Origin: a virus | IMG/VR virus record: IMGVR_UViG_3300049734_000047 | Span: 1 to 43,065 of that record | Length of the DNA stretch: 43,065 bases | Strand: one strand, 5' to 3' | Shown: in pieces, positions 1-43,065 of the stretch | How positions within the stretch are numbered: the stretch's first letter is position 1 | How the letters are laid out: every line of letters begins with the position of its first letter | Notes under the pieces: generated by a model | Database searches by the model: none | The model's input: only the letters and a program-made list of their open reading frames with translations | Told to the model about the DNA's origin: nothing | Made by a program: the position numbers and the translations under genes

Positions 1-2
1 GC

Positions 3-473
3 GCGGAGGTCGTGCAGCTGCTGCCGCCCGCGGCGCGCGCGCGAATGGTCGACGCGTTCCTCGCGGATGACGCCGACGTCGGGCGGCGGACGCAGGAGCC
101 GTGGCAGGCCCTGCAGCGGCAGGAAGCGTACGAGGTCGACGCGGTCGCACAGGCCGCGCTCCAGATCCTCTTCGGCACCCGCGCTGGCTTCACGCCGCGG
201 CAGGCCTCGGATCTCGAGCAGGCGTCGACCTACCTGGTGCGCCGGATCCAGCCGGCCTTCATGCAGCACGCGCACGCGTGGGCGACCGAGACGCTGCTGT
301 CGCACGTCGAGTTCAAGGTCGCCGTCGGGCACCGGCCGATCATCGAGCAGCGGATCATCGCCTCGCGGATCGTCGAGATGGTGCGGGCGTCGGTCCACGC
401 GGTGCTCGAAGCCCACACGCCGATTCAGCCCGGCATCTACCTGCGGGCGGCGCAGACGCGAGGTGGCAAGTGA
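3..473 (+). CDS. Hypothetical phage protein, 5' end cut by window
   Basis: The reading frame is open to the left edge and probably begins outside the window; GTG at 12 is only the first in-window start. About 155 residues are visible, mostly helical and soluble, with no membrane segment and no motif I recognise. Its stop overlaps the GTG of the candidate annealing protein by four bases, so it is probably translated with the recombination module. I cannot assign a function. Confidence 0.6.
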   Translation, partial: AEVVQLLPPAARARMVDAFLADDADVGRRTQEPWQALQRQEAYEVDAVAQAALQILFGTRAGFTPRQASDLEQASTYLVRRIQPAFMQHAHAWATETLLSHVEFKVAVGHRPIIEQRIIASRIVEMVRASVHAVLEAHTPIQPGIYLRAAQTRGGK

Positions 474-1558
474 ACGCCTACGACGAGCAGGAAGAAGTTC
501 AGGCCTCTCTGTCGACGCTCGGCGGCGCCGCTGAGATCGACGTCCAGGTCAGCACGGCGCGCCGCTATCCGCGGTCGGTCTCGCAGTTCGTGAAGAAGGC
601 CACCGAGCTGGCGACGCTGTCCCCCGAGATTGCCGCCGCCTGCGTCTACGCGTTGCCACGGAAGGAAAACGGCAGGGCGAAGACGATCGAGGGCCCGTCG
701 GCGCGCTTCGCGGAAATCATGGCGTCGGCCTGGACGAACATGCGCGCGGAAGGCAAGACGATCGGCAACGACGGCCAGTTCGTCACGTCGCGCGGGACCG
801 CGTGGGACGTCGAAAACAACGTCGCCATCGCCTTCGAGGTCCAGCGGCGGATCACCGATCGCAACGGCAAGACCTACACCGACGACATGATCTCGGTGAC
901 CGGCAACGCCGGCGCGTCGGTGGCGCTCCGCAACGCGATCCTGAAGGTCATTCCGACGGCCTTCTGGAAGCCCATCTACAACGACTGCCGCAAGGTGATC
1001 GCGGGCGACGTGCGGACGTTCGCCGCGCGCCGCGACGACATGCTGAAGCACTTCAACGTGATGGGCGTCACGACCGAGCGGCTGCTGTCGTCGATCGGGC
1101 TGGGCGGCGTGGAGGACATCACCCTGGATCACATCGTGACGCTGCGCGGCATCTTCAACGCGCTGAAGGAAGGCGAGACATCGATCGAGGAAGCCTTCCC
1201 TGAAGGCGGCGGTCTCGGCGCGCCGCAGGCGTCGGTCCGGAAGTCGCAGGCGGCGACCACGCCGCCGGCCGCCGACACCAAGCCGGCCGAACCGGCGGCG
1301 CAGACGGCATCGACGACGGCACCCGCGGCGGCCGCGGATCCCACGGTCGGCAAGATCGTGTCGATCGACGAACGGTCCGGCGCCTTCATGGTGAAGCTCG
1401 ACACCGGCTACCTCTGCTCGACGCGTGACGTGGATGTCGTCGCGGATCTCCGCATTCACGAGAAGGAAGGCGCGCGCGTGGCGCTGACATGCACGCCGTC
1501 CAGTGATCCGAAGAAGTACGCGCCGAGGCTGGCCAGCTTCAAGGGGTTGGACTCGTGA
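470..1558 (+). CDS. Putative phage recombination protein (single-strand annealing type) with C-terminal OB-like domain
   Basis: 362 residues. I recognise the N-terminal two thirds as a widespread phage family with conserved stretches KTIEGPSARFAEI, VTGNAGASVALRNAI and VEDITLDHIVTLRG. This family usually lies beside RecB-like nucleases. An Ala/Pro/Thr-rich linker at about residues 235-288 leads to a beta-rich end (about 290-362, from VGKIVSIDERSG) that looks like a small OB barrel. The GTG start at 470 follows AGGTGG and overlaps the upstream stop. An annealing or RecT-like role is inferred from the exonuclease-like neighbour and the resolvase downstream; no catalytic motif proves it. Confidence 0.6.
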   Translation: MNAYDEQEEVQASLSTLGGAAEIDVQVSTARRYPRSVSQFVKKATELATLSPEIAAACVYALPRKENGRAKTIEGPSARFAEIMASAWTNMRAEGKTIGNDGQFVTSRGTAWDVENNVAIAFEVQRRITDRNGKTYTDDMISVTGNAGASVALRNAILKVIPTAFWKPIYNDCRKVIAGDVRTFAARRDDMLKHFNVMGVTTERLLSSIGLGGVEDITLDHIVTLRGIFNALKEGETSIEEAFPEGGGLGAPQASVRKSQAATTPPAADTKPAEPAAQTASTTAPAAAADPTVGKIVSIDERSGAFMVKLDTGYLCSTRDVDVVADLRIHEKEGARVALTCTPSSDPKKYAPRLASFKGLDS

Positions 1559-2220
1559 CGGCCACCGCGACAGCGGCGGCGCTCAGTTTCGATGCCGAGC
1601 GCCATGAATACCGGCTGGACGACGGACGGATCGTCCCGTCGGTCACCCAGGTGCTGCACGCCGTGGGCATCGCCACGGACTTCGAGGCGATCGCGGCGAA
1701 GTCGTCGAAGCTCGCGGAGGCGATCGAGTTTCGCCGGGCGCTGGGCACCGCCGTGCACGCCGATTGCCACGCCTACGACGACAACGACATCGAATGGGAC
1801 GCCGTCGACGAGCGCGTCCATCCCTACGTCGAGGCGTGGGCGATGTACCGGAAGAATGCCGGGCTGACGCCGATCGCGCGCGAGCGGCGGATCTTCCTGC
1901 CCGCCCTGCACGTCGCGGGCACGCTCGACGGCGTCTTCGAGAACACCCGCGGCCGGCTCGTGCTCGTCGACATCAAGCTGGGCGATCCAGAGGATGCCGG
2001 CGCGGCCTTCCAGACCGCCGCCTACGAGGCCGGGTATCTCCTCGATCACCCGGACCGTCCGATCGAGGAACGGTGGGCTGTGCGCCTCCAACCCGAGCGC
2101 GCGATTCCCTACAGCGTCACGAACTACAGCGGCCGTCCGCAGTCGTGGCGGGACTTTCAGATTTTTCAGGCCGCCGTCAGCGTCTACGGCGCGCAGGCCG
2201 CCAGGAGGTCGCAGCGATGA
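1555..2220 (+). CDS. PD-(D/E)XK nuclease (RecB/Cas4-like phage exonuclease)
   Basis: 221 residues, GTG start overlapping the upstream stop. The nuclease core is visible in order: GTLDG (Asp125), VDIK (Asp139, Lys141) and QTAAY (Gln153, Tyr157), the D...DxK...QxxxY pattern of RecB-family nucleases. N-terminal SVTQVL and the HADC segment match the usual helices before the core. In phages this type of protein resects DNA ends for an annealing protein, and the upstream gene is a candidate partner. The four-base overlap supports joint translation. The family is well supported; exonuclease polarity is not known. Confidence 0.85.
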   Translation: MTATATAAALSFDAERHEYRLDDGRIVPSVTQVLHAVGIATDFEAIAAKSSKLAEAIEFRRALGTAVHADCHAYDDNDIEWDAVDERVHPYVEAWAMYRKNAGLTPIARERRIFLPALHVAGTLDGVFENTRGRLVLVDIKLGDPEDAGAAFQTAAYEAGYLLDHPDRPIEERWAVRLQPERAIPYSVTNYSGRPQSWRDFQIFQAAVSVYGAQAARRSQR

Positions 2221-3128
2221 GCGACATGCTCGAACTCGAACCGGAACCCGACGTCGCCCTCGACATCGAACCCGAACCCGAGGCTGATCCGGCCCCGGAG
2301 CCGCGCGGCACGGTCGTGCCGTTCCCGGTGGCGCAGGTGCTGCCGTCGGACTTCCCGCTGCCGGTGCTGACACGCTTCCTGCCCGACGTGGCGCTGCGGC
2401 GCGCGACGGACGAAGCCGCGGCCTACGCGCTGAGCGTGGAGGTGTCCGGGCCGGAAGGTCTTCAGCGTGCCGATGGCGCCGTCACGGCTCTCCGGGCAAG
2501 CCTGAAGGCCATCGAGGACCACTTCGACGAACCGGTGGCGATCGCCAACCGCCTGCACAAGCAGCTGACCGGCGTGCGCGGCGATTGGCTGGAGCGCGGG
2601 CTGGCGGCGGTGCGCACGGTGGGCCAGCGCATCTACACCGAGAAGCAGCGGCTCGACGCGATCGAGCGCGAGGCGCGACGGAAGGCGCAGGAGGAAGCGG
2701 ATCGGCTCGCCCGCGAGGTGGCCCGGAAGGCCGCGGAGGAGGCGGCGAAGGCGCAAGCGCCGAAGCAGGTCGTCGAGGAGATGCGGCGCCAGGCCGAGAC
2801 GGCGACCGCGCCCCCGGTGCCCGTGACCGCGCCGGCGCCGAAGCTGCAGGGCGTCAGCACGGTGACGACGTGGAAGGCGCGGATCGCCGGCACACCGCCC
2901 TGCGACGAGCCGCTCCCGGAGACCGAGGACCTGTCACCCACCCAGCGGCTCGAAGTCCTGAAGCTGCTGAAGGCCATCATCGACGGGCGCGCGCCGATGG
3001 CGTGCATCGTGTTGAACGCCACCTATCTGAACAAGCGGGCGAAGGCCGACAAGAGCACGCTGCAGATCCCAGGGATCGAGGCGTTCGACGAGGGCGGCGT
3101 GCGCGCGAAGGGCACGCGCGCGAAGTAG
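2217..3128 (+). CDS. Coiled-coil protein of the recombination module
   Basis: 303 residues. ATG at 2217 has a strong AGGAGG site and overlaps the nuclease stop. Residues 1-30 are acidic and Pro-rich with repeated EPEP units. A long charged helix rich in Glu, Lys, Arg and Ala spans about 130-195 and is probably a coiled coil. The C-terminal part starts TTWKARI and ends IPGIEAFDE, resembling the end of a conserved phage protein found next to annealing proteins and exonucleases. That family has no proven activity known to me; a structural or accessory role in recombination is inferred from position. Confidence 0.6.
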   Translation: MSDMLELEPEPDVALDIEPEPEADPAPEPRGTVVPFPVAQVLPSDFPLPVLTRFLPDVALRRATDEAAAYALSVEVSGPEGLQRADGAVTALRASLKAIEDHFDEPVAIANRLHKQLTGVRGDWLERGLAAVRTVGQRIYTEKQRLDAIEREARRKAQEEADRLAREVARKAAEEAAKAQAPKQVVEEMRRQAETATAPPVPVTAPAPKLQGVSTVTTWKARIAGTPPCDEPLPETEDLSPTQRLEVLKLLKAIIDGRAPMACIVLNATYLNKRAKADKSTLQIPGIEAFDEGGVRAKGTRAK

Positions 3129-3138
3129 GGCCGCCGCG

Positions 3139-3585
3139 ATGTTCACCGACCTGACGTTCTCTGGCGACGTGACCGACGGCAAGTTGACGCTGTCGGACGA
3201 GGCGAGCTATCGCCGGCAGATGCGGCAGTTCAAATCCGGGAAGGTCACGATCCGGATCGAGGTCGATCGCGGGAAGCGGTCGAACCAGGCGAACCGGTAT
3301 CTCTGGCTGATCTACAACCTCATCGCCGATTCAACCGGCGACGACCCTAACTCGCTGCACGACTTCTTCAAGCGGCGATTTCTGCCGCCGCTGGTGGTCA
3401 CGGTGCTCGGGCAGGAGCTCGAGGTCTGGTCGACCGCGGGGCAGGATCCGGAGGCGTTCGACACGTACGTCAAGCACGTCCGCCAGTTCGCGCTCGACGA
3501 GCTCGGCGTCGCGACGCCCGATCCGGATCCGGCGCTGCGCGGCCGGACGCGTCATCACGCGCGCGACAAGGTGCGTGCCGCATGA
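3139..3585 (+). CDS. NinB-like phage recombination-associated protein
   Basis: 148 residues. The middle reads RSNQANRYLW, then a helix and HDFFKRRFLPP, followed by FDTYVKHVRQFALDELGV and PDPDP. This order resembles lambda NinB (Orf)-type proteins, which modulate recombination by binding single-stranded DNA or SSB. The start is ATG 3139, ten bases after the upstream TAG, and the end overlaps the next ATG. Position after the nuclease and coiled-coil genes fits. The match is by pattern only and distant. Confidence 0.5.
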   Translation: MFTDLTFSGDVTDGKLTLSDEASYRRQMRQFKSGKVTIRIEVDRGKRSNQANRYLWLIYNLIADSTGDDPNSLHDFFKRRFLPPLVVTVLGQELEVWSTAGQDPEAFDTYVKHVRQFALDELGVATPDPDPALRGRTRHHARDKVRAA

Positions 3586-3950
3586 ACCGCGCGACCTTCA
3601 AGGCCGGCGATCGCGTCCAGCGCGGAGCGGATCGTGGGGTGGTGCGTCAGTGTCGGACAGCCGACGGCGCGACGACGATGCGCGACGGTCGGCCGTATCT
3701 CAAGGTCTACATCACGGACGGCCCGGCGAAAGGCTCATGGGACTGGCCGGATCGCTGGCTGCGCGAAGAGGAGACGGAGGACCGCCGTCCGGTTGAAGCG
3801 CCCGAGCCGCGCCTGATGCTGAACAACTGCCAGCGGTGCGGCCGGTACAAGTACGTCCTCTGCCTCTCGGGCCCCTGGTCGTACCTCTGTGGGCGGTGCC
3901 ACCGCGAACTGACAGCGGCGCCGGTCGCGGGCGCGAAAGCGAGCGCCTAA
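3582..3950 (+). CDS. Small zinc-ribbon protein
   Basis: 122 residues, ATG overlapping the upstream TGA. The N-terminal half (FKAGDRVQRGADRGVVRQ, then a VYITDGPAKGSWDWPDRW segment) looks like a small beta barrel. The C-terminal half has CQRCG and CGRCH about 25 residues apart, a plausible single zinc site. Such small Cys-pair proteins recur across the early region of this phage. The fold is suggested by the Cys spacing; function is unknown. Confidence 0.6.
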   Translation: MNRATFKAGDRVQRGADRGVVRQCRTADGATTMRDGRPYLKVYITDGPAKGSWDWPDRWLREEETEDRRPVEAPEPRLMLNNCQRCGRYKYVLCLSGPWSYLCGRCHRELTAAPVAGAKASA

Positions 3951-3952
3951 TC

Positions 3953-4174
3953 ATGCGACTCCTGCGCTGGCCGAAGACGTCCGTCCCGCTCTCCGTGGCT
4001 GACGAGATCACGCGGGCGAACGTCGAACGAGCGATGCGGGTCATGGAGCGCCATCGGACATGGGACTACCGCCGCGGCTATCGCGCGGGGCGCACGGATG
4101 GTTTCCTGATCGGCTTCGCGGTCGCGGCGGTCGTAGTGGCGCTCGGCATGTTGCTGATGGGAGCGATCGGGTGA
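3953..4174 (+). CDS. Small single-pass membrane protein
   Basis: 73 residues from ATG 3953. The first 45 residues are basic and soluble. Residues about 50-73 (FLIGFAVAAVVVALGMLLMG) form one clear transmembrane helix at the C-terminus, a tail-anchor-like layout. It lies between two soluble DNA-module proteins, and its stop overlaps the next GTG. No family recognised. An early membrane protein might act in superinfection exclusion or in anchoring replication, but the sequence does not show this. Confidence 0.55.
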   Translation: MRLLRWPKTSVPLSVADEITRANVERAMRVMERHRTWDYRRGYRAGRTDGFLIGFAVAAVVVALGMLLMGAIG

Positions 4175-4641
4175 GCGTCAACTACGTGCGTCCCGCGTTC
4201 TCCCCCTGCGATCCGAAACCGCCCCGAGGGACGTTCAAGCGCGAACGGATGGATCGCCAGGAGAGGGCTGACGCCCGCGAGTCCGCGAACAAGACGAAGG
4301 TGCGGAAGCGCGACGGCCATTGTCGGTGGCCGCACCTGACGCCGGAAGCGCGCGAGCTCTGCCGACGCGAGCGGAGCGAAGTCGCGCACTTGACCCACAA
4401 GGGGGCCGGCGGCGATCCGCAGACGCTGCGCTCGAAACCGGATCGGATGATCCACGTCTGCAAGCCGACGCACCAAGGCCCGGGCAGCTTGCACGCGGGC
4501 GATCGGAAGGTGGTCTTCCTGACGCCGCAGAAAGCGGAGGGTCCGCTCGCGTTCCTCGAACGCCGCGGCCGCGATCGATGGGCGGAGATCGGCCGGGAGA
4601 TTTTCGTCGGAGTGCTGGCGCCGGCGCGCCAGCGGGAGTAG
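4171..4641 (+). CDS. HNH-like endonuclease domain protein
   Basis: 156 residues, GTG overlapping the previous stop. The core has RDGHCRWP, a second Cys in ARELCRRER, EVAHLTHKG, then MIHVCKPTHQG and SLHAGD. This resembles the beta-beta-alpha metal layout of HNH proteins, with the AH pair and a later His as candidate catalytic and metal residues and Cys residues as a structural zinc site. HNH proteins in phage early regions may be homing or repair nucleases. The central Asn of the motif is not obvious, so activity is uncertain. Confidence 0.55.
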   Translation: MSVNYVRPAFSPCDPKPPRGTFKRERMDRQERADARESANKTKVRKRDGHCRWPHLTPEARELCRRERSEVAHLTHKGAGGDPQTLRSKPDRMIHVCKPTHQGPGSLHAGDRKVVFLTPQKAEGPLAFLERRGRDRWAEIGREIFVGVLAPARQRE

Positions 4642-4646
4642 CAAGG

Positions 4647-4949
4647 GTGCCCTACACCGATTCTGGTCTTCCGTTCTCCGGTCTGACGCCGCAGTCCGCG
4701 CATGCCTCGCGCGCCGGCGCTGAGGATGCCGCGGCGCGTGCCCTGCCGCAGACGGTTCGCTACCTCGCGCTGCTGAAATCCAGATCGCAGGGCTGCACGG
4801 ATGCGGAGGCGGCGGACCTCCTTGGACTCGAGCGGTCGAGCGTCAACGCGCGCCGGGTGCCGCTGGTGAAGGCGTGGCTCGTCTACGCGGACGGCTTCCG
4901 TCCTGGACCGACCGGCAAGGTGAAGAACACCGTGTGGAAGGCGGCGTAG
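4647..4949 (+). CDS. Winged helix-turn-helix DNA-binding protein
   Basis: 100 residues. GTG 4647 follows a GGGAG-type site. After a polar N-terminus, TVRYLALLKSRSQGCTDAEAADLLGL and ERSSVNARRVPLV give the first two helices and recognition helix of a winged HTH, and GFRPGPTGKVKNTVW gives the wing. This matches small phage proteins that sit just before replication initiators. Its TAG is followed directly by the ATG of the initiator-like gene, so translation is probably coupled. Likely role: replication or early gene control. Confidence 0.65.
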   Translation: MPYTDSGLPFSGLTPQSAHASRAGAEDAAARALPQTVRYLALLKSRSQGCTDAEAADLLGLERSSVNARRVPLVKAWLVYADGFRPGPTGKVKNTVWKAA

Positions 4950-5732
4950 ATGGGCCGTCCAGGGCTCTCGATTCACCGGAAGTTCCGACGCCTGGCGCGG
5001 GCGCTCGGCTCGGCGATCGTCGCCCGCGGCGTGCTCGAGTTGATGTGGGACGCCGCTTACGAATCCGGGGACATCTACATTGGAACGGCGGACGATCTCG
5101 CCGCGGCGGTCGGGTGGACGGACGATCCTGACACCCTGGCCCGGGCTCTAGCCGATTCCGGCCAGCCCGAGGGACAGGGGTTCATCGAACCGATCCCGAC
5201 GGCGGACGGAGCGCCGCGGCGGTTCCGGATTCACGATCTCTGGCATCACGCCCCGGATTACGTGAAGAAGCGGCACTCGCGCGAGATGGACAGGCGGCGA
5301 CGGTCGGCGCCGGACGGCGCCGAGTCTGGCCGACTTCAGTACGACCAGGCGGGAGATGGCCGCACTCCCTCACCCTCACCCGCACCCTCACCCGCACAAG
5401 CTCCCTCACCCGTGGAAGACATCAGCCCCGTGCTGCTGGTGTTTCCGACCGTCGGTCCAGGCGGATCAGAGTGGCGCCTTCGTCGCAGGCAGGTGGACGA
5501 ATGGCAAGCCGCGTATCCGAGCCTGCAGGTGGAAGCGGAGTGTCGACGGGCGTTGTCGTGGGTCAACGCGAACACGGGCCACCGGAAGACGGCCAAGGGG
5601 ATGCCGAAGTTCCTGAACGGATGGTTGGCGCGCGCGAATGATCGCGGCGGCGGGGCCTATGCGGGTCCGGCGGCGAAGTCGGCGGGCAACCTCGGCAGTC
5701 TCGGTAACTTCGCCAGAGGAGGATCACGGTGA
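4950..5732 (+). CDS. Replication initiation protein (phage O-like)
   Basis: 260 residues. The N-terminus (GLSIHRKFRRLARALGS, then ELMWDAAYESGD and DDLAAAVGW) is the winged-helix domain of phage initiators that decide early replication. Residues about 138-152 form a Ser/Pro-rich linker coded by tandem DNA repeats. The C-terminal part (WQAAYPSL, ALSWVNANTGHRKTAKGMPKFLNGWLAR) is a helical domain common in phage initiators. The next gene looks like a helicase loader, giving the lambda O-P order. Origin recognition is inferred from these parallels. Confidence 0.65.
   Translation: MGRPGLSIHRKFRRLARALGSAIVARGVLELMWDAAYESGDIYIGTADDLAAAVGWTDDPDTLARALADSGQPEGQGFIEPIPTADGAPRRFRIHDLWHHAPDYVKKRHSREMDRRRRSAPDGAESGRLQYDQAGDGRTPSPSPAPSPAQAPSPVEDISPVLLVFPTVGPGGSEWRLRRRQVDEWQAAYPSLQVEAECRRALSWVNANTGHRKTAKGMPKFLNGWLARANDRGGGAYAGPAAKSAGNLGSLGNFARGGSR
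5367..5411 (+). repeat. Short tandem repeats inside the initiator gene; candidate replication origin iterons
   Basis: CCCTCACCC occurs four times, at 5367-5375, 5373-5381, 5385-5393 and 5403-5411. The repeats encode the Ser/Pro linker of the initiator-like protein. Lambdoid phages carry their origin iterons at the corresponding place inside gene O, so an origin is plausible. The array is short, irregularly spaced and also explained as low-complexity linker coding. Confidence 0.35.
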
Positions 5733-6313
5733 CGCACGCCGATCGGCCAGCGTTCGCCAAGGGCCTGTACGTGCTCGGCGAGACGTTCAACGAACCGGTG
5801 TCCGAGGTCCGGGCTGAGGCGTACTTCGACGCGCTCGCTGACCTGTCGGCGCCGGCGGTGCTCGAGGCGATCCGGAAGGCGGTCGCCGAGTGCCGATTCT
5901 TTCCGCGGCCGACGGAACTGCGCGAGATGGTGGCGGGCCGGCTCGAGGATCGCGCCGAGCTCGCGTGGATGGCGGTGCTCCGTCTCGTGCGGCGGCACGG
6001 CTATCCAGGCATCGACGGGCGGGGGAAGGCGCCGGACTTCCCAGACGATGCCACCAGGCGTGCGGCGCTGGAGCTCTACGGCGGGTGGGTGGCGCTGTGC
6101 GAACGGCTGCCAGGGGAAGGTCCGGAACTGCTCGGCGTCGCGAAGAACTTCCGGTCGGCGTACGCGGCGTACGTGCGCGCCGGCGCCGCCGTAGCCGCGG
6201 CGCTGCCGCCAGGCGAGACCGGACGCGAATTGTCGGCCGACGAGGCGCGCGCCGCGCTCGGGAGTCTGAAGGTGCAACTCGAGCGGCGCGGGTTGCCGAC
6301 GGGGTCGCTGTGA
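5729..6313 (+). CDS. Replicative helicase loader-like protein
   Basis: 194 residues. GTG 5729 has AGAGGAGG upstream and overlaps the initiator stop. The N-terminus (FAKGLYVLGETFNEPVSEVRAEAYFDAL, then VLEAIRKAVAECRFFPRPTEL) is the helical domain seen in phage proteins that follow initiators and load or inhibit DnaB-type helicases. The rest is helical with no ATPase motif, so it is of the lambda P or G39P kind, not DnaC kind. Function rests on family pattern plus the O-P gene order. Confidence 0.55.
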   Translation: MTHADRPAFAKGLYVLGETFNEPVSEVRAEAYFDALADLSAPAVLEAIRKAVAECRFFPRPTELREMVAGRLEDRAELAWMAVLRLVRRHGYPGIDGRGKAPDFPDDATRRAALELYGGWVALCERLPGEGPELLGVAKNFRSAYAAYVRAGAAVAAALPPGETGRELSADEARAALGSLKVQLERRGLPTGSL

Positions 6314-6516
6314 TGGCGCCGCGGACTTGTCCGAACTGCGGCGTCGCCGAGTCCCGGTGGACGGCCGACGGCCGCGAGCACGTCAACCTCGATCCGATCA
6401 CGGGGAACTGCGTCGACTGCCTGCGGGAGTTGGCGAAAGAGACGCGCGCGACGGCGCCGGCCTCGCTGCCGTTCGATGTGCGCGCCGCGGCGGCGAACGA
6501 TCGGAGCGAGGCGTGA
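6313..6516 (+). CDS. Small zinc-ribbon protein
   Basis: 67 residues from ATG 6313; GTG 6310 is also possible. CPNCG near the N-terminus and CVDCL about 30 residues later form a likely four-Cys zinc site, followed by a short basic helix. It lies between the loader-like gene and the RusA gene and overlaps the RusA start. Function unknown; single-strand DNA or RNA binding would be typical of this fold. Confidence 0.6.
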   Translation: MAPRTCPNCGVAESRWTADGREHVNLDPITGNCVDCLRELAKETRATAPASLPFDVRAAAANDRSEA

Positions 6517-6989
6517 CCGAGCGCGTGCTCGAATTCACCGTCGCGGGCAAGGCGGCCACGAAGGGGAGCGGCCGCACCGTCGTCAGCAAGTCGACAGGTC
6601 GAGCGATCTACCTGCACGACAACCCGCGGACGAAGGATTGGCAGGCGGCGATCGGCTGGAGTGCCGCGGCGGCGATCCGCGCGCTCGGCGGCGGAATTCC
6701 GTTTCCAACAGGCCCGGTGTTCATGGCGGTGGTGTTCTACCTGCCGCGGCCGAAGTCGCTGCTGACGACGCGGAAGGCACCGCTGGTGATCCCGCATGTG
6801 AAGAAGCCAGACGTCGACAAGACGCTCAGGGCCGCCTTCGATTCGCTGTCGGGCATCGCCTGGACGGACGATTCGCAAGTCACCGACGTGATCGCCCGCA
6901 AGCGGTACTGCGCGGCCACCGAGTTTCCGCGCGCCGTGATCCGCGTGCGCGCCGCTGATGGAGGGGGAGGATTGTATGCACGAAGCTGA
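6513..6989 (+). CDS. rusA: RusA-type Holliday junction resolvase
   Basis: 158 residues, GTG start overlapping the previous stop. The N-terminus (EFTVAGKAATKGSGRTVV) is the RusA beta hairpin. The catalytic region reads KKPDVDKTLRAAFDSL with Asp100 and Asp102, then IAWTDDSQV with Asp120, matching the acidic triad of RusA. RusA dimers cut four-way junctions made in replication and recombination, which fits the upstream annealing and nuclease genes. The length is close to the usual 120-150. This is one of the firmer calls. Confidence 0.9.
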   Translation: MTERVLEFTVAGKAATKGSGRTVVSKSTGRAIYLHDNPRTKDWQAAIGWSAAAAIRALGGGIPFPTGPVFMAVVFYLPRPKSLLTTRKAPLVIPHVKKPDVDKTLRAAFDSLSGIAWTDDSQVTDVIARKRYCAATEFPRAVIRVRAADGGGGLYARS

Positions 6990-8163
6990 CGCGCCGGACG
7001 TGTTGCTGGAGGATCCGGGCGACTTCGACGAAGCCCGCGAACCGGAGCCCGAGACGCCGAACGAACCAGCCACGCCCGACGAACCGCCGACGCATCGTGT
7101 CGTCTGCATGGCTGAGGGCTGCGGCGCGGCGGTGACGTACCGGCCGACGATCCTCGGCGGCGGATTCTTCGTGCTCGAGCGCGTCGGCATGGACCTCGAG
7201 GCGTCCCTCGGGATCGGGCTAAACGGACGCCCGATCTGCCCGGTCGAGGGGCACGGCGAGATGACGCTGGCGGACGAGCAGCTGCCAGCGGTGGAAGCGT
7301 TCGCCCAGGTGGCCGAGAAGCTGGACGCGCCGGTGCAGGGCGACCTGCCGGGCGTCTTCCCGGCGTTCAACTACCAGGGCTGCTACCTCGAACTGGAAGA
7401 GAAAGCGGCCGAAGTCAACGCGCTCCACGAGGAGTACCTCGAAGCCAAGGAGGCGGCGACCGACGCGAAGAAGGCCTGGGACAAGGCCGCCGAGCTCTAC
7501 ACGAAGATGGCGCTTGAATTCCGGCGTCGCCGGCAGGCGAAGGGCGATCTAGGGCCGACGCAGGCTGATCCGCCGGCGCGCGCGCTGGTCTGCGTCTGGG
7601 ACAAGGCGCACCCGGACGAGGCCTGCCCGCTCTGCCAGGGGATGACGAAGCCGGAGTCGATCGAGGACTGGAACGAGATCGCCAACTTCTTCGGCGAAGA
7701 AATCCTGCCGAAGGACGCGCAGGGGCACATCGACCAGGCGCTCCGCTACAAGACGATGCTGGACATCCACGCGACGCTGTCGGCGCTCGACGAGGTCGTC
7801 TACGGCATCACGGAATCGGTGGTCTACGGCTGGTCGCCGGAGGACCGACGGGAGGTCCGCGACTGGGCCGATGCCGGGGCGAACCGCGCCGAGATCCCTA
7901 CCGTGCTCGGATGCCCGCACGTTGCCGCAGAGGTCGATGACGGCGCGAAGGTGCAGGCCTGCGCGACCTGCGGCGGCGTGCTGAAGCAGCTCGACGCGGA
8001 CGACGAGACGTATCCGGCCGCGGCGCTCGTGCGCACCGACTGCGCCGGACCGGAACAGGACGGCCACCGGTATCCGGAGCGCACGAAGAAGCAGCCGCGC
8101 GCGCGCGCGAAGACGGACAGCAAGGCGAAGGGCGGAAAGAAACGCGGGAAGGGGCGCGGGTGA
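6976..8163 (+). CDS. Hypothetical early protein with Cys-pair motifs and basic tail
   Basis: 395 residues. ATG 6976 is preferred because GGAGG lies six bases upstream; an in-frame ATG at 6958 lacks such a site. The first 30 residues are strongly acidic and Pro-rich. A charged helix lies at about 140-185. Two later Cys clusters (CPLCQ and CATCG) could each bind zinc with nearby Cys or His. The C-terminal 25 residues are almost all Lys, Arg, Gly and Ala, suited to nucleic acid binding. No family recognised. It overlaps RusA by 14 bases and the methyltransferase by four. Confidence 0.6.
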   Translation: MHEADAPDVLLEDPGDFDEAREPEPETPNEPATPDEPPTHRVVCMAEGCGAAVTYRPTILGGGFFVLERVGMDLEASLGIGLNGRPICPVEGHGEMTLADEQLPAVEAFAQVAEKLDAPVQGDLPGVFPAFNYQGCYLELEEKAAEVNALHEEYLEAKEAATDAKKAWDKAAELYTKMALEFRRRRQAKGDLGPTQADPPARALVCVWDKAHPDEACPLCQGMTKPESIEDWNEIANFFGEEILPKDAQGHIDQALRYKTMLDIHATLSALDEVVYGITESVVYGWSPEDRREVRDWADAGANRAEIPTVLGCPHVAAEVDDGAKVQACATCGGVLKQLDADDETYPAAALVRTDCAGPEQDGHRYPERTKKQPRARAKTDSKAKGGKKRGKGRG

Positions 8164-8750
8164 GCGGTCTCGATCTCTTCGGCGATCGGAGCACGCTCGA
8201 CACCGGCGAGCGGTCGGACTTCGACTTCTACGAGACGCCGGCCTGGATGACGCGGTCGTTGGTGCACCATCACCCAGCGATCCGGGGTAAGCGGATCCTC
8301 GAATGCTGCTCCGGTCGCGATGCGATCGTGCGCGTGCTGCGCGACGAGTACGGCTGCACCGTGTTCACGAACGACATCGACACGCGGCACCCAGCCGAGA
8401 TGCACTGCGACGCGACGCAGGCGTGGTACTGGCGCGAGCACGCGCCCACGGTCGACTACGTGGTGACCAATCCCGCCTTCGAGCCGGCGTTCGACATCCT
8501 GCGACATGCGTACGCGCACGCGCACGTCGGCGTGGCCTTCCTCGTCCGCAAGACGTTCCTCGAGCCGACGCTGGATCGCGGGCCGTGGCTGCAGGAGCAT
8601 CCGCCAATGCGCGCGATCGGCGAGCCGCGCTACTCGTTCCGCGGCGTCGGGAGCGACTCGGTCTCGTGCGATTGGTACGTCTGGAAGGATTGGATCACGG
8701 GCCTGCCGCCGTTCGTGATCGACTACGTCGCTGAACGCCGTGTCCGTTGA
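8160..8750 (+). CDS. DNA N6-adenine methyltransferase-like protein
   Basis: 196 residues, GTG start overlapping the previous stop. The SAM site is ILECCSGRDAI (Glu48 to Gly52), an acidic loop follows in FTNDID, and the catalytic motif IV reads NPAF at residues 104-107, a variant of NPPF. This order places it with amino-methyltransferases of adenine. No restriction enzyme partner is nearby, so protection of phage DNA or regulation by methylation is more likely than a full restriction-modification pair. The NPAF change is seen in some phage members; activity is not certain. Confidence 0.65.
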   Translation: MSGLDLFGDRSTLDTGERSDFDFYETPAWMTRSLVHHHPAIRGKRILECCSGRDAIVRVLRDEYGCTVFTNDIDTRHPAEMHCDATQAWYWREHAPTVDYVVTNPAFEPAFDILRHAYAHAHVGVAFLVRKTFLEPTLDRGPWLQEHPPMRAIGEPRYSFRGVGSDSVSCDWYVWKDWITGLPPFVIDYVAERRVR

Positions 8751-8788
8751 GAGAGGTGGAGCGATGCCGAGAGGAGTACGGAAAGTCA

Positions 8789-8799
8789 GGGGGGGGGGG
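8789..8799 (+). repeat. Run of eleven G at a gene start
   Basis: Eleven consecutive G residues lie directly before GTG 8801 and after an alternative ATG at 8764. With ten G the ATG 8764 frame would join the downstream coding frame. The run may be a sequencing or assembly slip or a phase-variable tract. Confidence 0.8.
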
Positions 8800-8800
8800 C

Positions 8801-9253
8801 GTGTCTCAGCCATCGTCGTTGACGGACGCGATCGCCACGCTGGAGCAGACGGAGCGGTCGCTGGAGACGCAGCTCGACGCCACGCGCGAGGCGATCGCGG
8901 CACTTCGGAAGGTTGCGGGCGTCGCGTCGAACGCCGAACCGAGACCGTCACCGAACGGCAGGCATCGAACGGTCACGGTCGCGGCGACACCGCATCCGCG
9001 CGCGCCGCGTCAGGTCGACGACCATGTGCTCGCGCGTCGCGCCGCGATCTTACAGCTGATCGCAGGCGGGACGAAGGCGTTGTCGCTGCTGCGGGCAGGA
9101 GTTCCGCGCGCCGGCGGCATGAGCGCCACGCAGCACGATACCGCCGTCCGCAACACGCTGACGCGACTGCGCACGCAGGGCTTGATCGTCAGCGACGAGG
9201 ATGGCTGGTCGATGACGCCGGCCGGCCGCAAAGCGGCGAAGGAGGCGCCCTGA
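8801..9253 (+). CDS. Coiled-coil plus winged-helix protein, start disturbed by poly-G
   Basis: 150 residues from GTG 8801. Residues 1-45 (LTDAIATLEQTERSLETQL onward) form a short coiled coil; a Pro/Arg linker follows; the last 55 residues (TAVRNTLTRLRTQGLIV, then GWSMTPAGRKAA) form a winged HTH. The start is unclear. TTG 8747 is in frame and overlaps the methyltransferase stop. ATG 8764 has AGAGGTGGA just upstream but is out of frame across the eleven-G run. A DNA-binding role is likely; the target is unknown. Confidence 0.6.
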   Translation: MSQPSSLTDAIATLEQTERSLETQLDATREAIAALRKVAGVASNAEPRPSPNGRHRTVTVAATPHPRAPRQVDDHVLARRAAILQLIAGGTKALSLLRAGVPRAGGMSATQHDTAVRNTLTRLRTQGLIVSDEDGWSMTPAGRKAAKEAP

Positions 9254-9254
9254 C

Positions 9255-9542
9255 ATGCCCGCAGACACCGAGCCGATCGTCGAAGAGGCGCTCGACGTGG
9301 ACGACGCGCCCGACCCAGACGAGGCCAATCGACTGCGCCGGATCGAAGCGGCGACGCCGCCCGCGGGTACGCTCGACGGGCAGCTGCAGCGGTGGCGCGA
9401 CGCCGGGCGCGAAGCGCGCGAGCTCGATCTGGAAGTCGTCGACAACGGGACGATCCGGCGGCAGGGTGGCGGGGTCGCCGTCAGCTCGGGCCACATCGGC
9501 TCCAGCCTGGCGCCAGGGAGCGGCTTCCTGGTGAACAGCTGA
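9255..9542 (+). CDS. Hypothetical small acidic protein
   Basis: 95 residues from ATG 9255. The N-terminal 30 residues are rich in Asp and Glu, then comes a charged helix (GQLQRWRDAGREARELDL) and a Gly/Ser-rich end. No motif recognised. It follows the winged-helix gene by one base, and its last base is the A of the next ATG. Confidence 0.5.
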   Translation: MPADTEPIVEEALDVDDAPDPDEANRLRRIEAATPPAGTLDGQLQRWRDAGREARELDLEVVDNGTIRRQGGGVAVSSGHIGSSLAPGSGFLVNS

Positions 9543-9958
9543 TGACCTCGAAGCCCTGCCCGCGCGTCGGACAGCCGCACTGCCTCGGCACGATCACCGA
9601 TCGTGACGCGTGGCACCTCGCCCGACGGCGCACCTGCTCGAAGCGGTGCGCCTGGCACTGGAAGGCGTCGCGCGGCATCAGACCGCACGAGCACGTCACG
9701 CCGGCGGGGAGCGTCAAGCGGCGCGCCGGCGCCGTGAAGGGCGCACGGATCGCGGCTGATCGCCGGCACCGGTCGGCTATGACGCGCGCCGTTTCGGCCT
9801 GCGCCGATCTCATCCCGGCGGAGTTCGAGCGGGAACTGTCGGCCCGCGCGCTGGCGCTGGTGAAGGCATTGATCGGGCGCGGCTTCGAGCGGGGCCGGTT
9901 GAATGAAGTCAGGCGGCAGGATCTGATCCGGCGCCGGCAGAACGGAGAGGCGGCGTGA
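9542..9958 (+). CDS. Small basic Cys-containing protein
   Basis: 138 residues from ATG 9542. The N-terminus has Cys residues in PCPRVGQPHC and RRTCSKRCAWHW, a possible zinc site resembling CxxC-type recognition of DNA. The remainder is helical and strongly basic with an Arg-rich end (LIRRRQNGEA). It overlaps both neighbours. Function unknown; nucleic acid binding is plausible from charge and Cys pattern. Confidence 0.5.
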   Translation: MTSKPCPRVGQPHCLGTITDRDAWHLARRRTCSKRCAWHWKASRGIRPHEHVTPAGSVKRRAGAVKGARIAADRRHRSAMTRAVSACADLIPAEFERELSARALALVKALIGRGFERGRLNEVRRQDLIRRRQNGEAA

Positions 9959-10365
9959 GGATGATGTCCTTCGCCCTCACGACCGCGCAGGTCCAGGCCC
10001 GCACGAAGACGGTCACGCGGCGCCTCGGCTGGACGCACGCGACGGTCGGCGAATCCGCGCAGCCAATCGAGAAGGGCCAGGGCCTAAAGAAGGGCGAGAC
10101 CGTCGCGCGGATCGGTGGGCCGATCGCCTTCGTCGACGTGCGCCGCGAGCGGCTCGACCGGATGACGACGGACCTAGACTACGGGCGCGCCGAGTGCCTG
10201 CGCGAGGGATTCCCGGACCTCACGCCGGCCGCGTTCGTCGCGATGTTCTGCGCGTCGCATCGCTGGCCGGCGCTCTACGCGGACGGCGTGCTCGTTGAAC
10301 CGAGTCGGCCGTGCTTGCCGGATGACGAGGTGACCCGGATCGAGTTCGAGTATCTGCCGGGATGA
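9955..10365 (+). CDS. ASCH/PUA-like phage protein
   Basis: 136 residues, GTG 9955 overlapping the previous stop; ATG 9961 and 9964 are alternatives. The sequence SFALTTAQVQARTKTVTRR at the start, a Gly-rich KGQGLKKGE loop, then VRRERLDRM, CLREGFPDLTPAAFVAMFC and a closing TRIEFEYL strand match a widespread phage ASCH-domain family of the PUA-like superfamily. These barrels bind RNA or modified bases. Its partner here is unknown. Confidence 0.6.
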   Translation: MRMMSFALTTAQVQARTKTVTRRLGWTHATVGESAQPIEKGQGLKKGETVARIGGPIAFVDVRRERLDRMTTDLDYGRAECLREGFPDLTPAAFVAMFCASHRWPALYADGVLVEPSRPCLPDDEVTRIEFEYLPG

Positions 10366-10398
10366 CGAATTACGCGTATCCGGTCAAGGAGTGAGCGC

Positions 10399-11133
10399 AT
10401 GAGAGACAACCTGTTCGACGAGAAGGACGGCAAGTTCGACGTCTACGCTGGGTGCGAGATTGGGGAGACGATCCGGCAGGCTATTCAGAAGGCGACAAGC
10501 GAGAAGCGCGCGATCGCGTTCGACTTCAACGGCGTGACGGTGACGGTGGACGCCGAGTCGAATCACGAACTGATCTACCGTGACTGGAATCGGGCGCTTC
10601 GCGGCTACATCGATAAGGTCATCGGGCCGAATCCAGCGCACACGCTGACGTCTGCCGACCTCACGCACGACGCCGAAATCGAGGCGCAGAACGAAGCGCG
10701 GCGCGCGGCGGATGACGCCGTGTACGCCCGTCGTGCGGCAGAGAAGAAATCAGCCACGGACGCGCGACTGGCGCAAGCGCCGCCGTTGGCGCTTTTGGAT
10801 GCCGACGCATGGCAAAAGAGCAAGGACGCCAACAAGGACGGCTACGGCGGCGCGGTGATGACGTACGCCGAGCAGTGGGCGCGGCTCATGCAACTCGACA
10901 TCGCGAACGGCTCGGCACTGGAGAGCATCGCGGAGGCGACGTCCTCCGAAGCCGACACGGAAGGCATCACAGGGTTCATGTACGGCTGCGCGGTGTCCAT
11001 CTTGGCGAAGTGCTGGCAGCACGGCGACCAGCTCCGGCGCTGGCACAACCTCAAGACGCAGATCCGAGACGAAGGTGAGCGCGCGAACGAATCCGGCGGC
11101 GTGCTGAATCCAGCGCTGCTCAACATCGGGTGA
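10399..11133 (+). CDS. Hypothetical phage protein
   Basis: 244 residues, ATG 10399 behind AAGGAG. The N-terminus has alternating beta segments (KRAIAFDFNGVTVTVDAES), the centre (about 95-130) is a charged Ala/Arg/Glu-rich helix, and the C-terminal third is helical and holds a conserved-looking AVMTYAEQWARLMQ segment. No known motif. It begins a run of small accessory genes of unknown role that ends before the terminase. Confidence 0.55.
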   Translation: MRDNLFDEKDGKFDVYAGCEIGETIRQAIQKATSEKRAIAFDFNGVTVTVDAESNHELIYRDWNRALRGYIDKVIGPNPAHTLTSADLTHDAEIEAQNEARRAADDAVYARRAAEKKSATDARLAQAPPLALLDADAWQKSKDANKDGYGGAVMTYAEQWARLMQLDIANGSALESIAEATSSEADTEGITGFMYGCAVSILAKCWQHGDQLRRWHNLKTQIRDEGERANESGGVLNPALLNIG

Positions 11134-11483
11134 CGGCCGTGACCCTTCCCTGCTGGCGAGAGCGGATCCAGGCGGTAGAACAGATTCTGGCTGACGCCGA
11201 CGAGATCCGCAGTTCTTACGGATTCCTGCTTATGCGTTTGGCGGTGGCGAAGGACGCGCAGGACACTTACGACGTGTGCAAGCGCGAGTTTCTGGACCAC
11301 GAGGCCGCGCTGACGCGCTTGCAGGAGGCGTTCAACTTCGGCAGGCGGCAGCAGCTTCAGCAACAGCTCGCCTCCCTCTTAGCAGAGATCCCACAGGGAG
11401 AAGAACAAAAGACCGACGAGGCTACGCGAACTGGGGAGCCTGTGACCCTTCCGACTGAGCGCGCTACCGCGCCGACCGACTGA
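11130..11483 (+). CDS. Hypothetical helical protein
   Basis: 117 residues from GTG 11130, overlapping the previous stop; GTG 11139 is an alternative. It is helical throughout, with a Gln-rich stretch (RRQQLQQQLASLLAEI) likely to form a coiled coil, and a Thr/Pro-rich end. No family recognised. Confidence 0.5.
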   Translation: MTAVTLPCWRERIQAVEQILADADEIRSSYGFLLMRLAVAKDAQDTYDVCKREFLDHEAALTRLQEAFNFGRRQQLQQQLASLLAEIPQGEEQKTDEATRTGEPVTLPTERATAPTD

Positions 11484-11491
11484 GAGGAATC

Positions 11492-11938
11492 GTGACGATG
11501 AAACCATCGGACGGCGCGTGCGCCTACGTCGCAGAAGCGGCGATTGAGTGGAATCAGGCGCGGCGAGAAGCGAATCGACTGCGTGGTCTCCGTGCTTCGT
11601 TCCGGTGCGAACACGAGTGCGAAGCCGAGTACGACGACTCCGGGCATTGCACCGCCGAAGCAGAACCGCCATGCTGGCGCGTCGTTCATGAGACGCCGTA
11701 CGGCGAGCGTCGGCCGTCGATGTCGGAATGGTGCGAGCCGTGCCGCCAACGGCAGGCCGTTCACGAGCAATACACAAAGGCCGTCGCGCATCGTCAGGGG
11801 CTTATGCGCGGGCTGCAGCGTCGTGCGCTGACAGCGTGGGAATCGCTCCAGTCCGCCCCCGCGCGGCTCACCAACGTGGAGGAACATCAGGCGTGCGGCT
11901 CCGCGACAGATTCTTCGTATTCCTCTGAGGTGATCTGA
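11492..11938 (+). CDS. Cys-rich hypothetical protein
   Basis: 148 residues from GTG 11492; ATG 11498 is equally possible behind AGAGG. A central region holds Cys residues in FRCEHECEAEY, GHCTAEAEPPC and EWCEPCRQRQ, enough for one or two zinc sites. Flanking segments are helical. The end is Ser-rich. It belongs to the series of small Cys-pair proteins in this region. Function unknown. Confidence 0.5.
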   Translation: MTMKPSDGACAYVAEAAIEWNQARREANRLRGLRASFRCEHECEAEYDDSGHCTAEAEPPCWRVVHETPYGERRPSMSEWCEPCRQRQAVHEQYTKAVAHRQGLMRGLQRRALTAWESLQSAPARLTNVEEHQACGSATDSSYSSEVI

Positions 11939-12576
11939 TGATCGATCCTGTCCAGCCGCCCAGCCCGGAGGCGATCGCGGCGATCCGCGCCCGGTTGGAA
12001 GTCGTGAAGTTGGCGCATCGTGCGAACACACTCAACGTGCTCGACCCGGAGCATAACGCGCAGTGGTCTGACGTTGAGGATCTCTTGGCCGCCCTCGACG
12101 CGCAGCAGGCCGAGATTGCCACGCTGACAGCCAGAGCCGAACAGGCCACGCGCAACACGGAAGCCGTGCGGACGACCCTCTACGCTGAGATGCAGGAGCA
12201 CGAGAAGGCCGCGGAGGCAGCCACCGCTAGAGCCGAGCAGGCGGAACGGGAGCGAGACGAGATCGCTGAGCGCAAGCTGTTCTCGCGGCGCAAACTTGAA
12301 AGCGATTTGGAGGCCGAACGCACCCAGCGGGAGCGGCTGGAGCAGGCGCTGAAGGAGATCGCTGCGCTGGCGACGGATTGCGCGGTCAAGGCTGCCGAGT
12401 CCCCGTTCTGTGCGCTCGGATTCAGGCAGATCGCAGGGTTGGCCGCCTCCCCTCTCCCGCAGGACGCCACGCCGTGCCACAAGGAAGCGCACGTTAGCCG
12501 CGTCTGCGAACGAGGCACGCCTGGATGTCGCGTGAAGCATCGAGCGCCGGACGCCACGACAGGAGATCGCGCATGA
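11938..12576 (+). CDS. Coiled-coil accessory protein (Ea22-like layout)
   Basis: 212 residues. The N-terminal 60 residues, ending DVEDLLAALDAQQAEI, are followed by a long coiled coil rich in Ala, Glu and Arg to about residue 145. The C-terminal part has four Cys residues and basic patches. The layout resembles Ea22-type phage accessory proteins, in which a conserved head precedes a variable coiled coil, but the signature head motif is not present. The ATG shares one base with the previous stop. Confidence 0.5.
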   Translation: MIDPVQPPSPEAIAAIRARLEVVKLAHRANTLNVLDPEHNAQWSDVEDLLAALDAQQAEIATLTARAEQATRNTEAVRTTLYAEMQEHEKAAEAATARAEQAERERDEIAERKLFSRRKLESDLEAERTQRERLEQALKEIAALATDCAVKAAESPFCALGFRQIAGLAASPLPQDATPCHKEAHVSRVCERGTPGCRVKHRAPDATTGDRA

Positions 12577-12767
12577 GCAAGAGGGACGCGTATCGCAAAC
12601 GCCTTCAGGAGACGCATGACGAGTTGGACGCGTTCGCCCGCAATCTACTTGAAACGGCCGACGTGACGCTGACACAAGATGTCGAGGCCATCGCGGCGTG
12701 CGGCACGCTTCTACGGTATCTGGAGTTTCGATTACTGCAACTGGTCGCGAAAGGCGGTGTCCGATGA
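12573..12767 (+). CDS. Small helical hypothetical protein
   Basis: 64 residues, ATG 12573 behind CAGGAG. It appears to be two amphipathic helices (AYRKRLQETHDELDAFARNLLE and TLLRYLEFRLLQL) with a short turn. It overlaps both neighbours by four bases. A small dimeric helical protein is likely; no function can be read. Confidence 0.5.
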   Translation: MSKRDAYRKRLQETHDELDAFARNLLETADVTLTQDVEAIAACGTLLRYLEFRLLQLVAKGGVR

Positions 12768-13105
12768 CCGCGGATCGCGCCGCCCTCCGCCAGACGGTCC
12801 GAGATGCGCTCGCCGACTGTTTCAGCGACAGCGCGTGGGACAAAGCGATCTGGCGGCAGGTCTCGGCCGCGTTCGACGGGGCGTGGCCAGAAGCGGCGCC
12901 GAACGTCGAAGGGGATCGCGCCGCCCTCCGGGAGCGGTTGCTGGAGATGGCGCAGGCGTGGCAATCGGGGAAGGTCGATCGACGTAAGCGCCTCGCGCAC
13001 GACTGGGCGGATGCAGTTTCTGCGGCACTTGTTGAGGCAGCTGCCACCCTCGCCCTTCCCGCGTCCGAGGGAGCGCAGCAGACCGAGGAGACGAACAACC
13101 AATGA
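12764..13105 (+). CDS. Small helical hypothetical protein
   Basis: 113 residues from ATG 12764. It contains two similar segments beginning DRAALR (near residues 4 and 51), each followed by a helix, which suggests an internal duplication. The end is Thr/Glu/Asn-rich. No known domain. It overlaps the zinc-ribbon gene downstream. Confidence 0.5.
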   Translation: MTADRAALRQTVRDALADCFSDSAWDKAIWRQVSAAFDGAWPEAAPNVEGDRAALRERLLEMAQAWQSGKVDRRKRLAHDWADAVSAALVEAAATLALPASEGAQQTEETNNQ

Positions 13106-13284
13106 AACGCCTTCCCGATCCCGAGCGGTGTCAGCGGTGCGGTTCGCTGGGGCGAGTCGTCGACAGCAAGAAGCGGATCGCCGGCTATCGTCGACGCGTG
13201 CATCAGTGCCGGGATCCGCGCTGTCGTCATCGGTGGGAGAGCTTTCAGACGACGATTCACCCGCGACGCGTCTACGCTGCGTAG
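13102..13284 (+). CDS. NrdR-like zinc-ribbon protein
   Basis: 60 residues from ATG 13102. CQRCG, then VVDSKKRIAGYRRRVHQCR and CRHRWESF, closely follows the zinc ribbon of NrdR (CPxC, VxDSR, RRRxxC, CxxRFxTFE), but the ATP-cone that makes NrdR a repressor is absent. A free-standing ribbon may bind DNA or RNA polymerase. It is the last gene of the early block and lies just before the terminase leader, so a role in switching late transcription is possible but unproven. Confidence 0.6.
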   Translation: MKRLPDPERCQRCGSLGRVVDSKKRIAGYRRRVHQCRDPRCRHRWESFQTTIHPRRVYAA

Positions 13285-13369
13285 GCGTCGAGTCTATCTG
13301 TATATACGACTGTGCTATGTGGAACATTTCGGGCGTATCCTGCGGCTGACCTCAACAGGCGAATGACCC
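13285..13369 (+). promoter_or_regulatory. Gap between early and late blocks, possible late promoter
   Basis: An 85-base gap, locally AT-richer than its surroundings, holding TATATA at 13301-13306 and TGTGCTATG at 13311-13319. These resemble -10 elements, but no good -35 hexamer stands at the right distance. It is one of very few real gaps on the + strand and lies before the terminase, so late transcription may start here. Confidence 0.3.
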
Positions 13370-13804
13370 ATGTCCTCATCGCGTAGCGCGAAGACAGCGC
13401 GGCCCCTCAGCGAACGCGAGCGGCGCTTCGTCGAAGCCTACATGGGCGAGGCGGCCGGCAACGCTACGAAGGCCGCCCTCATCGCCGGCTACTCACATCG
13501 CTCAGCCAGGTCGATGGCCAGCCGGTTGTTAACAAAGCGCAACAACGTCCGGGCCGCCATCGCCGCCCGCGCGAAGACAGACGCCCTCGTCGCCAGTCGG
13601 GAGACCAGGCAGCGGTTCTGGACGTCGGTCCTGCACGGCAAGGGGAAGTTTGCGAAGGTGCCATGGCGCGACCGGCTGAAGGCGTCCGAGCTGCTCGGGA
13701 AGAGCCAGGGCGACTTCATCGAACGCCACGAACACACCGGCAAGGACGGCGGACCGCTGCGGGTGACGTTCGGTGGCCGCTACAAGCCGGAGGCGCAGTC
13801 GTGA
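13370..13804 (+). CDS. terS: Terminase small subunit
   Basis: 144 residues. LSERERRFVEAYM, NATKAALIAGYSHRSARSMASRLL and NVRAAIAAR match the N-terminal HTH of the Terminase_2 family, which binds pac or cos DNA and delivers it to the large subunit. The C-terminal KVPWRDRLKASELLGKSQG segment is also typical. ATG 13370 lacks a strong ribosome site. The large subunit follows after one inserted methyltransferase gene. Confidence 0.85.
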   Translation: MSSSRSAKTARPLSERERRFVEAYMGEAAGNATKAALIAGYSHRSARSMASRLLTKRNNVRAAIAARAKTDALVASRETRQRFWTSVLHGKGKFAKVPWRDRLKASELLGKSQGDFIERHEHTGKDGGPLRVTFGGRYKPEAQS

Positions 13805-14433
13805 GCGAGACGTCGGCGGCCACCGTGCCCTTCGTCTGGACCTACACCGGCGGCGATCCGTCGATGCTGTTGTTCACGCGGATGATCGAGCGTCAGCTCT
13901 GCCCGCTGTCGCTGCCGCTACCTGCCGCCTTCGGTCCAGTGCTGCTCGATCTCGGCTGCGCGGAGGAGGATTGGGTTGACCAGGCGCGCCGTCAGAACCC
14001 GACGCTCGAGGTCTACGGCCTCGACTGGCGGCTCGGTGGCCAGGATGCGAAGTCGCCGGACCTCTACCCGCCAGAGACGCTGAGCCTCATCGCCTGCCTC
14101 GGCGCCATCGAGCACTTCGGGCTTGGCTACTACGGCGACCCGAAAGACCCGTACGGCGATGTCCTCGCCGCGAGGAACATCGCACGCTGGCTCCTGCCTG
14201 GCGGCTACGCCTTCATCGACGTACCCTGGACGCCGAACGCGGAGCCGTTCGAGACGTTCCATTGGCGCTGCTACACGGACACGTCGCTGGCGCAGCGGTT
14301 GATTGCGCCCGGGATGGTGGAGGTCGATCGGTTCTACGCGCACGCGCACACCCACGAGGTCTACGCAGGGCCACCGACGGAGCACGAGCACCCGTTCACG
14401 TACTGCGCGGTCCTGCTTCGGAAGCAGGGATGA
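13801..14433 (+). CDS. DUF268-like class I methyltransferase between the terminase genes
   Basis: 210 residues, GTG overlapping the terS stop and end overlapping the large subunit ATG. A SAM-binding motif LLDLGCAEE (residues 48-56) is followed by an acidic strand end in VYGLDWR, then GAIEHFGLGYYGDP at about 101-114 and WLLPGGYAFIDVPW. The IEHFGLGRYGDP signature is that of DUF268-type methyltransferases found in sugar-biosynthesis clusters. The target here is unknown; nucleotide, glycan or protein are all possible. Its place inside the packaging operon is unusual. Confidence 0.65.
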   Translation: MSETSAATVPFVWTYTGGDPSMLLFTRMIERQLCPLSLPLPAAFGPVLLDLGCAEEDWVDQARRQNPTLEVYGLDWRLGGQDAKSPDLYPPETLSLIACLGAIEHFGLGYYGDPKDPYGDVLAARNIARWLLPGGYAFIDVPWTPNAEPFETFHWRCYTDTSLAQRLIAPGMVEVDRFYAHAHTHEVYAGPPTEHEHPFTYCAVLLRKQG

Positions 14434-15821
14434 GCGCCGAGCTCGTCACGGTCGATCGGGAAATCGCCATCTGGTGGGCACCGATTCCGGACACCGCGCA
14501 GGAGGCCTTCTTCGACGACGACACGCCCGATGCGGCGCTGCTGTTCTGCGGCGGCTGGGGCAGCGGCAAGACCATGACGCTCTGGGGCAAGGCCCTGAAG
14601 TTGTCGGCCATCAATCATCCGCTGCCGCTCATCTGGGTCGTCCCGACCTACGATCACGTCCTCAAGACGCTGCTCCCAAAGCTCGAGGAACTGACCGAGG
14701 ACGGGCGGCCGTGGTTCCTGACGCCGGATCAGTATCACTACCACGAGACGCAACACGAGTTCACCTGGCTCGGCGGCGGGCCGATCTGGTTCAAGTCGGC
14801 GGCGGACGCCGAGGATGCGAAGCGGATCGCGGGGCCCAACGTCGCCGGCGCGCTGGTCGACGAACCGGCGCTGATCTCGCAGCGGGCGTGGCGGAACACC
14901 ACGGCGCGCGTGCGGCATCCGAGCGCGAAGCTCAGACAGACCGCGGCGGCGGGCACCGCGGACGATCTCTCCTGGATGCAGGACTACTTCTTCGACCCGG
15001 AACGGCCGGCACGTTACAAGCGGTACGACATGTCGCTGACCGAGAACAGCGAGCTCCTGAGCCGGAACCCGGAGTACTTGGCGCAGGTGCAGGAGAACGC
15101 GACCGAGCAGGAGATCGAGGCCTTCGTTCACGGCAAGGGCGTCGTGCTCGACGGCCAGCCGGCCTATTCCATGTTCAGGGACACGCTGCACTGGACGGAA
15201 GACGTGCAGCCGCCGGACCCAAACCTGCCGCTGGTGCTGACCTGTGATTTCAACGTCGCGCCGATGGAGTGGGTGATCGGGCAGGTGGTCGCCGGGCCGC
15301 ACGGGCCGGAGCCGCACGTCGTCGACGGGATCTCTAAGCAGGTTGCGACGATCGACACGGCCTGCGATGCCGTGCTAGAGAAGTATCCGAGCTGGCCGGC
15401 CGGGTTCCACGTCTACGGGGACGCCACCGGGCGTGCGCGGCACGTCAAGTCGCACAAGTCGAACTACAGCATCATCTCGGAACGGCTCTCCGTGTCTGGT
15501 CCGGTCGATGTACGCGTCCCCTTGGCGAATCCAGGCGTCAGCGATCGGCTGTCCGCGGTCAATCGGCTGCTGAAGAACGCGAACGGGGTGACGCGGCTGT
15601 GGATCCGGAAGTGGTCGCCGTTCCGCACCTGTCCGACGCGGTCGCTCGTGCGGTCCCTGCAGCGGACGACCCAGAAGCAGGGCGCTGAGGTCGAGGACAA
15701 GCCATCCGGCGAGACGATCACCCACGCGTCATCGGCGCTCGGGTACTGGATCGTGAGGGAATGGCCGACGCAGAAGCCGGTGCAGAACGTGGGCTCGGCC
15801 ATGATGGAGCACCTGCTGTGA
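14430..15821 (+). CDS. terL: Terminase large subunit
   Basis: 463 residues. The packaging ATPase shows Walker A GGWGSGKT (41-48) and Walker B ALVDEP with Asp144 and Glu145. The RNase H-like nuclease begins at DFNVAPMEW (Asp273) and continues with GDATG (Asp331). The third position, usually Asp in HASDALGY-like motifs, reads HASSALGY here. The enzyme cuts concatemers and pumps DNA into the prohead through the portal. Start ATG 14430 overlaps the methyltransferase stop. The family is certain; nuclease completeness is open. Confidence 0.92.
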   Translation: MSAELVTVDREIAIWWAPIPDTAQEAFFDDDTPDAALLFCGGWGSGKTMTLWGKALKLSAINHPLPLIWVVPTYDHVLKTLLPKLEELTEDGRPWFLTPDQYHYHETQHEFTWLGGGPIWFKSAADAEDAKRIAGPNVAGALVDEPALISQRAWRNTTARVRHPSAKLRQTAAAGTADDLSWMQDYFFDPERPARYKRYDMSLTENSELLSRNPEYLAQVQENATEQEIEAFVHGKGVVLDGQPAYSMFRDTLHWTEDVQPPDPNLPLVLTCDFNVAPMEWVIGQVVAGPHGPEPHVVDGISKQVATIDTACDAVLEKYPSWPAGFHVYGDATGRARHVKSHKSNYSIISERLSVSGPVDVRVPLANPGVSDRLSAVNRLLKNANGVTRLWIRKWSPFRTCPTRSLVRSLQRTTQKQGAEVEDKPSGETITHASSALGYWIVREWPTQKPVQNVGSAMMEHLL

Positions 15822-16048
15822 GCGCCCCGAAGCGCATCGGACGGCCACCGATCGCCGCCGACGCGCACGATGTGACGACGCGGGTGTCTGGAGAGACCTA
15901 CGACGAGGCGTGCCGGATCGCGCTAGCGCGCGGCATCTCGCTGTCGGCGCTCGCGCGCGAAAGCCTGGAGGTCGTGATCCGCGTCTACCGGCGACGGGGA
16001 CTTTCTCCCCAACAAACTCGCCACGGAGCCTCGCCCTTCGTACCGTAG
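15818..16048 (+). CDS. Ribbon-helix-helix protein
   Basis: 76 residues from GTG 15818. KRIGRPPIAADAH is a basic, AT-hook-like start; TTRVSGETYDEACRIALARGISLSALARESLEVVIR has the strand and two helices of a MetJ/Arc (CopG) fold. Such proteins are usually DNA-binding dimers. It ends with TAG 16046-16048 and the portal reading frame continues in the same frame with no standard start. It may regulate late genes or assist packaging. Confidence 0.55.
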   Translation: MSAPKRIGRPPIAADAHDVTTRVSGETYDEACRIALARGISLSALARESLEVVIRVYRRRGLSPQQTRHGASPFVP

Positions 16049-16051
16049 AGC

Positions 16052-17593
16052 ATCGCCAATCTCTCGTACACCACGTCGACGGGATCGGGCGCGCCCGCCA
16101 TTCAGCATCCCACCTATCTCCGCTACAAGGCGGTCTGGCTGAAGCTGTTCGATGTCCTGCACGGGACAGGCGGCTTCGCCGACGCCACCTATCTCGTCGC
16201 GCACCCGCGCGAATACAAGGATCATCAGGCCACCAACCCGCGCAAGCCCACGAAGGCGCTCCTCGCCCGCCGCACGCTGGCGCACTACACCAACGTCGCG
16301 GCGACGATCCTCGAGCAGAAGGCCTCGGCGCTCTTCCGCCCGCCGATCGCGCGGACCGTGCACGGGAAGGCGGAAGGGCACGAGATCTTCGACTGGTGGG
16401 CGAACGTCGACGGCTACGGCTGCTCGATGACCGAGTGGATGTGGGACGGCTTCATCGCCGCCGGTGCCTTCGGGCATGTCTTCCACTACATGGACCGCGA
16501 CAAGGCGCCTGCTGGGACGGCCGCCGAGACCGCCGCGGATGCGTCGCAGCCCTACCTCCGGATCTACCTGCCGCTGGATGTCCCGGACTGGGTCCAGAAC
16601 GACCGCGGCGAGCTGATCGGGGTGAAGCTGCTCGAACCCATCCCGCGCACGAGTCTGAAGGAGGCGCCGATCCAGAACCAAGCGCGCCAGCGGCTGGTCG
16701 ACGAGACGACCTGGGAAGTCTACGACCCGGGCTCCCTGACGCCAGGCGACCAGGGACAGCACGGCTTCGGGACACTACCAGTCGTCGTGCAGTACGCCAA
16801 GCGGCGCCGGCTCGAGCCGCTGATCGGGCAGCCGATTCTCGGCGATCCGAACAGTTACATCCGGCTGTACAACCTCGACTCTGAAATCTCCCAGATTCTC
16901 CGCGGGCAAACCTTCGGCGTGCTGAACGCGCCGCTCGGCACGGGCGATCAGGCCACCGACGTCGCCGCGGCGAAGACCATGATGGGCGACGAGAAGGGCG
17001 TCGATAACGTCCTGTTCACGCCGCTGCCGGCGCAGTACGTCCAGCCCGAGACCGAAAACGTCACGGTCTACCAGGCCGAACGGTCGGACCTCCTGCGCCG
17101 GATCTATCGCCTCGCCGCGGCGCCCTGGGAATCGGACTCGAAGGATGCCGAGGCACAGGGCTCGCTCCAGCTGAAGCGCGAAGACATGAACCAGGTGCTG
17201 ACGTCCTACGCGGACCAGTGCGAGCGGACCGAGATTGCCCTGGCGAAGCTCTGGTTCCGGGCGCGTTACGGAGCCGACGCCTGGGAGTCCGAGTGGGAGC
17301 GCGCCGACGTCGTCATCACCTATCCCGAGACGTTCGAAGAGACGCCCTTCGCCGAGATCATCGAGCAGGCGCAGGCGGCGACGACGCTCGAGATGGGTCC
17401 GACGTTCATGAACGAGGTCCGGAAGCGGCTGGTGCCGAAGTTCCTCCCGGATGTCGCGCCAGAGATCGCCGCGAAGATCGAGAAGGAACTGGAGCAAACC
17501 GAGGTCAAGAGTCCGGCGCAGCAGAAGCTCGAAGAGATGGCGCTGCGGTTCAGCGGGCAGCCGGGCGCGCAGCCTGAGCCGGTGGCGGCATGA
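16052..17593 (+). CDS. Portal protein (DUF4055 type), start codon non-standard
   Basis: About 513 residues if read from ATC 16052. The frame is open from TAG 16046, and conserved-looking portal sequence (IQHPTYLRYKAVWLKLFDV, LARRTLAHYTNVAATILEQKASALFRPP) starts within 20 codons, yet no ATG, GTG or TTG occurs before GTG 16358. Starting there would remove about 100 residues. The body (YIRLYNLDSEISQILRG, LRRIYRLAAAPWES, SLQLKREDMNQVLTSYADQCERTE) fits the DUF4055 portal family. Portal rings form the DNA entry vertex. Order TerL, portal, MuF supports the call. Confidence 0.85.
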   Translation: MANLSYTTSTGSGAPAIQHPTYLRYKAVWLKLFDVLHGTGGFADATYLVAHPREYKDHQATNPRKPTKALLARRTLAHYTNVAATILEQKASALFRPPIARTVHGKAEGHEIFDWWANVDGYGCSMTEWMWDGFIAAGAFGHVFHYMDRDKAPAGTAAETAADASQPYLRIYLPLDVPDWVQNDRGELIGVKLLEPIPRTSLKEAPIQNQARQRLVDETTWEVYDPGSLTPGDQGQHGFGTLPVVVQYAKRRRLEPLIGQPILGDPNSYIRLYNLDSEISQILRGQTFGVLNAPLGTGDQATDVAAAKTMMGDEKGVDNVLFTPLPAQYVQPETENVTVYQAERSDLLRRIYRLAAAPWESDSKDAEAQGSLQLKREDMNQVLTSYADQCERTEIALAKLWFRARYGADAWESEWERADVVITYPETFEETPFAEIIEQAQAATTLEMGPTFMNEVRKRLVPKFLPDVAPEIAAKIEKELEQTEVKSPAQQKLEEMALRFSGQPGAQPEPVAA

Positions 17594-18444
17594 GCGAATC
17601 CCTGGCCGTGCTCACCGAGGCCGAGAAGCTGGCGAAGGTCGCCGACGCCGTCGGCCGATCGTACGCCACCGAGCTCGGGCGCGTCCTGCGCGACCTCGAG
17701 CGGCAGCTGCGGACGCTGGCGATCGCCGCGATCGAGGGGTCGGTGACGGCGCTCTCGCGCGCGGTGCGCGCCGCGAAGCTGAGGCAGGAGATCCAGAAGG
17801 CGCTCCGCGTGTCAGGCTTCGAGGCACTGACCAGGACGGCCACCGCTGACGCGCTCGATGCGCTCGTGGCCCAGATGGGCACGTTGCGCGGGGCGGCGAA
17901 GCTGGCCGCGTTCACGACCTCGGATCAGTCCCGGATCCTGGCGCTGAAGGAGATCGCGCGGCTCGACCTCGTCGGCGTCGGCGATGCCCTCGCGCACGCG
18001 CTGTGGCGCACGCTCGCCCAGGGACTGTACGCGCAGCGGCCGGTGACCGATCTACTCGACGACCTCAGTGAGGCCGTCGACGTCGAAGAGGCGCGGCTCC
18101 AGACGCTGTACGACACCACAGTCAGCATCTTCGGCCGGCAGGTCGAAGCGATGAAGACGCAGCCCGGGGACGTGTTCGCGTATGTCGGACCCGTCGACCA
18201 GAAGTTGCGGCCGTTCTGCCGGCAGCATGTCGGGAAGGTCTACACCAAGCCCGAGATCGACGCGCTGGACAACGGGCAGTTGCCGAACGTGTTCCTCACG
18301 GGCGGCGGCTACAACTGCCGGCACGTCTGGCAGGTGCTCAGCAAGTTCAGCGAGTCGCGCGACCTGCAGGGGACGGACCAGCGCATGCCGGAAGTGCAGA
18401 CCGCGATCGCGGCGCTGCCGCCCGGGGATCGGAAGGCGGCCTGA
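17590..18444 (+). CDS. Minor head protein, MuF-like morphogenesis protein
   Basis: 284 residues, ATG overlapping the portal stop. The N-terminal two thirds are helical. The C-terminal MuF-type module reads FAYVGPVDQKLRPFCRQHVGKVYTK-like sequence with Cys210 and His213, then GGYNCRHVWQ with Cys243 and His245, a recurring metal-binding-like pattern of this family. MuF proteins are minor components of the prohead next to the portal. Order and pattern agree, so confidence is high. Confidence 0.85.
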   Translation: MSESLAVLTEAEKLAKVADAVGRSYATELGRVLRDLERQLRTLAIAAIEGSVTALSRAVRAAKLRQEIQKALRVSGFEALTRTATADALDALVAQMGTLRGAAKLAAFTTSDQSRILALKEIARLDLVGVGDALAHALWRTLAQGLYAQRPVTDLLDDLSEAVDVEEARLQTLYDTTVSIFGRQVEAMKTQPGDVFAYVGPVDQKLRPFCRQHVGKVYTKPEIDALDNGQLPNVFLTGGGYNCRHVWQVLSKFSESRDLQGTDQRMPEVQTAIAALPPGDRKAA

Positions 18445-18755
18445 TGGGCGCGCAGATCACCGTCCGGAAGTCCTTCGGCGCGCTGGAGCACCTGGAGCTC
18501 GTGACCGCCGACGACATGCGCGAGATCGGGCTGCTCGCCAGGGAGCAGATCGTGCGCCGCACGATGAGCGGCCGCGACGCGACCGGCGCGCCGTTCGAAC
18601 CGTACTCGCCCGGGTACGCGAAGGCGAAGCGGCAGGCGCTGGGGACGACCGCGGTGAACCTCCAGGTGTCGGGCGGGATGCTCAACGACTTCACGATCAC
18701 CAACGTCCAGGTGTCGGACGAGAAGGCGAGCGTCACGCTCGGGTGGACGAAGTAG
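18444..18755 (+). CDS. Virion morphogenesis (tail completion-like) protein, N-terminal half
   Basis: 103 residues. RRTMSGRDATGAPFEPYSPGYAKAK followed by VNLQVSGGMLNDFTI is the signature of the phage virion morphogenesis family (P2 gpS-like tail completion). Usual family members run to 150-190 residues and end with a wHQ...RxFxGL segment. Here the frame stops at TAG 18753-18755 and that missing segment is found in the next gene, in the same frame. It may be one gene with an amber codon, or two proteins that assemble together. Confidence 0.7.
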   Translation: MGAQITVRKSFGALEHLELVTADDMREIGLLAREQIVRRTMSGRDATGAPFEPYSPGYAKAKRQALGTTAVNLQVSGGMLNDFTITNVQVSDEKASVTLGWTK

Positions 18756-19001
18756 ATGGCGGCGAAGAACACGACGTCGACGGTGCTGAAGAAGGCCCGC
18801 CGGGTGTTCTCGGCCTCGACGTTCATTCAGCGCAGCCGGCGCGAGTCGAGCGAGCAGAAAGCGATCTGGCACCAGGTGACCGGCGCGGGCCGCCGCGGCG
18901 TGCTGCGCCAGTTCTTCGGGCTCACGTCGGAGGAGCAGGCCACCGTGAAGCAGGTGCTCGAAGGACAGATCGCGGCGCGGCTCCGAAAGGCGGGCGCCTG
19001 A
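18756..19001 (+). CDS. Virion morphogenesis protein, C-terminal half as a separate frame
   Basis: 81 residues from ATG 18756, which directly follows TAG in the same frame. A basic start is followed by KAIWHQVTGAGRRGVLRQFFGLTSEE, the C-terminal signature normally joined to the upstream half. TAGATG allows coupled restart, and no separate ribosome site is visible. Most likely the second half of a tail completion-like protein made by reinitiation or readthrough. Confidence 0.6.
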   Translation: MAAKNTTSTVLKKARRVFSASTFIQRSRRESSEQKAIWHQVTGAGRRGVLRQFFGLTSEEQATVKQVLEGQIAARLRKAGA

Positions 19002-19435
19002 TGGCTGGCGGGATTCGTGCCCATCGCCTCGACTCGCTGCGCGCGCGGCGGGAAGCGGCCGGCCTGACGGTCGGCGATCTCGCGCGCATGGCCTCGGTGT
19101 CGGATCTCAAGATCGTCAAGGCCGAGAACGGCGACCCCGTGACCCCTGACATTACGGATCGTCTGCTCGATGCGCTCGGGCCGGCTGTGGTGCTCGTGTC
19201 GAGCACGGCGGCGAATCCGACGCGGTTTACGACGGCGGCGCATCGGTTCATCCGCGGCGACATCATCACGATCGCGGGCCACGTCGGCAGCGCCGCGCCG
19301 GTCAACGGGGATCAGTCCATCACGGCGACATCGGATCCCAACCATTTCACGATCGCGCTGGACGCGACGCTCGGCGGCGGGACCGGGGGCACCGCACGGC
19401 TCTCGGCGACGTCGCTCGGACTCGTCCGACTCTAA
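19001..19435 (+). CDS. XRE-type HTH fused to a virion-like beta domain
   Basis: 144 residues from ATG 19001. Residues about 5-60 (RLDSLRARREAAGLTVGDLA, then ASVSDLKIVKAENG and LLDALG) are an XRE-like helix-turn-helix. Residues about 63-144 (VLVSSTAANPTRFTTAAH, RGDIITIAGH, NHFTIALD, GGTGGTARL) resemble the small beta FCCH-like domains seen in phage virion proteins. The HTH is related to that of the gene at 21478. A structural protein that carries DNA-binding helices into the head is one reading; a late regulator is another. Confidence 0.6.
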   Translation: MAGGIRAHRLDSLRARREAAGLTVGDLARMASVSDLKIVKAENGDPVTPDITDRLLDALGPAVVLVSSTAANPTRFTTAAHRFIRGDIITIAGHVGSAAPVNGDQSITATSDPNHFTIALDATLGGGTGGTARLSATSLGLVRL

Positions 19436-19471
19436 GTATCGGCGTCGACAGTATCGGCGACCCAGTATCGG
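19435..19471 (+). repeat. Three direct repeats of AGTATCGG before the scaffold gene
   Basis: AGTATCGG occurs at 19435-19442, 19450-19457 and 19464-19471, spaced 15 and 14 bases. The repeats fill most of the gap before the scaffold ribosome site. They could bind a regulator or arise from local duplication. Confidence 0.6.
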
Positions 19472-19486
19472 GAAAGGGACACGCAC

Positions 19487-20257
19487 ATGGCGAAGTTCGA
19501 GATCGAGATCGACGACAAGGGTGAGTTCATCGGGGCTGTCCCCGCCGAGCTGACGGCTGTCCTGGAAAAGGTCGGGACGGCGAAGTACGGCGAGGGCTTC
19601 GGGAAGGGGAACCAGAAGGCGGCCGCGGAAGCCAAGGCGCAGATCGATAGCAGCGTGGCGGCCGAGCGGTCGAAGTGGGAGATCGGCATCGCGGCCGATC
19701 GCGCCAAGTGGGGGGAAATCGAGGCGGCGTCCACGCACCTCAAGACCCAACTCGAAGCGACCACGACCCAAGCCCGTAAGACTCTGACGGAGCGCGAAGA
19801 AGCGCACGCACAGGAGATCACCCGTCGCGTCGATCGCGAGACCAAGCGGAACGACAAGATCCGGACCCTGGTCAACCAGAACCTGAAGGCGCTGGCGGCC
19901 TCCGCCGGCGCGCGGACGGAATCGCTGGGGGAACTCGAAGTGATTCTCCAGCACCGGATCGGGTATTCCGACGAGATGGAGCCCTTCGTGCTCGACGAGC
20001 AGGGGCAGCCGGCGAAGACCACGGCCGGCAATCCGTTGCCATTGGACGTGTTCGTGAAGCAGTACCTCGACGCGCATCCGCATCATCGCAAAGCACCGGC
20101 CGGCCAGGGCGGCGGAGCGCGAGGCGGGGCGTCGATGCACGGGCACACGACCACCGCGACGATCGACGGCGCCCGCGCGCGCGTCGAGGGCGGGGATCGG
20201 TCGCCTCAGGCCATCAACGATCTGTTTGAAGCGGGCCGCAAGCGCGCGGCCTCGTAA
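19487..20257 (+). CDS. Capsid scaffolding protein
   Basis: 256 residues, ATG 19487 behind AAAGGGA. Long charged coiled coil from about residue 40 to 130, further helix to about 170, then a Gly/Ala/His-rich flexible part and a short basic end (FEAGRKRAAS). This composition and its place directly before the major capsid gene fit a scaffold that guides shell assembly, as in GP20-like scaffolds. No protease motif is visible here or nearby. Confidence 0.75.
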   Translation: MAKFEIEIDDKGEFIGAVPAELTAVLEKVGTAKYGEGFGKGNQKAAAEAKAQIDSSVAAERSKWEIGIAADRAKWGEIEAASTHLKTQLEATTTQARKTLTEREEAHAQEITRRVDRETKRNDKIRTLVNQNLKALAASAGARTESLGELEVILQHRIGYSDEMEPFVLDEQGQPAKTTAGNPLPLDVFVKQYLDAHPHHRKAPAGQGGGARGGASMHGHTTTATIDGARARVEGGDRSPQAINDLFEAGRKRAAS

Positions 20258-20269
20258 GGGAGATAACCG

Positions 20270-21427
20270 ATGCCATTCTCCGGCATGTCAACGAACAAGT
20301 ACTTCACGCCGAATCTCGTCGGCGAGGACGTGTCGGAGGTCATCCGCACGCTCGCCCCGTATGAGGCGCCCTTCCTCGATTGGCTCGGCGACCCGGACGG
20401 GTTCGCGGCGAGCACCAAGCACGAGTTCATCGAGGACTTCCTGCGGCCGCGCACGATCATCAACTCGACCGCGATCGCGTCGGCGACCGCGGCGACCGGC
20501 ATCCAGGTCAACGGGCTGGCCGAGGCGCTGACCATCGGCACCATCCTGGAAATCACCGGGATCGCGCCCGAGCGCGTCCAGGTGAGCTCGATCGTGTCGG
20601 GCGGCAACTCGGTGCTCGTGACCCGCAACTACGACGGCGCCGGCATCGGCTCGCTCGCCGCGGGCTCGACGCTGCAGGTCCGCGCGCCGTCCGCGCCGGA
20701 AGGCGACGAGCACGCGGGACTCCACACGGCCCGGCTGGGCAACCGCCGCGCCAACACGGTGGGCTACTTCAAGATCGAGATCGCGGCCACGGGGACGTCG
20801 ATGGGCGTCAACCTGTACGGCGGCGACTCGTACGATCTGGCCCGCGCGAAGGTGCTCCGCGAAGTCCCGGCCATCCTCGAGGCGGAAGTCCTCACCGGCG
20901 TGCTGAACGGGACCAACTCGCTCGGCACGGCGACGGCCACCCGCACGATGCAGGGCATCCGCGCCCAGCTCACGGCGATCAACTCGCAGGTCGTCGACGC
21001 CTCGTTCTCGGCGAACCCGCACCTGTGGATCGGCGATGCGATGCAGAACGCCTTCGGCAATGGGGCGGCGACCACGGAGACGTGGGGCATCATCGCCGGC
21101 GCGCAGTACTTCCGCGACATCAGCAACCTGAACGACACGAAGGTCCAGGACTCCAACCAGTCCGAGCTCTTCAAGCGCGTGATCCGCAACTACGCGGGGC
21201 CGTTCGGGCAGTGCACGGTGTTTCTGAGCCGGGCGCTGGCGTCGCGCGAACTGCTGATCGTGCCGCGGGAGCGCGTCCGCGTGCTGCCGCTGCAGTCGCG
21301 CAACTTCGTGTACCGCGAGATGGGGCTGTCGGGCGACAACACCAAGGGGATGATCGTCGGCGACTACACCCAGGAGACGTACCACCCGTCGGCGATGGCG
21401 CGCATCCGCACCACGTCACCGGCGTAG
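20270..21427 (+). CDS. Major capsid protein, SU10/DUF5309-like
   Basis: 385 residues, ATG 20270 behind AAGGGAG. The N-terminus DVSEVIRTLAPYEAPFLDWLG, the ALTIGTILEITG and VTRNYDG beta segment, and the C-terminal GMIVGDYTQETYHPSAMARI fit SU10-like HK97-fold capsid proteins. A central beta-rich portion (about 75-135) may be the insertion or E-loop region. It forms the icosahedral shell with the upstream scaffold. Highly expressed late gene, followed by a strong RNA hairpin. Confidence 0.85.
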   Translation: MPFSGMSTNKYFTPNLVGEDVSEVIRTLAPYEAPFLDWLGDPDGFAASTKHEFIEDFLRPRTIINSTAIASATAATGIQVNGLAEALTIGTILEITGIAPERVQVSSIVSGGNSVLVTRNYDGAGIGSLAAGSTLQVRAPSAPEGDEHAGLHTARLGNRRANTVGYFKIEIAATGTSMGVNLYGGDSYDLARAKVLREVPAILEAEVLTGVLNGTNSLGTATATRTMQGIRAQLTAINSQVVDASFSANPHLWIGDAMQNAFGNGAATTETWGIIAGAQYFRDISNLNDTKVQDSNQSELFKRVIRNYAGPFGQCTVFLSRALASRELLIVPRERVRVLPLQSRNFVYREMGLSGDNTKGMIVGDYTQETYHPSAMARIRTTSPA

Positions 21428-21434
21428 ACCTGAT

Positions 21435-21464
21435 GGCGGGGGCTGCCTGACGGCGGCCCCCGCC
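21435..21464 (+). terminator. Strong hairpin after the capsid gene
   Basis: GGCGGGGGC (21435-21443) pairs with GCCCCCGCC (21456-21464), and the inner bases extend the stem to about 13 pairs with one G-T and a four-base loop. No T run follows, so it is more likely a partial terminator or a 3' mRNA stabiliser for the capsid transcript than a full stop. Confidence 0.5.
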
Positions 21465-21477
21465 GATGGAGGGCACC

Positions 21478-21705
21478 ATGCCAGGTGGACACGGATCGCG
21501 CGCGGACAACCTGCGTGCGCAGCGGATCGCGGCCGGGCTCACCGGCGACGGCGGGCTGAACGGGCTCGCGGCGAAGGCCAACGTGAGCGTCAGCCTGCTG
21601 AAACGGTTAGAAGATGGCGGCACGGCGATGCCGCACGAGATCCAGCGGATTGCCGACGCGCTGGGCATCTCGACCACCACCCTCGGCAAGAAGGATCTGT
21701 TCTGA
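21478..21705 (+). CDS. XRE-type HTH protein in the head operon
   Basis: 75 residues, ATG 21478 behind GGAGGG. RADNLRAQRIAAGLTGDGGL, LAAKANVSVSLLKRLEDGG and IQRIADALGI form a full XRE helix-turn-helix with little else. It resembles the N-terminal domain of the 19001 gene (RxDxLRAxRxAAGLT, later DALG). Likely a DNA-binding dimer; its placement after the capsid gene suggests late control or a structural adaptor. Confidence 0.65.
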   Translation: MPGGHGSRADNLRAQRIAAGLTGDGGLNGLAAKANVSVSLLKRLEDGGTAMPHEIQRIADALGISTTTLGKKDLF

Positions 21706-21974
21706 TGGCCGTCTCGGGCTTCGCGATCGTCGATCAGTTCTGCCGCGCCGGCGAACTGCAGCCGCACTTCTACCGGCGCTGTCAGCGCGAGATGCGGGAT
21801 GACGTGCTCCCCCTGCTCGCGTGGGTCGATGCGCATGGTGGGCCCGATGCGGTGCGCGCGACGGTCGAACGGACCGAGGAACTGGAGGCCGAGAACCGGC
21901 AGCTGCGAGCGCAGCTCGAGCGCAGCGGCAAACTGAAGGCGAAGACGCAGGAGCCGGCCGATGTCAGCGCGTAA
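21705..21974 (+). CDS. Small coiled-coil protein
   Basis: 89 residues, ATG sharing one base with the previous stop. The N-terminal half (VDQFCRAGELQPHFYRRC) is helical; the second half (ERTEELEAENRQLRAQLERSG) is a clear coiled coil with Leu spacing. It overlaps the glycosyltransferase gene by 14 bases. Function unknown; it may be an assembly aid or partner of the neighbouring enzyme. Confidence 0.5.
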   Translation: MAVSGFAIVDQFCRAGELQPHFYRRCQREMRDDVLPLLAWVDAHGGPDAVRATVERTEELEAENRQLRAQLERSGKLKAKTQEPADVSA

Positions 21975-24900
21975 GCCGCTCTCGTGGGCCTTCCTGATCG
22001 ACTCGGTCGAGTTCACGCCGGCCGTCATCGCGGGCGAGACGTCGCTGGGCGGGTCGGAGTCGGCGGCGCTGGGCCTGGCGCGGGCGCTGCGCGCGCGCGG
22101 CCACGACGTGCACGTCTTCACGACGAAACTGTCGCCCGAGGCCGCCGGGATGGACGCGACGGGGCTGCAGTGGCACCACCTGTCCGAGTTCCGATCGAGC
22201 AACGAGTTCATCGAGTGGGACGTCTGCGTGGCGCTGCGGATGTGGATGGCCTACAGCGTCCAGACGTTCGCGCGGCTGCGGCTGCTCTGGAATCAGGATC
22301 TGCTCGTCCCTGGCGGCATGGTCGCCGGGGTCATGGCGATCACGTCGATGGTCGATCGCTGCTGCTACGTGTCGGAGTACCACCGGCAGCAGTGGCAAGG
22401 GCTCCTGCCCGACCTCGCGCCGATCGGGTGGGTCACGCGGAACGGGATCGATCTGTCGCAGGTGCCCACCGGGCGCACGAAGGATCCGAACCGGATCATC
22501 CACATCTCGCGCCCCGAGCGCGGGCTGGGCCCGCTGCTGACGCTCTGGCCGAAGCTGCGCGAGCGGCTGCCGACCGCCGAGCTGCGGCTGTGCCGCTACT
22601 CGTCGATGTACGACCAGGGGCCAGGAAGTTGGTCGGATACCTGCGCGGCGTTCGATCGGCGCGTCGAGGAGGTCAACAAGGCCGTCGGTGGGATCACGTA
22701 TCTCGGCGAACTGACCAAGCTGGCCCTGTACCGTGAAATAGCCGATGCCGCGGTCATGTGGTATCCGGGGGTGTCGACGTTCGCCGAGACGTCCTGCATC
22801 GCCGCGATCGAGGCGCAGGCGTGCGGGACGCCGTTCGTGGGCTCGTATCGCGGGGCGCTGCCCGAAACGGCGAAGACGTCGTTCGACGCCGGCCTACTGA
22901 TCAAGGGCGAGGCCGAACACGATCCGGTCTACGCGGACGCGGCGATCGCGTCGGTGCTCAGCCTGCTGGGCGGCTGCCGCAACAACTCGGTCATCTACCG
23001 GAAGCTGTGCCAAGCCGGGATCGCGCACGCGCAGCGATACGACTACGCGACGATCGCCGCCGAGTGGGAGGCCCAGGTCTGGGCGTGGTTCGCCGATCGG
23101 TACGAGACGCAGAAGATCGGCGTCCTGCGGCAGCTGCTCTGGGAGGACGACCACGTCGCGGCGAAGGAGCTCGCCCAGAAGATGGCGTTCACCGTCACGT
23201 CTGGCGATGGGCCGTTCGGCTACGACCACGGCACACCGGCGACCATCGCGACGAACCAGGAAGCCTGTCAGGCGCTCGCGTTCTGCGACAAGGTCATCGC
23301 CGGCAAGGACCAGGGCGCCGACGACTACGCCGAGCACGCGCTGCCGGATCCGGTGAAGGAAGCCGAGCTCTGCGGCCGGTTCAAGGCCGTCGTGCCCACG
23401 TTCGACAAGGCGACGCGGGTGCTCGACGTGGCGTGCGGCAACGGCGCCTTCGCGATCGCGCTCGCCATGGCCCATCCGACCGTCCAGATCGTCGGACTGG
23501 ACTACGCGGCTGGGAACATCGAACGGGCAAAGGAAGCGGCCGCGCGCGTCGGCGTCGCGGATCGCTGCCACTTCGAGCAGGCCACGGTCTACGACTTCGA
23601 CAAGCAGCAGATCCACGACGACTTCGTGCGCTTCGTCCAGCGCGTCAATCTGGACGGAGACGTCGGGCCCTTCGACGGGCTCTTCGTCGGGGAGTTCGTG
23701 GAGCACGTCGGCAACTGCACGCTGCTGGTCGACTGGCTCGAAGAGGCCCTCCAGCCTGGCGCGCGTGTCGTCTACACCTGCCCGCACGGCGCGTGCATGG
23801 AACTGATGCCCCGCGGCATCCCGGTCCGGAAGGGCCACGTCCACCGGTTCCATCACGACGACCTGAAGGCCGTCTGGGGGCCGAAGCAGGACTTCGAAGT
23901 CGATTACCTCTCGTTCGGGCTGAGCCCGCGGGGGAACCCCGTCGGGAACTGGATCGTGTCCTACACGGTCGCGCCCGATCGCCAGGCGGGGATCCGCCCG
24001 ATCGCCGAGCGCATCGTCAAGACGCGTCCCCTCCAGAAGCTCTCGGTCGGGATGATTGTCCGCGACGTCGAGAACGACCTGGGGCGCTGTCTCGCCAGCG
24101 TCTACCGGCTCGCCGATGAGATCGTCGTCGGCGACACGGGCTCAACGGACACGACCAGGGCGATCGCCGAGAGCTACGGCGCGCGCGTGATCGACGTCGC
24201 GCCGATCGAGGACCAGCCGGAAGGCTTCGCCGGCGCGCGCAACGCCGTGCTCGACGCCTGCTCGGGCGACTGGTTCCTGTGGATCGACGCCGACGAGATT
24301 CTCCAGCACGGCTGGAAGCTGCGCGGGTTCCTCGACACGGCGATCTTCCACGGCTACGTGCTGCACCAAACGCACGTCTACCTCGATGGCCCGCCCACCT
24401 TCGACGTGCCCCAGCGGGTGTTCCGCCTGGGCCGCGGCGTGCGGTTCTACGGTTGCGTCCACGAACAGCCGCAGGCCGGCGATCCCAACGTCGACATCGC
24501 GCCGGCGCTGGACCTCTCCGACCCGGTCATCGCGCACACGGGCTATCTGACCGAGGACGAGCGCGAAGAGAAGCGCGTCACCCGGAACAAGCCGCTGCTG
24601 CTCCGTGATCAGCAGGCGTTCCCCACGCGCGAGCTCGGGAAGGTCCTGCTCCTGCGGGAAGCGGTGATCGAGGCGGATCACCATCGCGCGCGCCACGGCG
24701 GCGAACTGACCCCGCGGGCGCGCATCGGGTATCAGCACGCCATCAACCTCTTCGTCCGCTACTTCGACGACCCGGGGCACAAGTTCGCCAAGATCGCGCG
24801 GCCGTGGTACGAGGCGGCGCTGCGGCATCTGCGGCACGGCTGGGAGGCGGAAGTCTCGCTCTTCGGAAAGCCGGGCGGGCTGCAGGGCGCGCGCGCGAAG

Positions 24901-25050
24901 CCCGAGATGATCTGGGTCCGGGACGGCGTCGAGTTCCAGCGGCTCATGGAGCACCGGATCAAGGACTCGGTCGCGAAGATGGCGCCGGTGACGTTCCGGA
25001 CGGAACCGTTCGAGCCGACGGCGGCGTCGCGTGAGGTCGTGAACGGCTGA
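21961..25050 (+). CDS. Three-domain GT-B glycosyltransferase, methyltransferase and GT-A glycosyltransferase fusion
   Basis: 1029 residues, ATG 21961 behind CAGGAG. Domain 1 (1 to about 385) is a GT4-like GT-B fold with GGSESAALGLARALRARGH near the start and the E-x7-E donor site at Glu276-Glu284. Domain 2 (about 470-670) is a SAM methyltransferase with VLDVACGNG at 487-495. Domain 3 (about 693-930) is a GT2-like GT-A fold, DTGSTD at 725-730 and DAD at 776-778. Together these would build a short, methylated glycan. It sits between capsid and connector genes, so glycosylation of virion proteins or of the host surface is inferred. Target and sugar are unknown. Confidence 0.85.
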   Translation: MSARKPLSWAFLIDSVEFTPAVIAGETSLGGSESAALGLARALRARGHDVHVFTTKLSPEAAGMDATGLQWHHLSEFRSSNEFIEWDVCVALRMWMAYSVQTFARLRLLWNQDLLVPGGMVAGVMAITSMVDRCCYVSEYHRQQWQGLLPDLAPIGWVTRNGIDLSQVPTGRTKDPNRIIHISRPERGLGPLLTLWPKLRERLPTAELRLCRYSSMYDQGPGSWSDTCAAFDRRVEEVNKAVGGITYLGELTKLALYREIADAAVMWYPGVSTFAETSCIAAIEAQACGTPFVGSYRGALPETAKTSFDAGLLIKGEAEHDPVYADAAIASVLSLLGGCRNNSVIYRKLCQAGIAHAQRYDYATIAAEWEAQVWAWFADRYETQKIGVLRQLLWEDDHVAAKELAQKMAFTVTSGDGPFGYDHGTPATIATNQEACQALAFCDKVIAGKDQGADDYAEHALPDPVKEAELCGRFKAVVPTFDKATRVLDVACGNGAFAIALAMAHPTVQIVGLDYAAGNIERAKEAAARVGVADRCHFEQATVYDFDKQQIHDDFVRFVQRVNLDGDVGPFDGLFVGEFVEHVGNCTLLVDWLEEALQPGARVVYTCPHGACMELMPRGIPVRKGHVHRFHHDDLKAVWGPKQDFEVDYLSFGLSPRGNPVGNWIVSYTVAPDRQAGIRPIAERIVKTRPLQKLSVGMIVRDVENDLGRCLASVYRLADEIVVGDTGSTDTTRAIAESYGARVIDVAPIEDQPEGFAGARNAVLDACSGDWFLWIDADEILQHGWKLRGFLDTAIFHGYVLHQTHVYLDGPPTFDVPQRVFRLGRGVRFYGCVHEQPQAGDPNVDIAPALDLSDPVIAHTGYLTEDEREEKRVTRNKPLLLRDQQAFPTRELGKVLLLREAVIEADHHRARHGGELTPRARIGYQHAINLFVRYFDDPGHKFAKIARPWYEAALRHLRHGWEAEVSLFGKPGGLQGARAKPEMIWVRDGVEFQRLMEHRIKDSVAKMAPVTFRTEPFEPTAASREVVNG

Positions 25051-25916
25051 TGACCTGGCACCCCAACGACCTGGTCGCGGACGCGGATCTCGTCGCCTAT
25101 GAGGCCAAGATCCTGACCGCGTTCAACGTGGCGAACTGGCAGGAGAAACGCGCCAAGGCACTCGAAGACTGGCTGTTCCCGATTCTCTCGGCACGCGGGG
25201 TGACCCCGGAGACCTTGCGGACGCGGTTCGAACCGGACACCGTCTTGGGCTACACGGCGGCCGCCTACGCCGATCTCACGGGCTCAGCGAAGGACGCCAC
25301 GGTCGACGACGTCGACCTCGCGGCCGTGTTCGCCACGCCGGCGAGCGATGCGCTCTACATCGGCTCGACGCAGCAGTTCCGCGGGCTGTCGATCCGGATG
25401 TTCGAGAACGTGTCGGCGGTCGCGTCGGTGCTCACGGTCTCGTACTGGGCGGACGCCTGGACCGCGCTGACCATCACCGACGGGACCGTGAAGACCGCCG
25501 GGAAGACGTTCAGCGGCGGCGGGTCGGTGACCTGGAGCGCGGCGGCCGCCACGGGCTGGGTGAAGCGCACGCTCAACGGGTCCGATCCGCTCTATTTCGT
25601 GAAGCTGACGGTGTCGTCGACGCCGACCAGCGCGAAGGCGGGGCAGATCGGGACGATCCGGCGCTCGGCACTCTGCGCGCCGGCGGCGCTGCGCACGCTC
25701 GCGCTCATCATGCGCGAAGCGCCCACCGGGGCGGCGGGCCCGTGGCTCGAGAAGGCGGCCTTCTACGGGGAGGAAGCCTCCCTCGCGCTCGAACGCGCGC
25801 TGCCGCTCGTCGGGCACGAGACCGACACCGACGAGAGCGATCAGGTCAGCCAGAGCGAATCCGAACAGACCCTCGAAGAAGTCGGCGGCGGGCCGTTCCG
25901 CATGGAGCGCGGGTAA
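25050..25916 (+). CDS. Putative head-tail connector or virion protein with inserted beta domain
   Basis: 288 residues, ATG overlapping the glycosyltransferase stop. N- and C-terminal parts are helical (LVAYEAKILTAFN and LRTLALIMREA, WLEKAAFY). Between about 95 and 200 lies a beta-rich insert (DALYIGSTQQFRGLSIRM, SYWADAWTALTITDG). The acidic C-terminus with SESEQTLEE resembles adaptor proteins that join portal and tail. The position supports a connector; the insert may project from the virion neck. Confidence 0.55.
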   Translation: MTWHPNDLVADADLVAYEAKILTAFNVANWQEKRAKALEDWLFPILSARGVTPETLRTRFEPDTVLGYTAAAYADLTGSAKDATVDDVDLAAVFATPASDALYIGSTQQFRGLSIRMFENVSAVASVLTVSYWADAWTALTITDGTVKTAGKTFSGGGSVTWSAAAATGWVKRTLNGSDPLYFVKLTVSSTPTSAKAGQIGTIRRSALCAPAALRTLALIMREAPTGAAGPWLEKAAFYGEEASLALERALPLVGHETDTDESDQVSQSESEQTLEEVGGGPFRMERG

Positions 25917-26353
25917 TGCCGGGGCCGCTGACGGGCGAGGTCATCGTCGATCGCGTCCGCTCCGTCTGCGTCGGCGCGCCGTTCTCCCTCGTGGAGGCGA
26001 CGCGCTGGTCAGACTTCGCGCTGCAGCCTGACGGCAACATCGACGGCGTGTTCCGGATTCCGCCGATGTCGAGCCAGTTCGTCAACGGCGGCTTCGCCTT
26101 CTCCGAAGACCGCACCGACTCGATGCAGATCTGGGTCGCGCGGCGAACGAACAACGATTACGACACGGTCCGGCGCACGCTCCTGAAGGACGTGCACAGC
26201 CTCACGGCGGCCATCGTGCGGGATGGCGCGATCACGAGTGGGGACTATCACATTCCGGATGGCGGCCGCGGGCACGCCATTCAAGAAGATCCCGGCCACG
26301 AGTACGTCACCCTGCGGCTCACGCTGCCGGTGAACTACGAGGCCCAGCTCTAG
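25916..26353 (+). CDS. Putative tail terminator or neck protein
   Basis: 145 residues, ATG 25916 sharing one base with the previous stop. A mixed alpha-beta protein (TGEVIVDRVRSV, DSMQIWVARR, TLLKDVHSLTAAIVRDG) ending in a long strand, EYVTLRLTLPVNYE. The size, layout and place just before the tail tube gene fit tail terminator or tail completion proteins (gpU-like). No exact signature seen. Confidence 0.5.
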   Translation: MPGPLTGEVIVDRVRSVCVGAPFSLVEATRWSDFALQPDGNIDGVFRIPPMSSQFVNGGFAFSEDRTDSMQIWVARRTNNDYDTVRRTLLKDVHSLTAAIVRDGAITSGDYHIPDGGRGHAIQEDPGHEYVTLRLTLPVNYEAQL

Positions 26354-26368
26354 AGGAAGGACTCGATC

Positions 26369-27433
26369 ATGCCTGGCAGAACTGGCCGTGAAATGAAGGG
26401 ATGGGCCTTCGCGAAGTTCGCCACGAACTCGTGGGGCGTAGCCGCCTCGGTCACCAAGGGCACGCGGTTCATGAGCGACGGCGGTGTCAAGTTCTCGCCG
26501 ATGTTCGTCGAAGACCGGTCCTTCGGCGAATCGTTTCTGGGCCCCGCCGACATCGGCGACACCAACCCGTGCGATCTCACCCTGCAGGGACAGGGTCGCT
26601 ATGAGGATCACAACTACATCCTCGAAGGGTTGGTCACGGGCTCGCCCACCGCGGTGGCGATCTCGACGTCGGCGGCCGGCCAGGTCACGAGCTGGCTGCA
26701 CATCTTCGACCCGGCCGCGTCGATCGATGGGCTCGGCGCGACGTTCGCGATCGATCGCGCGATGTACGTCGAAGAGGTGCCGTCGGCGAAGGTCTACGGG
26801 ATCTCGGAGGCGTTCGGCGACGGCGGGGTGCTCGAGTCGTCGTTCAAGGTGCTCGGCAACAAGGCGACGAACATCTCGTCGATCAACATCAACTCGACGG
26901 TCTACGGCGCCAGCTTCCCGGCCCTGAACGGCAAGATTTTCCGGAAGCAGGGCACGTACCGGATGAACGTGCAGTCTGGCGGTGCGCTGGGCTCGACCGA
27001 TGCGATCGTGATCGAGACGTTCGACTTCGCCTTCGAACGTCCACAGGATCAGACGTTCGGCACGGGGTCCGACACCATCGTGGAGCCGGGCGACAACGAG
27101 TTCCCGACGCCCACGGTGAAGGTCGGCTACCCACGCATGAACACCGTCAGCGCGAACTCGCTCTATGCGGCGCTGCGATCGACGACCGCCTTCAAGGCGG
27201 ACATGACCTTCGCGGGCGCGTTCATCAACTCCACCGACCAGTACACGAAGCTGTACCAGTTCCCCTACCTGGAGCTGCAGGACTTCGAGACGCCGACCGC
27301 GGGTGCCGCGCAGGTGAAGCCGGTGGCGACGTTCATCGCGAAGAAGCCATCGTCTGCGCCGATCGGGATGTCTGGCGTGACGATGCCGTTCCGGCTCAAG
27401 CGCATCATGACCAATTCGGTCACGGCGTTCTAA
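26369..27433 (+). CDS. Major tail tube protein
   Basis: 354 residues, ATG 26369 behind AGAGGAAGG. Two beta-rich repeats are visible: SDGGVKFSPMFVEDRSFGESFLG in the first part and a similar module ending TVKVGYPRM and MTFAGAFIN in the second, consistent with tube domains. It immediately precedes the chaperone pair and tape measure, which is the canonical place for the tail tube in siphoviruses. It forms stacked rings along the tape measure. Confidence 0.75.
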   Translation: MPGRTGREMKGWAFAKFATNSWGVAASVTKGTRFMSDGGVKFSPMFVEDRSFGESFLGPADIGDTNPCDLTLQGQGRYEDHNYILEGLVTGSPTAVAISTSAAGQVTSWLHIFDPAASIDGLGATFAIDRAMYVEEVPSAKVYGISEAFGDGGVLESSFKVLGNKATNISSININSTVYGASFPALNGKIFRKQGTYRMNVQSGGALGSTDAIVIETFDFAFERPQDQTFGTGSDTIVEPGDNEFPTPTVKVGYPRMNTVSANSLYAALRSTTAFKADMTFAGAFINSTDQYTKLYQFPYLELQDFETPTAGAAQVKPVATFIAKKPSSAPIGMSGVTMPFRLKRIMTNSVTAF

Positions 27434-27450
27434 CCCACACACGGAGGCGT

Positions 27451-27834
27451 ATGGCGCTCGTCCTGAAAGATGAATCGCACACCTGGGAGGTCTGCGACAA
27501 AGACCTCGTACCCGGCGGTGACAAGGACACGTTCTACACGGTGCGCCGGCTGACGCTGGAGAAGCACCGGGAGATTACCAAGCGGCACACCAAGCCGGGG
27601 ACGTTCCGCCGGCCGGAAGGGAAGCGGGACGAGGAAGCGATTCAGGACGATCTCTTCGACTACGTGCTCGAGAAGTGGCGCGGGGTCGAGAAGGACGGGA
27701 AGCCGGTGCCGTGTGAGTGGGAGTTCAAGGCGCTGCTGGACGTGCCGCGGCGGGTGGCGCTGCTCGACGAAGCCGGCCTAAACGACATCGCGGCGGCGGA
27801 GGACGCACGCGCCGAGTCGTTTCGCGGCGCTTGA
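27451..27834 (+). CDS. Tail assembly chaperone G
   Basis: 127 residues, ATG 27451 behind ACGGAGG. A beta N-terminus is followed by helical segments (YTVRRLTLEKHREITKRH and FKALLDVPRRVALLDEAG). Position between tail tube and tape measure identifies it as the shorter of two chaperones that coat the tape measure during assembly. A second coding frame begins at its end, and a TTTC slip site at 27820 could join the two. Confidence 0.7.
   Translation: MALVLKDESHTWEVCDKDLVPGGDKDTFYTVRRLTLEKHREITKRHTKPGTFRRPEGKRDEEAIQDDLFDYVLEKWRGVEKDGKPVPCEWEFKALLDVPRRVALLDEAGLNDIAAAEDARAESFRGA
27820..27823 (+). promoter_or_regulatory. Candidate +1 programmed frameshift site
   Basis: In the G frame the codons are TCG TTT CGC. 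A tRNA-Phe on TTT can slip forward to TTC, entering the T frame as GCG GCG CTT GAA. The shift must occur between the T-frame stop at 27779-27781 and the G stop at 27832-27834, and TTTC lies in this window. Confidence 0.5.
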
Positions 27835-28174
27835 ACGATTCGCGGACTTCTGGCAGTGCGACGTCATCGAGGCGAAGGCGACCTGTTGTCTCGTCGTCGA
27901 CGAATCCCTGGTCGATGAAGACCCGGAGGTCTTCGACTGCGAGACGTGCCCCGTGGCGGATGCGCTCGCGGATCTGGACGCCGAGAACCGTGAGGCGTGG
28001 GCGCTGTACCGGAAGGTCGTCACGCGGCTGGCCGGGGACCTCGGCACCGGCGGTGTGGTGCTGGAACGTCTGACGCGGGAGCTGACCCAGAGCGAGTTCG
28101 AGGATACGTGGCGGCGGCTGGCGATTCTGTATCACGCGTTGAATCCGCCGCCGCCCCCACCGAAGGAGACCTGA
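27821..28174 (+). CDS. Tail assembly chaperone T, expressed by frameshift from G
   Basis: About 117 residues in the frame +1 to G. Coding character is clear from FAALERFADFWQCDVIEAKA through LVVDESLVDEDPEVFDCETC to RRLAILYHALNPPP, yet no ATG, GTG or TTG occurs before GTG 27953, which lies well inside it. It thus looks like the T portion of a G-T fusion, as in lambda and Mu, but with a +1 (or -2) shift instead of -1. The end is Pro-rich, directly before the tape measure. Confidence 0.65.
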   Translation, partial: FAALERFADFWQCDVIEAKATCCLVVDESLVDEDPEVFDCETCPVADALADLDAENREAWALYRKVVTRLAGDLGTGGVVLERLTRELTQSEFEDTWRRLAILYHALNPPPPPPKET

Positions 28175-28178
28175 TCGC

Positions 28179-30683
28179 GTGGCCCTGGATCTCACGATCG
28201 ACATCGTCGCCAACAGCGCGCAGGCGCGGGCGGAGCTCCGTGCGGTCGATGCGGAGATCAAGAAAGTCGAGCAGTCCACCAAGTCGAGCGTCGGCTGGTG
28301 GCAGAAGGAAGAGAAGGCGATCGACGAGGTCACCGGCACGCTCACGACGCACCGCAGCGAACTCTCCAAGGTCGAGCAGGCCACGGCGAAGATGGAGCAG
28401 AAGGTCGCCGCCGCCGCCACGTCCACAAAGGCGCTCGGCGTCACGTCGGCGGCCACCACCGCCGGGCTCAGCGGGATGGCCGGCGGGACCGAGAGTGTCG
28501 CCACGGCGCTGCTCGAGATGACGGGCGCCGCGGGGCTGTCGGTCGGGGCCTTGACGGCGCTCGCCGGCGCGATCGGCGCGGTTGTCGCGGTCGGTGTGCT
28601 CTTCGGCAAGTTCCTGCTCGACTCGGCCTCCTACTACATCGAGCACAGTAAGAATGCGCAGGGCTTGCGCGACGAGATGGATCGTCTGGGCGAGACGTGG
28701 AACACCGTCAAGCTGATCATCGGCGAAAGTCTCGTCGCGCCGGAACAATCCGCGTTCATCGGCTTCCTGAAGCTCGGCGAAGAGTGGGCGATGAAGCTGG
28801 GCCTCAAGCTGGCGTTCGACATCGAGCTCCTGCAGCGGCTGTACTCGATGACCCCGGCCGGAGCCTTCTGGGATCGCTTCGGGCAGGCGAACGATCTGGG
28901 GACGATCCCAGATCCCTCAAAGGTGCTCGGCGGCGCGCATCCGCTCGGGAGCTATCTGGCGACGGCGCGCGCCGGCGCCTACGAACCAATGTCGGGCGCG
29001 CAGGCGATGGCCATCTTCGAGAAGCAGGAAGCGGATCGCCGCCGGGAGGAACTCGCCGCGCTCCGTGAACGGGAACGCCAGGAGCGCGAGATCGCGCAAG
29101 CCTATCAGCGTCACTTCACCGCGCTCCGCGTGACGGCTGAGCGCCAGGCTGCGGCGCGCGGGATGGCGGAACAGACCGCCAACTTCGCGGCCTTCGGCGC
29201 GTATGCGGCCCGCCTGCCGATGGCGGCCGGGTTCGGGGCGTACGGCCTGAACCCGCTCACCTACGCGTTTCCGCCGGCGAACTTCTTCGGCGCGGGCACC
29301 GCCCGCAATGACTTCATCGGCGCGCGAGGACTCGATCCGTCGACGCTGCGCGTCGGCGACGTGTCGAATTTTTTCGGGAACGCCAAGGCGGGCCCGTCCT
29401 ACCTCGATCGCATGTTCGGATCGATGGCGGGCGGTCTCGGCAACGTCTTTACGCAGTTCCTCGTGAATCGGTCCTCGGGGGGCAGCGCGATCGGATCCTC
29501 GATCGGCGGGTCCATCTTCGGCTCGCTGATGGGCGGCGGCACCGGCAAGTCGATCTCGTCAGCCCTCACGAAGGGACTCGGGTCAACGATCGGCGGCATG
29601 ATTGGATCCTTCATCCCCTTCGGCGGCCAGATCCTCGGCTCGCTCATTGGGAAGATGTTCGACCCGACGAAGTACCAACAGGAGGCGCGTCAGGCCAACA
29701 AGGACATCGCCGCGCTGTGGGGCGGGATGAACAAGCAGTACGGTGGCGACGCTTCGCAGGCGCTGTCAATCTTCGGCTTCGACGTCGGCGCGCTGAAGGG
29801 CAAGAACTTCCAGGGCGCGATGGGCGTCGATCCGCTCCGGGCGCAATTCGACGAGCTCGCCAAGCGACAGGGGACGTTCAACACCAGCCTCGGCGACACG
29901 CTGTCGAAGATCCAGGCACTCGGCGGCGGCATCCCGGAAGCGCTGACGCCCTACCTGCAGCAACTGACCAACGCGAAGGTGCTCACGCAGGACAACCTGA
30001 ACCTGATCGCGCAGATGACGGCGAGCGCCGTCCCGTCGTATCAGCAGATGGAGGAGGCGGCCAACCGTCTCGGCATCTCGACCGATGCGCTCGGCCAGGC
30101 GTTCCAGAACGCGAAGGCTGCCGCCAACTGGCAGTCCGTCATCGACGACCTCGATACGCTGATCCGCGGCGGCGCCGACATGAACGCGCTGCTCGGCGAC
30201 GAAGGGCTGCAGAAGAAGTTCAACGACCTCGTGCAGCAGTCGCAGAAGTTCGGCACGGCGATCCCCGAGAACATGAAGCCGTGGATCCAGGCGCTGATCG
30301 ACTCCGGGAAACTGCTCGGCGCCAACGGCGAGAAGATCGAGGACATCAACCAGCTGAAGTTCGGCGAGTCGATGCAGACGACGCTGGAGAAGCTGAACGC
30401 CACGCTCAAGGAGCTGATCGACGCGCTCAACATCGCCCTGCCTGACGCGACAAAGAAGGCCGCCGGGACGTGGCGTGAGCAGGTCGAAGGGTTGCCGCCA
30501 TTCCCAGGCACCGGCGGGGGCGCCGGTGGCGGTGGCGGTGGCGGCGGCGGGGAACGTGGCGGCGGCGAGGCCCCGGCCTCCTTCCGTCAGCCGATCGTGA
30601 TCGAGATGGACGGGCGCGCCGTCGGGAAGGGGCTGGTGCCGATCATCCCCGGGATCGTCACGCGCGCGGGGCTGACGCGATGA
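28179..30683 (+). CDS. Tape measure protein
   Basis: 834 residues, GTG 28179 behind AAGGAGA. N-terminal coiled coil (ARAELRAVDAEIKKVEQ), a hydrophobic segment at about 118-148 (GLSVGALTALAGAIGAVVAV), a long helical stretch with KQEADRRREELAAL, a Gly/Ser-rich membrane-like segment at about 430-490, and a poly-Gly end. Tape measure proteins set tail length at roughly 0.15 nm per residue, implying about 125 nm. No lytic peptidase motif is visible. Confidence 0.85.
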   Translation: MALDLTIDIVANSAQARAELRAVDAEIKKVEQSTKSSVGWWQKEEKAIDEVTGTLTTHRSELSKVEQATAKMEQKVAAAATSTKALGVTSAATTAGLSGMAGGTESVATALLEMTGAAGLSVGALTALAGAIGAVVAVGVLFGKFLLDSASYYIEHSKNAQGLRDEMDRLGETWNTVKLIIGESLVAPEQSAFIGFLKLGEEWAMKLGLKLAFDIELLQRLYSMTPAGAFWDRFGQANDLGTIPDPSKVLGGAHPLGSYLATARAGAYEPMSGAQAMAIFEKQEADRRREELAALRERERQEREIAQAYQRHFTALRVTAERQAAARGMAEQTANFAAFGAYAARLPMAAGFGAYGLNPLTYAFPPANFFGAGTARNDFIGARGLDPSTLRVGDVSNFFGNAKAGPSYLDRMFGSMAGGLGNVFTQFLVNRSSGGSAIGSSIGGSIFGSLMGGGTGKSISSALTKGLGSTIGGMIGSFIPFGGQILGSLIGKMFDPTKYQQEARQANKDIAALWGGMNKQYGGDASQALSIFGFDVGALKGKNFQGAMGVDPLRAQFDELAKRQGTFNTSLGDTLSKIQALGGGIPEALTPYLQQLTNAKVLTQDNLNLIAQMTASAVPSYQQMEEAANRLGISTDALGQAFQNAKAAANWQSVIDDLDTLIRGGADMNALLGDEGLQKKFNDLVQQSQKFGTAIPENMKPWIQALIDSGKLLGANGEKIEDINQLKFGESMQTTLEKLNATLKELIDALNIALPDATKKAAGTWREQVEGLPPFPGTGGGAGGGGGGGGGERGGGEAPASFRQPIVIEMDGRAVGKGLVPIIPGIVTRAGLTR

Positions 30684-30832
30684 CGCGTCCCGACACGAGC
30701 TGGGCGTGGTCGGTCTCCAGAGTCTGCCTGCTGGCGGCGCTCGGCGGCGCTGGGGCCTGGGTCTGGTTCATGGTGGTGTGCGCGTGGATCGCGTGCGACT
30801 ACGCGGTCTGGGCGCATCGGGGGGCCCGGTGA
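30680..30832 (+). CDS. Very small hydrophobic protein
   Basis: 50 residues, ATG 30680 overlapping the tape measure stop. It is mostly hydrophobic with seven Trp residues, and one membrane helix (about 17-38, LLAALGGAGAWVWFMVVCAW) is likely. It fills the gap between tape measure and hub gene and ends four bases before the next ATG. No family recognised; small proteins are common at this place. Confidence 0.5.
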   Translation: MTRPDTSWAWSVSRVCLLAALGGAGAWVWFMVVCAWIACDYAVWAHRGAR

Positions 30833-30835
30833 CGC

Positions 30836-32650
30836 ATGGCGACCTACGCGCTCACGATCGCCGGCGTCAGCAAGACGCTGCAGCACCGATCGCTCCGCAT
30901 CACCGAAGAGCAAAACGCTCGCAATCAGTTGGACTTCACGGTCCTGTCGCTGACCGGCTCGTACCGGCCGGCGCTCGACGACGAAGTCATCCTCACGGAG
31001 AACGGCACGCGGATCTTTGGCGGGAACATCACCGCCGTCCGCGAAGCCGGGCACCCCAACAGCTATGGAGGCACGCCGATCGTCCAGGAGGTCGAGTGCG
31101 CGGACTTCAACGCGCTGGCCGATCGTCGCTGGGTCAACACCGTGATCCCAGAGGGGACGTCGCTCTATGACGCGCTCAACACCTACATCCTGCCGTACCT
31201 CTCCCCGTTCGGAGTCACGTTGAGCGGGAGTCAGGTCAATCCGGGGCCGACGCTGCCGGAACTGCGATACGAGTGGGTCGTCGCCTCGCAGGTGCTCGAT
31301 GACCTGGCGGCCTTCGCCGGGAACTGGACGCGCACGATCGACTACAACAAGGCGCTCCGCGTCTACGACCCGTCGGGCGTGTCGGCGCCGTTCAACATCG
31401 CGGCGAACGACGGGAACCTCGTGGACGACCTGACCGTCGAGCCCTCGCGCGAGATGTACGCCACGCGGGTGGTCGTGCGGTTCAACGAAGCCGCACACAA
31501 GGCGTACGCGTTCCTCGACGGGAGTTTCGGCGGGGCGGCGATCGCCGACGGCAACACCGTGACGATCGGCTCGCGGACCTACACGTTCCAGAACACCCTG
31601 ACCGACGTCAACGGGAACGTCAAGGTGGGGGCGTCGATCACCGACAGCCTCACGAACTTGATCGCCGCCATCACGGGTGGCGCCGGGGCCGGGACGCTCT
31701 ACGCGTCGGCGACGACCGTCCACACGCAGGTCGAGGCAGCCTTCTATGCGACCAACGCGGTCCGGGTGCGCGCGCTCACCGGCGGTGCCGCTGGGAACTC
31801 GATCGGCGTGTCGACGACCGCGAGCCTGCACTGGATCACCGAGGGCGCCATCACGACGAGCACGCTGACGCTCGGCTCGGACGAATCGCTGACCAACTTC
31901 GTCGAGGTCGGCGGCGCGGCCGGATCGTCCACCTGGGAAGACGTCATCACCGCGGAGACGGACTCCTACGCCACGGCGACTGAACGCGGGACGCAGTACC
32001 TGGCCGCCCACAATCTGACGCGGAAGGTCGTCAAGTACACGACGCGCACGCTCGGTATCCGGCCGGGGATGACGCAGACGATCAACCTGCCACGGCGAAA
32101 CATCAACAACACCTTTCTCGTGCAGCGGGTCGAGACCTTTGAAGGGCGCCGCGGCGTCCTGCATCGCTCGGTGACGGCGATCGAAGGGACGACCGTGCAG
32201 GGGTACTGGGGCGACGTCTACAAGCAGTGGTCTGCCGGCGGCGGCTCGGTGGTCGTAGCTGGCGGGGGAGGCGGGTCGGTGGTGGTCTCCGGTGGCGGCC
32301 TGCCGGTCTACACGCTCGCGGCCGCGGCGAATGAGCCGGTCAGCAGCCCGACACCGACCTGGGTGTCGGCGAGCGCGATCCAGATTGTGCTCGACACCGT
32401 GGAACGCGGCACGGTCGCCGCGACGGTGACGGTGCGCCTACGCGCGCGCGATGCTGGCGTGACCGTCCAGGCGCGGCTCCGGAACGTCAGCGATGGCGTC
32501 ACGGTGGGGACCGGCGTCGTCATCACGAACACGGCCTGGCAAACCGACGTCTTCGCCTGCACGTTGACGGCCGGCACGAAGCTCTACGAACTGCAGCTGT
32601 TGCCCGGGACGGCTGGCAAGTTCGTCCAGGCGGTGGGGTATCTCCGATGA
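30836..32650 (+). CDS. Baseplate hub or distal tail-like protein with inserted domain
   Basis: 604 residues. The N-terminal domain (ALTIAGVSKTLQHRSLRI, FTVLSL, DDEVILTENGTRIFGGNI) and the VVASQVLDDLAAFAGNW region fit a gpD-like hub protein. Residues about 220-345 form an inserted beta domain (GNTVTIGSRTYTF, GAAGNSIGV). Hub homology resumes at ERGTQYLAAHNLTRK. A Gly/Val linker then leads to a C-terminal beta sandwich at about 495-604. The extra domains are probably surface-exposed adhesion modules. Confidence 0.65.
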   Translation: MATYALTIAGVSKTLQHRSLRITEEQNARNQLDFTVLSLTGSYRPALDDEVILTENGTRIFGGNITAVREAGHPNSYGGTPIVQEVECADFNALADRRWVNTVIPEGTSLYDALNTYILPYLSPFGVTLSGSQVNPGPTLPELRYEWVVASQVLDDLAAFAGNWTRTIDYNKALRVYDPSGVSAPFNIAANDGNLVDDLTVEPSREMYATRVVVRFNEAAHKAYAFLDGSFGGAAIADGNTVTIGSRTYTFQNTLTDVNGNVKVGASITDSLTNLIAAITGGAGAGTLYASATTVHTQVEAAFYATNAVRVRALTGGAAGNSIGVSTTASLHWITEGAITTSTLTLGSDESLTNFVEVGGAAGSSTWEDVITAETDSYATATERGTQYLAAHNLTRKVVKYTTRTLGIRPGMTQTINLPRRNINNTFLVQRVETFEGRRGVLHRSVTAIEGTTVQGYWGDVYKQWSAGGGSVVVAGGGGGSVVVSGGGLPVYTLAAAANEPVSSPTPTWVSASAIQIVLDTVERGTVAATVTVRLRARDAGVTVQARLRNVSDGVTVGTGVVITNTAWQTDVFACTLTAGTKLYELQLLPGTAGKFVQAVGYLR

Positions 32651-35403
32651 TCCGACGTCGAGGCGTGTGGCTCGTGGCTGTCCTGTTTGTGTGCCTCGCG
32701 CGGCCGCTGTCGGCGCAGGTGCTGGTTGGATCGTGCGTGATGACGAGCGGCAGCGGGTCGCCGGAGAGCGCGGTCACCGGCAACGTCTGCGACACCTACC
32801 TGCGCACCGACACCGGCGACCTCTACCAGAAGACGTCAGGGACCGGAACGACCGGCTGGTCGCTCCTGCCGCGCGTCGACGCGGCGAACGTCTACACGTC
32901 CGGGCAGCAGGAGCTGACAGCGACGTTCCCGCGCTGGATCTTCACGGACAGCGACCAGGCCGCGGACACCCAGAAGTGGCGGGTCGGGAGTCAGTCGGGG
33001 CAGTTCTTCATCCAAGCCGTCAACGATGCGCTGTCGGTGACCCAGTCGACCGTCTTCACGGCGCTGCGCTCGGGGGACGTGACGTTCCCGACGAGCGTGA
33101 CGGCGGCGTCTCTGGTCGCGACGACAGGATCGCTCACGTCCACCATGCACGTCGGCGGGAACTTCGACGTTGGCACCACGAAGCACACGGTCAACGCGTC
33201 GACCGGCCTGACGACGATCAACGGGAATACGGCGTCTCTCCCATCGGCGCTGGCAGGAACCCTGCTGCAGATCGGGCACTCCGACAGCGCATCGACGCGC
33301 ATTGAGGTCGACGCGTTCGCCAACGCCGGACAAATGACGTTCCGCCGGGCGAACAACACGGCGGCGTCCCCGTCGGCGGTGGCGAGTGGTGAACAGATTG
33401 CTCGTGTCGGCGCGTCCGGCTATGGCGCGACGGGCTACATCGCTGGCAGCCGGGCGGCCGTCGATTTCGTCGCCTCGCAGACATGGACGGACTCAGTGCA
33501 GGGCGCCTACGTTGCACTCCTGACAACGCCGAACGGGAGCGCCACGCTGACCGAGAGGGTCCGGATCCACGGCAGCGGCGGCGTCAGCATCGGCACGGTA
33601 TCGACCGATCCCGGTACGAACGTGCTCGGCGTGACGGCCGACATCCTGCCGTTCAACAACTACGCGTCGAGTCTCGGATCGTTCACGGCACGGTTTCTGA
33701 GCCTGTACGCGGCGGAACTGTGGGTGCAGACGCTCGTCGCGCAATCGACGCAGGCGACGATCGGCGGGCGGATTCTCGTGGCTCCGACGAACACGCTGAC
33801 CGCGCCATTGGCAGCGGCGGCGACGCAGATCCAAGTGAAGTACAACAATTTCGCCAATGGGGATCGCGTCTACATGGAGGCGAACGGTGCTCTGGAGTGG
33901 ATGGCGATCGCGTCGGCGGCGAGCGGGAGTGCGGGTGCGTATCTCTACACGGTGACGCGCAACCTTGACGGGTCTGGCGCAGACAACTGGGTCGCGGGCG
34001 ATGCCGTCGTCAGCACGGGGACGACGGGCAGCGGCTACCTCGACATCTTCTCGGTCGCGGGTGTGCTCGGCACCGGCAGCGGCCCGACGATTGTGGGCAA
34101 CGTGCGCACCGGCACGACCTACAACCAGGTGTCTCCGCGCTGGGCGATCGGCAACCTCCGATCGCTCTACGGCTACGCGGCGTCCGATCTCTACGGCGCG
34201 GCGTTCGGGGATCCCTCCGCGACGAACATTACGATCGACGCGACGAACGGCCTTCGGATCCGCAACGGGACGACCAATAAACTCACGGCCGACACGTCCG
34301 GCAACTTGTCGCTCGTGGGCGACTTCTCCATGAGCACGAGCGGCGTGTTCCGGGCTGGCGCGACGGCGTTCGGCACCGGCACCGGCTGGTGGATGGACTA
34401 CAACAGCGGTACACCGCGGTTCCGCATTGGCGTGCCGAGCAGCGGCAACCGTCTGGAGTGGGATGGGACGAACCTCGTGCTCGTCTCTGCCAATCTGACC
34501 GTCAACTCGTCAGGCGTCACGATAGGTGGCGCCCCTGGTGGGTTCAGTGGCTCAAGCGCCTACAACTTCACGCGGCCAACGGGTCTGGGGTTCGGGCAGA
34601 GCGGCGACGTCTTCGCCATGTGGTTCCTGAGTTCGTCTGGGCTCGACGACCTCGTGGTCCAGAACAAGATCGTCGGCACCGGCACGTCCGACGGCATCGC
34701 GCGCGTCATCCTCAAGGCGCAGGGCTGGGAGAATAACGCCGGCGGATCCAGCACGACCGAGTCGAGCATCGAACTCAATTCCGGCGTGGCAAACCAGCAG
34801 ATTTTGCTCACGGCGCCCGTGATCGATTTCGCGGGCAGCACCCGCGTCTCTGTCTCAACGGCGCTGTTCCGGGTCACGAATGCCTCCGCGAATCTCGAAG
34901 TGACAAACGGCACGACGACGATGTCGACGCAGCCAGGATTCTTCGGCACGACATCGAATCACGCCTGGATCGCGATGACCAACAACGGCACCAACGCGAC
35001 CTTCTGCGCGGCAGGAGGCATCACGATCGCCTCCCCGACCGGCGGCTGCAAGGGGTCGGGGACGCTCAACGCGACCGCGGTCTACGACGACAACGTCCTG
35101 CTGACCGACTGGGTCTTCCAGTTGTACTACCTCGGCGCGACCGCGAATGCGCAGCGGGTTCCGGCGACGCGGAGCTGGCCGCCGGCGCGGCGGCTCTACA
35201 CGCTGAGCGAGGTGTCGACCATCACGCAGCAGGAGCACCGCCTGCCCTGGATGCCCCGGGAGAGCGAGTTCGAGACCGAGCGCCACACCGGCGGCATGAT
35301 CACGCGGCTCTACCAGGGGCAGGAGCAGCAGCAGATCTACATCATGGAACTCGAAGCGCGGATCCGCGCGCTCGAGCAGGCCACGGCCGCCGGCAGAAGG
35401 TGA
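32647..35403 (+). CDS. Tail fibre or spike with N-terminal signal peptide
   Basis: 918 residues, ATG overlapping the hub stop. Residues 1-24 look like a Sec signal: MIRRR, a hydrophobic core WLVAVLFVCLA, then a small-residue end LSAQ. The body is beta-rich with repeated Thr/Ser/Gly/Asn segments, as in fibres (NLTVNSSGVTIGGAPGG, LRIRNGTTNKLTADTSGNL). The C-terminal 75 residues (EHRLPWMPRESEFE, then YIMELEARIRALEQ) resemble ends of secreted bacterial surface proteins with a final coiled coil. Receptor binding is inferred. Confidence 0.7.
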   Translation: MIRRRGVWLVAVLFVCLARPLSAQVLVGSCVMTSGSGSPESAVTGNVCDTYLRTDTGDLYQKTSGTGTTGWSLLPRVDAANVYTSGQQELTATFPRWIFTDSDQAADTQKWRVGSQSGQFFIQAVNDALSVTQSTVFTALRSGDVTFPTSVTAASLVATTGSLTSTMHVGGNFDVGTTKHTVNASTGLTTINGNTASLPSALAGTLLQIGHSDSASTRIEVDAFANAGQMTFRRANNTAASPSAVASGEQIARVGASGYGATGYIAGSRAAVDFVASQTWTDSVQGAYVALLTTPNGSATLTERVRIHGSGGVSIGTVSTDPGTNVLGVTADILPFNNYASSLGSFTARFLSLYAAELWVQTLVAQSTQATIGGRILVAPTNTLTAPLAAAATQIQVKYNNFANGDRVYMEANGALEWMAIASAASGSAGAYLYTVTRNLDGSGADNWVAGDAVVSTGTTGSGYLDIFSVAGVLGTGSGPTIVGNVRTGTTYNQVSPRWAIGNLRSLYGYAASDLYGAAFGDPSATNITIDATNGLRIRNGTTNKLTADTSGNLSLVGDFSMSTSGVFRAGATAFGTGTGWWMDYNSGTPRFRIGVPSSGNRLEWDGTNLVLVSANLTVNSSGVTIGGAPGGFSGSSAYNFTRPTGLGFGQSGDVFAMWFLSSSGLDDLVVQNKIVGTGTSDGIARVILKAQGWENNAGGSSTTESSIELNSGVANQQILLTAPVIDFAGSTRVSVSTALFRVTNASANLEVTNGTTTMSTQPGFFGTTSNHAWIAMTNNGTNATFCAAGGITIASPTGGCKGSGTLNATAVYDDNVLLTDWVFQLYYLGATANAQRVPATRSWPPARRLYTLSEVSTITQQEHRLPWMPRESEFETERHTGGMITRLYQGQEQQQIYIMELEARIRALEQATAAGRR

Positions 35404-35410
35404 GGTCGCG

Positions 35411-35701
35411 ATGGAACAGCTGGACCTGACGACACCGATTACCACGACGCGGACGTCGTACCGCGTCTCGAAGTTTCATCTCGACGGCTGGCAGGATCCG
35501 ACGCCGGTGATCGTCGTCGGCGTGATCGGCTCGGACGGATTCGAGCAGGAGTTCGAGTACCGCGGCACACAGGCGGCCGAGCGGCTGTCGGTGCTGAACA
35601 CGGCCAACCTGACGACGCGGTCGCTGGAGAAGCGGTTGCTCGAAGTGCTCGTCAACGATGGGAAGTTGCCGCCCGGCACGGTGTCGGGCACACCGCGGTA
35701 A
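35411..35701 (+). CDS. Small hypothetical protein after the fibre
   Basis: 96 residues, ATG 35411 behind GAGGT. It has beta segments (SYRVSKFHLDGW, PVIVVGVIGSDG) and a C-terminal helix (LEKRLLEVLVNDG). No family recognised. Its place directly after the fibre would suit a fibre chaperone or accessory. Confidence 0.5.
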   Translation: MEQLDLTTPITTTRTSYRVSKFHLDGWQDPTPVIVVGVIGSDGFEQEFEYRGTQAAERLSVLNTANLTTRSLEKRLLEVLVNDGKLPPGTVSGTPR

Positions 35702-35710
35702 GGGGGACGG

Positions 35711-36046
35711 ATGACGAAGAGGATTCTGGATCGAATCGCTGTCGCGGCGCTGAGCCTCAGTCTCGCGCTGCTGATAGTCGTTCGTACGGACGCTGGTCAG
35801 GCGCCCCCGGAGGCGAAGCCGGCACCGACGCTCAGCGTCGAGCAGAAGCAGGGCATCACGATCCTGGCGCAGCGGATCGAGTTGGCGCAGTTGCGCGCGC
35901 AAGCCGCCCAAGCCGAGTTCGACAAGGCACGCGGGGAACTGTCGACCCTGCTGCAGTCGCTGAAGAAGGACGGCTTCGATCTCGACCTCCAGACGATGCA
36001 GTACGTGAAGAAGCCCGACCCGCCGAAGGCGGACGGGAAGAAGTAA
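35711..36046 (+). CDS. Small membrane-anchored or secreted coiled-coil protein
   Basis: 111 residues, ATG 35711 behind GGGGGA. The N-terminus (MTKRILDR then AVAALSLSLALLIVV) is either a signal anchor or cleavable signal. A coiled coil follows at about 50-95 (QRIELAQLRAQAAQAEFDKA), and the tail is Lys/Pro-rich. The layout recalls an inner-membrane spanin subunit. No lysis protein signature proves it. Confidence 0.5.
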   Translation: MTKRILDRIAVAALSLSLALLIVVRTDAGQAPPEAKPAPTLSVEQKQGITILAQRIELAQLRAQAAQAEFDKARGELSTLLQSLKKDGFDLDLQTMQYVKKPDPPKADGKK

Positions 36047-36202
36047 CACGCGGGCACGACCGAGTGGGGGCGGCTCCCCCATCGCAGGTATACGGCCTGC
36101 GCGGAGTTGAACGCGAGGGTAAGTCGCGCTCTGAGTCGCCCCCGGCGGTCTATCGGATGGACCGGGTCGCACCTGTAGCGCCGAACCAGAGGGGGTGCGT
36201 GC
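36047..36202 (+). ncRNA. Structured 156-base gap, possible leader RNA
   Basis: No convincing gene is present. Three hairpins are visible: TGGGGG (36065-36070) with CCCCCA (36076-36081), GCAGG (36084-36088) with CCTGC (36096-36100), and CGGTC (36146-36150) with GACCG (36160-36164). The first could terminate the fibre transcript, though no T run follows. This is the longest gap on the + strand and leads into the lysis genes. Confidence 0.3.
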
Positions 36203-36553
36203 ATGGCCGGACGTCGGGGAACAGACGCGAGCAAGCTGAGCTTCCCGCTGCAGCTGGTCATCCTGATCGTCTCCGTGGCGCTCTCAGCGTACGCGAGCTC
36301 GGCGGCCGGGAAATGGGAAGTCAAGTCCGACATCCGCGACATCGTCACGCGAATCCAGTTGGGCCAGGAGATCGCGAAGGCGCAGGCGCAGGCCCAAGAC
36401 GAACGGTTCAATGCGCTGAAGACGTCGATCGAGACGCAGTCCTCGACGATGAAAGGCTCGATCGACGCCATCACGCGGCGGCAGGAGATGCAGCAGATCC
36501 AGATCGGGGAACTGAAGGCCGCGATCGAGAAGCTGTCGCAAGGAAGGAAGTGA
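36203..36553 (+). CDS. Single-pass membrane coiled-coil protein
   Basis: 116 residues, ATG 36203 behind AGAGGGGG. One membrane helix at about 13-32 (FPLQLVILIVSVALSAYA) is followed by a long coiled coil with repeated Gln, Ala and Ile spacing (QEIAKAQAQAQDERFNAL, QQIQIGELKAAIEKL). An N-terminal anchor with a long periplasmic or cytoplasmic coil resembles inner-membrane spanins or holin regulators. Role inferred from the lysis context. Confidence 0.5.
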   Translation: MAGRRGTDASKLSFPLQLVILIVSVALSAYASSAAGKWEVKSDIRDIVTRIQLGQEIAKAQAQAQDERFNALKTSIETQSSTMKGSIDAITRRQEMQQIQIGELKAAIEKLSQGRK

Positions 36554-36558
36554 CGGAG

Positions 36559-36774
36559 ATGGACGACGCATTGCTCAACTGCATGACCGGTGTGTGCTGC
36601 CCGCCGGCGGCTCAAGCCGAGGCGCTGGCCGGCGCGTTGGTGAAGGACGGCGTCTGCACCGAGCACGCCGAGGCCAAGCGCGTGGCTCAGTGGATGGTCA
36701 AGCACTTCGACTTCGCGGAGGCCGGGACGCTGAAGCCGCTGAAGGAATCTATCCGTCGGCTCGCCAAGGCGTAA
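36559..36774 (+). CDS. Small Cys-rich protein of the lysis region
   Basis: 71 residues from ATG 36559; GTG 36550 overlaps the previous stop and is an alternative. The N-terminus has CMTGVCCPP, then a helix and GVCTEHAEAKRVAQWMVKHFDF. No hydrophobic segment and no family recognised. Position between two membrane-protein genes suggests a helper role, but nothing more can be read. Confidence 0.5.
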   Translation: MDDALLNCMTGVCCPPAAQAEALAGALVKDGVCTEHAEAKRVAQWMVKHFDFAEAGTLKPLKESIRRLAKA

Positions 36775-36776
36775 CC

Positions 36777-36938
36777 ATGACCGACGAGCGACGCCGGCAG
36801 CTCGATCGCGCACTCATCGGCATCCTGCTGACGATCGTCGGCTGGATGCTGGTGGACGCGATCACGGTGCGGCGGTCGCACGCGGTTCGGATCGCCGTGC
36901 TCGAGGAACGGGTGAAGCAATTGGAGGCGCGGAAGTGA
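36777..36938 (+). CDS. Very small membrane protein
   Basis: 53 residues from ATG 36777. One helix of about 18 hydrophobic residues (ALIGILLTIVGWMLVDAI) is followed by a charged helix (VRIAVLEERVKQLEARK) likely to be a short coiled coil. It overlaps the next GTG. It may be an antiholin or small spanin-like component; too short to classify. Confidence 0.5.
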   Translation: MTDERRRQLDRALIGILLTIVGWMLVDAITVRRSHAVRIAVLEERVKQLEARK

Positions 36939-37204
36939 GTGCCGGCGCGCAGTGGGCGATCGGGATCGGCGTGGCGATCGGCCTGGCGTTGCTGGCCTAT
37001 CTGGTGCGTGCCCTGATCGCGTGGGGGAAGGTCGAAGAACGGCTGACGGAGTTGTCGAAGAAGACCGCCGAGACCGCCGACGACGTGAAGAAGATCCGAC
37101 ACGAGATGCTGACGCCGCGCGATCTCCACGTCGCGATCCTGAACATGAAGTATGAGGCGCTGAAGGAGACGACGAAGAACATGAAGCGCGAGGAGAATCC
37201 GTGA
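36935..37204 (+). CDS. Single-pass membrane coiled-coil protein, holin-like candidate
   Basis: 89 residues, GTG 36935. A membrane helix at about 7-27 (WAIGIGVAIGLALLAYLV) is followed by a charged coil (VEERLTELSKKTAETADDV) and basic end. It directly precedes and overlaps the endolysin gene, the usual place of a holin or spanin. A single N-terminal helix fits a class III-like holin or an i-spanin; the sequence cannot decide. Confidence 0.5.
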   Translation: MSAGAQWAIGIGVAIGLALLAYLVRALIAWGKVEERLTELSKKTAETADDVKKIRHEMLTPRDLHVAILNMKYEALKETTKNMKREENP

Positions 37205-37638
37205 ACGGGCCGAGCGCACATCTCTCGTGGGCTGAGCTCGCCTGCCACGACGAGGCGCGCACGCCCTATCCGGTCGAGTGGCGCGCGGATCGCGCCGTGG
37301 AGCTCGCCGCGCTGTTCGAGGCTGTCCGTGCGCTGCTCGGAGACAAGCCCATCGTGATTCTCAGCGGCTACCGGACGCAGGCGTACAACTCGAAGCTCGA
37401 AGGGGCCGCGCTGAAGAGTCAGCACGTCCAGGGGCGCGCGCTCGACATCTCGCATCCGACGCTGGCGCCGCGGGAGGTCTACACGCGCATCCTGTCGGCG
37501 CAGCGTCGCGGCGAACTGCCGACGCTCGGCGGGCTGGGACTCTATCGGACGTTCGTCCACATGGACACGCGGCCGAAGTTCAACGGACGGCTGGCACGAT
37601 GGCCCGGAGGCGGCGTGGTCTTGCCGGAGGTGGCCTGA
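37201..37638 (+). CDS. Endolysin, M15 peptidase
   Basis: 145 residues, GTG 37201 behind GAGGAGA. The motif SQHVQGRALDI places zinc ligands His75 and Asp82, and FVHMDTRPKF supplies His120 with Asp122, the M15A peptidase pattern. ILSGYRTQAYN upstream is also typical. These enzymes cut peptide stems of peptidoglycan. There is no signal peptide, so release through a holin is expected. Confident call. Confidence 0.88.
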   Translation: MNGPSAHLSWAELACHDEARTPYPVEWRADRAVELAALFEAVRALLGDKPIVILSGYRTQAYNSKLEGAALKSQHVQGRALDISHPTLAPREVYTRILSAQRRGELPTLGGLGLYRTFVHMDTRPKFNGRLARWPGGGVVLPEVA

Positions 37639-38864
37639 TGCCGAAGCTGAACGGATGGCTCGACGTGATCTGCGGCGTGGCCGGGATTCAGGGGAGCTTG
37701 AACGGCGTGCCCTACCCGTTCGAGAGCGAAGGCCGGGGCGCGTGGGAAACCGAAGACGCGATCGTCGTGGCCGCGGTCGGCCGCGGGCCGGGCGTGTGGC
37801 GCTGGCGGCCGTTCACCGATCCGGCCGGCGTCGCGCTGGAACAGCTCGACCCGCGGGCGTTCAACAACATCGCCGGCGGGGGCGGCCGGTGGGCGGCGCA
37901 GATCCAGAGCGCGAACGCGGTTCTCTTCGGCTCGCTCGGGGACATCCCGCGCGCCGGCGCGGCTGACATCTCACCGGACGGGACCGTCGTCTATCCGACG
38001 ACCTACGGCAACGACTACGGGCTGACGATCGTGCCGCCGGCGGGGCCGTCCCGAGAGAACCAGGGCGGCGTGGCGCTCTGGTACCGCGCCGTCAACGGCG
38101 GGGCGGCGATCTGGCCCGGCGGCGCGGACGGACGGGCGGCGCCGTGGCCGACGCTCGCGGCGGTCGATCTGCGCCTCGTGGTCGCGGCCGACGGGGAGGC
38201 GTGGTTGCTGTACTGGTCGGAGGGCGTCGGCATCGTGCTGCAGCCGGACGGCTCGCCGGAGGGCTACGTCATCGCGTTGACGAACGGCTTCGACAACGAT
38301 CTACGCGCGCACCAGGGCGGCGTGGTGGCGTGCCTGGGGCTGTCACAGGGCGAAGGGCCGGCCGACTACCTGCTGCTGACGGCATCTCGAGACGGCGCGT
38401 CCTACATCGGCCGGCAGGGGCCGCCGATCGTGTGGCAGCGGCTGATCGTGCCTGAGCCGCCGAAGCCGGAACCGCCTGACCCGGAGCCCCCAGAACCTGA
38501 ACCAGGACCGGAGCCGGAGCCTCCGAAGCCTGAACCGATTCCCCCACAACCGGAGAGAACCATGTATCGATACCTCGATCTCGGAGAGTCGAAAGTCCCG
38601 CCGATCAAGACGGAAAAGTGCGAGGTCGTCGACAACGGCAACGGGACGATCAGCTGCAAGTCCGTCGCGCGCAGTCAGAGCACCGACGCGGCCGTCAACG
38701 GGAAGCCGTTCGTCTGCATCACCGACGCGGGCAAGGCGGAATGGCGCGAGAGTCCGGGCGGGGCTTTCGAGAGCTTCTACCCGCATGGCGATCTCCTCAT
38801 CGCGGATCGGCCGTGGAATGGCGTGCAACGGTCGTACTCCCTGCACGCGCCCGAGGGGGACTGA
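37638..38864 (+). CDS. Beta-rich protein with proline hinge and separable C-terminal domain
   Basis: 408 residues, ATG 37638 overlapping the endolysin stop. Residues 1-270 are repeated Trp/Gly-rich beta segments (LNGWLDVICGVAGIQGS, GGVALWYRAVNGGAAIWPGG), possibly a propeller. A 37-residue Pro/Glu hinge follows. The C-terminal 100 residues begin at ATG 38562, which has its own GGAGAG site, so a separate product is possible. The role may be host-surface binding with the glycosidase-like neighbour; unproven. Confidence 0.55.
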   Translation: MPKLNGWLDVICGVAGIQGSLNGVPYPFESEGRGAWETEDAIVVAAVGRGPGVWRWRPFTDPAGVALEQLDPRAFNNIAGGGGRWAAQIQSANAVLFGSLGDIPRAGAADISPDGTVVYPTTYGNDYGLTIVPPAGPSRENQGGVALWYRAVNGGAAIWPGGADGRAAPWPTLAAVDLRLVVAADGEAWLLYWSEGVGIVLQPDGSPEGYVIALTNGFDNDLRAHQGGVVACLGLSQGEGPADYLLLTASRDGASYIGRQGPPIVWQRLIVPEPPKPEPPDPEPPEPEPGPEPEPPKPEPIPPQPERTMYRYLDLGESKVPPIKTEKCEVVDNGNGTISCKSVARSQSTDAAVNGKPFVCITDAGKAEWRESPGGAFESFYPHGDLLIADRPWNGVQRSYSLHAPEGD

Positions 38865-40192
38865 TGGACGCCCATCGGCGGCTGATGCTCGCCGTCGGCG
38901 GCGGGGGCGGCGTTGGGCCGGTGCGCCGCGGCCTCGTGCGCGCGAACAGGCACGCCGTCTGCGATGACGGCGGTGACTTCAACGCCTACGGGCTGTCGTG
39001 CTTCTACGCGCCATGGGGCTACAAGTTCGACCGCGCGCGGCTCGAGCAGAACCTCGCAGACGCGCGAGCGGCCGGCGCGGACTACATCCGCGTGCTCGGG
39101 TCCGTGGGGCTGGGTGGTTGGACGGATCGACCAATCGACCCGACGTGGCCCGACTACGACGCGGTGATCGCGGGCCTCACCGATCTCGCGTACGACACGT
39201 ACGGGCTGCGCGTCCAGTGGACGATCTTCGGAGGCAGCGACTGGACGACGACACCCGAGAGCCGCGCGCAGCTGGTGGACCGCTTCGCGGCGATGGCGCG
39301 CTGGCGCGAGCACAAGATCTTCGCGTTCGAGATCTCGAACGAAGGCCAGGCGTTCAACGGCGACCTGAACGAGATCCGCGCGCTCGGACGCCGGCTGAAA
39401 TCTCAGGTGCCCAACATCGTCGCGCTCACGACCTCCGACGGCGAGAACATGTGCGCGCTGTACGGCGACTCGGGGATCGACGCGGCGACGATGCACTATC
39501 AGCGGGATTTCGGCGGCGACGATGTCGTCCTGAACGGCGTCACGTACCACTTCCGCCCGGTGCGCCAGCCGTGGGGCTATCCGGGCGAGTACGACAAAAA
39601 CTGCGGCGGCCGGATTCCGCTGCTCGTGTTCAACAACGAAGCGATCGGGATCCAGAGCAGCGGCAACATGGACGATCTGCCGCTCGACATCGCGGCCGCC
39701 TACATCACCACGTTCATCGCGAAGAACGGTGCGTACATCTTCCACACCGGCGCCGGGATTCGTGGCGGCGGCATCGAAGACATCACGCCTGGAAAGCCGT
39801 ACACGCCGCGGTCCGCTAACTTCCGTGATCAGCCGAATTGGTCAGCCTGCACGGTTGCACTGAAGAACGCGAAGGCGTTTCTTCCACCAGGTCTGGCGAA
39901 CTGGACGCGGAAGAACTCGCAATGGTCGGACTGCCCGTTCGTCAACTTCGACAAGGAAGACGACGCCGGCAAGCTGGTCCAGGCCTACCACACGGTGGCC
40001 GGCCCAGACGTCTATTCGATCGTCATGGGGATTCGTCAGCCCGTGACCGCCTGGCCGCGCCAGGCGATGGCGCTCGACATCCTCGATGTGGAGACCTGCC
40101 AGCCGTTCCGGCATCTCGAACTCGGAGCCGGAGAGCTGTTCACGATCGAGTCGGACCGTGTCGCGGTGCTGCTGAAGGCGACGATGCGATGA
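38864..40192 (+). CDS. TIM-barrel glycoside hydrolase-like protein
   Basis: 442 residues. After a short Gly-rich start, FYAPWGYKFDR, YIRVLGSVGLGGW, LRVQWTIFGG and FAFEISNEGQAF follow the strands of a clan GH-A barrel. Glu160 in SNEG is the candidate acid/base and Glu259 in VFNNEAIG the candidate nucleophile, about 100 residues apart as expected. The C-terminal part is a beta domain. It probably cleaves a capsule or envelope glycan, either on the virion or on lysis; there is no signal peptide. Confidence 0.65.
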   Translation: MDAHRRLMLAVGGGGGVGPVRRGLVRANRHAVCDDGGDFNAYGLSCFYAPWGYKFDRARLEQNLADARAAGADYIRVLGSVGLGGWTDRPIDPTWPDYDAVIAGLTDLAYDTYGLRVQWTIFGGSDWTTTPESRAQLVDRFAAMARWREHKIFAFEISNEGQAFNGDLNEIRALGRRLKSQVPNIVALTTSDGENMCALYGDSGIDAATMHYQRDFGGDDVVLNGVTYHFRPVRQPWGYPGEYDKNCGGRIPLLVFNNEAIGIQSSGNMDDLPLDIAAAYITTFIAKNGAYIFHTGAGIRGGGIEDITPGKPYTPRSANFRDQPNWSACTVALKNAKAFLPPGLANWTRKNSQWSDCPFVNFDKEDDAGKLVQAYHTVAGPDVYSIVMGIRQPVTAWPRQAMALDILDVETCQPFRHLELGAGELFTIESDRVAVLLKATMR

Positions 40193-40440
40193 CGCAGTGC
40201 GAGGAACAGCAAGCCGATCCGGTCGCGCCGACGCCAGCGCAGTCGAATGCTGGCGGCTGGGTGTTCCTCGGCGTGCTGCTCGCGGTGATCGTCTACGAGA
40301 TCGTCGCGGTCAAAACAGGACGGCCGACCATTTCGCAGTGGACGAAACGGACGTTCGGTAGGCGGCGATGGTGGAGAGCGTTCGGCATGGGCGTGATCGG
40401 GCTCACGCTCTGGCATCTCTTTTTCGGCGGCCCGCTGTGA
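40189..40440 (+). CDS. Small membrane protein, holin-like candidate
   Basis: 83 residues, ATG 40189 overlapping the hydrolase stop. Two hydrophobic helices (WVFLGVLLAVIVYEIVAV and FGMGVIGLTLWHLFF) are separated by a basic loop (WTKRTFGRRRWWR). Two helices with a charged loop are the plan of class II holins. The neighbour downstream also begins with a holin-like domain, so the pair may work together or oppose each other. Confidence 0.5.
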   Translation: MTQCEEQQADPVAPTPAQSNAGGWVFLGVLLAVIVYEIVAVKTGRPTISQWTKRTFGRRRWWRAFGMGVIGLTLWHLFFGGPL

Positions 40441-40456
40441 ACGAAAGGACAGGCAG

Positions 40457-41104
40457 ATGAAGCGACTACTCAATGAGCCGGTGGCGGTGGGTGCCGTCGT
40501 CCGGCTGGGGATTCTGGCCGCGATGGCCTTCGGGCTGAAGTGGACACCCGAACAGCTCGCCGCGGTGATGGCGTTCGTCGAGGCGGTGCTGCTGCTGGTG
40601 ACGCGCACCGTCGTCACGCCGAACCACATCGCGGAGGCGCGTGTCGCGGCTGGCGGATCGCCCACGAAGCCGCTGAGCGAAGCCAACGGTGTGTCCGAGC
40701 GCACTCGGAGCACTCTGCCGATCGTGCTGCTCGCCGTGGCGCTCAGCGTCTCGGCCTGTGCGTCGTCTCGGCATCGCGTCACCGTGACCGTGGTGAGCGC
40801 ACACGCGGTGCTCTCAGCCGTGCAGGATACGGAAATGCTGCTCGTCTGCGAACGGCCGACGGCTCCATCCCCGCCAGCCTGTGTGCCGGAGCCTGTTCAC
40901 CGGGACATCTCGCTCAAGCTCGCCAAGGCGTTCGACACGGAGATCAAGGTCGCGAAGCTCGCGCGCGCGACACCGGCCGCGCTGTCATCGGACGTGCCCG
41001 AACTGCTCGGCCAGATCGGGGCGCTGGTCGATGCGATCGTCGCGCTGATTCCTGAATCGGCACAGCGGCGCGCGCTCGTCGCCAACATCGGAGGTGCCAA
41101 GTGA
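40457..41104 (+). CDS. Holin-like domain fused to a lipoprotein-like domain
   Basis: 215 residues, ATG 40457 behind AAAGGAC. Residues 1-65 (AVVRLGILAAMAFGLKWT, AVMAFVEAVLLLVTRTVVTP) match small phage holins with two helices. After a Ser/Thr linker, residues about 85-105 form a second signal-like segment ending in a lipobox, LSVSAC. The rest is helical. An in-frame GTG at 40691 could start the lipoprotein separately. A holin plus outer-membrane spanin-like unit in one frame is the inference. Confidence 0.6.
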   Translation: MKRLLNEPVAVGAVVRLGILAAMAFGLKWTPEQLAAVMAFVEAVLLLVTRTVVTPNHIAEARVAAGGSPTKPLSEANGVSERTRSTLPIVLLAVALSVSACASSRHRVTVTVVSAHAVLSAVQDTEMLLVCERPTAPSPPACVPEPVHRDISLKLAKAFDTEIKVAKLARATPAALSSDVPELLGQIGALVDAIVALIPESAQRRALVANIGGAK

Positions 41105-41289
41105 TCGCCGCCATCCTGCAGTGGATCGCCCTGTTCGACAAGATCAAGGCGAACGCGAAGGTCTTCGATCAGATCAAGGGCGTGCTCGCGGCCAACAACA
41201 TCGAAGCCGACACGGCGGCGCTGGACGAGGTGATCGCGGATGCGACCAGGCGGAAGGCGCTGGCTGAGCGCGAAGCCGCCGGCGGCTGA
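41101..41289 (+). CDS. Small helical hypothetical protein
   Basis: 62 residues, GTG 41101 overlapping the previous stop. The N-terminus is hydrophobic (IAAILQWIALF) but too short for a clear membrane helix; the rest is an amphipathic, charged helix. Likely a peripheral partner of the upstream lysis protein. No family recognised. Confidence 0.5.
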   Translation: MIAAILQWIALFDKIKANAKVFDQIKGVLAANNIEADTAALDEVIADATRRKALAEREAAGG

Positions 41290-41475
41290 ATGCGCGACTG
41301 TCCGCGCCGTGATTGCCAAGCCTCCCGATCCGTCGACGAGGAGGACTTCTGCAACGCGTGCGCGCGGATGGTGCCCAAGGTTGACGATCGACCGGCGCCC
41401 CGCTGGGAACGCAAGCCTGCCCCGGGCTGCGAGGGACGGCCGGTCGACGTCACGCGCCGTCGTCAGGATCCCTGA
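41290..41475 (+). CDS. Small Cys-containing protein, end of the rightward block
   Basis: 61 residues from ATG 41290. Cys residues in RDCPRRDCQ and FCNACARM could bind zinc. It ends 26 bases inside the leftward gene at 41450, so the two blocks converge. No terminator with a T run is visible between them. It is a weak call because it is short and compositionally ordinary. Confidence 0.4.
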   Translation: MRDCPRRDCQASRSVDEEDFCNACARMVPKVDDRPAPRWERKPAPGCEGRPVDVTRRRQDP

Positions 41476-41617
41476 GCGTGCTCAACGTCTGCCCGACGGC
41501 CTCCATCGCACAGCCGAGGATGTCGATGATTTCCTGACGGACGCGCTCAGGGATCCGGTCGTCTTTCAACCGCGTGAGGAGGGCGTCGAGTTCCCGCTGC
41601 AGATCGTCGGCTGTCAC
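41450..41617 (-). CDS. Small helical protein downstream of the secreted protein
   Basis: 55 residues on the minus strand. GTG at 41617 overlaps the stop of the secreted-protein gene in a GTGA junction, showing coupled translation. The sequence (LQRELDALLTRLKDDRIPE and RQEIIDILGCAMEAVG) is helical and charged. It may be a partner or immunity-like protein of the secreted one, but no family is recognised. Confidence 0.5.
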   Translation of the reverse strand: MTADDLQRELDALLTRLKDDRIPERVRQEIIDILGCAMEAVGQTLSTLRDPDDGA

Positions 41618-42090
41618 TGCAACGTGAACGCGCCGCGAACCTGCCGCAGCATGTGCTTTTTCCCGCGGTCGTCGGTGACCTCGAGGTCGAGCGAATACGA
41701 TCCGCCTGGCCACGGCCCGAGATCGATCGTCAGCTCATAGCCGATATTCGTTGGGATCGTCGCGCACTTCGCCGCCATCGCGGTGACGATGTCCGGGCGC
41801 GGCTTGTTGCTCGCCAACGCGTTCCCGGCGACGGTCGCGAGATTCGCGACCTGGTAGGCGAGGCCGGCGACCGAGGGCCGCACGGACGTGATCGACCCGC
41901 CGCAGCGGAAGGCCCAGAACCGGAACACGCGCGGCGCGCGCGCGATCGCGCCGACCGGTTGCTCGACCCACATCCAGACATCGCCGGTCGGCGGGTTCGC
42001 AGGTTCGGTGGGCAGGTTTGGCGGCGTCTGCGCGGCCGCAGAGAGAGACGAGCAGAGCCACGCGGCGAGAGCGAATGTCGCGAAGCGCAT
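41614..42090 (-). CDS. Secreted hypothetical protein (moron-like)
   Basis: 158 residues on the minus strand, ATG 42090 behind GAAAGGAA. A Sec signal peptide (MRFATFALAAWLCSSLSAAA, then Q) is followed by a Pro-rich linker and a beta domain (DVWMWVEQPVGAIARAPRVF, GGSYSLDLEVTDDRG) of Ig-like appearance. Opposite orientation, own promoter and signal peptide suggest a lysogenic-conversion gene made from the prophage and exported by the host. Function unknown. Confidence 0.6.
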   Translation of the reverse strand: MRFATFALAAWLCSSLSAAAQTPPNLPTEPANPPTGDVWMWVEQPVGAIARAPRVFRFWAFRCGGSITSVRPSVAGLAYQVANLATVAGNALASNKPRPDIVTAMAAKCATIPTNIGYELTIDLGPWPGGSYSLDLEVTDDRGKKHMLRQVRGAFTLQ

Positions 42091-42128
42091 ACAGCGGTCG
42101 TTCCTTTCAGTTGTCGGGGGCCGCGATC

Positions 42129-42157
42129 AGTATATCGGCACCAGCGGTGATTGTCTG
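42129..42157 (-). promoter_or_regulatory. Sigma-70-type promoter for the leftward secreted-protein operon
   Basis: On the minus strand, CAGACA at 42157-42152 (four of six to TTGACA), a 17-base spacer, and TATACT at 42134-42129 (five of six to TATAAT). It points to the gene starting at 42090, about 39 bases downstream of the -10. Confidence 0.55.
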
Positions 42158-42167
42158 TAGGCTTCGG

Positions 42168-42749
42168 TTACGTGGGCTGTTTCCGCACACAATCGCTCTC
42201 TTGAATCCGGCCGGCCTGTACGTCCTGCACGAAGGCGACTAGGCGGACGTCGAGGGCGAACCACTCCCCCCGCTTACGACGGTCCAAGAACCGCCGATGG
42301 AGGGCGCCTTCGACCGCGTGTGGCGTCAGGCAGAGAATCGCCCCGACGAGTCGCAGATCTTCGGGGTGCGAGGTCTGTAGATCAGCCATGCGCTCGAACG
42401 GGTTACGAGCCACCCCGATCTTGAGGTACGGGCCGGCCTGGATGAAATAGACGAACGCCTGAGGGTGGGTCCCAATAGGCGGCAACGTCTGAACTGCTGT
42501 CAGCAGGTTGCGGCCGTAGTAGGCGGCGGTGTCTTCATCAAAGCGGCCATCATCAAGGAGTTGGCCGCGGGCGATCTGTCGCCACCGCTCGATGTCGCGC
42601 AGCGGCGTCTCGACGGCGAAGGAACGCAATGCCGTTCGGCCCGCGACCTTGACGCGCGCCTGAAGACTCTTCCCGTGTAGCCTGATCCCTTGCGCGACGG
42701 TGTGGCCACGCCGCGTTCCATTCGTCTGGGTACAATCGTTGTCAGCCAT
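42168..42749 (-). CDS. Integrase-arm-like domain fused to a GIY-YIG/MUG113-like domain
   Basis: 193 residues on the minus strand from ATG 42749. Residues about 20-80 (GIRLHGKSLQARVKVAGR, LRDIERWRQIARGQLL) resemble the arm-binding N-terminus of phage tyrosine integrases. Residues about 95-170 (AFVYFIQAGPYLKIGVARNP, ERMADLQTSHPEDL, GALHRRF, RGEWFAL) match the MUG113/T5orf172 branch of GIY-YIG proteins. No integrase catalytic residues are present. It sits next to the attachment site, so binding or cutting att-region DNA is inferred. Confidence 0.65.
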   Translation of the reverse strand: MADNDCTQTNGTRRGHTVAQGIRLHGKSLQARVKVAGRTALRSFAVETPLRDIERWRQIARGQLLDDGRFDEDTAAYYGRNLLTAVQTLPPIGTHPQAFVYFIQAGPYLKIGVARNPFERMADLQTSHPEDLRLVGAILCLTPHAVEGALHRRFLDRRKRGEWFALDVRLVAFVQDVQAGRIQESDCVRKQPT

Positions 42750-42788
42750 GTCGTCGCCGCTCCTGTCGGCGCGCGTGGTTAGGGGTGC

Positions 42789-42813
42789 GCTGCAGCGAGA
42801 CCAACGCTGCAGC
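42789..42813 (-). promoter_or_regulatory. Perfect inverted repeat upstream of the leftward nuclease-like gene
   Basis: GCTGCAGCG (42789-42797) and CGCTGCAGC (42805-42813) are exact inverted repeats with a seven-base centre. They lie 40-64 bases upstream of the start at 42749, a fitting place for an operator or a leader hairpin. Confidence 0.45.
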
Positions 42814-42902
42814 CGCTCCGAGTGTAGCATCCAAGGTGGCCACGATGGCCACGGAAAGACACAAGTCATTATTTTACAGTATGTAGAAGCCAGGAGAATC
42901 GG

Positions 42903-42948
42903 CTTCACACGGCGGGGGTCAGTGGTTCGAATCCACTAGCGCCCACCA
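42903..42948 (+). other. 3' half of tRNA-Val(CAC), probable phage attachment site
   Basis: The anticodon loop TTCACAC is followed by the 3' anticodon stem GGCGG (42911-42915), a five-base variable loop, T stem AGTGG and CCACT with loop TTCGAAT (42921-42937), acceptor strand AGCGCCC (42938-42944), A, and CCA (42946-42948). No D arm or 5' acceptor lies upstream, so this is a half tRNA left by integration or carried by attP. Confidence 0.75.
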
Positions 42949-43065
42949 ATTCTGTCAATCACTTACGGCGTTTCTCCTCTGGCGCGTGCGGTTCTACGGC
43001 TGCGCGTAACTCTCGTGATTTCCCAAGATTTCTCATCGTCTCCGATTTCGTGGTGGCCACGGCGG
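42949..43065. other. 117-base flank right of the attachment site; no gene seen
   Basis: AT-richer than the phage genes, with short T-rich stretches. No convincing gene, hairpin or RNA is visible. It is host DNA if the phage is integrated, or phage DNA beyond attP if not. One TGGCCACG copy lies near its end. The stretch 42750-42902 on the other side of att is also gene-free and holds the inverted repeat and an AT-rich patch near 42865-42890. Confidence 0.5.

Follow-up and report, generated by a model that had tools for sequence, protein, structure and literature searches.

Glycosylation of phage virions has been documented for few isolates. In the chlorovirus PBCV-1, the A064R protein joins two glycosyltransferases (GTs) and one methyltransferase in one chain, which synthesizes the terminal portion of the glycan on the capsid; a methyltransferase outside this chain, A061L, targets the same sugar (PMC9614988). 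In mycobacteriophages, glycans are carried on capsid and tail-tube C-termini and the GTs are phage-encoded (Freeman et al. 2023, as cited in PMC12619734); judged from the passages of PMC12619734 on that system, a GT-methyltransferase-GT fusion has not been described for it. Two further reference points are GmaR, the Listeria flagellin O-GlcNAc transferase, which adds GlcNAc to flagellin (PMC9638930), and the glycocin S-/O-glycosyltransferases SunS and ThuS. Virus-encoded virion glycosylation is already known as a kind, and what appears unusual in the sequences described here is the degree to which the enzyme is linked to the capsid gene.

The window, that is, the whole stretch of DNA that was analyzed, is the IMG/VR virus record IMGVR_UViG_3300049734_000047 (43,065 nt, from a virus). 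Its relevant features are:

13663–14433, forward strand: DUF268-like methyltransferase (PF03269, 33.6 bits, cut-off 25)
20270–21427, forward strand: major capsid protein (MCP) of the SU10 type (SU10_MCP PF17236, E 4e-36)
21466–21705, forward strand: 79-aa helix-turn-helix (HTH) protein (HTH_3, 25.1 bits)
21705–21974, forward strand: small conserved partner gene, 89 aa, whose homologues precede the fusion in 45 of 49 testable contigs
21961–25050, forward strand: GT-B/methyltransferase/GT-A fusion, 1029 aa (open reading frame, Pfam, AlphaFold2, 27 three-domain homologues)
21961–23145, forward strand: GT-B domain of the GT4 type, residues 1–395, with E276-x7-E284 (PF13692, VIA, invariant motif)
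23323–24000, forward strand: SAM methyltransferase domain, about residues 455–680, with VLDVACGNG at 487–495 (PF13847, RebM/AtmM profile matches)
24028–24630, forward strand: GT-A domain of the GT2 type, residues 690–890, with DAD at 776–778 and HEQP at 834–837 (PF00535, GmaR/SunS/ThuS)
24631–24996, forward strand: helical C-terminal region, residues 891–1012 (AlphaFold2 model of residues 675–1029; ThuS/SunS alignment)
25050–25916, forward strand: conserved 288-aa structural-operon gene, which also follows the fusion in relatives

The fusion starts with an ATG that is preceded at 7 nt by AGGAG, and it overlaps both neighboring genes, as the first-pass annotation had reported, by 14 nt with the upstream 89-aa gene and by 1 nt with the downstream gene. 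The portal (phrog_145) and large terminase (phrog_979) genes lie upstream of the MCP. The fusion had also been placed between capsid and connector genes: its site in the head operon holds, whereas direct adjacency to the capsid gene does not, because the HTH and 89-aa genes intervene, and the name connector for 25050–25916 can be retained only as a statement of position, since the product matched no Pfam and no PHROG family. The 79-aa HTH gene occupies its place between MCP and fusion mainly in the closest relatives and is not general there in the clade. Synteny suggests that the fusion is expressed late; a scan of 20000–27500 for sigma-70 promoters and terminators returned nothing above chance, an uninformative outcome in DNA this rich in GC. 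HTH_3/HTH_31 domains occur in the head operon both at 21466–21705 and at 18182–19435, with related HTH pieces in the head operons of relatives. Besides the clear Terminase_2 match at 13370–13804, a weak small-terminase match (phrog_57) was detected late in the genome, at 35711–36046.

The three domains and their E-x7-E, VLDVACGNG, and DAD motifs are all present in the single 1029-aa chain, as first annotated, and the Pfam matches are all above cut-off (PF13692, 29 bits; PF13847, 48.8 bits, with other methyltransferase families besides; PF00535, 67.8 bits). The full-length AlphaFold2 model, built from 25 sequences, has a pLDDT of 89 and a pTM of 0.87, and structure prediction, which had been proposed as a check on the domain assignments, matched GT4, methyltransferase, and GT2 folds, so that both GT folds are represented. 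For the N-terminal part, VIA comparison gave MshA, BshA, PimA, and HepE at Z 31–33 (rmsd about 2.5–3.0 over about 320–345 residues), with sucrose-phosphate synthase in the same Z range; Foldseek likewise matched GT4 enzymes, and a search with the GT-B profile found weak, general GT4 matches only. On the strength of the model, the GT-B domain is a GT4-type glycosyltransferase, predicted to catalyze retaining transfer from a sugar nucleotide. The VIA matches listed for the full-length model were taken up by this domain, and the absence of other families from them is uninformative. A064R was not among the fold matches listed, which is no evidence against homologous domains.

The central domain is a class I SAM-dependent methyltransferase, with the class I fold and the glycine-rich motif I. 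Its profile matched RebM (5e-13) and AtmM (9e-13), both within the top three, and Foldseek also returned RebM and AtmM. This resemblance to sugar O-methyltransferases suggests methylation of a sugar rather than of a protein.

For the C-terminal GT-A domain, the profile search of solved structures, which sample GT2 enzymes thinly, placed GmaR (7e-34), SunS (3e-23), and ThuS (3e-21) well ahead of the next match (2e-11). The AlphaFold2 model of residues 675–1029 (pLDDT 90) aligned with ThuS (Z 22.0) and SunS (Z 21.5) along a stretch of about 276 residues, running into the helical region, where residues 891–1012 of the model follow the course of SunS/ThuS past the GT-A domain; the other GT-A fold matches listed reached Z 16 at most, over about 160–215 residues. 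The domain thus has a GT-A fold with a DxD motif, D776 and D778 being invariant, and its nearest solved relatives are polypeptide glycosyltransferases. GmaR, the nearest of them by sequence, has TPR, linker, and antirepressor domains instead of the partners found here (PMC9638930), and SunS and ThuS, near by both sequence and fold, possess neither a GT-B nor a methyltransferase domain. The fusion scored 44.3 bits against the SunS equivalog TIGR04195 (cut-off 350) and is not filed as SunS. Its placement near GmaR and SunS/ThuS suggests that the acceptor is a polypeptide and is modified in the cytoplasm. LPS glucosyltransferases (WaaE/LgtF) may also belong to the GT2 enzymes that have this type of motif, and kinship of the GT-A domain is therefore no proof of a protein acceptor.

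Scans of viral contigs with the fusion as query gave about 40 loci and 27 non-redundant proteins that contain all three domains, a few being truncated where their contig ends. The order GT-B, methyltransferase, GT-A, which it had been proposed to look for in other phage head operons, recurs beside the capsid gene in relatives. In the 25-row alignment, the invariant residues are E276, E284, R184, and R187 in the GT-B domain, D489, A491, C492, G493, G495, D514, E578, E581, and H582 in the methyltransferase, and D776, D778, E779, H834, and E835 in the GT-A domain; E276 and E284 are invariant in both alignments (A3 and A5). Full-length identity to the window protein falls as low as 40%, so that the motifs must have been kept by selection, and the joint retention of three active sites argues that all three matter. 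A frame artefact or chance fusion is ruled out because the single frame and the catalytic residues persist in many homologues, including divergent ones. Searches of phage and plasmid proteins found partial, domain-level matches only, none covering 80%. The sole copy with a cellular label lies on a 9.8-kb contig (L013) in a Nitrospira MAG; no second copy was found in 32 genomes of the genus Nitrospira, L013 is therefore probably a co-binned viral contig, and Nitrospira was rejected as host.

So as not to select for the fusion, contigs were also scanned with the capsid protein as the sole query. This recovered 41 contigs; it reached capsid relatives of roughly 47% identity and up, and so describes this clade only, with some contigs closely related. 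Of the contigs that continue for 1.5 kb or more past the capsid gene, 32/32 contain the GT-B part, and of those that continue for 4.5 kb or more, 21/21 contain the complete one-frame fusion. Where both genes are held on one contig, the gap between capsid gene and fusion is 239–1060 nt in 45 of 47 cases, the remaining two being divergent contigs with inserts of 2.7 kb (L041) and 9.7 kb (L034). By Pfam, neither the additional genes that separate capsid and fusion in L034 nor those around L041 include glycan enzymes. Pairwise distances correlate at r = 0.895 for GT-B and MCP, 0.941 for GT-B and the downstream gene, and 0.927 for MCP and the downstream gene. The fusion is a core gene of the clade and is co-inherited with the capsid gene. 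We rejected the idea of a moron or auxiliary gene, as the fusion tracks the structural genes. A three-activity enzyme is as constant as the structural genes in an uncultivated clade, each testable contig having it close to the capsid gene. Two more distant capsid relatives, the cultured Sporosarcina phage Lietuvens (29%) and Fusobacterium phage phiRTG5 (25%), have no GT annotated in the stretch from capsid to tail genes. Two features of the divergent contigs are recorded here: in L034, about 9.5 kb (330–9800) separate a capsid-like fragment from the fusion, and the genes scanned there had no Pfam match; in L041, a 74-kb relative, Gp80-like fibre and Laminin_G_3 lectin-like proteins are encoded at 13881–19097, after the gene downstream of the fusion.

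We propose that, late in infection, the fusion acts in the cytoplasm as a soluble enzyme with three activities and equips a virion protein of the phage with a short O-methylated glycan, and give this reading a probability of about 0.6. The C-terminal GT-A would begin by linking a sugar to a side chain of a capsid, head-tail, or tail protein, the N-terminal GT-B would add the second, and the central methyltransferase would O-methylate a sugar. This order, in which GT-A acts first, GT-B extends, and the methyltransferase caps, is inferred. Sugar donors would come from the host, because no epimerase (PF01370) was found in 14 records. That one protein could add two sugars and a methyl cap, as had been suggested at first annotation, is plausible by analogy with the chemically proven A064R. 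In both cases, one virus-encoded chain carries two GT domains (rhamnosyltransferases in A064R) and a methyltransferase, and the product of A064R is a methylated part of the capsid-protein glycan. A064R differs in its GT-GT-methyltransferase order, its length of 638 aa, and its GT domains, described as other families; it belongs to a virus of eukaryotic algae and acts on a pre-existing N-glycan. The best reading of the comparison is that the fusion would work like A064R, without evidence of kinship. If it modifies the particle, it would be a bacterial-virus counterpart of the chlorovirus enzyme and a compact one-chain tool with which proteins could be given a methylated glycan inside bacterial cytoplasm. 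The model predicts sugar and methyl mass shifts on a virion protein and is directly testable.

A virion protein as acceptor is supported indirectly, by the capsid linkage, by the kinship of the GT-A domain with protein and peptide glycosyltransferases, and by the lack of a thymidylate-synthase-type base hydroxymethylase. As in the mycobacteriophages, the GT genes are phage-borne, and here they are linked to virion genes (32/32 contigs). A crude scan of Ser/Thr density and C-terminal tails in the virion proteins revealed no obvious Ser/Thr-rich acceptor tail. Position beside the capsid gene can reflect timing instead of target. In a rival reading, the enzyme modifies a glycan on the surface of the host (LPS, teichoic acid, or capsule), either late in infection or in a lysogen, and so blocks re-adsorption or superinfection. 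Surface polysaccharides are a common target of the GT4 and GT2 families, and some relatives look temperate, an integrase scoring over cut-off in 6 of 14 records, which keeps this explanation alive for temperate members; the fusion is nevertheless kept in records both with and without integrase, constant in the head operon and co-inherited with the capsid, its GT-A domain is nearest to protein glycosyltransferases, and seroconversion cassettes usually include membrane glucosyltransferases. We consider a host-surface target unlikely.

Glycosylation of the phage DNA at a modified base is very improbable. DNA-modifying phage glycosyltransferases are well known (works cited in PMC12619734), but the fusion is placed among capsid genes, its methyltransferase is nearest to sugar O-methyltransferases, and the thymidylate-synthase-type base hydroxymethylase PF00303 was absent from 14/14 records, some of them fragments, while control genomes matched; this absence lowers the case for DNA. 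A search for Tet/JBP oxygenases found no match in the records, nor in any control genome, which makes it uninformative.

The protein encoded just before the fusion, of about 50–105 aa, is present in 45/49 testable contigs, and the four without a match (L034, L035, L041, and L042) are the most divergent. It follows a pattern similar to [HD]P..EE.CRAR...F.RWQR.LR.E.QP.LDE and often has a basic tail, with an AT-hook-like GRPRK in some members. A PHROGs search with it gave no convincing match, and by sequence this protein between capsid gene and fusion appears to be an undescribed family. Under the virion-protein reading, its role may be to bring the enzyme to the acceptor, or it may itself be modified. 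That it is the main acceptor, and that the product is a modified small protein or peptide much as SunS modifies its peptide, would accord with its gene adjoining the fusion, whose start it overlaps in the window, and with the SunS/ThuS similarity of the GT-A domain. However, the Cys of its EICRA motif is not invariant, being absent in L016, only one Arg and one Pro are invariant among 15 aligned sequences, and the basic tails look like binding tails; the protein may equally be an adaptor or head protein. We judge this explanation distinctly unlikely.

Podophage ctKR88 (MW202524) offers a partial parallel to the virion-protein reading. Its SU10-type capsid gene (PF17236, E 2e-64) is followed by one 165-aa gene and then by a GT2-TPR-GT4 fusion, after which come further GT and methyltransferase genes. 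As in the window, one protein joins GT4 and GT2 shortly after an SU10-type capsid gene, in ctKR88 as the second gene past it, and the GT domains are homologous (GT-B, E 4e-36; GT-A, E 9e-16); in contrast, the domain order is reversed, TPR lies in the middle, the methyltransferases are separate genes, and the capsid protein is only weakly related. A further Manatee Spring phage, MW202497.1, has GT2-family, groeL-annotated, and glycosyltransferase genes between terminase and portal (3472–7791). Given these arrangements, sugar enzymes inside head operons are recurrent. If the fusion modifies the particle, sugar-coated virions would be ordinary in these phages. A broader version, which we hold to be doubtful, is that glycosylation is a fixed step of head assembly throughout the clade, in which the fusion and a dedicated small guide protein would have decorated the capsid or neck of each particle with a methylated glycan since the origin of the clade, the ctKR88 lineage having assembled its own version.

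The DUF268-like methyltransferase had been suggested to act on the same glycan. The gene exists: in the window it lies ahead of the terminase, and several relatives have it between a MuF-like gene and the gene before the capsid. A general partnership across the clade is not borne out, as about 9 of roughly 39 distinct contigs with MCP and portal were seen to carry it, a lower bound as some contigs are fragments. Found in a minority of contigs, it would be at most an optional helper. Elsewhere in the window, the C-terminal half of the protein encoded at 10399–11133 resembles Tad4, a type I Thoeris inhibitor (PF25186, E 9e-30; phrog_9822, E 2e-34).
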